From a virus: 43,705 bases of DNA. A program made the position numbers and the translations under genes. The notes beneath the pieces are model-generated. The model was not told the origin of the DNA, did not search any database, and saw only the letters and a list, made by a program, of their open reading frames with translations. Where the stretch lies: positions 1 through 43,705 of IMG/VR virus record IMGVR_UViG_3300009515_000003. One strand, written 5' to 3'. Shown one piece after another: positions 1 through 43,705 of this stretch (position 1 is the first letter of the stretch; the number at the start of each line of letters is the position of its first letter).

Positions 1-67
1 AAAAAAAAAAAAAAAAACAAAAAAAAAAAAAAAAAAAAAAAAATTAAAAAAAAAATAAATTAAAAAA
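1..67. repeat. A-rich terminal tract
   Basis: The first 67 bases are almost pure A, with one C and a few Ts. The tract lies outside any gene and is followed by ordinary AT-rich sequence. It could be a real genome end, a homopolymer between genes of a circular genome, or a library or read-end artefact; the sequence alone does not decide. Confidence 0.7.
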
Positions 68-69
68 TA

Positions 70-89
70 TGGACTGGAAACATAGGTGT
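70..89. repeat. Left copy of an imperfect inverted terminal repeat
   Basis: Bases 70-89 match the reverse complement of 43661-43680 at about 17 of 20 positions (core TGGAnTGGAAAnATAGG). Both copies are intergenic and lie near opposite ends of the window. This may be a terminal inverted repeat or a shared control site; chance similarity in AT-rich DNA is not excluded. Confidence 0.35.
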
Positions 90-150
90 GTGGGTCGGGT
101 ATTTATACTCATGACTGGAATGGAAATGATGAAATGAAGGGGTACGATGA

Positions 151-178
151 CTAGACTAGAAAAATTCATCTAGTCTAG
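151..178. repeat. Inverted repeat at the 3' end of the leftward gene
   Basis: Arms of 10 bases (CTAGACTAGA and its reverse complement) flank an 8-base loop. The structure overlaps the last codons and stop of the leftward gene 156-419. It may act as a terminator or mRNA-end hairpin. The TAGACTAG string resembles the GACTAGC found just before several start codons in this genome. Confidence 0.5.
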
Positions 179-419
179 AATTAGCTTCTACAAAATCCAT
201 CGTGCAATCACTACAGAATTTTTGAGTAGGCCCACCTTTGAGACTTTGTTTGATGCCATAATTATCTAGCATAGCGAAGAAATCAGGTTTTGTATCTACG
301 AGAAACTTTCTTTTGCATTTACGACAAAATTTCTCTACACTCCTGGATTTTTGATCTATTCGGCCCTCCATAGAGAGGATCTTCAAATCCTGGATTGGTT
401 CAGTTAAAAAAATTGTCAA
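156..419 (-). CDS. Small zinc-ribbon protein (leftward)
   Basis: An 87-residue protein with two CxxC pairs (CRKC near residue 32 and CSDC near residue 70), typical of a small zinc ribbon; function unknown. The longest reading starts at TTG 419, and an ATG at 371 (residue 17) is the alternative. A TATA-like TTTTTAAAGAG at 450-440 lies 21-31 bases before the TTG, which favours the longer, leaderless start. It is transcribed away from the gene at 511, and the shared region between them carries a palindromic site. Confidence 0.65.
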   Translation of the reverse strand: MTIFLTEPIQDLKILSMEGRIDQKSRSVEKFCRKCKRKFLVDTKPDFFAMLDNYGIKQSLKGGPTQKFCSDCTMDFVEANSRLDEFF

Positions 420-439
420 GAGTTACCGATAGCTCGTAC

Positions 440-450
440 TCTTTAAAAAA
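440..450 (-). promoter_or_regulatory. TATA box for leftward gene 156-419
   Basis: On the minus strand, TTTTTAAAGAG sits 21-31 bases upstream of the TTG at 419. That is the spacing expected for a leaderless archaeal transcript. Confidence 0.5.
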
Positions 451-455
451 CTACC

Positions 456-488
456 TATGAAAGTATATTGAGTCATATACTTTAATAT
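456..488 (+). promoter_or_regulatory. Divergent control region: palindrome, shared elements and TATA box for gene 511
   Basis: A perfect inverted repeat (AAGTATAT at 461-468, ATATACTT at 475-482, 6-base spacer) abuts the TATA-like TTTAATAT (481-488, 23-30 bases before ATG 511). It contains ATTGAGTCATAT (467-478), which recurs at 42865-42876 at the same distance from a start codon. It overlaps TATGAAAGTATAT (456-468), which recurs at 42690-42702. A repressor or activator bound here could control both directions. Confidence 0.65.
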
Positions 489-510
489 CTGATATTTCTT
501 AGATTCTAGC

Positions 511-786
511 ATGGGTAGAAATTACACTAAAACAACTAGAAAAAAAGCACCAGCTCAACTCAAAAAAGAAAGAGAAACTGCCGAGGCCCAGAAAATCCCT
601 TTCGATAAATTAGTAATTTTGATTGAAAAACAAAAAATCCAAATTGAAAATCATGATGCAAATTGGAATCAAAAATGGAAAGAATCTCAATTAGTCCGAA
701 ATGAATTAGATAAGAAACTTCAGACATTAAGAAGATTATTGAAGCTCAAAAAAGAATCAATGCAAAAAGGTGTTAGACGTGGCTAA
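511..786 (+). CDS. Basic coiled-coil protein
   Basis: A 91-residue lysine- and arginine-rich protein, first gene of the rightward small-gene train. The N-terminus is strongly basic, residues 30-80 have helical, coiled-coil-like heptads, and the C-terminus is basic again. It may bind nucleic acid, but no family is recognised. ATG 511 is preceded by CTAGC and has a TATA box at -30 to -23 with no Shine-Dalgarno site, so the mRNA is probably leaderless. The end overlaps the next gene by 17 bases. Confidence 0.75.
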   Translation: MGRNYTKTTRKKAPAQLKKERETAEAQKIPFDKLVILIEKQKIQIENHDANWNQKWKESQLVRNELDKKLQTLRRLLKLKKESMQKGVRRG

Positions 787-958
787 AGAAAAGAAAGTAA
801 CCAAAGAAAAGAAAACTCTTACTCATGAAGATAGGTGTGCCATAGCTCGAAAGGCCGTTGAAACCAGGAGAAAAAGAGATCCTAATTGGGGAGCCAAATC
901 ACAAGAAGTAAAAACTAAAAAGAAAAAATCAAAGAAAAAGGAGTCCGATGATGTTTAA
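770..958 (+). CDS. Small, highly basic protein
   Basis: About 62 residues, with lysine-rich ends around a short segment near residues 25-40 (RKAVETRRKRDPNW). Starts at GTG 770 after AAAAAGG, or at GTG 779. The charge suggests nucleic-acid binding; no known family recognised. It overlaps the preceding gene, so translation is probably coupled. Confidence 0.6.
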   Translation: MLDVAKEKKVTKEKKTLTHEDRCAIARKAVETRRKRDPNWGAKSQEVKTKKKKSKKKESDDV

Positions 959-1037
959 CTGTGTAATTACTGGAGGCAATTTCATAAATGATGTTATCGG
1001 TGTATGGTTCTTTCAATTATTGGGGCTGTGTAACTAA
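948..1037 (+). CDS. Possible 29-residue peptide
   Basis: A short reading frame starting with two ATG codons after AAGGAG. It overlaps the end of the previous gene and shares a TAATG stop/start with the next one. The peptide is hydrophobic with several aromatics. Support comes only from the ribosome-binding site and the gap-free layout. Confidence 0.4.
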   Translation: MMFNCVITGGNFINDVIGVWFFQLLGLCN

Positions 1038-1183
1038 TGCCTTACTTTGATGACCGTGATGGAATTTATGATGATTTCAATCAGTACTGCATGGATGAAG
1101 AAAAAAATGTGGGCCCTTCAATACTAAAGCTAATCGAGAAGGAATTAATCAGATTAGGAATTAGGAAGCCAGCTAAAAAATGA
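1037..1183 (+). CDS. Small acidic hypothetical protein
   Basis: A 48-residue protein with an acidic, aspartate- and tyrosine-rich N-terminal half and a basic helical C-terminus. It begins at the TAATG overlap with the preceding frame and ends in an ATGA overlap with the next gene. The continuous overlaps support it as a real operon member. Function unknown. Confidence 0.55.
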   Translation: MPYFDDRDGIYDDFNQYCMDEEKNVGPSILKLIEKELIRLGIRKPAKK

Positions 1184-1353
1184 CGGCATGTCCTGAATGT
1201 TGTAACTATAATCATAATTTTTGCTTTGCTCGGAGGTTCGATGAAGGCTGTGATTGTAAATGCCAAACAAATCCAAAGATTAAGAAAAAATATGATGCAA
1301 CCTACAAAGAGAAAATTAGAATCAAATCAGAGAGGATGAAAATAAAAAAATGA
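1180..1353 (+). CDS. Small cysteine-rich zinc-binding protein
   Basis: A 57-residue protein with seven cysteines in its first 28 residues (CPECC, then FCF and CDCKC) plus a histidine, and a basic C-terminal tail. The pattern suggests bound zinc and nucleic-acid or protein contacts. ATGA overlaps at both ends place it firmly in the operon. Confidence 0.65.
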   Translation: MTACPECCNYNHNFCFARRFDEGCDCKCQTNPKIKKKYDATYKEKIRIKSERMKIKK

Positions 1354-1544
1354 CTGACACTATCGATAAAGTAATTGCAGACATGCAACAACAAGTAATG
1401 AATGAGTTTGTTGATGAAGTTAAATCAAAATCACCCAGGTTACACGATGCAATTATGCAAAATGATAATGTAAAAACTTTGATTGAATCAGCAATTGACA
1501 TGTCCGTAGCTATGACTATGAAGCATTGTATCGTGGGGAAATAA
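1350..1544 (+). CDS. Small helical hypothetical protein
   Basis: A 64-residue, mostly helical and mildly acidic protein with no cysteine motif and no recognised family. It is joined to the previous gene by an ATGA overlap. Confidence 0.65.
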   Translation: MTDTIDKVIADMQQQVMNEFVDEVKSKSPRLHDAIMQNDNVKTLIESAIDMSVAMTMKHCIVGK

Positions 1545-1546
1545 TT

Positions 1547-1729
1547 ATGACTCGTTGTTTAGTTTGTGGTAAAGGTGAAAGAGCAGGAGGCCATGATCCT
1601 AAAACTGGAATATCTAATCAAACAAAACCCCCACACAAATTCGTTAATGACAATAGAAGTGATGATGAAAACCCATTAGGATTCAAAGATAAATTTGTAG
1701 CACGAGCTCACAAGAAGGAGAGATTATAA
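1547..1729 (+). CDS. Small CxxC protein
   Basis: A 60-residue protein beginning with a CLVC pair followed by a histidine-containing loop, then a hydrophilic tail. ATG 1547 is chosen over an upstream in-frame start inside the previous gene, because it directly follows that gene's stop and a GGGGAA site. Possible zinc-binding protein of unknown role. Confidence 0.6.
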   Translation: MTRCLVCGKGERAGGHDPKTGISNQTKPPHKFVNDNRSDDENPLGFKDKFVARAHKKERL

Positions 1730-1902
1730 TGAAAATTTGTTTTGAATTGCTTGTTATCAAGAAAGACAAATGGATAGGCCATTATGCAGAAGACAATTTT
1801 GAGTATCACGAGATAGGAGAAAAACAAACTGTTTACGGTAGATGGCATTACTTGTTATTGTTACCGATGCTAGCTATCAAATGGTACGAGAGGAAAGAAT
1901 AA
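1729..1902 (+). CDS. Small hypothetical protein with hydrophobic C-terminal segment
   Basis: A 57-residue protein. Residues 41-50 (YLLLLPMLAI) form a short hydrophobic stretch, probably too short for a secure membrane span. The start overlaps the previous stop (TAATG) and follows AAGGAG. No family recognised. Confidence 0.55.
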   Translation: MKICFELLVIKKDKWIGHYAEDNFEYHEIGEKQTVYGRWHYLLLLPMLAIKWYERKE

Positions 1903-1903
1903 G

Positions 1904-2341
1904 ATGGCCTGTACTGGATGCTTCCATGAAAAAGAAGATCATGATCACGACAAGCTTTACTGTCAAGGGGATATAATGTGCCAATGCATAGCATACCAGG
2001 AGCCACCAAATGAATTTATTCTTAGAGTCACCGATACAATTTCTCATTTCACTAGCACCGAAGAAAAGGTTCAGTACATCTTAGAAAAAATTCCAGGACT
2101 ACGTAATGCAGGATCTAAATCATTTCCTTCAGCTTACAAAAAAATTGTTTATGGACTCAATCAAAATGATGCAATACCTAGGGGATTATGGAAAACTATT
2201 CCAGCTGATGACACTATCAATCGATGCAAAAGAAAGGTACAACAATTCAATCCAGGACTAGGTAAATTTGATACTCAAAAGATTCGTGATGACATAGCAG
2301 TACAACAAGGAGTTTTAGAATGGTGTACGGGGAACGTATAG
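1904..2341 (+). CDS. Hypothetical protein with N-terminal zinc site
   Basis: A 145-residue protein. Residues 3-30 are rich in Cys and His (CTGC, then HDHD, then CQCIAY), suggesting a metal site. The remainder is helical, with a basic patch near residues 105-115, and resembles no family I can name. It lies directly before the methyltransferase-like gene. Confidence 0.65.
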   Translation: MACTGCFHEKEDHDHDKLYCQGDIMCQCIAYQEPPNEFILRVTDTISHFTSTEEKVQYILEKIPGLRNAGSKSFPSAYKKIVYGLNQNDAIPRGLWKTIPADDTINRCKRKVQQFNPGLGKFDTQKIRDDIAVQQGVLEWCTGNV

Positions 2342-2342
2342 C

Positions 2343-3116
2343 ATGCCACGAAAAAAGAAAGTATTGCCTCCAGGACTAGTAGATTTTCACACTGATCCAG
2401 AAAAAAGAAAACGTACAGAAAGATATGATGATGGCCGTAAGATGCTTACAAATCTCCTTTACATGATCAAATTACCCAAAGTACTCAAGTACATCATTCC
2501 TTTCTATTGGGCTCCAGGTAAATCAATTATTGACGTTACAGCTGGTGAAAGAGTATCGTGGAGGTTTTTTCCTTACAATCATCTAAGCTCTTGTGGTTTT
2601 GAACATTGGCACGTTGACTTTAATGATATTTCAAAAGAAGCTGATGCAGACTACCATTTACCAGCTCAAGAAATTAACAAGCTAGGAAAAAAATGGGATA
2701 TTCTATTCAATGATTTCCCCTTTACAGAACTGAAAAATGGAGTTGAATCGTTTGGAACCAGGAACAAGAAGGGCCAAACAGAAAATAATCGTAACCAAAA
2801 ATTCAGACGAGCTTACTACTTTAGAGAATTTGAATCACTAGATGAACTATTTCCAAAGTGCGTGAAGGCCTGGAATGAGGTAGCTGATAATCTAATCATC
2901 AAGATAGGAGACAGTCACAAAGGAAAGAGACTCCGAGCCAATCACGTAGAAGCTATCAAGGCCCTAGACCATGATCAGAACAACGAATCAAAGTTTAACT
3001 TGATTGATTGCATACACTATAGAGGGGTTTATTCGTCAAGGGGAGGACGATTCCCCTTTGCTCAATCAGTGACTAGCTACTATCTAATATTCAAAAAGGA
3101 CGTAGATTCAAGATGA
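2343..3116 (+). CDS. Methyltransferase-like protein (divergent motif IV)
   Basis: A 257-residue protein with a Rossmann-like layout: motif I-like IIDVTAGE at residues 62-69, an acidic VDFND at 91-95, and NDFPF at 123-127 in the place of the catalytic (D/N)PP(F/Y) of amino-group DNA methyltransferases. The motif order I then IV matches the alpha/gamma classes. It may methylate viral DNA to evade restriction, but the altered motif IV makes activity uncertain. ATG 2343 follows the previous stop by one base, and the end overlaps the next gene (ATGA). Confidence 0.55.
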   Translation: MPRKKKVLPPGLVDFHTDPEKRKRTERYDDGRKMLTNLLYMIKLPKVLKYIIPFYWAPGKSIIDVTAGERVSWRFFPYNHLSSCGFEHWHVDFNDISKEADADYHLPAQEINKLGKKWDILFNDFPFTELKNGVESFGTRNKKGQTENNRNQKFRRAYYFREFESLDELFPKCVKAWNEVADNLIIKIGDSHKGKRLRANHVEAIKALDHDQNNESKFNLIDCIHYRGVYSSRGGRFPFAQSVTSYYLIFKKDVDSR

Positions 3117-3370
3117 AAGAAAAAACTTACTATCAAATTTTCAATATCAGAAGACCTTTCCGTGATTACAAGATGCTCGATGAGTTTGTACTGTGTCCAC
3201 TTTGTAAAATTGAAGTACAATTGTGTAAGATAGGCATGTTGAGAGATTTTAAGAATGACTGGAAAAGATGTAGTGTTTGCTTCGTCAAGATTCCTTTGCC
3301 TCAATACATTCAAGCTTTTCTAAAGAGAACCCAAAAGAAGGCCCTGGAGCCAGGACAATTAACACTATGA
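3113..3370 (+). CDS. Zinc-ribbon protein
   Basis: An 85-residue protein with two CxxC knuckles (CPLC near residue 28 and CSVC near residue 53) about 25 residues apart, a classical zinc-ribbon spacing. Likely binds nucleic acid or a protein partner. ATGA overlaps join it to both neighbours. Confidence 0.65.
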   Translation: MKEKTYYQIFNIRRPFRDYKMLDEFVLCPLCKIEVQLCKIGMLRDFKNDWKRCSVCFVKIPLPQYIQAFLKRTQKKALEPGQLTL

Positions 3371-3528
3371 AACGTTATGAGAGAATCCCTGGAATGAATT
3401 ACGGTGAGTCGATGTTTGAAAAATATGTACTTTGTAAAAATTCTTACACTTTGTTAGTTGTGTGTCCATCGTTAGTACTTTGTCCACTGATAGGTTTTGA
3501 TGTAGGTAAGCACCAGGAGAAGAATTGA
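3367..3528 (+). CDS. Small cysteine-containing hypothetical protein
   Basis: A 53-residue protein with three spaced cysteines and a hydrophobic centre. ATG 3367 is chosen over an earlier in-frame start at 3277, because it forms an ATGA overlap with the preceding gene. Function unknown. Confidence 0.55.
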   Translation: MKRYERIPGMNYGESMFEKYVLCKNSYTLLVVCPSLVLCPLIGFDVGKHQEKN

Positions 3529-3689
3529 GCTATTACGGAGATGTAACCCCTGAACAAGTTGAGGCCCTGTACGTGAAACTAGTAAAGGATCTAATCGATA
3601 ACAGAAAATATCCCATTGATCAAGCTAACAGAATGGCCCAAACTATCATCAAAAGAGAAATTGCTATGAGGAACCCACTACACCAATGA
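3525..3689 (+). CDS. Small helical protein, TTG start
   Basis: A 54-residue helical, weakly basic protein. The start is TTG in a TTGA overlap with the upstream stop, preceded by AGGAG. The end overlaps the next ATG (ATGA). Function unknown. Confidence 0.55.
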   Translation: MSYYGDVTPEQVEALYVKLVKDLIDNRKYPIDQANRMAQTIIKREIAMRNPLHQ

Positions 3690-3886
3690 AGCCCGATATC
3701 ATTCGTAATGGGAGAATCAACAATCTATTTGATAGAGCCTGTAGAGGTAAATATCAGAAGGACGGTAATTTTAGTATGGATCTTCTCTTAGAAGACTGTG
3801 CAAACATTGTTTCACCAACTACGGCCAAGGAATACGCTAATGACGTGGTAGATAGACTAGTGAAAAAGGGGTTTTTGAAAAGATGA
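3686..3886 (+). CDS. Small helical hypothetical protein
   Basis: A 66-residue protein. Its C-terminal half (NDVVDRLVKKGFLKR) resembles the last helix of a small winged-helix-like fold, so DNA binding is possible but unproven. ATGA overlaps at both ends. Confidence 0.6.
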   Translation: MKPDIIRNGRINNLFDRACRGKYQKDGNFSMDLLLEDCANIVSPTTAKEYANDVVDRLVKKGFLKR

Positions 3887-4005
3887 ATCTTGATGATTTA
3901 GATGATTTAGAGGTAAAGGAAGCTATCAAAAACATCGAAACTACTATAGCGAAACTAGATAAAGTGTGGGCCGATATAGTAGGAATCGATAACATTGAGC
4001 AATAA
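3883..4005 (+). CDS. Small acidic peptide
   Basis: A 40-residue acidic helical peptide starting in an ATGA overlap and ending 11 bases inside the nuclease-like gene. No family recognised. Confidence 0.5.
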   Translation: MNLDDLDDLEVKEAIKNIETTIAKLDKVWADIVGIDNIEQ

Positions 4006-4432
4006 ATACAATCAAGTCAAGGCTAAGAAAATCAAATCAGCAGGACAACAAGACCATCGAATTACTGCAGAAATCGAGTCCTTTCTTGTCTCAAATAACC
4101 TAGCTACTCTAAACAATCCCTACGTGCTGTTAGATGGAATGTATGGAACCTTAGTAGATATCAGAACATGGCTTGACGAAGAAACAGTCACGAGCAAGAA
4201 ATTCATCATTCATCATCCTGATTTACTCGTGCAACTCCCAGGGAAAATACTGATCATAGAACTAGATGGAGATATCCACATAAAGAAATCACAGAAGACT
4301 ATCGATAGAAACAAAGACTATGAGTTTGCAAAGATAGATTTTATTGCCGTGCCTCTCTATGATTTGAAAGAATTGAAGATTCCCTATCTAGATTTTATCA
4401 AAGATGAACTGAAGAAACGAGGCCTGATATGA
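3995..4432 (+). CDS. Vsr/DUF559-like endonuclease
   Basis: A 145-residue protein with a PD-(D/E)xK-like core: PD at residues 75-76, then IIELDGDIH at 87-95, then DRNKDYE at 104-110. This arrangement is seen in DUF559 and very-short-patch-repair nucleases, which cut DNA near mismatches or nicks. The usual lysine is replaced by the DGDIH context found in that subfamily. It may serve in repair, recombination or host-DNA degradation. The TTG 3995 start lies inside the previous gene. Confidence 0.6.
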   Translation: MSNKYNQVKAKKIKSAGQQDHRITAEIESFLVSNNLATLNNPYVLLDGMYGTLVDIRTWLDEETVTSKKFIIHHPDLLVQLPGKILIIELDGDIHIKKSQKTIDRNKDYEFAKIDFIAVPLYDLKELKIPYLDFIKDELKKRGLI

Positions 4433-4647
4433 CAACAAGTAACCGATGTATTGGCAAATGTGCCCCACTAAAGAACCCTAAAGTTAGAAGAAAGTACGAT
4501 GGAACAACTTCAACATGTAGATACTGCGACTGGATTAGATTCGTGGGCCTGTGGTGTCCTTGTTGTGGTGCTAGATTACGTAGAACTCCCAGGGGTGGAA
4601 AAGCAAAACGTGACTATCTAGAGAGAAACAACATCAAACGAAATTGA
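4429..4647 (+). CDS. Zinc-ribbon protein
   Basis: A 72-residue basic protein with two cysteine knuckles in its centre (CRYC and CPCC) and an extra CIGKC near the N-terminus, followed by an arginine/lysine-rich tail. Probably a nucleic-acid-binding zinc ribbon. It is the last gene of the left operon and is joined to the nuclease gene by an ATGA overlap. Confidence 0.65.
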   Translation: MTTSNRCIGKCAPLKNPKVRRKYDGTTSTCRYCDWIRFVGLWCPCCGARLRRTPRGGKAKRDYLERNNIKRN

Positions 4648-4654
4648 GTAGTTA

Positions 4655-4663
4655 GTTTAATTA
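4655..4663 (+). promoter_or_regulatory. TATA-like box before 4684
   Basis: GTTTAATTA lies 21-29 bases upstream of ATG 4684, close to the CTTTAATTA box found before gene 16479. It indicates that a transcript starts near 4684. Confidence 0.45.
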
Positions 4664-4683
4664 TCACAAATAGAGAAAACTGT

Positions 4684-4779
4684 ATGGCTATGAGTCATGC
4701 AAAAACTGTCTTTCTCACCTCCGAGCAATATTCTTTTTGGGTCATCTTGACTGTGAATAGCCTAACCCCCCATACCTGA
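4684..4779 (+). other. Possible leaderless 31-codon ORF or start of a small RNA
   Basis: Positioned as expected for a transcript from the TATA box at 4655. It encodes a 31-residue peptide with no known similarity. The following sequence can fold: CCCCCC (4766-4771) can pair with GGGG (4801-4804), and inside it CTGCC (4782-4786) can pair with GGTAG (4796-4800) using one G-U pair. The region 4648-4860 otherwise holds no gene. Coding and non-coding readings are both open. Confidence 0.35.
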
Positions 4780-4860
4780 TACTGCCAAGATTAACGGTAG
4801 GGGGCCGAATATTTTCATTGAGTAGAAATCATAATAACAACCATTAGAAAACTACCTCTA

Positions 4861-5184
4861 ATGATGAAACAAATATTGCTAGCTATTCTAATAGCAGGAA
4901 TGTTTTCTATGGGAGTCGTTAATGCAGACAAAGAAACCTTCGTACAGATAGAATTTACTTCAACACTATCTCACAGTGAAGATCTAGTGTGTGGAGTATT
5001 CGGTAGTCTAGCATTTGATTACAAAACCCCTGACAAGAAAGGCAAAGTCAAGATTAACGTAACAAACCTAGGGGATGATTTAGAGGCCTTTTGTTATGAC
5101 AATGAAATTCTAGTGACTGAATTTATCCAAGTCAAAGAAGGAAAGACTACCAAGGTAAAACTAATCCACGACCCCACCATCTAA
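4861..5184 (+). CDS. Secreted small protein
   Basis: A 107-residue protein with a clear Sec signal peptide: MMKQ, a hydrophobic core to about residue 20, then the likely cleavage site VNA-DK. The mature part of about 85 residues is beta-rich with two cysteines that could form a disulfide. It would be exported to the cell surface or exterior of the host; its role there is unknown. Start at 4861 or 4864. It is followed directly by a T8 tract. Confidence 0.7.
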   Translation: MMKQILLAILIAGMFSMGVVNADKETFVQIEFTSTLSHSEDLVCGVFGSLAFDYKTPDKKGKVKINVTNLGDDLEAFCYDNEILVTEFIQVKEGKTTKVKLIHDPTI

Positions 5185-5192
5185 TTTTTTTT
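5185..5192 (+). terminator. T8 terminator after secreted-protein gene
   Basis: A run of eight Ts directly after the stop codon, without a strong hairpin, as is usual for archaeal intrinsic termination. Confidence 0.5.
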
Positions 5193-5272
5193 ATTGATTC
5201 GTTACAGTACTTATTAACAAATTACGTTAAAGTTATTAACATTAGAACCATATTCTATACTGAAGACTAGCG

Positions 5273-5827
5273 ATGGCCCGTAAAGAGAATATCCAGGTAA
5301 GACCAGGAGAGTTAACAGCTGATGAGAAACTAATCCTAATGGCTGATATGATTTACACATCTGCCGAGGAGAAAGTATTCTACGTCAATCGTAAGAAAAT
5401 GTACCTAACACCAGGAACTACGGAAGTAGATCCTAAATGGGCCAAAGTCTCAATGAAGGTATCCACATTTTACAAGAAACTAGCAGAAATCAAGGAAAAA
5501 ACCACTGAACGAGTCTTCTTCATCGCTAAAGATTATCTCCCTAACATGCTTGATCAGTACGAGAAATTACAGGCCCTCGAACAAGGAAAGCTAGAAGTGA
5601 TGGAGATTGTACGTAGCAAGCAAAAGTATTCAGAATACAATAGAATCGGTGATAGTGTAATTGCGATGCAACCTTATTTATCAGCATGGCGTGAAGCAAT
5701 CAAAGATGAAGTCGAAGACATGGGAGGTGTCGTAGTCAGTGAAACAGCAGATAATAGTAAATCCAAGAAAGCACTTACGAAAGCTAGCGATTCAAAAAGA
5801 GAACGAGTACTGGCAAAAACATCCTGA
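5273..5827 (+). CDS. Putative small terminase subunit
   Basis: A 184-residue helical, charged protein directly upstream of the terminase ATPase and overlapping it by 89 bases. By position and size it is a candidate DNA-recognition (TerS) subunit that would choose viral DNA for packaging. I see no clear helix-turn-helix motif, so the call rests on context. ATG 5273 follows GACTAGCG, like the GACTAGC before ATG 16479. Its own 3' end carries the ribosome-binding site of the next gene. Confidence 0.45.
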   Translation: MARKENIQVRPGELTADEKLILMADMIYTSAEEKVFYVNRKKMYLTPGTTEVDPKWAKVSMKVSTFYKKLAEIKEKTTERVFFIAKDYLPNMLDQYEKLQALEQGKLEVMEIVRSKQKYSEYNRIGDSVIAMQPYLSAWREAIKDEVEDMGGVVVSETADNSKSKKALTKASDSKRERVLAKTS

Positions 5828-6773
5828 AAAGGAAAGGCCTGTAGAGCTTGAGCATAAATTCATTCCAGCTTTATTTTATTGTGGTTGGCTACCTGATTCA
5901 TCGAAGAAAGACAAGAAGATAAAGAAAGATGTTGAATCATGTCATCCGTACTGTTGTTTCAATCATCTCGTAGGCCTACCAACTATCAAGTACGAAGATG
6001 AATTTGGAGTTGTAACGGGAGAGTCTGGAGGTGTACCACTTCATCCATACGAACAACAAATTTTACAGAACTACGAGGAAAATAATTACTATGCACTAAA
6101 CAAATGTCGAGGAGCTGGAGCTTCTGAACTGTTAACGATTCGTTGGATGTTATTCAAGTATTGCACAACTAGAATTAAAAACAGACTATGCATGATCGTA
6201 GGAGGTATCAACGAGAAAGAGGCCGTTGAATATCTAACCAGGATGAAGGAACTAGCTGATAAAATTCCATTCATGTATCGTGTGGCCCCAAAGTCAGACA
6301 CTCCAAATGTAATCTATCTAAAGCTTGGAATCATTCGAGCAACACCAGCTAACCCTCAAGCAGTAAGATCTTATCAGAACGTGGGCGATGTATTGCTAGA
6401 GGAATCTGCCTTTTGGAAATTAATCGATGACTCTCCAATTCTAAAGTCTGCCGAACCACATGTTATCAAGTCATCAGCTCACATCGGGGCCATCAGTACA
6501 CCAAATGGACAAGCAGGATTTTTCTGGACGAAGATATTCAATCCTGAAGTGAAAACGAAATACTTCAAGCATGTTTTGAATTGGCGAGAGGTCGTAGCTA
6601 ATGTTCCATCGGTAATTAGTGAGGCCGAGGTAATCAAGCTCCAGGAAGAAGATCCTAGTACTTACGAGCAAGAGCTTAACAATCAATTCCTACTATCGGA
6701 GAACAGGGCCTTCGGTGACTTTGACGTTGCAGACTTTGAGCCAATTGATTTCGATAAAGATGCGTTTGAATGA
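5739..6773 (+). CDS. terL: Terminase large subunit, ATPase part
   Basis: A 344-residue packaging motor ATPase without the nuclease half. Visible motifs are a terminase-type Walker A (NKCRGAGASE, residues 121-130, Lys at the front of the loop), Walker B (DVLLEES, 217-223) and coupling motif STP (253-255). A Cys/His cluster (CHPYCC) lies near residues 68-73. The protein ends where the linker to an RNase H-like domain would begin, and that domain is encoded at 10219-10956. The GTG 5739 start is supported by GGAGGT at 5723-5728, and the frame has no later usable start before the conserved region. Confidence 0.88.
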   Translation: MKQQIIVNPRKHLRKLAIQKENEYWQKHPEKERPVELEHKFIPALFYCGWLPDSSKKDKKIKKDVESCHPYCCFNHLVGLPTIKYEDEFGVVTGESGGVPLHPYEQQILQNYEENNYYALNKCRGAGASELLTIRWMLFKYCTTRIKNRLCMIVGGINEKEAVEYLTRMKELADKIPFMYRVAPKSDTPNVIYLKLGIIRATPANPQAVRSYQNVGDVLLEESAFWKLIDDSPILKSAEPHVIKSSAHIGAISTPNGQAGFFWTKIFNPEVKTKYFKHVLNWREVVANVPSVISEAEVIKLQEEDPSTYEQELNNQFLLSENRAFGDFDVADFEPIDFDKDAFE

Positions 6774-7231
6774 GTAGAAATGTTATATTGAACCAATCAA
6801 ATTTTACTGATATGACCACAATTTCAAAAGATGAATTTGATAAAACAATGGCCCAATTACAGAAACTAGGCATCGTAAATAGTCCAGGCCCTCAACTATG
6901 GGAGTTAACAAAAAAATTTATGGATACTAGATTTGCCGAAGCTGTCAAACTAATGAGGGCCGAACAAGAACCAAAAGGAAAATTAACTGAAGATTTGGCC
7001 GATGAAGTAGGAGCTAGATTATTACGTGAAGCTACAATTGTCACTATCGTAAATTTTGCTGATGCTGTTCCTGAAAAGGAATTAGTAATGATGGCAGGGG
7101 TAATAGAAGCTATGCAAGATCAATGTGAAAGATCAACGATACTACCTAAAGGGGCCTTTGATAAATTAACTCAAGAAGAATTTGATTCGATAAAAACTAT
7201 TGATGACGTGGATAGGTTGTTAAAGAAATGA
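6770..7231 (+). CDS. Hypothetical helical protein inside the split terminase locus
   Basis: A 153-residue, mostly helical, acidic protein with no cysteine motif. It starts in an ATGA overlap with the terminase ATPase gene (a second ATG lies at 6812). No family recognised. Its tight coupling to the ATPase gene suggests co-expression with packaging proteins. Confidence 0.65.
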   Translation: MSRNVILNQSNFTDMTTISKDEFDKTMAQLQKLGIVNSPGPQLWELTKKFMDTRFAEAVKLMRAEQEPKGKLTEDLADEVGARLLREATIVTIVNFADAVPEKELVMMAGVIEAMQDQCERSTILPKGAFDKLTQEEFDSIKTIDDVDRLLKK

Positions 7232-7404
7232 AAGCTAAACAAGTCTGGGTAGTATTTTATGATGACCGTTCAGGCATTGACAAAATTTTTCTAACAAAAA
7301 AAGAAGGTGATCTTTACAAGGCCTGGAGCAATTGTACTGAAGAACCTGTATTGTTCGAGATTGATGAATCGTACTCTAAAATTATGGGAGGAGCTGGAAT
7401 TTGA
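7228..7404 (+). CDS. Small hypothetical protein
   Basis: A 58-residue protein with a beta-rich start (KQVWVVFYDDR). Joined by ATGA to the preceding gene and by TTGA to the next. Function unknown. Confidence 0.6.
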   Translation: MKAKQVWVVFYDDRSGIDKIFLTKKEGDLYKAWSNCTEEPVLFEIDESYSKIMGGAGI

Positions 7405-7619
7405 AACTAATTTTGTTATTGATTCTATTTGCTCTCATCGTGAGTATTCCGTTATCAGATGTAGATGCTAAAAAAGAAAAGGCCGATAAGAAATCCAGTG
7501 AAAGTAAATCTAAAGACAAAAAACAAAGTGAACCAACACCAGGGCCAATCGTAATTAGTAAAAGCATTGTTATCTCGTTGCATGAATCTCTATCAATTAG
7601 GGGGGCTTTATCGGTATGA
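7401..7619 (+). CDS. Small secreted or membrane-anchored protein
   Basis: A 72-residue protein with an N-terminal hydrophobic segment (residues 3-18) and a likely signal cleavage site DVDA-KK, followed by a Lys/Ser-rich stretch and a short hydrophobic end. The TTG start lies in a TTGA overlap after GGAGGAGC. Exported product of unknown role. Confidence 0.55.
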   Translation: MKLILLLILFALIVSIPLSDVDAKKEKADKKSSESKSKDKKQSEPTPGPIVISKSIVISLHESLSIRGALSV

Positions 7620-7747
7620 TGTGTACTGAATGTGATGGATTTAATGTTCAATCGTGGACTCTAATGTTAGAGCATTACAAACAATATCATCCAGACGTAA
7701 AGAATCCAGAAAAATTTTTCACTAAAGAAGCTCGGAAAAAGAAATGA
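7616..7747 (+). CDS. C2H2-like zinc-finger peptide
   Basis: A 43-residue protein. Two cysteines (CTEC) and two histidines (near residues 20 and 25) form a compact C2H2-like finger, followed by a basic tail. ATGA overlaps on both sides. Confidence 0.6.
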   Translation: MMCTECDGFNVQSWTLMLEHYKQYHPDVKNPEKFFTKEARKKK

Positions 7748-8154
7748 TAGAGCTTAGCAAAAATGATATCGAAACAGTAGGATATCACATGCCGTATGAA
7801 GAAGTATCAGAACTAGCTAAGAATGTCTTGATAATCATTTCAAATTTGTATCGTGGCCTACACAATGCACCTTACAGGTTTCTCGATACATTTCCATTGA
7901 AAGAAACATTTTACATTCCATTTGAACTAAAGGGAACGTTAGCAACTTTTGATTTTGATACACTGACAAGACTAGTATTTTTGGCCCATGATCTAGCTGT
8001 TAGAGTAGAGATTCAATCTACGAGAAAACACTGTACGTTAATCTACTTTCATCAAAGGACTCACAATAATATCAAAGATTTCAAATCTACAGAAAATCAT
8101 CCAACGTTAGAACAAGCTGTCAAGTGGTGGAGAAAACATCATGAATCACGATAA
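7744..8154 (+). CDS. Hypothetical protein
   Basis: A 136-residue mixed alpha/beta protein with no recognised motif. It starts in an ATGA overlap and its 3' end overlaps the next gene by 14 bases. One of the larger genes in the segment between the terminase halves. Confidence 0.65.
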   Translation: MIELSKNDIETVGYHMPYEEVSELAKNVLIIISNLYRGLHNAPYRFLDTFPLKETFYIPFELKGTLATFDFDTLTRLVFLAHDLAVRVEIQSTRKHCTLIYFHQRTHNNIKDFKSTENHPTLEQAVKWWRKHHESR

Positions 8155-8347
8155 GTTCTATTACACATTTCTTGATCCTAGAATTACAAAGCCACAAAAA
8201 TTTACTGATTGCGATTGCAAGATAATTTCAGTTGAAAATGGAAAGTGTCTCGTTGAGGGCTGTGAATCACATAAACTATCGATAACTCGTGGAACCATCA
8301 AATACATTTCACTAGGGCCAGCTGTACCAAAGGAGATTTTAGAATGA
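8141..8347 (+). CDS. Small hypothetical protein with Cys/His residues
   Basis: A 68-residue protein with cysteines in DCDCK and near GKCLVEGC, followed by a histidine; a metal site is possible. Ends in an ATGA overlap with the next gene. Confidence 0.55.
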   Translation: MNHDKFYYTFLDPRITKPQKFTDCDCKIISVENGKCLVEGCESHKLSITRGTIKYISLGPAVPKEILE

Positions 8348-8439
8348 GAGGTATCTGTCATAACTGTTTCAAAACAAATGTAGATATCGAAGTTATAAAA
8401 GGCCTCATTAGATGCAAGGACTGTAAAAATGAAACTTGA
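8344..8439 (+). CDS. 31-residue zinc ribbon
   Basis: A minimal zinc ribbon: CHNC at residues 5-8 and CKDC at 24-27, with almost nothing else. Too short for most gene finders, but ATGA-coupled upstream and overlapping the next gene by 11 bases. Confidence 0.55.
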   Translation: MRGICHNCFKTNVDIEVIKGLIRCKDCKNET

Positions 8440-8623
8440 ATTACGAGAACATACAAACATCGCTGAACTAGTTTTTGCTCATGACGATATCGAATTTGTT
8501 GCAGAACTAAAAAACAAGATTGAGGCATCAATTCAAATAGTAAAATGTAATGAATGTCATAAAGACATGATCAAAAATTCCACTACTCACAAAACTTGTT
8601 GGAGATGTAAAACAAAAAATTGA
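8429..8623 (+). CDS. Zinc-ribbon protein
   Basis: A 64-residue protein with an acidic helical first half and a C-terminal CNEC...CWRC knuckle pair (residues 40-60). Ends in a TTGA overlap with the next gene. Confidence 0.6.
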   Translation: MKLELREHTNIAELVFAHDDIEFVAELKNKIEASIQIVKCNECHKDMIKNSTTHKTCWRCKTKN

Positions 8624-8751
8624 GTGCTTTAGATATTCCTGGTTATGCAGAGATGGTTGAAGTCATCGGTAATAAAATCGCTAAAGAATATGAGAAACGA
8701 ATCAAGCTGTTATTCAATGAAATAGATTTTTGGGAGTCAATCAATGGCTAA
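8620..8751 (+). CDS. Small helical protein, TTG start
   Basis: A 43-residue helical protein. It starts at TTG inside a TTGA overlap and ends 8 bases within the next gene. No family recognised. Confidence 0.5.
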   Translation: MSALDIPGYAEMVEVIGNKIAKEYEKRIKLLFNEIDFWESING

Positions 8752-8995
8752 AAGAAAATACTTTGCAATAATGTGTACTGCGAAAGACGGGAAAAAGTTT
8801 GCTTTACGTGACATTAGATTTACTGTATCAGAAGGATTCATTGAGGCCCGTGCTGAAATATCAGGGAATCAAAGTTACGGTGAACCATTCTTAGCTGAAC
8901 TAACCAACGTTACCAGGAATCTATTTGAAACAATATTTGCAAAGTACGGATTTATCGAACTAGAGGAGGAATACAATGAAGCAAATCCAAATTGA
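8744..8995 (+). CDS. Hypothetical protein
   Basis: An 83-residue alpha/beta protein with a basic N-terminus and acidic C-terminus; no recognised motif. Overlaps both neighbours. Its 3' end carries the AGGAGG site for the next gene. Confidence 0.6.
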   Translation: MAKRKYFAIMCTAKDGKKFALRDIRFTVSEGFIEARAEISGNQSYGEPFLAELTNVTRNLFETIFAKYGFIELEEEYNEANPN

Positions 8996-9116
8996 GAGAC
9001 TAAAAATAATTGGCTGTCCTCGTTGTGACAGAATCTTTTTAGACCACCAATCGTTAATTCTACACATGGGCCGAGCTGGTGACTTGAATCATAGGAAAAA
9101 ACATTCGAGGCTATGA
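8976..9116 (+). CDS. C2H2 zinc-finger peptide
   Basis: A 46-residue protein with CPRC (residues 14-17) and histidines in the second half, giving a C2H2-like finger, with a basic tail. The AGGAGG site 6 bases upstream strongly supports ATG 8976. Confidence 0.65.
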   Translation: MKQIQIERLKIIGCPRCDRIFLDHQSLILHMGRAGDLNHRKKHSRL

Positions 9117-9117
9117 G

Positions 9118-9393
9118 ATGGAAAAAATTATCATTTACAAAAAGCACCCTTTTGATGCAGAAGAACCAACGGAGTTAGGGCCTGGAGTTGCTTGTTATTT
9201 ATGGAAAGGCCCGTCAGAAAAAACATTAACTATAGGCTGTCCGAAGTGTGGTTTAGTTCATGCATTGATAGATCACGACATTGAATGGCATGATGAATTA
9301 ACGGTATCAGTAAAACCTTCTATTAGATGTGGAAACGATAACTGCGATGCTCATTTTTATATCACGGAGAATGTAATTAACTATGTCATCTGA
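9118..9393 (+). CDS. Zinc-ribbon protein
   Basis: A 91-residue protein with CPKC near residue 41 and CGNDNC near residue 71, bracketing a beta-rich segment. A zinc-ribbon fold is likely; role unknown. Starts one base after the previous stop. Confidence 0.6.
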   Translation: MEKIIIYKKHPFDAEEPTELGPGVACYLWKGPSEKTLTIGCPKCGLVHALIDHDIEWHDELTVSVKPSIRCGNDNCDAHFYITENVINYVI

Positions 9394-9637
9394 TAAAGTA
9401 ATTTCAAAAGAGGAGATGCAAGAGATTATTGCAAAGCCTAAAGTCGTAGTACCAAAATTTGAATCTGCAAAGATAACGGCAAAGATTAGATTCATCGGCC
9501 CTGATGGAATCATGAGAAAGTTTGATGAATCACACATCGTAGCTATGGCCCTGGAAGATCCTAAAGTAAAGGGGAAAATCTGGAGACTAGGAATCGATGA
9601 TGAAACTAGAGAATCTGTTCCAACGGTGAAGAAATGA
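9383..9637 (+). CDS. Hypothetical protein
   Basis: An 84-residue basic alpha/beta protein without cysteines; no family recognised. It overlaps the previous gene by 11 bases and the next by an ATGA. Confidence 0.6.
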   Translation: MSSDKVISKEEMQEIIAKPKVVVPKFESAKITAKIRFIGPDGIMRKFDESHIVAMALEDPKVKGKIWRLGIDDETRESVPTVKK

Positions 9638-9789
9638 AAGACAAAGGATCTAATGTTTACAAAGCTTATTGCATAGTCTGTGATTTTACATCTAATGACA
9701 AAAAGGTTTTCGAAGCTCATTTTGATACAGACTTTCATCGTGAAGGTGTAATGAAAAGACACGAGACAATGAAATCATTATTGAAATAA
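9634..9789 (+). CDS. C2H2 zinc-finger protein
   Basis: A 51-residue protein. CIVC (residues 13-16) followed by histidines near residues 29 and 35 fits a single C2H2 finger, and the tail is basic. Joined to the next gene by TAATG. Confidence 0.6.
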   Translation: MKDKGSNVYKAYCIVCDFTSNDKKVFEAHFDTDFHREGVMKRHETMKSLLK

Positions 9790-9896
9790 TGGCCAAAACA
9801 AAAAAGAAAATCAAACGTGAAGAAAAAAGAACTGATCGTAAAGAATTGAATAGACTAATGAAGCAGTACGAGAATAAGGATTTTAGAAATGAGTGA
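9789..9896 (+). CDS. Small basic peptide
   Basis: A 35-residue peptide, about half Lys, Arg or Glu, predicted helical. TAATG overlap upstream; the end overlaps the next gene by 8 bases. Possibly nucleic-acid binding. Confidence 0.5.
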   Translation: MAKTKKKIKREEKRTDRKELNRLMKQYENKDFRNE

Positions 9897-10029
9897 AAAA
9901 TACATTCCTCCGATGATTGATGAGGGCAATTGTTCTATCGGTTTTGGATTGGCTCATAAATTTATCGTGTACGACTGGATTATGAAATGTGGTTTTTGTG
10001 GAAAAAGAAAATGGTTGGGGCTTTTGTAA
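9889..10029 (+). CDS. Small CxxC protein
   Basis: A 46-residue protein with a CGFC pair near its C-terminus. Overlaps on both sides (TAATG downstream) support it as a gene. Function unknown. Confidence 0.5.
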   Translation: MSEKYIPPMIDEGNCSIGFGLAHKFIVYDWIMKCGFCGKRKWLGLL

Positions 10030-10226
10030 TGTTAACTGAACGAGATAGAAAAATAATAGAATCTGGAGAATACGAAGATGGTGTTTGTGTTGGCTGTGGA
10101 AACACTATCGAAGGGTTATCAGCTTCAGATATTACAGTTTATTTTGATGAAACAAAATCCACTAAAAAAGAACTTTGTAGAATATGCACGATGAAAATTT
10201 GTGAGGGGAAATTAAAAGATGGTTGA
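10029..10226 (+). CDS. Zinc-ribbon protein before terminase nuclease
   Basis: A 65-residue protein with CVGC (residues 20-23) and CRICTMKIC near residue 50. ATG 10029 (TAATG overlap) is preferred over an upstream in-frame ATG at 9987, which lies inside the previous gene. It overlaps the terminase nuclease gene by 8 bases, so the two are probably translated together. Confidence 0.65.
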   Translation: MLTERDRKIIESGEYEDGVCVGCGNTIEGLSASDITVYFDETKSTKKELCRICTMKICEGKLKDG

Positions 10227-10956
10227 CAATCTAACTTATCTCATCGGTAGTGCTGATCCTGGAGGCCTACGAGATGCATTTGCTTTCGTTCTTCTAAAGT
10301 ACGATAAAACTGATAATGTCATCTACGTATTGGGGGCCAAGGGATGGAAATTCAAATCAGGCCAAATAGAATATCCAGAAGTTGAGGAGTACGTGGCCAA
10401 CATCTTTACACAATATAACCTGGACTTTATGGTAATTGAGAAAAATGCTTCAGGTGTCCACGTCATTCAATCGATGCAGAGAAAGTTTCACATGCCTATC
10501 AAATCCGTTACAACATCAAACAACATCAAGACCGACAAAGTAATTCGTGCAGGAAAAACAATGGATAAGACGGAGATGGTAGGATGGATTAACAAGAAAC
10601 GATTAGAAGGCAAAATTAAATTCCCACGAAAAAAAACTCCTGGAATACTCACACTGGAGAATCAGCTAAACTCATTCATCAAAAAGGCCACGGCCTCACG
10701 TCAAATCACTTATTCAGCTGAAGGAGAGGAGCACGATGATTTTGTTATGGCCTTCATGGTTAACCTATTCTATATTCGTAGATGGATCATGAAGGATTTT
10801 GGTATAGTGAAACGAAGGGTTTTGTCAACAAAAAGCGATAGCAAAACATCTATTGATCTTGGTAGTGGGGTTCCCAATGGAGCAATCGTTACAAGCTCAA
10901 ACATTGAATACTTTTCAGGCATATCAGACAATCCCAGGAGATATCGATTAAGTTGA
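10219..10956 (+). CDS. terL: Terminase large subunit, nuclease part
   Basis: A 245-residue RNase H-fold nuclease matching the C-terminal half of a large terminase. The expected metal-binding acids are visible: D13 in GSADPGG, E74 in MVIEKNASG, and the HDD at residues 172-174. It would cut viral DNA at the start and end of packaging. No ATPase motifs are present; these are on the separate product of 5739-6773. It must therefore act as a second subunit, unless the two halves are joined by an unseen mechanism. Confidence 0.85.
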   Translation: MVDNLTYLIGSADPGGLRDAFAFVLLKYDKTDNVIYVLGAKGWKFKSGQIEYPEVEEYVANIFTQYNLDFMVIEKNASGVHVIQSMQRKFHMPIKSVTTSNNIKTDKVIRAGKTMDKTEMVGWINKKRLEGKIKFPRKKTPGILTLENQLNSFIKKATASRQITYSAEGEEHDDFVMAFMVNLFYIRRWIMKDFGIVKRRVLSTKSDSKTSIDLGSGVPNGAIVTSSNIEYFSGISDNPRRYRLS

Positions 10957-11051
10957 ATAAAACTACGATGTGTACTGTTAACTCTTGTCGAGAGGTTTTT
11001 GGTACGAAGAAAGAAGCAAAAGAGCACAAGCTCAAAGATCATTCAAACTAA
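10953..11051 (+). CDS. Small C2H2-like zinc-finger peptide
   Basis: A 32-residue peptide from TTG 10953 (TTGA overlap), or 27 residues from ATG 10968. Cysteines in MCTVNSC and histidines near its end make a C2H2-like finger. Last gene of the packaging operon. Confidence 0.5.
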   Translation: MNKTTMCTVNSCREVFGTKKEAKEHKLKDHSN

Positions 11052-11052
11052 A

Positions 11053-11079
11053 CTTTAAAGGCTAGGAATCGAATCTAAA
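11053..11079 (+). promoter_or_regulatory. Virion-gene promoter (portal)
   Basis: CTTTAAA (11053-11059) lies 24-30 bases before ATG 11083, followed at fixed spacing by AGGAATCGAATCTAAA (11064-11079). The same box and 16-base element occur before the tail-tube gene at 29185-29211. Probably a late promoter with leaderless initiation. Confidence 0.7.
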
Positions 11080-11082
11080 ATA

Positions 11083-12426
11083 ATGGGTCGTAAGGCAAAA
11101 AATTATCACGGGGCCACCAAGCTAGCTCAATCCAGTTTTACTCCTCAATTTTTCAACAATCAATACAACGATACAGACTATGATACTTTTGAAGACCAAT
11201 GGGCCAATACCGTAGCTGGCACAGCTATCGATACTAAAGTAGAGTTTACCATCGGTGAAGGTGTACGACCTAAATTTAATCTCAAAGATAAATCTCTCAA
11301 AGGAGATGCAAAACAAAGAGTCCTGGACAAGTACGATGAACATATTGAGGCCCTGGTAGAGATTGACGAGAAACCCCACATTAGATTAAATGATCACATT
11401 GACGATTTACAAAGAAACGCTTTAGTTTTTGGTAGAAGTTGTTTAGCATTTGAGCCCGACTGGAGAAACATAACAGCACTCAAACCAATTCATCCTCGTG
11501 ACTTGGGCCGTGTCTTTGTTCATCAATTAGATTGGTCTTTGTCATCGGTACATGCATTTCAGAAACGAGAACTAATCAAATCTGAAGACATGATTTACTT
11601 GGTTAACTTTGAAAACTCACCACGTAGAAGATCAATGCATTACGGATTTTCAGATATTCAAAGAGTCGTTGGACAATCACAAGCTATGAGAAGAATCATG
11701 GAGTTCGATGTTGTTGAAATTGTTCAAAGTCTGTGGGCGAAGTGGGCCTTGTTAACTGTTGATCAAGAAGGAATGACAGAAGGTGAAAAGAAAACTGATT
11801 TAGGAATTATTCGTGACGGACTAAAAGCAGGAGCCTTTAACATCATCAACGCAAAGAAAGATGAAATTAATTTCTTCCCTCTCGATGCAAGTGCTAACAC
11901 TGGAGACTTGATGTCGATAGCTGACAAGATGGAGAAAATGATCATCGGTAATTTCAAAGTACCAGCTCCATTACTTGGACGTGAAGAAGAAGCTAACATG
12001 GCAACGTTGTTAGGAAAAATTAGATTATTCATCGCAGGGCCAATCAAACAGCAAAGAAGATGGTTAGAGAAGACATTGAAACGTCAATGGTACGAAAGAA
12101 ATTTGCAGACTCTAAGTGAAGGCAAAACAATTTTAGAACATGCAGTACTTGAAGTAGAGTTTCAACCAATCATCATCGAATCATGGATTGATAACATCGA
12201 TGCACTAAACACATTGAAATCTGTAGTACCTGGAATACCTGACGAAGAAATATTGAAGCTTGCACATCTTGAAGACTTGACGGATAAAATCAAAGAGATG
12301 AAAGACAACGGAGGAAACAACATCATGAGAGATCCTGGAGTAATGCAAGTAGTAGAAGATAGAACATCGATTCCAGACTTGAGAGCAAAAGCAAAGGAGA
12401 AAAAATTAATTGCCAAACAACAATAA
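11083..12426 (+). CDS. Portal protein
   Basis: A 447-residue protein of portal size and composition. The dodecameric portal forms the DNA gate of the head and docks the terminase. The core around residues 60-330 contains the pattern seen in HK97-type portals: a stem/crown segment after a region with HPRDLGRVF, and the VPAPLLGREEEANMATLL segment near residues 292-309, which resembles the conserved region before the C-terminal helices. It follows the terminase genes and precedes the protease, the usual head order. A shared late promoter drives it. Confidence 0.85.
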   Translation: MGRKAKNYHGATKLAQSSFTPQFFNNQYNDTDYDTFEDQWANTVAGTAIDTKVEFTIGEGVRPKFNLKDKSLKGDAKQRVLDKYDEHIEALVEIDEKPHIRLNDHIDDLQRNALVFGRSCLAFEPDWRNITALKPIHPRDLGRVFVHQLDWSLSSVHAFQKRELIKSEDMIYLVNFENSPRRRSMHYGFSDIQRVVGQSQAMRRIMEFDVVEIVQSLWAKWALLTVDQEGMTEGEKKTDLGIIRDGLKAGAFNIINAKKDEINFFPLDASANTGDLMSIADKMEKMIIGNFKVPAPLLGREEEANMATLLGKIRLFIAGPIKQQRRWLEKTLKRQWYERNLQTLSEGKTILEHAVLEVEFQPIIIESWIDNIDALNTLKSVVPGIPDEEILKLAHLEDLTDKIKEMKDNGGNNIMRDPGVMQVVEDRTSIPDLRAKAKEKKLIAKQQ

Positions 12427-13684
12427 ATCAGCAGAAGTAGTTCAAGAATCTCAAAACAATCTTACGAGAACTGAATTAATGAAAGAGCCACGAGCTTACG
12501 ATGTTGTTGAAAATTTTAAAGGTGAAGATGGATTCTACATCAAAGCTTTCTTCGCAGATTCTACTTTTAATTTGAATCGTTGGGGTGTAACTAAAGAAGC
12601 ACTCAAACGAGATATGAAAACTGCATTAGATACAAGATTCCCAGGAGGAAAGACAGCTCCGTTTATCATAATGGATTCATTCGGCCATCCTAATCCAGAC
12701 CCAACACAAGGGGAGGACATGATCACAATGCAAGAACGTTGGAGAGTTGGAGATATTATCGAAGCTGGTTTTGATGAAAAAACACAACGAGCTTACACTG
12801 TAGCAAAAATATTCGATCCTATTGCAATCAAGATGTTCCAGGACAACCAAGTTAATTTCGTAAGTCCATCGATGAGGGCCACTGAAGAAATGCAATTGTC
12901 AGACGGTAGAGTGGTAATTACAAAATTTTTAGTAAATCACAATGCAGGTGTTAAGAAACCAGCTTTTGGAAATGTCAAGGCCCAAATCAGGGGTCGATGT
13001 ACTGGAGATGCTAAAACTTGTTTGGCCCATCTAGCTAACGTTTCAGCCTCCGATGATACCCAGGCTACCACATGTACGAAGAAACCAGGGGGCCTATCTT
13101 GTGTTGAGATCCCTAACGTAGAGGTCAAGGATAACTCACAAGAAGCTAAACAAGGTGACAACTCATCTAATCAGGAATCTTTAAAGACTCGAAATGATTC
13201 AAGTAAGTTAATAATGTCAAGCAACGATGACGACAAAAAAACAATTGAACGCTTAGAAAAAGTAGCTAAGCAAGCACAGGAAGAAATCAAGAAAAAAGAT
13301 GACGAGTTAAATGAAATGAAGGCCCAGAAAAAAGCCAACGAAGAAACTCTCATGAATGAAAAGAAAAAACTTGATGAACTAACTGCAAACTTCGAAGCTT
13401 CTCAAAAGAAGCCACTTGTAGAGAGAATCGTTCAAGCTTCTATCAAACTCGAACTAGTCACCGAAGACAATAAGCAAGCAAAGGCTGATGAACTAATGAA
13501 GGAATCCGTTTCTGCATTAGAATCAATCGATGCTACTTATCAGGCTATGGTCGGCAAATTTGAGAATTTGAAGAACAGTACCCCAACGCAAAACGTTAGG
13601 TACACGAACCAATATCAAGCAAGTGAAGAAGACAACAAGAAAGAATATAGTTTCTTGAACACTATTAGGAGCAAGATGGAATAA
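12410..13684 (+). CDS. Capsid maturation protease fused to scaffold-like coiled coil
   Basis: A 424-residue protein. The N-terminal 170 residues fit a prohead-protease fold, with candidate catalytic H93 (FGHPNPD) and S152 (NFVSPSM). Residues about 195-230 contain five cysteines in an unusual insert. Residues 270-345 form a long charged coiled coil, as expected of a scaffold. The protease would remove the scaffold during head maturation. The TTG 12410 start follows AAGGAG and overlaps the portal gene by 17 bases. The catalytic residues are inferred from position, not tested. Confidence 0.7.
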   Translation: MPNNNKSAEVVQESQNNLTRTELMKEPRAYDVVENFKGEDGFYIKAFFADSTFNLNRWGVTKEALKRDMKTALDTRFPGGKTAPFIIMDSFGHPNPDPTQGEDMITMQERWRVGDIIEAGFDEKTQRAYTVAKIFDPIAIKMFQDNQVNFVSPSMRATEEMQLSDGRVVITKFLVNHNAGVKKPAFGNVKAQIRGRCTGDAKTCLAHLANVSASDDTQATTCTKKPGGLSCVEIPNVEVKDNSQEAKQGDNSSNQESLKTRNDSSKLIMSSNDDDKKTIERLEKVAKQAQEEIKKKDDELNEMKAQKKANEETLMNEKKKLDELTANFEASQKKPLVERIVQASIKLELVTEDNKQAKADELMKESVSALESIDATYQAMVGKFENLKNSTPTQNVRYTNQYQASEEDNKKEYSFLNTIRSKME

Positions 13685-14193
13685 TGTCTGAAGTCTTAGA
13701 AACTACAGGCCTTAAAGCTGGACAACTCGTTTATCCTGATGGAAACATCACGATTAGACGTGGAGTCAAAGCAAGTACATCTTTGGTCGTAGGTGATCCA
13801 ATTACCTTCGATGCCAATGGATTCATGCTAAAAGCATCCGATACTGTAGGAGGAAACTCTGAAGGCCTCGGTGTTTGTAGAGAAACCGTTGATAATTCTA
13901 GTGGTGGTGATGGAGATCTTTCAGCACAAGCAGTTTTAGCTCCTACATTTGTCGGATTCGTAATGGGTGGTGTCGTTCCTCCATTCCAAAAAGTGAAACT
14001 TGATGCAACTTTCAAAGCCGTAGCTAATAGTGCTCCAGCTAACGCAACTACACCTACAGCAGGTGAAGTTGACGCAGTTAGAGATTACGTTGAGCTTAAC
14101 TTTGGTCGTTACTTCGGTCATCACAAAGAGGAAAAAGAACCTACTGCATCAGCTGACACAGAAATCGGAGTGATCCGATTGGGAGCAGATTAG
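13684..14193 (+). CDS. Head decoration protein
   Basis: A 169-residue, glycine- and valine-rich beta protein. Size, composition and place between protease and major capsid protein match DUF2190-like or lambda gpD-like decoration proteins, which stabilise the capsid. It starts in a TAATG overlap with the protease gene. Its TAG stop is in the same frame as, and 3 bases before, the TTG of the capsid gene. Confidence 0.65.
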   Translation: MSEVLETTGLKAGQLVYPDGNITIRRGVKASTSLVVGDPITFDANGFMLKASDTVGGNSEGLGVCRETVDNSSGGDGDLSAQAVLAPTFVGFVMGGVVPPFQKVKLDATFKAVANSAPANATTPTAGEVDAVRDYVELNFGRYFGHHKEEKEPTASADTEIGVIRLGAD

Positions 14194-14196
14194 AAA

Positions 14197-15318
14197 TTGC
14201 CTCAAATAGAAGCAGTAACTTTCGTTCCTTACACCAACAAATTCTACGTTGGTGCTGTTGGCGAAAACAGTGAGTCCTTTAAAGGACGTGAAGAACAAAA
14301 CTTCGAACCAATTGCCATACTTCATCCTAATAAGTTGAAGATGATGTCAGATGGTAGAGGAGGTTTGGTCGAGGCCCCAGGTTACGATAGACAAGGAGCA
14401 GTTGAATACGTCAATCACGAAATGTTAAGAAAAGCAGACAGATACGTACAAGCTCACGGACATCATTACAATGCAGAGGTAGATAGCACTTCACTCGCTA
14501 ATATCACACGTGTTGAATTGATGACAGAAATCCGAAATGAGATGTATAAAGATGTCTTCTTGATTAACGGTGTTGACCGTATCCCTGTACCTAAATTGAA
14601 ATTGGATTACGATATCCAGTTGCACATTAAGACACGAGGAAAGAACGCCTTAGTTCCTAAGAGACAAAAACCACAAGTAGAAGCACCTGAATTTATTCAA
14701 GCTAGCTTCGACCTTGCCAAGTTTGGAAAACTTAGTAGAACAATTGACGTTGCAGATGAAGACGAGTTAACAGCTTTGATTTCTCCATCAGCAAAATCAA
14801 TCAGTGACTTATCACAAGTAATGTCACAGGACGAAAACTCTTTGATCTTAGATGCACTAGATACCTTCGTTACCAAATCAAAAGGTTCTTGGTCTGCGTT
14901 CACAAGTGATCACAACACTAGAAGCCCTCTAGTCGATATTGCTACAGAAAGAAAACGAATCGTGAAGAATCACGGAAGACCTAACATAATTGCTATGAAC
15001 TCAATTTTGTGGGCCACCTTCGTAGGTTCTACATTCGTTAAAGGTCTGGAGCAAGCTTTCGTACAGAAGCAACCAGGTGTATTCACATTCGACAAATTGC
15101 CAGGCTTTACATTCATCATTGATGAAGATATTGCCGATGGTACTGCATATCTCTATGACAGACGAGCCCTAACCTATGGTGAAGGCCCAATGGTCAGTGA
15201 GACTTTCAGAGATCCACAATCTGCCGTAAGTGGTAACGTGATCCGAAAATGGGTTGAGCCTCTAGTTCCTACCAAATTAGCTACCTCCTTTGGTGCTAAG
15301 ATGGACACACTAGCCTAG
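14197..15318 (+). CDS. Major capsid protein (HK97 fold)
   Basis: A 373-residue protein at the expected place for the HK97-fold major capsid protein. An E-loop-like segment lies before residue 150, the central spine and A-domain segments follow, and the C-terminal portion reads TEAVxxGx-like (YGEGPMVSETFRDP) then a beta end. The only in-frame start after the upstream stop is TTG 14197, with GGGAG 11 bases before. A TTG start is unusual for an abundant protein, and the upstream gene lies in the same frame. Confidence 0.8.
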   Translation: MPQIEAVTFVPYTNKFYVGAVGENSESFKGREEQNFEPIAILHPNKLKMMSDGRGGLVEAPGYDRQGAVEYVNHEMLRKADRYVQAHGHHYNAEVDSTSLANITRVELMTEIRNEMYKDVFLINGVDRIPVPKLKLDYDIQLHIKTRGKNALVPKRQKPQVEAPEFIQASFDLAKFGKLSRTIDVADEDELTALISPSAKSISDLSQVMSQDENSLILDALDTFVTKSKGSWSAFTSDHNTRSPLVDIATERKRIVKNHGRPNIIAMNSILWATFVGSTFVKGLEQAFVQKQPGVFTFDKLPGFTFIIDEDIADGTAYLYDRRALTYGEGPMVSETFRDPQSAVSGNVIRKWVEPLVPTKLATSFGAKMDTLA

Positions 15319-15326
15319 CGAAAACC

Positions 15327-15347
15327 TTTTACTTTTCTTTTTTATTA
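15327..15347 (+). terminator. T-rich terminator after capsid gene
   Basis: Three T-runs within 21 bases just after the capsid stop codon and before the next start, typical of archaeal T-tract termination. Confidence 0.5.
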
Positions 15348-15354
15348 TACTATC

Positions 15355-15543
15355 ATGGAATATTGGCGTTGTACTTGTCCTCATTGTAATACTACACATT
15401 ACGGACTAACTATCGATTCAGCAATAATTCACGATAATCATAATCCTGGTTGTCATTATTATGAACGTGGAATCAAAACTTCTTTTGATGCAAAACCATG
15501 TAAAGGACTTTACAAATTGATAGGTTGGTTAAAATGCCGATAG
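15355..15543 (+). CDS. Small zinc-finger protein in the head module
   Basis: A 62-residue protein with CTCPHC near the N-terminus and histidines at residues 15, 26 and 29, then further cysteines, likely a zinc-binding domain. It lies between the major capsid and adaptor genes with three other tiny genes, which is unusual in a head module. Confidence 0.6.
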   Translation: MEYWRCTCPHCNTTHYGLTIDSAIIHDNHNPGCHYYERGIKTSFDAKPCKGLYKLIGWLKCR

Positions 15544-15734
15544 GATTTACTAAACGATCAGGAAGAAGGCAAGCAGATCAAACAGACAATGACGATATTG
15601 ATTTTTACAATCACCACATGAGAAAATCCCCAGGTGCTAAGCCTTATGCAACAGATGAATTTGAATTAAACAAACCATTACTCGATAGAGATGAAAAACG
15701 TAATGCCAAACAGGACGAGAAACTAAAATCATGA
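15534..15734 (+). CDS. Small hydrophilic protein
   Basis: About 66 residues, rich in charged residues and probably unstructured. ATG 15534 follows AGGTTGG; an upstream TTG (15525) would add three residues. Overlaps the next gene by an ATGA. Confidence 0.5.
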   Translation: MPIGFTKRSGRRQADQTDNDDIDFYNHHMRKSPGAKPYATDEFELNKPLLDRDEKRNAKQDEKLKS

Positions 15735-15943
15735 CAATTTGTGCTGAATGTGGCCATCATACCTTTTTTGCTTACGATAGATGTCCTTGTGGTGCAGAAA
15801 TTCACGTAAAAGGATGCAGTAAATTACCTGGAGTCTGTAAATGTCACGATGAAAATAAAAAAGTATGGGAGAAAAAGCACCCTCCAGAAATAAAAAAGAG
15901 TAAAAATGAAAGTAACAAAGGCAATAGCACTAAAACGGTATAG
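15731..15943 (+). CDS. Small zinc-ribbon protein
   Basis: A 70-residue protein with CAEC, then CPC, then CKLPGVCKC-like cysteines and a histidine, forming a probable double zinc knuckle, followed by a basic tail. ATGA-coupled to the upstream gene. Confidence 0.6.
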   Translation: MTICAECGHHTFFAYDRCPCGAEIHVKGCSKLPGVCKCHDENKKVWEKKHPPEIKKSKNESNKGNSTKTV

Positions 15944-16037
15944 GTTTTGGGCCTCCAGAAAGGGTAAATTTTCACGTAAGCAAGCTAAACTATGGAAACG
16001 AGAATTGTTAAATAGATTTAACACGGTTGTTATCTAA
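15906..16037 (+). CDS. Small basic protein
   Basis: A 43-residue strongly basic helical protein with several aromatics. It overlaps the previous gene by 38 bases and shares a TAATG with the adaptor gene. Possible nucleic-acid binding. Confidence 0.5.
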   Translation: MKVTKAIALKRYRFWASRKGKFSRKQAKLWKRELLNRFNTVVI

Positions 16038-16441
16038 TGGTACTTAGTGATTTTTTCTCAATTGATTCTTTTCGTGATGTTGTCGATATTCCTGATGCAT
16101 TAGATGATCCTGAACTAAAAATCCTGGGTAAATTGGCCTCATCTGACGTTGATACGGCCCTATTTCCCTACATTGGTGACGATTCTACAGGTGCTATCAC
16201 TCCGTTAACTGGAGATGATCTAACACTTGCTCAAAATTGTACTTCTTATCGTACTGCTTCACTTTGGAAAGCAAAAAAACAAAATAAAGACTTGGCAGAG
16301 TACTATAACAAACTCTACAAGGAACAATTAGAAAATTTTATCACGAAATTAAAGTCTAGACGTACATCTAGAACAAAAAGGGCCTCCGTTCAGACTGAAT
16401 ACAAGACAGAACAATTATTCACACAGACTAAAAAGTTCTAA
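16037..16441 (+). CDS. Head-tail adaptor (connector) protein
   Basis: A 134-residue, mostly helical protein with a charged, disordered C-terminal tail. HK97 gp6-like adaptors bind under the portal ring and have this size, helical content and position after the capsid gene. No diagnostic motif; the call rests on composition and gene order. Confidence 0.55.
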   Translation: MVLSDFFSIDSFRDVVDIPDALDDPELKILGKLASSDVDTALFPYIGDDSTGAITPLTGDDLTLAQNCTSYRTASLWKAKKQNKDLAEYYNKLYKEQLENFITKLKSRRTSRTKRASVQTEYKTEQLFTQTKKF

Positions 16442-16448
16442 CGACAAT

Positions 16449-16457
16449 CTTTAATTA
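16449..16457 (+). promoter_or_regulatory. TATA box before gene 16479
   Basis: CTTTAATTA lies 22-30 bases before ATG 16479, and GACTAGC directly precedes the ATG. Likely leaderless promoter of the surface-protein operon. Confidence 0.55.
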
Positions 16458-16478
16458 CTATTCGTTTTATAGACTAGC

Positions 16479-17048
16479 ATGGTCGCAACACTACAAGTTT
16501 TCTGTGATTTCGGGGGAACTGTAAACACTCCTGGCACTCAACAAAACGCAGATGCATTAGGCCCACCACAAATTAGATTCAAATATGCTGATAACAATAC
16601 TATCGATAACGCTGATCCTATTCCAATTCCTCCTTCTGGAACAAACAGAGGAAGATGGAAACACATTTACCTAAAATGTTCCGTAGCACCTGATACTCAA
16701 ATCGATAACATGAAAGTCTATACCGATGGAGCAGGCTTCGGTACTGGAATTACTGTTCTTGTTGGCGATGGTACACAAACTAAAACTTCAGCTTCTTCAG
16801 CTGGTTACGATCCTTCTGATGTTGCTGATGAAGTATTAACAGGCCACGATACAATTACTACAACTACCGATGTATTCACTTACACTTCTGGAGCACCTAG
16901 AACTGTATCAATTTCCGAAACTTCAAACATTATCGATGCAATTAACGAAACTACTGATTATATCGTTCTCTCTATGGAAGTAATCAATACTGCTTCTCCT
17001 GGAGACTTGACAGACGAAAACTTGACATACGAGTATGATGAGATATAG
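16479..17048 (+). CDS. Virion structural protein (beta-rich)
   Basis: A 189-residue Thr/Asp/Gly-rich protein with alternating beta strands and no basic patches, as in viral surface or decoration domains. First gene of the block that leads to the giant repeat proteins. Exact role unknown. Confidence 0.5.
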   Translation: MVATLQVFCDFGGTVNTPGTQQNADALGPPQIRFKYADNNTIDNADPIPIPPSGTNRGRWKHIYLKCSVAPDTQIDNMKVYTDGAGFGTGITVLVGDGTQTKTSASSAGYDPSDVADEVLTGHDTITTTTDVFTYTSGAPRTVSISETSNIIDAINETTDYIVLSMEVINTASPGDLTDENLTYEYDEI

Positions 17049-17050
17049 AC

Positions 17051-17410
17051 ATGGCTGACAAATACACAATAATTATCCCAAAAGAAGTTGAACATACTAA
17101 AGTTCTTTCTTGTATCGTAGAACCCCCACATGATAAAATGACAATTGATCTTTGCAATCAAGGAAGTACAACTCCTTTCCTCCGTGGTGGAATTGCAAAT
17201 AGAAGATGTCCTTCTATCGATGCATTTGTAAAAAGACCAATTAAATTAAATCTCGAAACAAAACAACGAGATAAACCCCTAGTCAAAGGTGACAAAATAG
17301 ATGTCATCGTTACACTTTGGAGCAAAGTAGAAAATCCAGTTAACAAAGGTGACAAACCAAAATTCTCTGGAGAACTCCAAAAAGTCAAGGAAACTGTTAC
17401 GATTAAGTAA
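17051..17410 (+). CDS. Small beta-sandwich-like structural protein
   Basis: A 119-residue protein with alternating hydrophobic strands and two GDK/GDKI turns (near residues 80 and 95), resembling a single immunoglobulin-like domain. Begins 2 bases after the previous stop and abuts the next start. Probably a virion component; function not recognised. Confidence 0.5.
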   Translation: MADKYTIIIPKEVEHTKVLSCIVEPPHDKMTIDLCNQGSTTPFLRGGIANRRCPSIDAFVKRPIKLNLETKQRDKPLVKGDKIDVIVTLWSKVENPVNKGDKPKFSGELQKVKETVTIK

Positions 17411-17919
17411 TGTTCACTTCTGCCCTTGACTTAACAATAGTTTATTGGTTAGCGAAGCATCATAACGGGGAAATTGTCAACAAAGGGCCTCAAGTCAACG
17501 GTGTAAAAAAATATGAGTTAATCAATCGTGATGATCTAGATACTTTTGAATTAAAATATCAAAACAAAGTATTGCTACAGGTTCATCCAAAAGATAGAAC
17601 GTTAGTCTGCCGATTAAAAACAGTAGGCAACTTCAACGTTGACAGTAACGGGAGAGTTTCTAATCAAAGAGTCTCTGCTCGTGTTTGGATCATAGCTTTA
17701 ATTTCAAGTCCTAAAGAAAATCCTAGAACTGCTTACATTCCAGGTAATACACCAGGAGATGATCAATCTTACAAATATGACGGGGAGGAGTCAACAATTT
17801 ACTACATCTACGAAAATGGAAAAATCGAAACAAGAACTAAATTCGGTTCTGTCTCACCTTACTCTCCAATCAAACTACAGCCGATAGAATTGGAGCATCT
17901 GAAAAAACAGGGGGCATGA
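17410..17919 (+). CDS. Hypothetical structural protein
   Basis: A 169-residue protein with a helical start and beta-rich remainder. Its TGA stop is in frame with the TTG start of the next gene, 6 bases downstream. No family recognised; probable virion or tail-surface component by position. Confidence 0.5.
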   Translation: MFTSALDLTIVYWLAKHHNGEIVNKGPQVNGVKKYELINRDDLDTFELKYQNKVLLQVHPKDRTLVCRLKTVGNFNVDSNGRVSNQRVSARVWIIALISSPKENPRTAYIPGNTPGDDQSYKYDGEESTIYYIYENGKIETRTKFGSVSPYSPIKLQPIELEHLKKQGA

Positions 17920-17925
17920 TTTCTA

Positions 17926-18387
17926 TTGGTAGGACAGATCGGTACTTTGACTGGCGTTCCTAGAGGTTGGAGAATCTTTTACGATGACGGTACAAGTTAC
18001 AAATCAACAATGAATACTTTACCAAATCTAAGAGATGAATGGAACAATCAAACCAAAACAGGAATCATCATCGTAGTTGTAATCTATGAAGACAAGTACA
18101 CTACAATCGATGAAGATGGAATAGAAGTAACTAGACACTATCGTAGAATTGTTACTGATAAAAATTGGGTATGGTACAATCCAGTAACTAAACAATATCG
18201 TGGAGGCCAAATAGAACCAACGGGCCCAAGTGGTAACAACAAAAAAGACATGTCAAGCTCAAGACATATCATCGTTGACAATTCAGGAAATGAATTAGAT
18301 GATGTTGAAAATGCAGACATAGCTTTGATTAGAACTAAGTTAGGTAATCTCTATTCCAAACTTACGGAGAATGAAGTATGGACGTAG
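17926..18387 (+). CDS. Hypothetical structural protein, TTG start
   Basis: A 153-residue beta-rich protein rich in Tyr and Trp. TTG 17926 is the first start in this frame after the upstream TGA. It overlaps the 623-residue repeat protein by 10 bases. A role in virion surface assembly is inferred from position only. Confidence 0.45.
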   Translation: MVGQIGTLTGVPRGWRIFYDDGTSYKSTMNTLPNLRDEWNNQTKTGIIIVVVIYEDKYTTIDEDGIEVTRHYRRIVTDKNWVWYNPVTKQYRGGQIEPTGPSGNNKKDMSSSRHIIVDNSGNELDDVENADIALIRTKLGNLYSKLTENEVWT

Positions 18388-20249
18388 AACATGGTAGCTT
18401 CATTAAACAAGCTGGTACGGGAAATCAAACTATCAATTTAGCAAATGGATCACTAACTCCAAAACTTGTCATCTTTCACGGTGATGGATACGGTACTGCA
18501 AATGGAATTGTTAATGATTTCTTTGCACCATTCCGAGGATACATGTCAGCAACAGAGCAAGCTTCATGGTCGGCATCAGTTCAATCAAACAACAAGAACG
18601 GACAATCAGGCCTTAGTAGTGGCTGTATTCTAATTCTAGATGAACATGCATCAACTGAAGCTAAAGCTACATTCGTTTCTTTTTCAGCTGGCCAATTCGT
18701 AATTAATTGGGGTACAAATGCAAATACTACAGCATGCAGAATTTTCTATACCGTAATTGGTGGTACTGGACTAGATAATATCAAAATTGGAACTGTAGCA
18801 CTAAACACGACAACGGGAAACCAGGTCGTAAGTGGAGTTACAGCATTTACCCCAAAGATAGGATTTTTCCATGCAGTAGGAGGCCTAACGACTTTCCCGA
18901 CTGATTCAGTAGGAAATACAGGTTACGGAATGGGAGTAGCTGTATCGTCATCTAAACGGCATAGTCTTTGTGCAGGTGTAAAAGGTGACAAAGGAAAGGC
19001 TATCTTTGATCCTACGAAAGTAATGAACTATCCTCTAGCTAGTGACACGGCCCTAGACATGCAAGCAGACTTTGTTTCAATGGATTCTACAGGATTCACG
19101 ATTAACATTACTGATGCACCAACAACGGCAGACATTTTACTTTATGTTTTGCTCGGTGGAACTAATCTCGTAGCAGATGCAGGAAACATAACTTCACCAG
19201 CTTCTACAGGTACTCAACAAGTCACTACAACGGGCCAACCATCCACACTAGGTATGCTCACGAATCTTGATGTATCGGGGAATAGCTACGGTACACCGAA
19301 TACTAATTGTGCTTTCGGAATGGGAAAGTCAGGTACTCAAAGAGCTACACATGCATGGACAAACCCCGATAACAAATTACCCGAATCATCTACAAGTAAC
19401 GCTTTCATAATTCAAGCTTACTTAGCAGTAGCAACATTGACGGCAAGTACTGAAGATGCCGTGTTTAGTGCATTTGCAAGTACGAGCTTTACTATTAACT
19501 GGACAAAAGTTTCAACCACGGCCTATAGATATGGATGGTTTATCCTGGGGGCCACGGCAGTAACTACAGTTACTAAAAATGTCTCGATGGATGCCAATTT
19601 ACAAGATACATTTACAAAAGCTGTTTCAGTTGATGCCAATTTACAAAAAGCATTTACAAAAGCTGTAACTATCGATGCAGTACTTCTAAAGACTTTAACA
19701 AAGAATGTTTCTATCGATGCACAACTAAACAATGCAGTACAAAAAGACGTAACAATAGATGCAGTATTACTAAAAACCACTACAAAGAATGTCTCAATAG
19801 ATGCACGATTAGTTAATGTAAATTCAAAAACAGTATCTATCGATGCTGTACTAGCTACTACAGTTCAAAAGACTATTACCATTGATGCATTACTCTCTAA
19901 AGCATTTACAAAGAACGTTTCAATGGATGCAAAACTCACGGGCACAGTTACAAAACCCGTGTCAATGGATGCGTTAATTGGTTCTTACAAATTGTCTTCA
20001 GTTAATCTAGGACGTACTAAAGATATTGCAGGAGTTGACTTAGGATTTTGTGATCTTGCATTGTTCAAACAAGACGGGGCCAGTCCTCCAGCTTACACGT
20101 ATATTGCAAAAACTCAAAGTGATGTCAACGGAGACTATGAGTTTACGACAAATGATAACGATGCACTTTATCTAATAACTGCATTAGAGAAATCAGGTAC
20201 TCCGAGAATGGACTGTACGGATAACACCTTACAGCCTGTTTTGGGATAG
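18378..20249 (+). CDS. Virion surface protein with 14-residue repeats
   Basis: A 623-residue protein. Residues 1-395 are Gly/Thr/Ala/Ser-rich beta domains with internal similarity. Residues 399-535 hold ten 14-residue repeats of the form TKxVSxDAxLxxxx. The C-terminal part after about residue 540 (VNGDYEFTTND) resembles a carboxypeptidase-regulatory or Ig-like domain. It shares the repeat with the 2053-residue neighbour. Together they probably form fibres or appendages for host contact. No transmembrane segment or signal peptide is visible, so it is likely an assembled virion part. Confidence 0.6.
   Translation: MDVEHGSFIKQAGTGNQTINLANGSLTPKLVIFHGDGYGTANGIVNDFFAPFRGYMSATEQASWSASVQSNNKNGQSGLSSGCILILDEHASTEAKATFVSFSAGQFVINWGTNANTTACRIFYTVIGGTGLDNIKIGTVALNTTTGNQVVSGVTAFTPKIGFFHAVGGLTTFPTDSVGNTGYGMGVAVSSSKRHSLCAGVKGDKGKAIFDPTKVMNYPLASDTALDMQADFVSMDSTGFTINITDAPTTADILLYVLLGGTNLVADAGNITSPASTGTQQVTTTGQPSTLGMLTNLDVSGNSYGTPNTNCAFGMGKSGTQRATHAWTNPDNKLPESSTSNAFIIQAYLAVATLTASTEDAVFSAFASTSFTINWTKVSTTAYRYGWFILGATAVTTVTKNVSMDANLQDTFTKAVSVDANLQKAFTKAVTIDAVLLKTLTKNVSIDAQLNNAVQKDVTIDAVLLKTTTKNVSIDARLVNVNSKTVSIDAVLATTVQKTITIDALLSKAFTKNVSMDAKLTGTVTKPVSMDALIGSYKLSSVNLGRTKDIAGVDLGFCDLALFKQDGASPPAYTYIAKTQSDVNGDYEFTTNDNDALYLITALEKSGTPRMDCTDNTLQPVLG
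19572..19982 (+). repeat. Ten tandem 42-base repeats
   Basis: Each unit encodes about 14 residues with consensus TKxVSxDAxL plus four variable residues. The amino-acid pattern is conserved while codons vary widely. The same unit is expanded in the next gene. Confidence 0.85.
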
Positions 20250-20257
20250 GAGTTATT

Positions 20258-23200
20258 TTGGCCCTAGTATTTGATGCGATTGATTCGTTAGTTTCAAACG
20301 ATTTACAATCTGGACAATATGGAAACAGATCTATCGTAAGAACAAAAGGAGGAGGAACAAGCTCGTACCTTACAACTGATTCTTTAGTGACATCAAACAA
20401 TAATCCAGGTTTCGCAGATAGAAAAATTGTAAGAACATCTAAAGGAGTACTCTATATCGGTTCGAGAGAACTAACAAGCAACGATGTCAATATTCACAAA
20501 TCAGATGATGATGGAGCTACATGGACACTCTTAGATTCAGCTAACGAGCCAAACTGTGACAAATCAACTGTTTGTTTATCGATTGATAGTAATGATCTGA
20601 TACATGTTGCATTTTATGAAGAAACTGTAGGATTGCGTTATGTAACATTTAGTACGGTGACTGATACTTACGGAACTCCTGAAACTGCACAAGCTGAACT
20701 TGGTACTTTAGTAGAAACAGGATCAAACAGATTCGTTTCATTAGCTCTAGATTCTAACGACAAACCCCATGTAGTTTACACTGATCACAATACAGGATCA
20801 GGTGACGAATGTTACTACACAAACAAAGTATCGGGAAGTTGGTCAACAAAACTTTTGGTAATTGGCGATATTAGTTTGACTTACACACATGGACAGTCTA
20901 TTACATTTAACAACAGTGACATTCCTCAAATCGCATTAATTTGGCATAATGCAACTGATATTGATTCTCTAAGAGTGTATTTGGGAAATCAAAATAGTGC
21001 TACAAGCTTTAGCGAAACAATCCTGGATACTACGACAGCAGTAGATGAGCCTTCGATGGTTGTAACAGATAACAACGATACTATAGTTTCATACACTGAT
21101 TCTAATGATGACGTAATTGCTATTAGACATGTAAATGGAAATACATGGGCCACTTGGGAAACAGCCGTAGTTGTTGATAGTTCTACAGTATTTGCTAACG
21201 CACAACTTACAATCGATGAAGCTGGAGACATTTACATTTTTTCGGCAGACCTCACAGGTAATACAACTAACTATTGGAAATCCACAAATGGGGGAAGAAC
21301 ATTCGGTGCAATTCAAACTGACAACATGGCAGGAATTACCGAAAATAGAAATTACTGTAGATGGCAAAAATACAATCATCATTTTCCTAATCGTATCGAT
21401 TACTTAGCTTATGATACCGTAGCTGATGACATTTACTTCAACATAGTTGAAAATACACTCACAGGAAGATGGCGAAGTACTGACGTAGAAATTAACGGTA
21501 ATGTTCATGGAACTTTCAATAGAGCACTAGTAAGAACATCAAAAGGAGTCATGTATGCACTACTTCATGACTTTATCAACGATGATATTGAAATGCACAA
21601 GTCAACCGATGAAGGTTTTACCTGGACTCATTTAGATGCCACCAATGATCCTACAGTTACGCAATTTGGTAGTTTAGCTATTGATTCTAATGATTTACTT
21701 CACATTACATTTTTGGATAACAATGTTGGCCAAAGATACACTACCTTTTCAACATCTACAGATACATGGTCGGGAACATTCGAAACAATTCTTGCTTCAG
21801 TTGGTTTTTCCAATGTAGGCCAATCTTGTGAAATCTCTATTGATTCCAACGATATTCCTCATATTGCTTTTGGTATTCAAACAGGAGCTTCAGCTACTTC
21901 GATAAGATACAACAATAGGATAGGTGGAACGTGGACATCAAACGTAACAATAGCCTCCTCAACAAGTGACAGATATCAAGCGAGAATTTCAATGAATCAC
22001 GACAACAAACCTTACGTTGTTGTAATTGCAAACAAAACAACTGACGATATCATAGCCTATCAAGGAAATCAAAATGATGCCACAAGCTTTTCATCATTCA
22101 CAGTTTCAACATCTCTTTCTCAAATTGGGGGTGATATGGTAATTAATTCAAGGGGCGATGTTTTTGTTTGTTGGACTAATTCATCAAGTGACTTTATAAT
22201 TAAAAGACATTTGTTTTCTGATGCTTGGTCAACGTGGCAAACTGATGAAACTCTCGATACTGGAATTAATGCAGATAGTAGAACTATGACAATAAACAAT
22301 GAGGGTTTAGTTATTGCTATGACCAATCGTTCACAAATTAGTTATGCATATAGAGAAAATTTGGATGGAGGATGGAGTTTAATTGATACAAGTCACAATC
22401 CTCCAGAAACTAACGTTTATCTTAATAATTTTAGATGGAGTTTTTACAATTATTATTTTCCTAGTCAAGTGGACTATCTTAGAGAAGCTGGATTTGACGG
22501 ACAAGTAGATTATAACAAAATAGTTTTCAACGGTACTGATCTATTGTATTGTGTAGGTCGAAATCCTACAAGTAACCAAGTTGAAACGTGGTACTCTGGA
22601 ACAAATGGTAACACCTGGGAGATACTGGATTCAGCTAACGAGCCTACATGTGACGTTAATAGTGTCTCTTGTTGTATCGATGGAATTGATGATGTGCATA
22701 TTGCTTTTGAAGATGCAGGAGTAGGTACTCGTTACATTAAATTAGATTCTTCAACTCAACTTTACACTACCGTAGAAACAATTCAAGCAGAAGTACAAGA
22801 TCCAGTTTATCAGGGCACGGCAATAGCTTGTGATCATTCTGATATCCCTCATTGTGTTTACAATTTTAAAGATGGAATTATCGGAGATGTCAATTACTCA
22901 AATAGAATCGGGGGCACGTGGAAAGCTGGTGTTCTTGTTCAAACTGTAGGTTCTAATGCAAATTTCCCACAAATAATAATTAACGTTAGCAATATTCCCG
23001 TTCTTTTAGTTCCTCAACAATCAGCAGGATCTACAATTTGGGAAGGAAATCTCAACGATGCAACAAGCTTCACGTCCTTCAACATAGGAAATATGACAAG
23101 TACTTGTATGGTTATGGATTCAATCGGTAACTTTTACACAGCTTCACAACGAGGAACTGCAACAGTTAATGATTTAGAAGTATCTAGACATAATGTAGAA

Positions 23201-26200
23201 GATGCATGGACTACTTGGCAAACTGCCGTACTTGTAGAAAATCAAAGCTGGGGTACTATTAATTCACCATCGATGACAGTCGATAAAAAAAATAACATTA
23301 TTCTAATGATGCCACTATCTGGATCAATTAGGGCCCATGTATCAACTGATGAAGGGGCTACATGGGAAACAGTTGTAACCGATGACATTCCAGGAGTTGT
23401 AGATGAGCACGTAAGATTAAGATATGACGGAACACATTTTCATAATCGTGATCAAATAGATTACACTGTTACCGATGACACAGCTAATGACACGTATTAC
23501 AATTCTGCTCAATTCCTTGCAGTAAATACAATTACTAAATCAATTTCTATCGATGCAATTCTCCAGGAGACACGAACTAAAACTGTCTCATTTGATGCTA
23601 ATCTTCTAGAAGTACAAACAAAAAATGTAACTATCGATTCATTGTTACAAGCTACTTTTACCAAAAACGTATCATTTGATGCCAGGGTAGGAAATCCTAC
23701 AAAGACTGTATCAATAGATGCCGTACTTCAGAATACATTAACTAAAACTGTCTCAATGGATGCCATTATTGGGGTTCCATGTTCTGAACTACGATTAAGG
23801 ACTTTAGCAGATAGATCAAGTGATACATTCAGGTTAAGGACATGTGACGAGAAAGAAGCTGGAGGGGCCACAACAAAAACAGTATCGTTTGATGCCATAC
23901 TACAACAGACATTCACCAAAAACGTATCAATAGATGCTAGAATACTTCAGAAATTCACAAAGGCCATTTCAATCGATGCTAAACTACTCAAATCAATTAC
24001 AAAAGCTGTTTCATTTGACTCTATTCTAAAACAGGTAAGATCAAAGGCCGTATCTGTAGATGCGTTACTTCGAAACACCTTCACGAAGAATGTTTCATTA
24101 GATGCATTACTTTCTAAAGTCTTCACAAAATCAGTATCACTTGATGCAATTCTTCAACAGACTAGAACAAAATTAGTGTCATTAGATGCACGTCTGATCA
24201 ATAAGATTTCTAAATCAGTATCTATCGATGCTTTACTCCAGGAGCTTAGAACAAAGTTAGTATCTATTGATGCTAGACTAGTAAACCGTTTCTCAAAATC
24301 TGTCTCAATAGATGCTCGATTACTGCAGTTACGAACAAAGATAGTTTCGCTAGATGCAAGGCTTGTCAACGTAAGATCTAAGCTAATTACCCTAGATGCA
24401 TTACTTCAACAGGCCCGTACAAAGAACGTTTCATTTGATTCCAGGCTAGTTAACAGGCTCACGAAAAACATTTCCCTTGATGCATTGTTACAACAAATCA
24501 ACAGTAAGATCGTATCCCTTGATGCGTTACTCCAGGAAACAAGAACTAAGCTTGTGTCAATGGATGCAATTCTCACAGGTGCAACAACAAAATCAGTAAC
24601 ATTTGATGCGATATTACAGCAATTACGTAGCAAAGTAGTTTCAATCGATGCACGATTAATCAATAGGCTCACGAAGAATGTTTCTCTAGATGCACGTCTG
24701 ATCAACAGAATTACTAAGAATATTTCCGTTGATTCCATCTTAGTTAACAGATTTACAAAGGCAGTATCATTAGATTCGATACTAGTCAATAGATTAACTA
24801 AAAATGTTTCAATTGATGCATTACTAAAACAGCTTCAATCTAAAGTAGTTTCAATTGATGCATTGTTACGTAATACTTTCTCAAAGAACGTATCCCTGGA
24901 TGCCATCTTACAGCAAACCAGGACAAAATTAGTTTCATTAGATTCGATACTACTCAAAACTCAAAGTAAGATAGTATCCCTGGATGCACGATTAATCAAT
25001 AAAGTAACAAAGGCCATATCGTTAGATGCATTTCTCCAGGAGACATTCACAAAACTTGTTTCTATTGATTCAATTCTCGTAAACAGAATAACAAAGAACA
25101 TCTCAATAGATGCACTACTTCAACAAGTACGTACAAAGGCAGTTTCTCTAGATGCACGATTAGTAAATAGACTAACAAAATCTGTTAGCATAGATGCCTT
25201 TTTACAGCAATTACTAACAAAAACTGTTAGCTTTGATGCTAGGTTAATCAATCGTTTAACAAAGAATATCTCGTTAGATGCACTACTTCAGCAACTTAGA
25301 ACAAAAGCAGTATCCATAGATGCAATATTACGAGAGACATTCACAAAGAATATTTCACTGGATGCGATACTTCAGCAACTACAAACTAAATCAGTATCGT
25401 TAGATGCAATCTTGCAGAAAACACAAAGTAAGATCGTATCATTAGATGCTAGACTTGTTAACAGATTTACCAAATCAGTATCACTTGATTCTAGACTCAT
25501 AAACAAAGTGACGAAGGCCATTTCTCTAGATTCTATCCTGGTTAACAGACTCACTAAGGCAGTATCGTTAGATGCTAGATTAGTCAATAAATTTACTAAA
25601 GCTGTTTCACTTGATTCAATACTACAAAAGACCTTTACCAAGGCCGTATCAATCGATGCTAGACTAGGATCATTCTTTACTAAACTTGTCTCATTTGATG
25701 CAGTACTTCAGCAAATACGAAGTAAATCAGTCTCTATCGATGCATTGTTACAAGCTGTAAGAACTAAAGCAGTTTCACTAGATGCTGTGCTAGCTAACAG
25801 ACTCACGAAGGATATTTCAATAGATGCATTTTTGCAGACTAGCTTTAACAAACTTGTTTCACTTGATGCCGTACTAGCTGAAGTCAAATCCAAGATAGTA
25901 TCGATGGATGCATTTTTGCAGGAGGCAAGATCTAAAGCAGTTTCATTAGATGCACTACTCCAAACGTCATTTACTAAAGCTGTTTCAATGGATGGTAGGT
26001 TAGCTGGTGTCAGTACAAAATCCGTATCGATAGATGCTTTGCTCCAGGCCCTTAGAACTAAAGTCATTTCGCTAGATGCATTTTTGCAGACTTCATTTAG
26101 CAAGATAGTTTCAATGGATGCTTTGTTAAAGCAATCACTCACGAAATCAGCTTCAATTGATGCCAAACTCAAGGCCCTCAATACTCAAAAACAAATCTCA

Positions 26201-26419
26201 CTCGATGCTGTTTTAGAATTCTTCGAGCCTCTATCTGAAATCACGAAGGTAGATCTCACCTCTCAAAGTATCGATGATATTGAACTCACCTCTCAAAGTA
26301 TCGATGACTGTAGCCTCACAGGTGAAGCTCCAAGTGATACTGAAATTGGTGAACCTGATCTAACCATAAGCCTTATTTCACAAAGTATCGATGTAATAGA
26401 CGTTGAGGAAATTGTATAA
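20258..26419 (+). CDS. Giant tail or surface fibre protein (three propeller modules plus about 62 repeats)
   Basis: A 2053-residue protein and the largest gene here. Residues 1 to about 1085 hold three similar modules of about 345-400 residues, each with Asp-box turns (S-x-D-x-G-x-T-W, e.g. KSDDDGATW, KSTDEGFTW) typical of sialidase-like beta-propellers. Residues about 1092-1988 contain about 62 copies of a 14-residue repeat, broken once (around residue 1175) by a linker with cysteines. The C-terminus has three SQSID motifs. The propellers probably bind glycans and the repeats probably form a long shaft. The TTG 20258 start follows TAGGAG. Confidence 0.65.
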   Translation: MALVFDAIDSLVSNDLQSGQYGNRSIVRTKGGGTSSYLTTDSLVTSNNNPGFADRKIVRTSKGVLYIGSRELTSNDVNIHKSDDDGATWTLLDSANEPNCDKSTVCLSIDSNDLIHVAFYEETVGLRYVTFSTVTDTYGTPETAQAELGTLVETGSNRFVSLALDSNDKPHVVYTDHNTGSGDECYYTNKVSGSWSTKLLVIGDISLTYTHGQSITFNNSDIPQIALIWHNATDIDSLRVYLGNQNSATSFSETILDTTTAVDEPSMVVTDNNDTIVSYTDSNDDVIAIRHVNGNTWATWETAVVVDSSTVFANAQLTIDEAGDIYIFSADLTGNTTNYWKSTNGGRTFGAIQTDNMAGITENRNYCRWQKYNHHFPNRIDYLAYDTVADDIYFNIVENTLTGRWRSTDVEINGNVHGTFNRALVRTSKGVMYALLHDFINDDIEMHKSTDEGFTWTHLDATNDPTVTQFGSLAIDSNDLLHITFLDNNVGQRYTTFSTSTDTWSGTFETILASVGFSNVGQSCEISIDSNDIPHIAFGIQTGASATSIRYNNRIGGTWTSNVTIASSTSDRYQARISMNHDNKPYVVVIANKTTDDIIAYQGNQNDATSFSSFTVSTSLSQIGGDMVINSRGDVFVCWTNSSSDFIIKRHLFSDAWSTWQTDETLDTGINADSRTMTINNEGLVIAMTNRSQISYAYRENLDGGWSLIDTSHNPPETNVYLNNFRWSFYNYYFPSQVDYLREAGFDGQVDYNKIVFNGTDLLYCVGRNPTSNQVETWYSGTNGNTWEILDSANEPTCDVNSVSCCIDGIDDVHIAFEDAGVGTRYIKLDSSTQLYTTVETIQAEVQDPVYQGTAIACDHSDIPHCVYNFKDGIIGDVNYSNRIGGTWKAGVLVQTVGSNANFPQIIINVSNIPVLLVPQQSAGSTIWEGNLNDATSFTSFNIGNMTSTCMVMDSIGNFYTASQRGTATVNDLEVSRHNVEDAWTTWQTAVLVENQSWGTINSPSMTVDKKNNIILMMPLSGSIRAHVSTDEGATWETVVTDDIPGVVDEHVRLRYDGTHFHNRDQIDYTVTDDTANDTYYNSAQFLAVNTITKSISIDAILQETRTKTVSFDANLLEVQTKNVTIDSLLQATFTKNVSFDARVGNPTKTVSIDAVLQNTLTKTVSMDAIIGVPCSELRLRTLADRSSDTFRLRTCDEKEAGGATTKTVSFDAILQQTFTKNVSIDARILQKFTKAISIDAKLLKSITKAVSFDSILKQVRSKAVSVDALLRNTFTKNVSLDALLSKVFTKSVSLDAILQQTRTKLVSLDARLINKISKSVSIDALLQELRTKLVSIDARLVNRFSKSVSIDARLLQLRTKIVSLDARLVNVRSKLITLDALLQQARTKNVSFDSRLVNRLTKNISLDALLQQINSKIVSLDALLQETRTKLVSMDAILTGATTKSVTFDAILQQLRSKVVSIDARLINRLTKNVSLDARLINRITKNISVDSILVNRFTKAVSLDSILVNRLTKNVSIDALLKQLQSKVVSIDALLRNTFSKNVSLDAILQQTRTKLVSLDSILLKTQSKIVSLDARLINKVTKAISLDAFLQETFTKLVSIDSILVNRITKNISIDALLQQVRTKAVSLDARLVNRLTKSVSIDAFLQQLLTKTVSFDARLINRLTKNISLDALLQQLRTKAVSIDAILRETFTKNISLDAILQQLQTKSVSLDAILQKTQSKIVSLDARLVNRFTKSVSLDSRLINKVTKAISLDSILVNRLTKAVSLDARLVNKFTKAVSLDSILQKTFTKAVSIDARLGSFFTKLVSFDAVLQQIRSKSVSIDALLQAVRTKAVSLDAVLANRLTKDISIDAFLQTSFNKLVSLDAVLAEVKSKIVSMDAFLQEARSKAVSLDALLQTSFTKAVSMDGRLAGVSTKSVSIDALLQALRTKVISLDAFLQTSFSKIVSMDALLKQSLTKSASIDAKLKALNTQKQISLDAVLEFFEPLSEITKVDLTSQSIDDIELTSQSIDDCSLTGEAPSDTEIGEPDLTISLISQSIDVIDVEEIV
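20400..23520 (+). repeat. Three diverged beta-propeller-like modules
   Basis: Three successive segments (starting near 20400, 21480 and 22490) share the order: Lys/Ser-rich start, Asp-box turn, LDSANEP-like segment, IDSND or IDGIDD, then a TWxTWxT segment. They encode repeated propeller modules within one gene. Confidence 0.6.
23534..26220 (+). repeat. About 62 tandem 42-base repeats
   Basis: Period 42 bases, consensus TKxVSxDAxLxxxx, interrupted once around 23766-23876. At least two sub-types alternate: one continuing ARLVNRL or similar, one ALLQQLR or similar. Serine, valine and isoleucine codons are scrambled between copies, so no two units are identical at DNA level. Confidence 0.9.
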
Positions 26420-26775
26420 TGGCATCTAAATTAAAGCTAGTTTATTACCGTGGACAGGGGGGTTTTGCAAAGAAATTCACTATCAAACAAGATGGGGCCG
26501 TGAAAGATCTTACTACTATAACAAATGTTTTCTGTAAATGGTGGCTAAAAAAAGACGGAGCAACAACACCACTTTCAATCGATTGGGATGGTACACCCAC
26601 GGGGGCCAATAATGAAATAGCAACTTTTAACGTGCCAGCTGGATTCTTCACTGAAGTTACAACTTACGAATGTCAAATTGAAGTCTATCAAACAACAGGA
26701 GGAAATTTGATTCTACATTCTCGTCAAAAATTCTTAGTAGAAATCCTGGAGCCTTCAGGTGTCCACACTGACTAG
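26419..26775 (+). CDS. BppU-like baseplate or fibre domain protein
   Basis: A 118-residue protein shaped like the N-terminal domain of BppU-type baseplate proteins: short strand, FTIKQDGAVKDLT, a polar segment, then an Ig-like end with EVTTYECQIEVYQ. It starts at the stop of the giant protein gene (TAATG) and may attach the fibre to the virion. Family call by pattern only. Confidence 0.5.
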   Translation: MASKLKLVYYRGQGGFAKKFTIKQDGAVKDLTTITNVFCKWWLKKDGATTPLSIDWDGTPTGANNEIATFNVPAGFFTEVTTYECQIEVYQTTGGNLILHSRQKFLVEILEPSGVHTD

Positions 26776-26828
26776 GCATATCAATACCACTATTGGAACT
26801 ACTAGCAAAATATTATTAACTCGAAACT

Positions 26829-26837
26829 CTCTTAAAC
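26829..26837 (+). promoter_or_regulatory. TATA-like box before gene 26859
   Basis: CTCTTAAAC lies 22-30 bases upstream of ATG 26859. The 83-base gap around it holds no other feature I can see. Confidence 0.4.
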
Positions 26838-26858
26838 GAATAATGTTAGGACTGATCA

Positions 26859-27080
26859 ATGAAAGTAAATTGGACTCAACGAGGCTACGGTATTCTATCA
26901 GTGTTCTTCTATGGCTACGGGGCAGGCTTCGGGAGTGTTCTAGGGTATGGAAGTGTAGTCGATTCAGCAGATTTAACTTTACTAAACTTGTTAGTTTTTC
27001 CAACGATAGCAGGACTAGTAGCAGTATTCCCCAAATTGGGAAAAACATTTGCCGAGGCAAGCAATAATGAACAAGCTTAA
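26859..27080 (+). CDS. Small membrane protein (holin candidate)
   Basis: A 73-residue protein with two likely membrane helices (residues about 11-32, aromatic/Gly-rich, and about 40-58) and a short charged C-terminus. Size, topology and place before a protease gene fit a holin, which would open the membrane for a lysis enzyme. Holin identity is inferred, since holins are defined by topology rather than motif. Overlaps the next small gene by 14 bases. Confidence 0.5.
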   Translation: MKVNWTQRGYGILSVFFYGYGAGFGSVLGYGSVVDSADLTLLNLLVFPTIAGLVAVFPKLGKTFAEASNNEQA

Positions 27081-27186
27081 ACAATTTTTTGACAAGCATT
27101 TGCCACGAGCAAAATATTCTAATGGCCAGGAATCAAAATGTACTATCTACAATTTTTGTGCATTTTTTGACATGACAGAAGATTAG
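27067..27186 (+). CDS. Small 39-residue protein
   Basis: A 39-residue peptide with two cysteines in its second half. It overlaps the membrane-protein gene and ends before the next promoter. Function unknown. Confidence 0.4.
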   Translation: MNKLKQFFDKHLPRAKYSNGQESKCTIYNFCAFFDMTED

Positions 27187-27205
27187 GCTCGAATCGTTAC
27201 TAAAT

Positions 27206-27212
27206 CTTTATA
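27206..27212 (+). promoter_or_regulatory. TATA box before gene 27236
   Basis: CTTTATA lies 24-30 bases before ATG 27236, followed by GACTAAC, close to the GACTAGC seen at other promoters. Confidence 0.5.
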
Positions 27213-27235
27213 GACTAACATATTTTTTAGAAATC

Positions 27236-27562
27236 ATGGAAAGCATTATCGTTTTTCTCATTGTGGCCGTACTAGCTGGATTGACTTGGACTCTTTCAGG
27301 TTATCTAGCTAATTGGAGAAAGAATCACAAAAAGCCCGAATGGACTGGATTTGATTTAAAATCAATGAGAAATGATGCTATTCTTGGAGGAGTGTTAGGT
27401 GTTGCGATTGTTATCATACAACCTATTTCAGTTGCACTAGGAACACCTTACGATGTACCTGTTGTTAGTGATTTCAACACTTTCATCATGGCAATTTTCG
27501 GACTCTATCCAATTGTAGCAGTAGTTGACAAATTTTTTGTTGGCTTTATTGTCGGCAAATAG
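27236..27562 (+). CDS. Membrane protein (second holin-like candidate)
   Basis: A 108-residue protein with three hydrophobic segments (about residues 3-23, 50-67 and 82-105) separated by a basic loop near residues 27-36. It has its own promoter and a T-rich terminator. Directly upstream of the metalloprotease gene, it may help the cytoplasmic protease reach the cell surface, or be an anchoring protein. Inference from topology and position. Confidence 0.5.
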   Translation: MESIIVFLIVAVLAGLTWTLSGYLANWRKNHKKPEWTGFDLKSMRNDAILGGVLGVAIVIIQPISVALGTPYDVPVVSDFNTFIMAIFGLYPIVAVVDKFFVGFIVGK

Positions 27563-27573
27563 ATTACACAACC

Positions 27574-27594
27574 CTTTTATTTTTTCTTTTTATT
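27574..27594 (+). terminator. T-rich terminator after membrane-protein gene
   Basis: T-runs of four to six bases separated by single bases, immediately after the stop region and before the protease gene. Confidence 0.5.
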
Positions 27595-27603
27595 AGAAAC
27601 GTA

Positions 27604-28356
27604 ATGGATTTCGCATGTGTTCACACGAACAACAAGCAATATTCAATGAAACCTGTTGATCAGGTTAATGCTTCTTCAGTATCGTTTGATGCCGTAGTTA
27701 CTCATTCCACAAGACACGATGAAAGGGCCCTAAATAATCAAGTCTGGGATGACTCTGAAATAATTTACTGGACGATGGAAACTGACTATCCACATATCGA
27801 AGGTAGGAAATTTGAAGAAGAAATGGTGAAATTAGCTTTGTTAGAATCATCGATGGAAACTCCTTTAGTAATTAGAAAAAGAAATAGAAAGTCTGCCGAC
27901 TCACAATTAAAAATTAATTGGTTAGGAAAAAAAGATGAGAGATATTTTACTTCTGAATCCACTTTAGCTTTTGCTTACGGCCCTGGACGTGGTTTAGGTG
28001 GAAATTGTACTATGAACGCTGACGTAGCTTGGGGAATGAAGGATGAGGTAATACCTGGACTAGAATTTGAAGAACGATTTGATAGAAGGGTTCAGTATCA
28101 TGATGCAATCAAACGATACAAAGTCTATGATGCACTTCATACTTTGAAACATGAACTAGGAGGCCACGCTATGGGAATGAGACACATCGAAGGAGCTGAA
28201 AATGCAAAAACATCGATAATGTATCCTTACTACAACGGCAAGAGAAGATTTGGCCCAGCTGACTTAAAATATTTGCATGAATTGTATGGTAAAGCTAGTA
28301 TCAATCACAAGATCAAAGAAATGCTATTACTTAGAATCTTCAAAGGGATAGTCTAA
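27604..28356 (+). CDS. Matrixin-type metalloprotease
   Basis: A 250-residue metzincin. The zinc site HELGGHAMGMRH is at residues 183-194 (His183, Glu184, His188, His194), and a Met-turn follows at SIMYPYY (Met206). An LAFAYGPGRG segment (121-130) followed by a double glycine matches the loop that binds structural zinc and calcium in matrixins, but some ligands there are changed. No signal peptide is visible, so exit would need help, perhaps from the membrane proteins upstream. The likely role is cleavage of surface or S-layer protein for entry or release. Residues 25-30 (SVSFDA) echo the fibre repeat. Confidence 0.85.
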   Translation: MDFACVHTNNKQYSMKPVDQVNASSVSFDAVVTHSTRHDERALNNQVWDDSEIIYWTMETDYPHIEGRKFEEEMVKLALLESSMETPLVIRKRNRKSADSQLKINWLGKKDERYFTSESTLAFAYGPGRGLGGNCTMNADVAWGMKDEVIPGLEFEERFDRRVQYHDAIKRYKVYDALHTLKHELGGHAMGMRHIEGAENAKTSIMYPYYNGKRRFGPADLKYLHELYGKASINHKIKEMLLLRIFKGIV

Positions 28357-29183
28357 TGAGTCTGTTAGTTGTTGACCACGGTAAAATTATGCAACGAGTT
28401 TTAGATATTTTACAAAATACAGATTCGTTATGTGAGAATGATGACAAGACAAAAGTACTAAGAAAATTCAAACGTGCTGAATCAGATTATGGAATCACTG
28501 ATGATGTAATGCCTTATGTTTTCATTAGGGCCCCTCCACGATTAGCATTTACTAGAGAATCTTTAGGAAGTGGTGAAGCACAGTACAATCAGCAATTCGC
28601 AGACTATCAATTAACGGTAATGGTTCAACACAAATCAGTCGAATTTGTACAAGATTCGTTATTCTTTTTCTCTGATGAAATTGTTCGTGCAATCAAAGCT
28701 AACCCAACACTGAAAGATCCAGTTACGGACACTGATCCTTTAGTCAAAAGAACTTTGATCAAAGACATTACTAGATTCAAACCAAAAGAAGGAACGGAGC
28801 AAGACGGGTTAACTTTTCATCTGCAAGTACAAATTGGAGTTTTATGGACATTGACTTTTCCAAACAGTGGGCCTCTCGTACTTGATGGAATCTCTAAACC
28901 TCTTGAGACTGTAGGAAATGTTTCGGATACTGATTTAGAGGATGACGGAACAATAGCAGAATCAAAAATTTCTGATCCTGGACTGTTAGATTTTGAATTT
29001 GAATCCAACGATGCAAATGATATCACACTAAAGGCCCTAATTGGTTCAGGTGACGAGATACCAGCTACGTTAGTTACTCCTACAGGAACTAGAGCTATGA
29101 CAGTTTATCTTCGTGAAATTCGCAAGCCTACACAACAAGATATCATTGAAAAGTCCGTTTTGTCAATGAAAATTATTGCATAA
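28356..29183 (+). CDS. Tail terminator/completion-like protein with C-terminal Ig-like domain
   Basis: A 275-residue protein. The first 160 residues (helix, then beta core with DDVMPYVFIR) resemble tail-completion proteins that cap the tail tube. Residues about 170-275 look like an added beta-sandwich domain. It shares its start with the protease gene's stop (TAATG). The role is inferred from size and position before the tube gene. Confidence 0.5.
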   Translation: MSLLVVDHGKIMQRVLDILQNTDSLCENDDKTKVLRKFKRAESDYGITDDVMPYVFIRAPPRLAFTRESLGSGEAQYNQQFADYQLTVMVQHKSVEFVQDSLFFFSDEIVRAIKANPTLKDPVTDTDPLVKRTLIKDITRFKPKEGTEQDGLTFHLQVQIGVLWTLTFPNSGPLVLDGISKPLETVGNVSDTDLEDDGTIAESKISDPGLLDFEFESNDANDITLKALIGSGDEIPATLVTPTGTRAMTVYLREIRKPTQQDIIEKSVLSMKIIA

Positions 29184-29184
29184 T

Positions 29185-29211
29185 CTTTAAAATCAAGGAA
29201 TCGAATCTAAA
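29185..29211 (+). promoter_or_regulatory. Virion-gene promoter (tail tube)
   Basis: CTTTAAA (29185-29191) is followed by AGGAATCGAATCTAAA (29196-29211), ending 2 bases before ATG 29214. Box and element are identical, with equal internal spacing, to those before the portal gene. Confidence 0.7.
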
Positions 29212-29213
29212 TC

Positions 29214-29708
29214 ATGGCAAATATCATCATCGGTGCAAAAGCAGAACGTACCCTAACATACGATGGTATTTTTCAGGCTGAAGTAGGAGTAAATACCTAT
29301 CAGTACAAATTTGTTAAAGAGACTGAAATTTTCTTAGATGATCAAAATGTTGAATTAGATAGAATAGACGATGGCTCTCCTGCATTTACAAGAATCGGTG
29401 ATGAAATAGGAGACTTTAGATTTAGAATGGCCAATGTCGTAGATCTTTACGGGCCTTCAACTCCAGAAGCTAATCAGTGGTTGGCCTCTCATTGGCTCGA
29501 ACAAATTGCATTAGGCAATTTCCCAGAAGTAGATTTTATTCAAACTTTCAAAGCTTCTAAATCAGCTGGTAATCAATTCGGCAGATTAAGATTTACATTT
29601 AGAATTAAAAAAGTTGCAGTAGATAGAGGTGAAGAAAGAGGCCTCGATGAAATGAACGTAGAAGGAAAAGTTATAGCCTTTACATCAGCATTACGTGAGG
29701 TTAGTTGA
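29214..29708 (+). CDS. Putative major tail tube protein
   Basis: A 164-residue beta-rich protein with its own strong promoter of the portal type, as expected for an abundant tube subunit. It lies between a tail-completion-like gene and a gp10-like gene. No diagnostic motif; the tube role is inferred from expression signal, size and gene order. Confidence 0.55.
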   Translation: MANIIIGAKAERTLTYDGIFQAEVGVNTYQYKFVKETEIFLDDQNVELDRIDDGSPAFTRIGDEIGDFRFRMANVVDLYGPSTPEANQWLASHWLEQIALGNFPEVDFIQTFKASKSAGNQFGRLRFTFRIKKVAVDRGEERGLDEMNVEGKVIAFTSALREVS

Positions 29709-30220
29709 TCAATATTGCGATTTCTAAAATTAGTGACTACGAAAAGTTCCGTAGCAATTTAAGAGTCGCAAGACAGCAACTACCAACTTTTCAAACTAAT
29801 ACTTTATTCAAAGTCACTGAAGAAATCCTACTACCAAAAATTCATACGAAAATGTCTCAAGCTAACTATGGTCAAGAAATAATTTCTGCAACAATCATCA
29901 AAGACGTAATTGTAGAAAAAGAAAAATTTACAATTGTAATAAAATCTGAAGTGTTGTCAGGTGACACATCTTTTGATATCGTAAGATCACATGAAGAAGG
30001 TACAAGGCCTCATGATATTTGGAGTAAAGGCCCTTGGCCCCTACATTGGCAAGACGAATCAGGTGAAGATGTTTACGTGAGTACAAAAAACAAACCCGTT
30101 AAGCATCCTGGAACAGCTGGAGCAAAAATTATTGAAACAACAATTGACGAGGAAAAAGATATTGTTGAGCTAGTGTATCTACGAAAAGAAGAAGAATGGC
30201 TTAGGGAGATTTTGGCATAA
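29705..30220 (+). CDS. HK97 gp10-like neck or tail protein
   Basis: A 171-residue protein. It contains the signature order of this family: HEEGTRPHDIW near residues 98-108, then a beta region ending in VKHPGTAG (near 137). These proteins act at the head-tail joint. The TTG 29705 start sits at the end of the tube gene. Confidence 0.65.
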   Translation: MINIAISKISDYEKFRSNLRVARQQLPTFQTNTLFKVTEEILLPKIHTKMSQANYGQEIISATIIKDVIVEKEKFTIVIKSEVLSGDTSFDIVRSHEEGTRPHDIWSKGPWPLHWQDESGEDVYVSTKNKPVKHPGTAGAKIIETTIDEEKDIVELVYLRKEEEWLREILA

Positions 30221-30945
30221 TGGGTATTGAAGATATTTTCAGTGGAACCGTTAACATTACTGAAGAAGGATTAGCAGAACTCGATAAAATTGCAGAAAAG
30301 CAAGAGCAGAAACTAAAGAAGATACAAGCTCAACGTAAAAAACAAGGAGGTATTTTTGCCGATGAAACTGGAGCATTACCAAAATCTTTTGAACGTGATC
30401 AAGAAAAGAACATTACTCAACGTGTCCAAAAATTAGTCAAAGAAGGAAAATTAGAGAATCAGGGCCCAGGTGCTCCGATACAAAAGGACTCTGCATTTCA
30501 AAAAGCTATCGATGATGCAGTTAAAAATTCTTCAAGTAAGTTAGATAATTTAGCTAACAGTAAACTAGGTACTCAACAAGTCAGTACGATAGCAAGTTTC
30601 GGTAAAAACCCCGTGGGATTTATGACAAGTATGTTTGGATCAAAGCTTCCAATACTTGGAGCCCTCATTACAGCAAAAGAACTAGTGCAATTTTTCATCG
30701 TGGAATTAATGAAGCCTGGAGGCCCACTAGACATCAACGTTAGAGATATCATTTCAAATCGTATCAATGCATTTAACGACAAAAGAGAATCAGCAGAAAT
30801 ACTAGCTGGATTTACACAAGTAATCTTTACAACTAGAGGAGGTACTACAAGCCCTCGTAATGCCTACAATACATTCGAAGTATTCAACCAGGACGAAGAA
30901 GCTTTAGCAGATGATTTTAGTATTAGGGTTCAGAAGGTAAACTAG
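30220..30945 (+). CDS. Possible short tape-measure protein
   Basis: A 241-residue protein. Residues 10-120 form a long charged helix, and residues 130-165 contain a hydrophobic, membrane-like helix (LPILGALITAKELVQFFIVEL). Tape-measure proteins have this layout and set tail length. At this size the tail would be short. No longer candidate was found in the window. Confidence 0.45.
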   Translation: MGIEDIFSGTVNITEEGLAELDKIAEKQEQKLKKIQAQRKKQGGIFADETGALPKSFERDQEKNITQRVQKLVKEGKLENQGPGAPIQKDSAFQKAIDDAVKNSSSKLDNLANSKLGTQQVSTIASFGKNPVGFMTSMFGSKLPILGALITAKELVQFFIVELMKPGGPLDINVRDIISNRINAFNDKRESAEILAGFTQVIFTTRGGTTSPRNAYNTFEVFNQDEEALADDFSIRVQKVN

Positions 30946-30946
30946 T

Positions 30947-31474
30947 ATGCCATTTACAGTTACTCTCTATCGTGTCACAAATCCAGGTGATCTTATTGGT
31001 AATGTTCCAGCTACTGAAAAAATAATTTTCAATTCTGCAAAAGATACCAAAGTAGAAGGTGCTTTTCTTTTTTCCGATGGATTAGAAGTTAAAAAACAGG
31101 AAGGCCTCGGAGATAATTCTAGTCCAGGACAAGAATTAGGAAATCAACAGGCCCTCGGTGAAGCTGAAAAATTATATGTGCTACGTGGATTTATTTCTAA
31201 AATTGACGGTACTTTTGACGATGGCCAAAATGCTTTCATCGATATTCTAGAAAAATTTGAATCTGAATCAAAACAAACTGCAAATTGGGAAGAAGGACGT
31301 TTCGGTATTGAGATTGGTTACATGAGAGCTTACGATGTTATTCCTACTCGTGCAGGGGGTGACTTTAAGGGCCTAATTTGGTTGACAATGGATTTGAAAT
31401 CTAATTTAGCTACAAAACCCCCACGAATGGAATTTGAAATTAGATTGAGAAGAAGTCGTGGGGATGGTTCTTAG
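30947..31474 (+). CDS. Tail or baseplate structural protein
   Basis: A 175-residue beta-rich protein between the tape-measure candidate and the hub protein. By gene order it could be a distal tail or baseplate adaptor. No motif recognised. Confidence 0.45.
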   Translation: MPFTVTLYRVTNPGDLIGNVPATEKIIFNSAKDTKVEGAFLFSDGLEVKKQEGLGDNSSPGQELGNQQALGEAEKLYVLRGFISKIDGTFDDGQNAFIDILEKFESESKQTANWEEGRFGIEIGYMRAYDVIPTRAGGDFKGLIWLTMDLKSNLATKPPRMEFEIRLRRSRGDGS

Positions 31475-34320
31475 TGGCTCTAGCTAGTTATCTCGTAATT
31501 CTAAAAGATCATGAAGGTGATCCTGGAGCTGATGTCAACGGAGATTTTGATATCACTTCACGAGTTAATGTTGCAGAAGTTGTAGATGGTGCTCCAATTA
31601 GGGCCATGTTAACACTAGATGCTAGAGCTGGACGATTCATTACAAAAACTCCTAAAATAAAAAAATGGGATAGAATCTATATCGAGGTTACTGATAAAAA
31701 TTCTAACCAATTCAAAACAGTAGTTCACGTAAAGAAAATAAAAAAATTCAGAAAAGGTAACGGAGCCCAACTAAAATTAGTTTGCCCTCATCAATCATCT
31801 AATCTATTATCTCGTACAATTTCAAAACCAAACAGAAGGACATCGGGCTTAGAAGCTGTTACTGATGCAATTAACCAACTCAATGATCCACAAAACAAAG
31901 GTACGAAAGATCCTACTGTAGTTATCAAAACACCATTTGAAGTAGCAACAAAGAACGGAATTAGATTAGACGATGCAACAAGTAACAACTACACATACGA
32001 ATCAATTACATTTGGTAAAGCTATGGAAATAGCACTAACGAAAGAATCTGCACCTGTAGAAGCTGGAGGTTCCTTTCAATGGCATTACTATAGATTCGTT
32101 AGTTTGTATGCTCATCCTAATGATGCAGACTTGGATAAAGTGGCAATTCAAGTATTTGAACAAGGATTCCACGACAACGGAGGATTTAACAGCACTCCGA
32201 CAATTACAATTAAGAAAAATGCTATTGACTCTCCCCCTAGCAATTTAATCGATACTGATTCATCTTTAGAGCCTGAACAAGCTACTAACTTAATCGCAAT
32301 TGGTTCTAAATCAAGTGGTACTTATCTCAAAGACACATCAAAGTTTTTTGGTGCAAAACAATATTTTCTTTCTGCACGATTGTATGATGCAACTAAAACT
32401 TACGTCAAAGGCCAGCTTGTTACAAGTGGTGGAGTAACCTACGAATCTATTGGGGCCGTACCTCTTTCTACTCCTCCCCCAAATGCTCTTTACTGGACAG
32501 CTAGAACTTTTACGAAACCAGCTACTTACAATGGTGCTACAACTTACGCAATTAACGATTTAGTAAATTACAATGGTAACGCATGGAAATCATTAGGAGG
32601 AGGCAATCTAGGAAATCAACCCGATATCAGTCCTGATGACTGGATTGAAGTTTTCTTTGTTCCAGGTGTTGATTATTCTCCGTTGACAAAAGACAAGGCC
32701 CAATATTGGGTAAATGCTATGGCAGGGTGGAGCTTCGCAGGAACAGCTGACAGCGATAAAACTGCAGTAGTCGATCCTAATGTAATTATCAAAGATGACT
32801 TGCATCCTAGAACGTGGGTCGATTGTGTAGAAGTTGATTCAACATTAATCACGTCATCAATTCTTAACAGTGGACAACCATACGATACATTGAGAGTTTT
32901 AGTTAACGGTACAGGATTGAATGACTTTGCAGGAAATGATCCTAATGGAGTTTCTAAATCAAATGCAGTTTTAGAGTATCGTGGTACTCCTGGTAGTGGA
33001 GGGGCCTGGTATGTTCTTTATTCAGCTCCACAAGATCAAGAAGTTGTCGATATGGAATTAGGGGATTCCTGGACTTACAAACCATGTGAAGGAGCTTTGA
33101 GTTTCGTAGATGTTAACGGAGTCTGTCAAGTAGGAACTAGAAATCCAGGATGGGTAAAAGGTGCTTACGCAATTTTAGATATCGGAGGATTACTATTAGG
33201 ACATTTCACTAGTGGTTTATCGTTTGAATGTCTGCATACTGTTAAGAGAACTAATCCTAATGTTGAAGTTGGTAACGAAAGTATCACCGATGAAGATGGA
33301 AATGCTACTTCAGCTGTGTTTGTAAATTTCACTCCAACGGGGGCCAGTCCTTCAGACAACAAACCTTCAGCTTTCTTTGCAGGGATGAATTTTGCTTTTC
33401 CTTGGCCTCGTAACTCTAATGCTGTTCCTTTCGGAGCTGTTACAATTGGAGAAAAGATCAAGATATCCCAATTTGACTTAGACAACATGCATCTTACTTC
33501 ACAAGAATTACGTGAATGGTTCGGTGAGGCAGTAGAAGAATTTTTACCGATTCAAGGATTTAGATTTTGGCATTTGATTCAAGAATTTTTCACTGGAGGA
33601 ATCTTAAATCCTACTGGAGATTATTCTATGGGCCTATGGCTAGCTGATAGAAGTGATAACGTAGGAGTCATCGAATACACTCATCAAAGAAACAACGATG
33701 TTAGTCCAGCTGAAGCACCAATAGGAAAACTAACTGTTTATCGTGGTGTTCCTGGAGTAGCTAACTTTTCACCAGCTCGTAAAGTGGAATCATTTGGTAT
33801 TGTTGACACTAAATCCATTGTCAGGGGGGGTATTTACACTAAAGATTCATTCGATAAAGATGGTAGATACTTAGCTAGTTTTGCTAATCTCAACGGGGCC
33901 TTTACTAGATTTGGACAATCAGAAAAAATTCATCTAGCTGTAGATGCATTTGCCATGTCAAAACCTCTCGTTGCTACTAACATTCGTGGAACCAAACCCG
34001 AAAGAAACATTGAAACTTCAAAAATTAAAGCAGAACAAATAATCTACTATCCTCAACTAGTTAACTTTGTAAAATCTATGGAGACAGTTTTAACATTTGA
34101 ACGTCAAGAATGGCCATTGAAAACAGCCTTACGATGTGATTTGGCATTTGGTGATCCATTGTATTACGAAGATGCTGAATTAATTGATGAAACTACAGAT
34201 GCAAAACCCAACACTTTGAAAGTCGTAGCTGATGAAATCACTTACAACTTTTCAAAAACTGCACAAGGCCCAGGAGGAGGAACAAGAAGTATCAAAGCTA
34301 AGACGAGGATTTGGCCATGA
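31474..34320 (+). CDS. Baseplate hub / tail-tip protein with carbohydrate-binding modules
   Basis: A 948-residue protein. The N-terminal 110 residues fit a gp27-like hub barrel. Residues about 305-395 contain two chitin-binding-like (CBM5/12) modules, with the pattern Y-x-x-G...Y...D-x-V-x-Y-N-G-x-x-W...W (YNGATTYAINDLVNYNGNAW). The C-terminal third is again beta-rich and may complete the hub. It probably contacts the host surface at the tail tip. The GTG 31474 start overlaps the previous stop by one base. Confidence 0.6.
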   Translation: MALASYLVILKDHEGDPGADVNGDFDITSRVNVAEVVDGAPIRAMLTLDARAGRFITKTPKIKKWDRIYIEVTDKNSNQFKTVVHVKKIKKFRKGNGAQLKLVCPHQSSNLLSRTISKPNRRTSGLEAVTDAINQLNDPQNKGTKDPTVVIKTPFEVATKNGIRLDDATSNNYTYESITFGKAMEIALTKESAPVEAGGSFQWHYYRFVSLYAHPNDADLDKVAIQVFEQGFHDNGGFNSTPTITIKKNAIDSPPSNLIDTDSSLEPEQATNLIAIGSKSSGTYLKDTSKFFGAKQYFLSARLYDATKTYVKGQLVTSGGVTYESIGAVPLSTPPPNALYWTARTFTKPATYNGATTYAINDLVNYNGNAWKSLGGGNLGNQPDISPDDWIEVFFVPGVDYSPLTKDKAQYWVNAMAGWSFAGTADSDKTAVVDPNVIIKDDLHPRTWVDCVEVDSTLITSSILNSGQPYDTLRVLVNGTGLNDFAGNDPNGVSKSNAVLEYRGTPGSGGAWYVLYSAPQDQEVVDMELGDSWTYKPCEGALSFVDVNGVCQVGTRNPGWVKGAYAILDIGGLLLGHFTSGLSFECLHTVKRTNPNVEVGNESITDEDGNATSAVFVNFTPTGASPSDNKPSAFFAGMNFAFPWPRNSNAVPFGAVTIGEKIKISQFDLDNMHLTSQELREWFGEAVEEFLPIQGFRFWHLIQEFFTGGILNPTGDYSMGLWLADRSDNVGVIEYTHQRNNDVSPAEAPIGKLTVYRGVPGVANFSPARKVESFGIVDTKSIVRGGIYTKDSFDKDGRYLASFANLNGAFTRFGQSEKIHLAVDAFAMSKPLVATNIRGTKPERNIETSKIKAEQIIYYPQLVNFVKSMETVLTFERQEWPLKTALRCDLAFGDPLYYEDAELIDETTDAKPNTLKVVADEITYNFSKTAQGPGGGTRSIKAKTRIWP

Positions 34321-37181
34321 GTAACGTAGGTGTACGATCTCAAAAAACTAATGAGACTCGTTTAGTTGAATTAATTGAAGAAGCTGAAAGTGCTTTTATC
34401 GATTCACTAAAGCCAACTACAGGAGTAGAAACTTTAGGATTCGATACGGGAGCAGGAAACCAGGGCCCAGGTTCACCAAACAATCCAACAGGAAATTTCC
34501 TTCCGTTAGATGGTGGACAAATGACGGGGCCTATTGCACTACTTCACGAGTTTCATACTTTAGCTACTGATGGTATTTTAGATGCTACAAAAATTGGGGC
34601 ATTTTCAGGACGTGTTATTTTACTTCCAAATTCAGGAACTACAGACGATTTAATTGGAATTAAAACAGAACAAGGAATCACTGATCAAGGCCGTCATTTA
34701 GAAATTGTTGTAACGTCAGCTGATACAATTACGATAAAGAATCAAGACCCAGGAGCTTTAGCAGGAGATAGAATTACAACTCCTGGAGGTGTTGATTTAG
34801 TTGTCAATGGTGCAGAACTTGATTTGGTTTACGACTTTTCTACTTCATCGTGGGTCCTTCGCAATTCCGTTATGGGTGCTGATCAATGGTCTTTGTATCC
34901 AGCTTTAGGAACTGTGCTTTTTGGTAACAATGCACTAGAAGAAGTTTCAAGTATTGAAATCGTAGATACTGGAGGAGAGATTCACGGAATACTCCAGGGC
35001 CTCGATGGTGTTCCTGATAGAGTTAGACTTACGTTAGTAGCTGGAAATGAATTAGAAATTGTAGATAACATTACATCAATTTTGCAATTGTCACTAGCTA
35101 ACGGATTAGATTTACAAAATCTTGATCTTACGATGGGTACTGGAAATATTGTAGCTGGAGGAGCTGGTGAAGGAGCAACGAACATAGGACATTTAGATTT
35201 TATCGATAACTTAGCTACTCCCGTGGCTTCTGTTTCTCTTTATTCTGATGGTGTTGATCTTTTCGCTAACACTGGAGGAGGTACTGTCAATCTTTCTGAT
35301 ATTACAGCTCATCCAAATGAATTTGAAGATAATGTTTTTAGAGTCATCGATGAATTAGACAACACAAAGAAGCTTCAGTTTAACATCGGTCTAGCTGTTC
35401 CTACTGCTACTACTGTAACGTGGAGAGCCCAGGCCCAGGGAGGAGAAGTAGCATTTACTGACGTGACACAAACTTTCCTCGGAGAAATAACATTTACCAA
35501 TTCACTTCACAATATCTACAGCTCTTTTATCACGTTGGGCGATACAACTAGTGACAATCTTTTCATTAATGCAGGATTGAATACTCCTTTGCGTTGGGAT
35601 GTCGGAGCTTCATCTCCAGTCGGTACAGCTGAATTTGGAATAGGACGTGATGGTACTAAGATGGAAATTGCCGTACCTGTAGGTTCTACTTTTGGATTCA
35701 ATGTAGGAGGGGCCACGGATATTTTCACATTACAAGCAACGATAGCTAGTTTCACCGTTCCTTTGACAATGGGTACTAATTCGATTACAGCTGGAGGAGC
35801 TGGAGAAGGAATTACTAACATTGGTGTCTTAACATTTATCGATAACCTTGCTACTCCTGGAGCTGGTGTAGCTCTCTATTCTGATGGTGTTGATTTATTT
35901 TCAAAGTCTTCAATCAACTTGAATCTAAATAATTTGAATGATGTAACTGATTTGGTTTTACGAAGTGGTTTCAATACTTCTAAATTATTCTTCGATGGTG
36001 GAGGAGATACTTATTTCACGGGTTCGGGAACTTCAGGCCGTATCAACATATTCAATGACAATACTAACACTGTAGCACTTGGAACTTCATCGATTGAATT
36101 ATTTGGTGCTCACAATTTGATTTTTAATTCTGGATATATCCAGATGAACGAACAAGTTAGTGATCCTCTAGCTGGTACTACTTCAGGAAAATTCTATGTA
36201 AAAGTAGTTGGTGGAAATGCCGAGCCTTGGTTTATTGGCGATGGTACTGTAGCTACGTCATTACTTGGTGGAGGTGGAGGATCTCAAACCCCGATTCTAT
36301 CTGATATCGATTATGATAACTTTGATGCATTTGATATGAACAAACTTCTTTTCATTTCTACGGGTGGATTTTCATTTCCTGCTGACATTAATGAATCTGG
36401 ATTTACTTGGGATGGTATCAACTTACAAGGTAATGTACCAGCTGGTGACGGTTTCTTACTATCTGTAGCTGGAGTACAAAAATTCGGAGTTGCTAATACC
36501 GTGGTTAATTCATTTACTGATTTAGATATCAACGGAAATAATTTAATTCTCGATGGTACTGTTGATATAATTTACGTTAGTGGTGGAACACACTTTAGAT
36601 CTGCATCAAACAGTTTCTTTTTCAGAGATTCATTAGATGGAATAATGTATTCTGTTTCAAGTACTCAATGGGATTTCAATGATAAACATGCTACAGGATT
36701 AAATGAAGTAAGATTTGAAGACGATAAAATTGATCACTTGATTCGTGAAATGTCAATTGCTGAAGATGGAATTAAGGGATTAGATTTCCACGTTGAAGAA
36801 GACATTGACGAAGAATTTAGATTCCAACATGAAGGAGTACAAGATCTTAATGCATTGAGAATCAGACAAAGAGAGGCATCGCCCTCTAGTGCTACTGATG
36901 GACTTTTCAAATATGTTTGGCATAACAACGGGATTCATTATTTCCCTCTTGGTGGAGGCATGGTTATCGATTCAACTGTAGCTGATGGCTACGAGCCAAC
37001 CTACGGAACTTTGAAAATTCCATTCCAATCATCCAGTGTAACAGGGGCCAACATGGATTCATTCTTTGGTTCTATTCCAGGCTCGATAGCAATTATGAAC
37101 GGTTCAGGTTCTTCACCTAGATTTTGTGTAAGATCTTCAAATGGCAATTGGTATCAAGTAGCAATAACGTTAATAGTTTAG
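34317..37181 (+). CDS. Tail fibre protein
   Basis: A 954-residue protein. The N-terminus is helical, followed by a collar-like FLPLDGGQMTGPI motif typical of tail fibres, then long repetitive beta regions. Two segments (near 35150 and 35800) are duplicates built around AGGAGEG and YSDGVDLF. It ends in a knob-like domain. Likely role: reversible host recognition. ATG 34317 (ATGA overlap with the hub gene) is preferred over TTG 34311. Confidence 0.7.
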   Translation: MSNVGVRSQKTNETRLVELIEEAESAFIDSLKPTTGVETLGFDTGAGNQGPGSPNNPTGNFLPLDGGQMTGPIALLHEFHTLATDGILDATKIGAFSGRVILLPNSGTTDDLIGIKTEQGITDQGRHLEIVVTSADTITIKNQDPGALAGDRITTPGGVDLVVNGAELDLVYDFSTSSWVLRNSVMGADQWSLYPALGTVLFGNNALEEVSSIEIVDTGGEIHGILQGLDGVPDRVRLTLVAGNELEIVDNITSILQLSLANGLDLQNLDLTMGTGNIVAGGAGEGATNIGHLDFIDNLATPVASVSLYSDGVDLFANTGGGTVNLSDITAHPNEFEDNVFRVIDELDNTKKLQFNIGLAVPTATTVTWRAQAQGGEVAFTDVTQTFLGEITFTNSLHNIYSSFITLGDTTSDNLFINAGLNTPLRWDVGASSPVGTAEFGIGRDGTKMEIAVPVGSTFGFNVGGATDIFTLQATIASFTVPLTMGTNSITAGGAGEGITNIGVLTFIDNLATPGAGVALYSDGVDLFSKSSINLNLNNLNDVTDLVLRSGFNTSKLFFDGGGDTYFTGSGTSGRINIFNDNTNTVALGTSSIELFGAHNLIFNSGYIQMNEQVSDPLAGTTSGKFYVKVVGGNAEPWFIGDGTVATSLLGGGGGSQTPILSDIDYDNFDAFDMNKLLFISTGGFSFPADINESGFTWDGINLQGNVPAGDGFLLSVAGVQKFGVANTVVNSFTDLDINGNNLILDGTVDIIYVSGGTHFRSASNSFFFRDSLDGIMYSVSSTQWDFNDKHATGLNEVRFEDDKIDHLIREMSIAEDGIKGLDFHVEEDIDEEFRFQHEGVQDLNALRIRQREASPSSATDGLFKYVWHNNGIHYFPLGGGMVIDSTVADGYEPTYGTLKIPFQSSSVTGANMDSFFGSIPGSIAIMNGSGSSPRFCVRSSNGNWYQVAITLIV
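37169..37177 (+). promoter_or_regulatory. TATA-like box before gene 37199
   Basis: GTTAATAGT lies 22-30 bases before ATG 37199, overlapping the end of the fibre gene. Confidence 0.35.
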
Positions 37182-37198
37182 AATGAGAATGATGAGAT

Positions 37199-37483
37199 AT
37201 GGCAACAGCTAGAGAATTGATTGATGAAGTAATACCCGAAATGAAAGAGCACAAAGATTACGCCCAGGAGCTTCATTCCATAGCAAAGGTTCTGAAATCA
37301 ACGGAGGACACACAAGAAGAATATCGAGACTGGGAAAATTTTCCAGATGGAGAAATTCAAACTAAAATCATAAAGGCCATAAATCCCCTAACCAGGAAGC
37401 CCTTTACCGTGGCCGAGAAAAGCAAAATTGTTTCAGACTGTCAAACAGAGATAACAAAGATCAGATTGAAGAAACCCCAATAA
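37199..37483 (+). CDS. Hypothetical helical protein
   Basis: A 94-residue, charged, helical protein directly after the fibre gene. No cysteine motif and no recognised family. It may be a fibre chaperone or an early protein; the sequence does not tell. Confidence 0.55.
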   Translation: MATARELIDEVIPEMKEHKDYAQELHSIAKVLKSTEDTQEEYRDWENFPDGEIQTKIIKAINPLTRKPFTVAEKSKIVSDCQTEITKIRLKKPQ

Positions 37484-37494
37484 CGGCATATTCT

Positions 37495-37502
37495 TATAAA
37501 TG
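37495..37502 (+). promoter_or_regulatory. TATA box before gene 37522
   Basis: CTTATAAA lies 20-27 bases before ATG 37522, in the 38-base gap between genes. Likely start of the methyltransferase operon. Confidence 0.5.
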
Positions 37503-37521
37503 AGGACTTTGAAATACCAAC

Positions 37522-37788
37522 ATGCCTTTTGATGAAGAAATAACAAAAAATAAAATCCAAGAATTAATTTCTAAGCAAAACGATATTCAAATTCAACGTA
37601 CAAAAATTCATGAAACAATTAATAATTTACAAGGCCTTCTCGATGTTCCTGAAGAAATACCAGGAGGAGGAGCACCTAAAAAAATGAAAAAACCAAAAGA
37701 CAAAGGTACGGGAAAAGAGATGACTGTAAAAAGACGTGATGAAATTTTTGATGCTATGATAACAGAAGCAGATTTACTTCTGGAGTAA
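37522..37788 (+). CDS. Hypothetical helical protein
   Basis: An 88-residue protein with a long N-terminal helix and a lysine-rich central loop. First gene of a short operon that ends with the ParB-methyltransferase gene. Function unknown. Confidence 0.6.
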   Translation: MPFDEEITKNKIQELISKQNDIQIQRTKIHETINNLQGLLDVPEEIPGGGAPKKMKKPKDKGTGKEMTVKRRDEIFDAMITEADLLLE

Positions 37789-37793
37789 TTATT

Positions 37794-38096
37794 ATGTCTA
37801 AAAAAAAATCTAATGTAAAAGTAATAAAAGAAAAAACTGAAGCTATTCGCCCTAAACCATTGACAGCTGAAGAAATGAAAAATATGGAAGTGTTACAACA
37901 ACCAAAAACTCTAGAACAACAAATCCAGGAATTAAAAGCACCTTACTATATCTCTAAAGGTAATTTAGATAGTGTCGTTGACGGGATGCTTGCAAAACTA
38001 CTAGGGCAAAGCTTAACACAACAAAGACTTATTGAAGAATTTAAGAAAAATACACCGAAGGAAAAATGGCCAAAAGCACTTCAAAGTCTAAATTAG
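37794..38096 (+). CDS. Hypothetical basic protein
   Basis: A 100-residue lysine-rich protein with a helical C-terminal half. It ends 31 bases inside the next gene, which is therefore translationally coupled. Function unknown. Confidence 0.6.
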   Translation: MSKKKSNVKVIKEKTEAIRPKPLTAEEMKNMEVLQQPKTLEQQIQELKAPYYISKGNLDSVVDGMLAKLLGQSLTQQRLIEEFKKNTPKEKWPKALQSLN

Positions 38097-39199
38097 AATT
38101 TATCCCTGATTTTCCTATCAAAGATATCAAGTTTGATCCTAAAAATCCAAACACTCACGATAGTAAATCAATGGAGGCTCAACGTAAATTTACAAAACAA
38201 CAAGGCACACTTAGAATAGTAATACTTGATCAAAACAATCTTTGTGTAGATGGAGAACACATCGTTAGAAATAATCTAGACTTGGGCCATACAACAATTC
38301 CAGTTTACAAAAGACATTTCAAAAATGATGCAGAAAGAGCTTACGTAAGACAATTCATCAACTACGGCCCAAAAGGAAAACCACAGAAGGATAAACAATC
38401 CGATGAACTAGCAATATTGAATGAAGCTGGTATGTTAATGGAATTAGCTGAAGTAACAAATCATCCAATAGATGAATATCAATTACTGTTAGAGAGCACG
38501 GACAAAGTAGATTTACCCGATGATGCAATTCCACCAAAACCAAAATCAACTAAGATAATACCTGGAGATATCTATCAATGTGGAAATCATTTTGTAATGT
38601 GTGGTGATTCGTTAGTTAAAGAGGACGTGGAAAAATTGATGAACGGTATTTCACCTAGAATTATCTTCACAGACCCCCCCTATGACATGGAGATTTATGA
38701 TTACTTGGAACATTTCTTTGAAACATTAACTGACATTGAAGTATTGATCATGATGGACGACAAAGGAACTAAGGAATTAATTCTACGTTATGCAAAATGG
38801 TTTATCGGTTTCTACATGATTACTTTCAATAGTCCTTCAAGATTTTCTAATCAACCTATGATATCTCACAGGCTGATCAACCATTTCAGAAAAGGAAAAT
38901 CAACATTTCAAAATCTACGTGATGCCTTCGGTACAGTCCAGGAACTAGTCTTACGTAAAGATGGCCTAACACGACATGAAAAACCCCTGGTGTTTGCCAA
39001 AAGTTTCATCGTACATTACTCGGAGCCTGGAGATGTTATCCTGGATTTGTTTGGTTCCAGTGGTTCCACGATGATAGCTTGCGAGCACTCACAAAGAATT
39101 TGTTATACGATGGAAAAAGATCCTCTAATTGTTGAAGTTATGCTAAAAAGATTTGAGGACTTTACAAAAATAAAAGTAAAAAAAATTAATCAGTCTTGA
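38066..39199 (+). CDS. ParB-like/DNA methyltransferase fusion
   Basis: A 377-residue protein. Residues about 15-105 form a ParB-like domain. Residues about 165-370 form an amino-group methyltransferase with catalytic TDPPY at 202-206 and the SAM-binding FGSSGS at 329-334. The order (catalytic motif first) marks the beta class, and DPPY usually means N6-adenine, less often N4-cytosine. The ParB part probably supplies DNA or nucleotide binding. Such enzymes in viruses protect DNA from restriction or mark it. It converges with the leftward operon, overlapping by 10 bases. Confidence 0.8.
   Translation: MAKSTSKSKLEFIPDFPIKDIKFDPKNPNTHDSKSMEAQRKFTKQQGTLRIVILDQNNLCVDGEHIVRNNLDLGHTTIPVYKRHFKNDAERAYVRQFINYGPKGKPQKDKQSDELAILNEAGMLMELAEVTNHPIDEYQLLLESTDKVDLPDDAIPPKPKSTKIIPGDIYQCGNHFVMCGDSLVKEDVEKLMNGISPRIIFTDPPYDMEIYDYLEHFFETLTDIEVLIMMDDKGTKELILRYAKWFIGFYMITFNSPSRFSNQPMISHRLINHFRKGKSTFQNLRDAFGTVQELVLRKDGLTRHEKPLVFAKSFIVHYSEPGDVILDLFGSSGSTMIACEHSQRICYTMEKDPLIVEVMLKRFEDFTKIKVKKINQS
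39178..39185 (-). terminator. T8 (minus strand) terminator of the leftward operon
   Basis: On the minus strand, a run of eight Ts lies 5 bases after the last leftward stop codon (39190). It is embedded in the 3' end of the rightward methyltransferase gene. Confidence 0.5.
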
Positions 39200-39357
39200 A
39201 TGACTGAATATTCCTTTGACACCATGACGGTTATTTTTCCATGACATTTACAAGAACAGTTTCGGCCCTTGCATGCTTTACAACCTCCACGGAAACACTT
39301 GTAAGAAATTACTAGATCTTTAGACCTTTGGATCAAGTACTTTCTTTCCTGGCTCAT
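39190..39357 (-). CDS. Cysteine-rich small protein (leftward)
   Basis: About 55 residues with six Cys and one His in a 20-residue span (CFRGGCKACKGRNCSCKCH), a likely multi-zinc site. The start is uncertain: ATG 39357 lies inside the upstream gene, with a TTG 15 bases later also possible. Last gene of the operon. Confidence 0.5.
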   Translation of the reverse strand: MSQERKYLIQRSKDLVISYKCFRGGCKACKGRNCSCKCHGKITVMVSKEYSVIQD

Positions 39358-39772
39358 AGTATTGAGATTTGATTTCATTAATCTCAAATAACTTAAGAGT
39401 AGTATCGATCAGGGCTTTTGTGATCATTCCTATTTCTTGGCCTTTAGAATTTTTGTCTTGTGTTGAAAGCTTGCTAATGTCTGAAACATCTTCAAAGGCC
39501 ATCTTGTAAGCTTTGTTACGGGCCCATTTTACAATAATTTCAGCTTCATCAAAAGGCCCTTCTACCTTTACGGTTTTTGGTTCTTCAATTGTTGCATCCA
39601 TTGAAACTTTTTTCTTAACTGTCTCACCTTCAAAACCATCAGTGGACGATCCACATTTTGGATTTTTGCACCAATGAGGGTAAGGGGTTTCTAGTTTGTT
39701 GATTTTGTCACCCTTCTTGATTTCAGCTTTGCAAACTTTACATTTTTGATCAAATTGTGCTTCTAAACTCAT
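39320..39772 (-). CDS. Zinc-ribbon protein with a fibre-repeat-like motif
   Basis: A 150-residue protein. The N-terminal 40 residues have CKVC and CKNPKC, a zinc ribbon. A KKVSMDATI segment near residues 54-62 resembles one unit of the fibre repeat. The rest is helical and acidic. ATG 39772 is directly after the previous stop, with GGAGGTGA 9 bases upstream. Confidence 0.65.
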   Translation of the reverse strand: MSLEAQFDQKCKVCKAEIKKGDKINKLETPYPHWCKNPKCGSSTDGFEGETVKKKVSMDATIEEPKTVKVEGPFDEAEIIVKWARNKAYKMAFEDVSDISKLSTQDKNSKGQEIGMITKALIDTTLKLFEINEIKSQYYEPGKKVLDPKV

Positions 39773-39946
39773 TTAATTTTTCACCTCCTGCAATTTTTTT
39801 CTTTTTCTTAAAGCTGGGCCATTGTAATAATTTCTCACGGCCTCGGCCCCTCTAGAAATTGCTTTGTCTAGTGGTGAAAAAGTGGAATTAAAAAGAGAGA
39901 GTCTGATTGAATCAGCTGACCTTGGAGGCCCTTCAATTTCAATCAA
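39773..39946 (-). CDS. Small basic protein, TTG start, possible frameshift product
   Basis: A 57-residue basic protein. The TTG at 39946 is in a TTGA overlap with the upstream stop and has AAGGTGAG six bases upstream, so ordinary reinitiation is plausible. The frame is also open upstream in the -1 frame through an A9 run (T9 at 39968-39976 on the plus strand), so a -1 slip there would fuse it to the previous protein. Function unknown. Confidence 0.6.
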   Translation of the reverse strand: MIEIEGPPRSADSIRLSLFNSTFSPLDKAISRGAEAVRNYYNGPALRKRKKLQEVKN

Positions 39947-40197
39947 TTCGAACTCACCTTCTTTAGCTTTTTTTTTACGACCTTTTGATCTTTGACTTCT
40001 ACAGTTTTTGTTTTTGTTGTTTTACCTGGAGTTTTAGCTACTGGAATTTTCTTTGTAATGCTCTTTAGCATTTTATCAGCTTGCTTTTCATTGAATCCCC
40101 CAATTAACATCAATTGTGATTTAGTAGGGGGCCCGAATCTATTAGGGTCTTGAATCCTCCTTGTTAACCATGCTTTGAAAGCTCCTGTTGAAGTCAT
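39943..40197 (-). CDS. Hypothetical basic protein with slippery lysine run
   Basis: An 84-residue protein, helical at the N-terminus and very lysine-rich at the C-terminus. Codons 75-77 lie in an A9 tract that contains the heptamer A AAA AAG in the zero frame, the canonical slippery sequence for -1 frameshifting. Zero-frame translation ends seven residues later. Follows the RHH gene by one base. Confidence 0.6.
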   Translation of the reverse strand: MTSTGAFKAWLTRRIQDPNRFGPPTKSQLMLIGGFNEKQADKMLKSITKKIPVAKTPGKTTKTKTVEVKDQKVVKKKLKKVSSN

Positions 40198-40198
40198 T

Positions 40199-40342
40199 TT
40201 ATTTTAGAGCTCTCCTAAGTGTTTCATTCAATACTTTAGAAAAACTATAGCTTGAGTTTTCCTTCTGTATCAATTTTGCTTGTTTCATTCTTAGTTTTTG
40301 ATCTAAGTCTGTATCGATCATTATTGTTATTCTTTTGCTCAT
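40199..40342 (-). CDS. Ribbon-helix-helix DNA-binding protein
   Basis: A 47-residue protein with the RHH pattern: a short beta strand (SKRITIMIDTDL), a helix (DQKLRMKQAKLIQKE), a turn and a second helix (SFSKVLNETLRRALK). Such dimers bind repeated operator half-sites, and it is a candidate for the sites at 456-482 and 42690-42702. The start is in an ATGA overlap with the upstream gene and follows GGAGGTGA. Confidence 0.7.
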   Translation of the reverse strand: MSKRITIMIDTDLDQKLRMKQAKLIQKENSSYSFSKVLNETLRRALK

Positions 40343-40575
40343 TCTTTCACCTCCTTGGATTTTTCTTGAACTGTGTCAAGGTATAGAGACATAAAATTAA
40401 TTATGTCAATTGCTTGGGATTTGTTACATTTTACTTGTCTTAACGATCCTCCTTGATCATTCAAAATTTTCAATACTTTGAAATTTTCTCCTTTATTTTC
40501 ATCATAAGTTAACTCTAGCTTATGATTTGTATTGTAGGCCTTCAAAGTATTTTCTAAAATTGTTTGGAGACTCAA
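40339..40575 (-). CDS. Small hypothetical protein, TTG start
   Basis: A 78-residue alpha/beta protein with a TTG start in a TTGA overlap, preceded by GAGGTAGG. Immediately upstream of the RHH regulator gene. Function unknown. Confidence 0.6.
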   Translation of the reverse strand: MSLQTILENTLKAYNTNHKLELTYDENKGENFKVLKILNDQGGSLRQVKCNKSQAIDIINFMSLYLDTVQEKSKEVKE

Positions 40576-40724
40576 AATCCTACCTCCTCAATAGTACAAG
40601 CAAACTTTTTTCCTTTCTTTACAATGTAGATTTTATTTGTATTTTCTACCATTGAAATATTTGAAGCTTGTAACCATTCATCAAGAATGTAATACACTTC
40701 ATCGGACATCTCTTGAGGGGTCAT
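40572..40724 (-). CDS. Small hypothetical protein
   Basis: A 50-residue alpha/beta protein in the leftward operon. ATG 40724 forms an ATGA overlap with the previous stop and follows AAGGAGGAT. Ends in a TTGA overlap with the next gene. Function unknown. Confidence 0.6.
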   Translation of the reverse strand: MTPQEMSDEVYYILDEWLQASNISMVENTNKIYIVKKGKKFACTIEEVGF

Positions 40725-41248
40725 GTTTGATCCTCCTTGTTAATGAGGCCCAAAAACTCAAGGTGTCCTCCTGCATCTCTCCATATCATTACTTGTTTTT
40801 TTGTTTCAATTCCTAACAAGTCTTGATGATATCCCCATTTTTTAGCTGGGATTTTGTAACGATTAACTAGAAAGTTAATGTTACTAAATTGCATCATGGG
40901 GCCTTCTTTGTCTGTAGAAAATTTAATTAATTTTCTGTACTTCTGCAAAGTCTTATCAGACACATTAAACATTTTTTGTTTAGTGTCCAATATCTCCCAA
41001 TTTTCACCATTAAGGGCCCTTTCTACTCTAGAAACTTTTTCATCTATGAAATAGATCTTAACTTTTTCAAGATCACTTCCAAAAATTTCTAAAAGTTTTG
41101 TTTTGTTGTCAAAGTCTGAAGTTTTTAGATAGTCTCCAACTTGACAAGCTATATTGTAACAATCTTTTACAATATCTTTTCTAGACTTTGTTAAATCTAG
41201 ATCCATTTCACCAAAAAGGTGAGTTTTTTGATTATCGATTTCACTCAA
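40721..41248 (-). CDS. Hypothetical protein
   Basis: A 175-residue mixed alpha/beta protein without recognised motifs. It overlaps the DUF3560 gene by 8 bases, suggesting joint translation and perhaps joint function. Confidence 0.65.
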   Translation of the reverse strand: MSEIDNQKTHLFGEMDLDLTKSRKDIVKDCYNIACQVGDYLKTSDFDNKTKLLEIFGSDLEKVKIYFIDEKVSRVERALNGENWEILDTKQKMFNVSDKTLQKYRKLIKFSTDKEGPMMQFSNINFLVNRYKIPAKKWGYHQDLLGIETKKQVMIWRDAGGHLEFLGLINKEDQT

Positions 41249-41987
41249 TTTTCAAAATCTCCTTTTTGGCAAAATCAAGATTCCATTGTTTGATATAGCT
41301 TTGCCATGCTGTATTTCTTGGGCTCCATCTAAAACCATGTCTCTTTAATTTGGTTCTTGTTTCTTCATCAGGTTTTCCAGGGAAATAGATCATAATTCTA
41401 TTTTCACTTTTGTTAACTTCTACAGTGATTGAATTATTTTCCCATTTTTCCTCTTTTACTTCATCTAAAGCTTTTAGCTGTGTGATTCTGTCTTTGCATC
41501 TTTTTACTTCTGCTAAGTATCCAGACATATAGGACTCTAAGAGCCAATATTTTCTATGATACTCACGATCCCCCATTTCTTCAATGAGTTTTTCTTTGTT
41601 GTCTCTCATTTCTTTTCTTTTAGCTTTTGATTTTTTGTGAAGCTCTTTTGTTTCTTCAATTTTCTTTTCTAGCTTTGTTATAGCTTGGGGATCATCTGAA
41701 CTTATGGCCGTATTTTTTGCCATTGATTCAGCTTTGTTTTCATAGTATTCAGCTTTTTTTCCTGTATCAATTGCTTTTTTGTATGTGTTGTCAATTCTCT
41801 TTAAGTGGTTTCTGTGTTTACCTTCTGAATGGTGGCCTACTAAAATAGGCTGGCCGAATGGGATAACATCAGCTAATTTTTTGCCATGCTCCCACAATTC
41901 AGAAGCTTCTTTTTTATTTTTTTCAGAAAGTCTTTCATAAGCTTCAATCTTTTCAGCTTTTCTTTCTTCATAATTTTCTTTAGGCAT
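41241..41987 (-). CDS. DUF3560-family protein
   Basis: A 248-residue protein. Residues about 10-95 match the DUF3560 pattern: helical start, then IPFGQPILVGHHSEGKHRN (42-60), then KAEYYENKAE. The middle is a long coiled coil. The C-terminal 60 residues (IMIYFPGKPDEETRTKLKRHG, then FRWSPRNTAWQ) are a domain often found with DUF3560. Members occur on plasmids and viruses next to other transfer or defence-related genes, with no proven function. Here it heads a pair with the 175-residue gene. Confidence 0.75.
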   Translation of the reverse strand: MPKENYEERKAEKIEAYERLSEKNKKEASELWEHGKKLADVIPFGQPILVGHHSEGKHRNHLKRIDNTYKKAIDTGKKAEYYENKAESMAKNTAISSDDPQAITKLEKKIEETKELHKKSKAKRKEMRDNKEKLIEEMGDREYHRKYWLLESYMSGYLAEVKRCKDRITQLKALDEVKEEKWENNSITVEVNKSENRIMIYFPGKPDEETRTKLKRHGFRWSPRNTAWQSYIKQWNLDFAKKEILKIE

Positions 41988-42168
41988 TAGGAACGGCCTC
42001 CATTAAATTTTCTTTGTAGTCTTCAAAAAGTAATTCAATTCCTTGATTTACTAAATTGATTTCTTTTTGATAGTCTCCTAAATCTCCATTGAATAAAGAG
42101 ATTTTTGATTTTTGTATTGTCTTCTCAAGAATATTCAAAAATTCTATTCTTTCATTTAGTGACTTCAT
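41980..42168 (-). CDS. Small helical protein
   Basis: A 62-residue helical, coiled-coil-like protein. It overlaps the DUF3560 gene by 8 bases and abuts the upstream SWIM gene. Function unknown. Confidence 0.6.
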   Translation of the reverse strand: MKSLNERIEFLNILEKTIQKSKISLFNGDLGDYQKEINLVNQGIELLFEDYKENLMEAVPNA

Positions 42169-42449
42169 TAATTGTCACCTCTCTTAAAAATTCTAATTGC
42201 TCTTAGATGTGAACAATTGCCCCGATATAAGCACCCTTTACAATCTTTTTTGTGTGCATCTAGATCTTTAAAGTCTATGACATACACTTTATTTTTTTCA
42301 CTTGTGCTTTTCACTTGGTATATCTGATCTTCTACATGGGCCACATTATCAAAATAAACTAACTCACTGGCCTTAGCTGTTAAAACTGCTTGTGTCTTAC
42401 TTGGGATTTTTGGATACTTTACCCCTAAGCTGTTAGAAACTTCAGACAT
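42168..42449 (-). CDS. SWIM-type zinc-finger protein
   Basis: A 93-residue protein. The C-terminal pattern YxVKSxxxKxxVYVIDF, then CKGC and CSHLRAI (near residues 74-87), matches the SWIM C...C..CxH arrangement. SWIM domains bind DNA or proteins and occur in viral, transposon and recombination proteins. ATG 42449 is preferred over an upstream in-frame ATG at 42473: GGAGG lies 9 bases before it, and it starts one base after the upstream stop. Confidence 0.65.
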   Translation of the reverse strand: MSEVSNSLGVKYPKIPSKTQAVLTAKASELVYFDNVAHVEDQIYQVKSTSEKNKVYVIDFKDLDAHKKDCKGCLYRGNCSHLRAIRIFKRGDN

Positions 42450-42450
42450 T

Positions 42451-42666
42451 TTAATAATCCTCCATTTCTTCAAGAATTTCTTTTACTTTTTCAGAGATTC
42501 TTGTATATTTGCTACTGTTGGATTTATCTTGGTGCTCTAAAAATTTACAAGCTTGGTTTTTGAATCTATTGATCACTTTATCAGTTTTCAATATTTCTTT
42601 CAAGAGTGTTTTTGACTCTTTCAAAAGGGCTTTTGTTTCTGCCTTTTGTGGTTCTGTTTGGGTCAT
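42451..42666 (-). CDS. Small coiled-coil protein, first gene of leftward operon
   Basis: A 71-residue helical, Lys/Glu-rich protein, first gene of the operon. Its ATG 42666 lies next to a control region with TATGAAAGTATAT repeats and the palindrome ATACTAGTAT, so it is probably expressed under viral control. Function unknown. Confidence 0.6.
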   Translation of the reverse strand: MTQTEPQKAETKALLKESKTLLKEILKTDKVINRFKNQACKFLEHQDKSNSSKYTRISEKVKEILEEMEDY

Positions 42667-42680
42667 ACAGTATAATTATC

Positions 42681-42712
42681 ATACTAGTATATGAAAGTAT
42701 ATGAAAATATAT
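42681..42712. promoter_or_regulatory. Operator-like repeats before the leftward operon
   Basis: The palindrome ATACTAGTAT (42681-42690) is followed by repeats of TATATGAAA (42689-42697, 42699-42707). It includes TATGAAAGTATAT (42690-42702), identical to 456-468 near the left end. The sites lie 15-46 bases upstream of the operon start (42666), overlapping the TATA position. Confidence 0.55.
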
Positions 42713-42770
42713 GTTTTAGATAGACGCTAAACCTTGATTTTTGGCCATTTTTTGACCCTTTTTTATGCCA

Positions 42771-42793
42771 TATATGGGCCCATATACCCCCCC
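42771..42793. repeat. 16-base palindrome plus C7
   Basis: TATATGGGCCCATATA (42771-42786) is a perfect palindrome, followed by seven Cs (42787-42793). It lies between divergent promoters. It could be a regulator site or part of a replication origin; neither is shown. Confidence 0.5.
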
Positions 42794-42806
42794 TAATTGA
42801 CTAAAG

Positions 42807-42824
42807 TTTTGATTTCCATCAAAA
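42807..42824. repeat. Short perfect hairpin
   Basis: TTTTGAT and ATCAAAA separated by TTCC. Second structured element in the 42667-42908 intergenic region. Confidence 0.4.
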
Positions 42825-42864
42825 TTAACAAAATTATGCAGACTTTGAGAATTTTAGATCTTTA

Positions 42865-42888
42865 ATTGAGTCATATCTTTTTTAATCA
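42865..42888 (+). promoter_or_regulatory. Shared element and TATA box of DUF5131 gene
   Basis: ATTGAGTCATAT (42865-42876) begins 44 bases before ATG 42909, the same distance as the identical element before gene 511. A T-rich TATA-like stretch (TTTAATCA, 42881-42888) follows. Confidence 0.6.
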
Positions 42889-42908
42889 TTAAATTAATTT
42901 TAATTTCA

Positions 42909-43646
42909 ATGGGAGAAAAAACAGGTATTGAATGGGCAGACTTCACAATAAATACAGCGTGGGGATGCACCAAAGTTTCGGCAGGCTGTGAAAAATGCTA
43001 CATGTTCAGATTATCGTTAGCATTTGGCAGAAAGGCCGACATACCAACACCAAGAAAAATTGAAAACATCAAGAAAGATCTAAAGAAAATCAAAACTCCA
43101 TCAATTGGATTTCTTAATTCAATGACCGATACATTCCATGAGGACTTTAGTTTTGAATTGATAGATGAATGGCTATCAATCTTCAAAGACTCGGAGCACA
43201 TCTTCATCTTGTTAACAAAAAGAGTTAACAGAATGAAAAAGTATTTTGAGACTAGAGAAGTACCAAAGAACTTTTGGTTAGGAACATCGATAGAGAATAG
43301 AGGAGCACTTCACAGATTGAATACTTTGAAGAAAATAAAATGTGATACATTGTTTATCTCATTTGAACCACTGTTAGAAAATCTCTATGAGATTGATCTA
43401 AAAGGAATCCAATGGGTAATCGTTGGAGGAGAATCAGACAGCAAGCCTCGTGAATTTAGAGATGAATGGGGAGCTAACATCTTAGCTCAATGCAGAAAAG
43501 AAGGCATACCATTTTTCTTTAAGCAGACTGGAGGCCGTAGCAAAAATGAGAGAGGGGCCTGGGGCTCTGATGAAATGTTTGGTAAAAGATATCTTGAGAT
43601 GCCAGTAAAATTAACTACTAAGGAATCATCATTAGTAGCAAACTAA
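42909..43646 (+). CDS. Phage Gp37/Gp68-like (DUF5131) protein
   Basis: A 245-residue protein matching the DUF5131 pattern: N-terminal IEWADFTINTAWGCTKVSAG with CEKCYM (residues 27-32, three clustered cysteines including Cys20), then FLNSMTDTFHEDF, ILLTKR, WLGTSIEN, FISFEPLLE and WVIVGGESD. The cysteine trio resembles a radical-SAM iron-sulfur site, and the rest fits a TIM-barrel-like enzyme; the reaction is unknown. These genes are common in phages and in some defence-linked operons. Its promoter element is shared with gene 511. Ends before a T8 terminator. Confidence 0.8.
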   Translation: MGEKTGIEWADFTINTAWGCTKVSAGCEKCYMFRLSLAFGRKADIPTPRKIENIKKDLKKIKTPSIGFLNSMTDTFHEDFSFELIDEWLSIFKDSEHIFILLTKRVNRMKKYFETREVPKNFWLGTSIENRGALHRLNTLKKIKCDTLFISFEPLLENLYEIDLKGIQWVIVGGESDSKPREFRDEWGANILAQCRKEGIPFFFKQTGGRSKNERGAWGSDEMFGKRYLEMPVKLTTKESSLVAN

Positions 43647-43649
43647 CTA

Positions 43650-43657
43650 TTTTTTTT
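43650..43657 (+). terminator. T8 terminator after DUF5131 gene
   Basis: A run of eight Ts four bases after the last stop codon, before the window end. Confidence 0.5.
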
Positions 43658-43660
43658 CGT

Positions 43661-43680
43661 ACCCCTATATTTCCACTCCA
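43661..43680. repeat. Right copy of imperfect inverted terminal repeat
   Basis: The reverse complement matches 70-89 at about 17 of 20 positions. It lies 25 bases from the window end, downstream of the last gene. Confidence 0.35.
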
Positions 43681-43705
43681 CGAACAACTAACTCAAATTC
43701 ATGCC

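Follow-up and report, generated by a model that had tools for sequence, protein, structure and literature searches.

We analysed the whole of IMG/VR record IMGVR_UViG_3300009515_000003, 43,705 bases of an uncultured tailed virus (hereafter the window), and found that what profiles and predicted folds identify as the two domains of a large terminase (TerL) are carried by two plus-strand genes. The ATPase half (5739..6773) encodes 344 aa from a GTG start and the nuclease half, with an RNase H fold (10219..10956), encodes 245 aa from an ATG start, with 3,445 nt between the two ORFs. Each start has a Shine-Dalgarno-like sequence ~10 nt upstream (GGAGGTG for the ATPase, GAGGGG for the nuclease); the ATPase ORF is closed by a stop codon at the domain border, and the nuclease ORF has its own start. 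Hence, with its domains in two ORFs and 17 ORFs between them, rather than in one polypeptide, we term this a split variant and not an ordinary TerL. The original prediction had placed both genes here, with the catalytic motifs given below and seventeen small genes in between, and each of these features is present. A complete terminase gene elsewhere in the window was also looked for, and none was found: the window holds one TerL-ATPase-like ORF and one TerL-nuclease-like ORF only.

The insert between the halves (6770..10226, + strand) consists of 17 small, tightly packed genes, i.e. 15 ORFs that reach 40 aa or more and two tiny ORFs, one of 31 aa that is zinc-ribbon-like (8344-8439, + strand) and one of 35 aa (9789-9896, + strand). 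Several insert genes are zinc-ribbon-like, and a search for insert genes common to the window and its relatives gave weak zinc-ribbon-like similarities only. Pfam detected no intein or homing endonuclease domain in either half or in the ten insert genes scanned, and no split-intein domain at the ends of the two parts.

The window ATPase has no Pfam match. By tblastn, it matches the Pro-Nvie1 TerL, which comes from a Nitrososphaera provirus (E 3e-10), and a profile made from twelve stand-alone ATPases aligns with residues 136-369 of T4 gp17 (3ezk, 1.4e-19). The best solved structure for its AlphaFold model (pLDDT 74.8, compared with 77.5 for the nuclease) is the gp17 ATPase 2o0j (E 1.6e-12). 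Using an alignment of 36 ATPases, we located the Walker A region NKCRGAGASE (aa 121-130; 6099..6128, + strand), Walker B (aa 217-222; 6387..6404, + strand) with the catalytic E222, and the STP coupling motif S253-T254-P255 (6495..6503, + strand); R124, G127, E222, STP and QE311-312 are invariant in this alignment. The P-loop lysine is found at column 122 in 28 of the 36 ATPases, including that of the window; the remaining 8 have it in the classical position, 128. In lambda gpA, the P-loop lysine is similarly displaced. The protein therefore has the features by which a TerL ATPase is recognized (ASCE P-loop, Walker A, Walker B with catalytic E, S/TTP motif and TerL fold), and it reaches through the lid region, ending just ahead of the usual linker to the nuclease.

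The nuclease half matches Pfam Terminase_6C (2.9e-9) and aligns to positions 547-697 of the 760 in the PHROG TerL family phrog_38, which is the C-terminal end only. When thirty nucleases encoded by separate genes were combined in a profile, it matched TerL nucleases of G20c and P74-26 (6e-17) as well as gp17 residues 394-568 (3ezk, 4.9e-9). Hence, the ATPase and nuclease profiles match successive segments of gp17, and one known protein corresponds to two genes here. Corroborating this, the best solved structures for the AlphaFold model of the nuclease are gp17 (3cpe, E 7.8e-8) and the G20c/P74-26 TerL nucleases; the best matches include the TerL nuclease structures 5m1o and 5tge. The RNase H fold is accompanied by the acidic triad of TerL nucleases: D13 (10255..10257, + strand) and H172-D173-D174 (10732..10740, + strand) are invariant in 30 homologues, and residue 74 (E74 in the window; 10438..10440, + strand) is E in 18 and D in 12 of them. 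Structure prediction of each part, proposed earlier as a check, thus places gp17 among the best PDB matches for both models, and membership of either half in a different family was not found, both being TerL by profile and fold.

The genes around the two halves are those expected of a terminase. A candidate TerS of 184 aa (5273..5827, + strand) overlaps the ATPase start; it was assigned by position and by a phmmer match to its counterpart in contig L128 (E 9e-6), with similar matches in L099, L102, L103, L117 and L125, and it has no Pfam match. The next gene after the nuclease encodes the portal protein (11083..12426, + strand), assigned through synteny; its match to Pfam Phage_portal is weak and under the cut-off (0.021), and phmmer gives E values down to 4e-100 against portal-position genes in the split-TerL contigs L128, L110, L101 and others. 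It is followed by a prohead protease/scaffold candidate (12410..13684, + strand), of which split-TerL contigs have a homologue in the same place with E values as low as 1e-41, a small, decoration-like capsid gene (13684..14193, + strand) with syntenic homologues in these contigs (E down to 4e-21), and a major capsid protein (MCP) candidate (14197..15318, + strand), which scores 0.019 against the PHROG major head protein and as low as 4e-45 (E) against its syntenic homologues. Where checked, in the window and its syntenic relatives, the order is TerS and ATPase, then the insert, then nuclease, portal, protease and MCP. Hence, the neighbourhood is TerS - TerL - portal - protease - MCP, with the insert sitting between the TerL halves.

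Could the nuclease instead be a stand-alone RNase H-fold enzyme, such as a RuvC-like resolvase that trims replicating DNA, leaving the ATPase to package alone? Foldseek also gives RuvC and poxvirus resolvases (E about 5e-6), and some related ATPases have no detectable nuclease. Against this, the best matches are TerL nucleases (3cpe, 5m1o and 5tge) and Terminase_6C, the gene stands directly before the portal in both the window and its syntenic relatives, and the window and its closest relative are sisters for both halves. We consider a stand-alone nuclease unlikely, and the reading of the two genes as halves of one TerL is preferred.

A search of related genomes for the fused or split form, another check proposed earlier, found both forms. 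Scans of IMG/VR with single sequences (ATPase, nuclease, MCP and portal queries) gave nothing, and only profiles from wider alignments matched; scanning with the ATPase profile of this kind, we found 63 contigs with a related ATPase. By the nuclease profile, 44 of the 63 are split and 13 are fused, four have a long single ORF in which the nuclease profile is below threshold, and the remaining two fall in neither class. The genes overlap or abut in 8 of the 44 split contigs, one to three small genes separate the halves in most, and a gap of 2.1-7.8 kb is present in 10 (L109, L112, L114, L118, L119, L120, L127, L129, L131 and L155).

A profile search of 400 Nitrososphaeria genomes found ATPase ORFs of just 270-380 aa besides fused ones, and nine genomes or bins contain split pairs (G178, G026, G171, G276, G327, G164, G075, G121 and G293). 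In G178:C5 (L062), the halves overlap at GTGGTAA, are read in different frames and have separate starts; in G026 and G171, the two genes are adjacent; in G327, the nuclease is 1.36 kb from the ATPase, with about six small genes between; and in G164, about 14 kb separate it from the ATPase, and it is on the opposite strand, immediately ahead of a portal. Four genomes (G101, G103, G273 and G377) have a related ATPase and no nuclease detectable in the genome, which counts against the two-part reading in that a lone ATPase may have another reason. Some members look damaged: the ATPase of G166 and the nuclease of G293 are each in two frames, and the nuclease of G276 is without its N-terminus. Hence, given the orphan and damaged cases, a few of the split and fused counts may be off. 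In a 300-genome sample of the whole phylum, the additional ATPase ORFs were nearly all 417-565 aa, which fits fused forms; hence, the split is concentrated in Nitrososphaeria and their presumed viruses. The original prediction had called a two-part TerL unusual; the split itself stands, but 'unusual' does not, as the arrangement recurs in many uncultured viruses and Nitrososphaeria genomes and bins. These relatives also indicate that the host is probably an archaeon of the ammonia-oxidising type. Some of the relatives in Nitrososphaeria bins may be free virus contigs. The MMP17 protein annotated 'terminase, ATPase subunit' was considered as a split case and rejected, being a single 415-aa ORF.

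The layout of the locus has a parallel in herpesvirus UL15, whose coding sequence is likewise in two parts, set several kb apart by other genes, but there splicing joins the parts into one protein; in duck enteritis virus, the two UL15 exons flank a 3.5 kb intron in which UL16 and UL17 lie (PMC3079670). The TerL frames of Bastillevirinae phages, interrupted by introns (PMC11878797), and of cyanophage Mic1 (PMC7156551) are likewise interrupted, by intron or intein, and restored to one polypeptide, whereas neither intron nor intein was found in the window. That the halves here are similarly rejoined at the RNA level, the possibility of which had been raised with the original prediction, is very improbable. 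Looked for at the sequence level, such a join has no Rfam intron match in 4800-12000, and each half starts separately, behind a Shine-Dalgarno-like sequence, and stops separately at the domain border, which argues from sequence against a spliced or intron-split terminase. The inserted genes are on the TerL strand, unlike UL16 and UL17. In relatives, the halves have their own starts and adjoin or, as in L062, overlap in different frames, or they have one or many genes between them; hence, there is no common intron. The least probable reading, a decayed or mis-assembled TerL gene, might draw on the damaged-looking G166, G293 and G276 of the wider family, but it is refuted because the same arrangement recurs in dozens of independent assemblies, and the motifs are intact in both halves, with 17 well-packed genes between them.

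The closest relative of the window is L062, of the class Nitrososphaeria, with 36% identity over 275 aa for the ATPase (E 4e-51) and 26% for the nuclease (E 5e-16). The two pair as sisters in both trees (ATPase, 100/99; nuclease, 98/91). L062 is split like the window, but its halves overlap directly with no genes between, and its ATPase has an insertion near residue 290. The distances of the ATPase and nuclease halves correlate (Mantel 0.68 for the thinned set and 0.76 for all, p 0.0005). This correlation and the matching trees show that the halves share their inheritance, which is possible for any two genes of one genome. By distance, the window ATPase is nearest to L062 and the window nuclease to L098. 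A grouping of the window and the marine set that excludes L062 is rejected by the ATPase data (p-AU 0.0002) but not in the nuclease tree (p-AU 0.14). A mixed origin of the halves was dropped, as both trees pair the window with L062.

One origin for all split forms was considered. On an unrooted tree of 84 ATPases, the split label must change at least 7 times; hence, the tree cannot be read as one event, although without a root it does not separate gains from losses. Exchange between split and fused forms has thus happened repeatedly, and the unrooted tree gives it no direction. The closest fused relatives of the ATPase are the TerLs of Pro-Nvie1, IMG/VR contig L007 and Nitrososphaeraceae contig L012, which share with it CCFNHxVGLP ahead of the ATPase but differ in that each is one protein, 456-510 aa long, whose nuclease domain is shorter. 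Similarly, T4 gp17 and other Caudoviricetes TerLs have the same two domains, genome order, catalytic motifs and folds as the window, but each is one protein, whereas the window has separate proteins from genes 3.4 kb apart.

Taken together, the profiles and models support the ATPase and nuclease genes as two halves of one TerL. We are fairly confident that the virus has a working large terminase of two polypeptides, whose split junction is old and later tolerated insertions. The split would have arisen long ago at the domain boundary, and the junction would afterwards have taken insertions, here 17 small genes. The 344-aa protein would be the translocating ATPase of the motor, and the 245-aa protein its separately made RNase H-fold nuclease, for headful or cos cutting. 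Both proteins would meet in one motor with the nuclease acting in trans: it may dock on the ATPase and/or the portal and cut the concatemer at initiation and termination. Encoded beside the portal and made separately, the nuclease might bind where portal and ATPase meet and become active only for the first cut and the last. A review (PMC7617512) describes the nuclease domain of HK97 and phi29 as adjoining the portal, and that of P22, when isolated, as weakly active without its ATPase.

A bolder arrangement, which we advance tentatively and would not yet favour, is that a ring of ATPase only pumps the DNA and that the nuclease is exchangeable, possibly sub-stoichiometric, seated at the portal and recruited only for the cuts. 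If so, tailed viruses would need no covalent link between pump and cutter, and this motor would be built unlike known terminases.

To our knowledge, TerL is regarded as a hallmark that all tailed viruses carry as a single chain, and it serves as a marker gene. A literature search for a described split TerL found none among openly accessible papers. Surveys that seek a full-length TerL will mis-score viruses with a two-gene TerL. A natural split at the domain border, with varied spacing, makes testable both the need for a tether between nuclease and ATPase in translocation and the way in which cutting is restrained during pumping. Its recurrence shows that a core morphogenetic gene can take up a whole cassette of small genes in its middle. 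The genes at this site include a conserved one: in one group of split contigs, the spacer gene encodes a protein of 62-78 aa with a coiled-coil appearance.

We found that the contigs with related TerL genes from Nitrososphaeria genomes or IMG/VR include a group (L099, L102-L108, L110, L113, L115-L117, L122, L124-L126 and L128) with a conserved, coiled-coil-like protein of 62-78 aa, starting ME(I/V)(T/S)DLPTLFQ, encoded between the ATPase and the nuclease. No Pfam family matched this small protein; in some members of the group, another conserved gene comes directly after it. The window encodes a 250-aa protein with the zinc-protease motif HELGGHAMGMRH (27604-28356), and relatives of it are present in L109, L114, L117 and L128, which are split-TerL contigs with separate ATPase and nuclease genes. 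In addition, the window encodes two proteins, of 2053 aa (20258-26419) and 623 aa (18378-20249), with long runs of a repeat of ~15 residues of the type TK(N/A/S)VS(I/L)DA(I/L)L; both are probably fibre-like.

The two TerL parts are ~14 kb apart in contig C55 of Nitrososphaeria genome G164 (L045, L078) and lie on opposite strands: the minus strand encodes the ATPase, and the plus strand carries the nuclease-portal-protease-MCP block. Since this ATPase clusters with the fused type of the Nitrososphaera provirus Pro-Nvie1, whereas the portal and MCP resemble those of the window's group, the sequences suggest that the ATPase was exchanged. In genome G075, the ATPase is followed by two successive nuclease-like ORFs (L081, 6966-8337), the second with weak similarity.

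We also found a TerL-like ATPase of 272-300 aa with a common end point, NLKY-RR, at six loci (L046, L047, L048, L049, L050 and L063, from Nitrososphaeria genomes G239, G153, G115, G184, G263 and G384). It looks like a truncated terminase ATPase and is possibly domesticated. At the two of these loci that were read, L046 and L047, a PP2C phosphatase gene adjoins it.

For the stand-alone TerL-like ATPases of L054, L051, L055, L059, L060, L079 and L080, no nuclease was found nearby, nor was one found anywhere in genomes G101, G103, G273, G377 and G004. G103 has two near-identical copies of its TerL-like ATPase, 6.8 kb apart, alongside secreted-protein genes.
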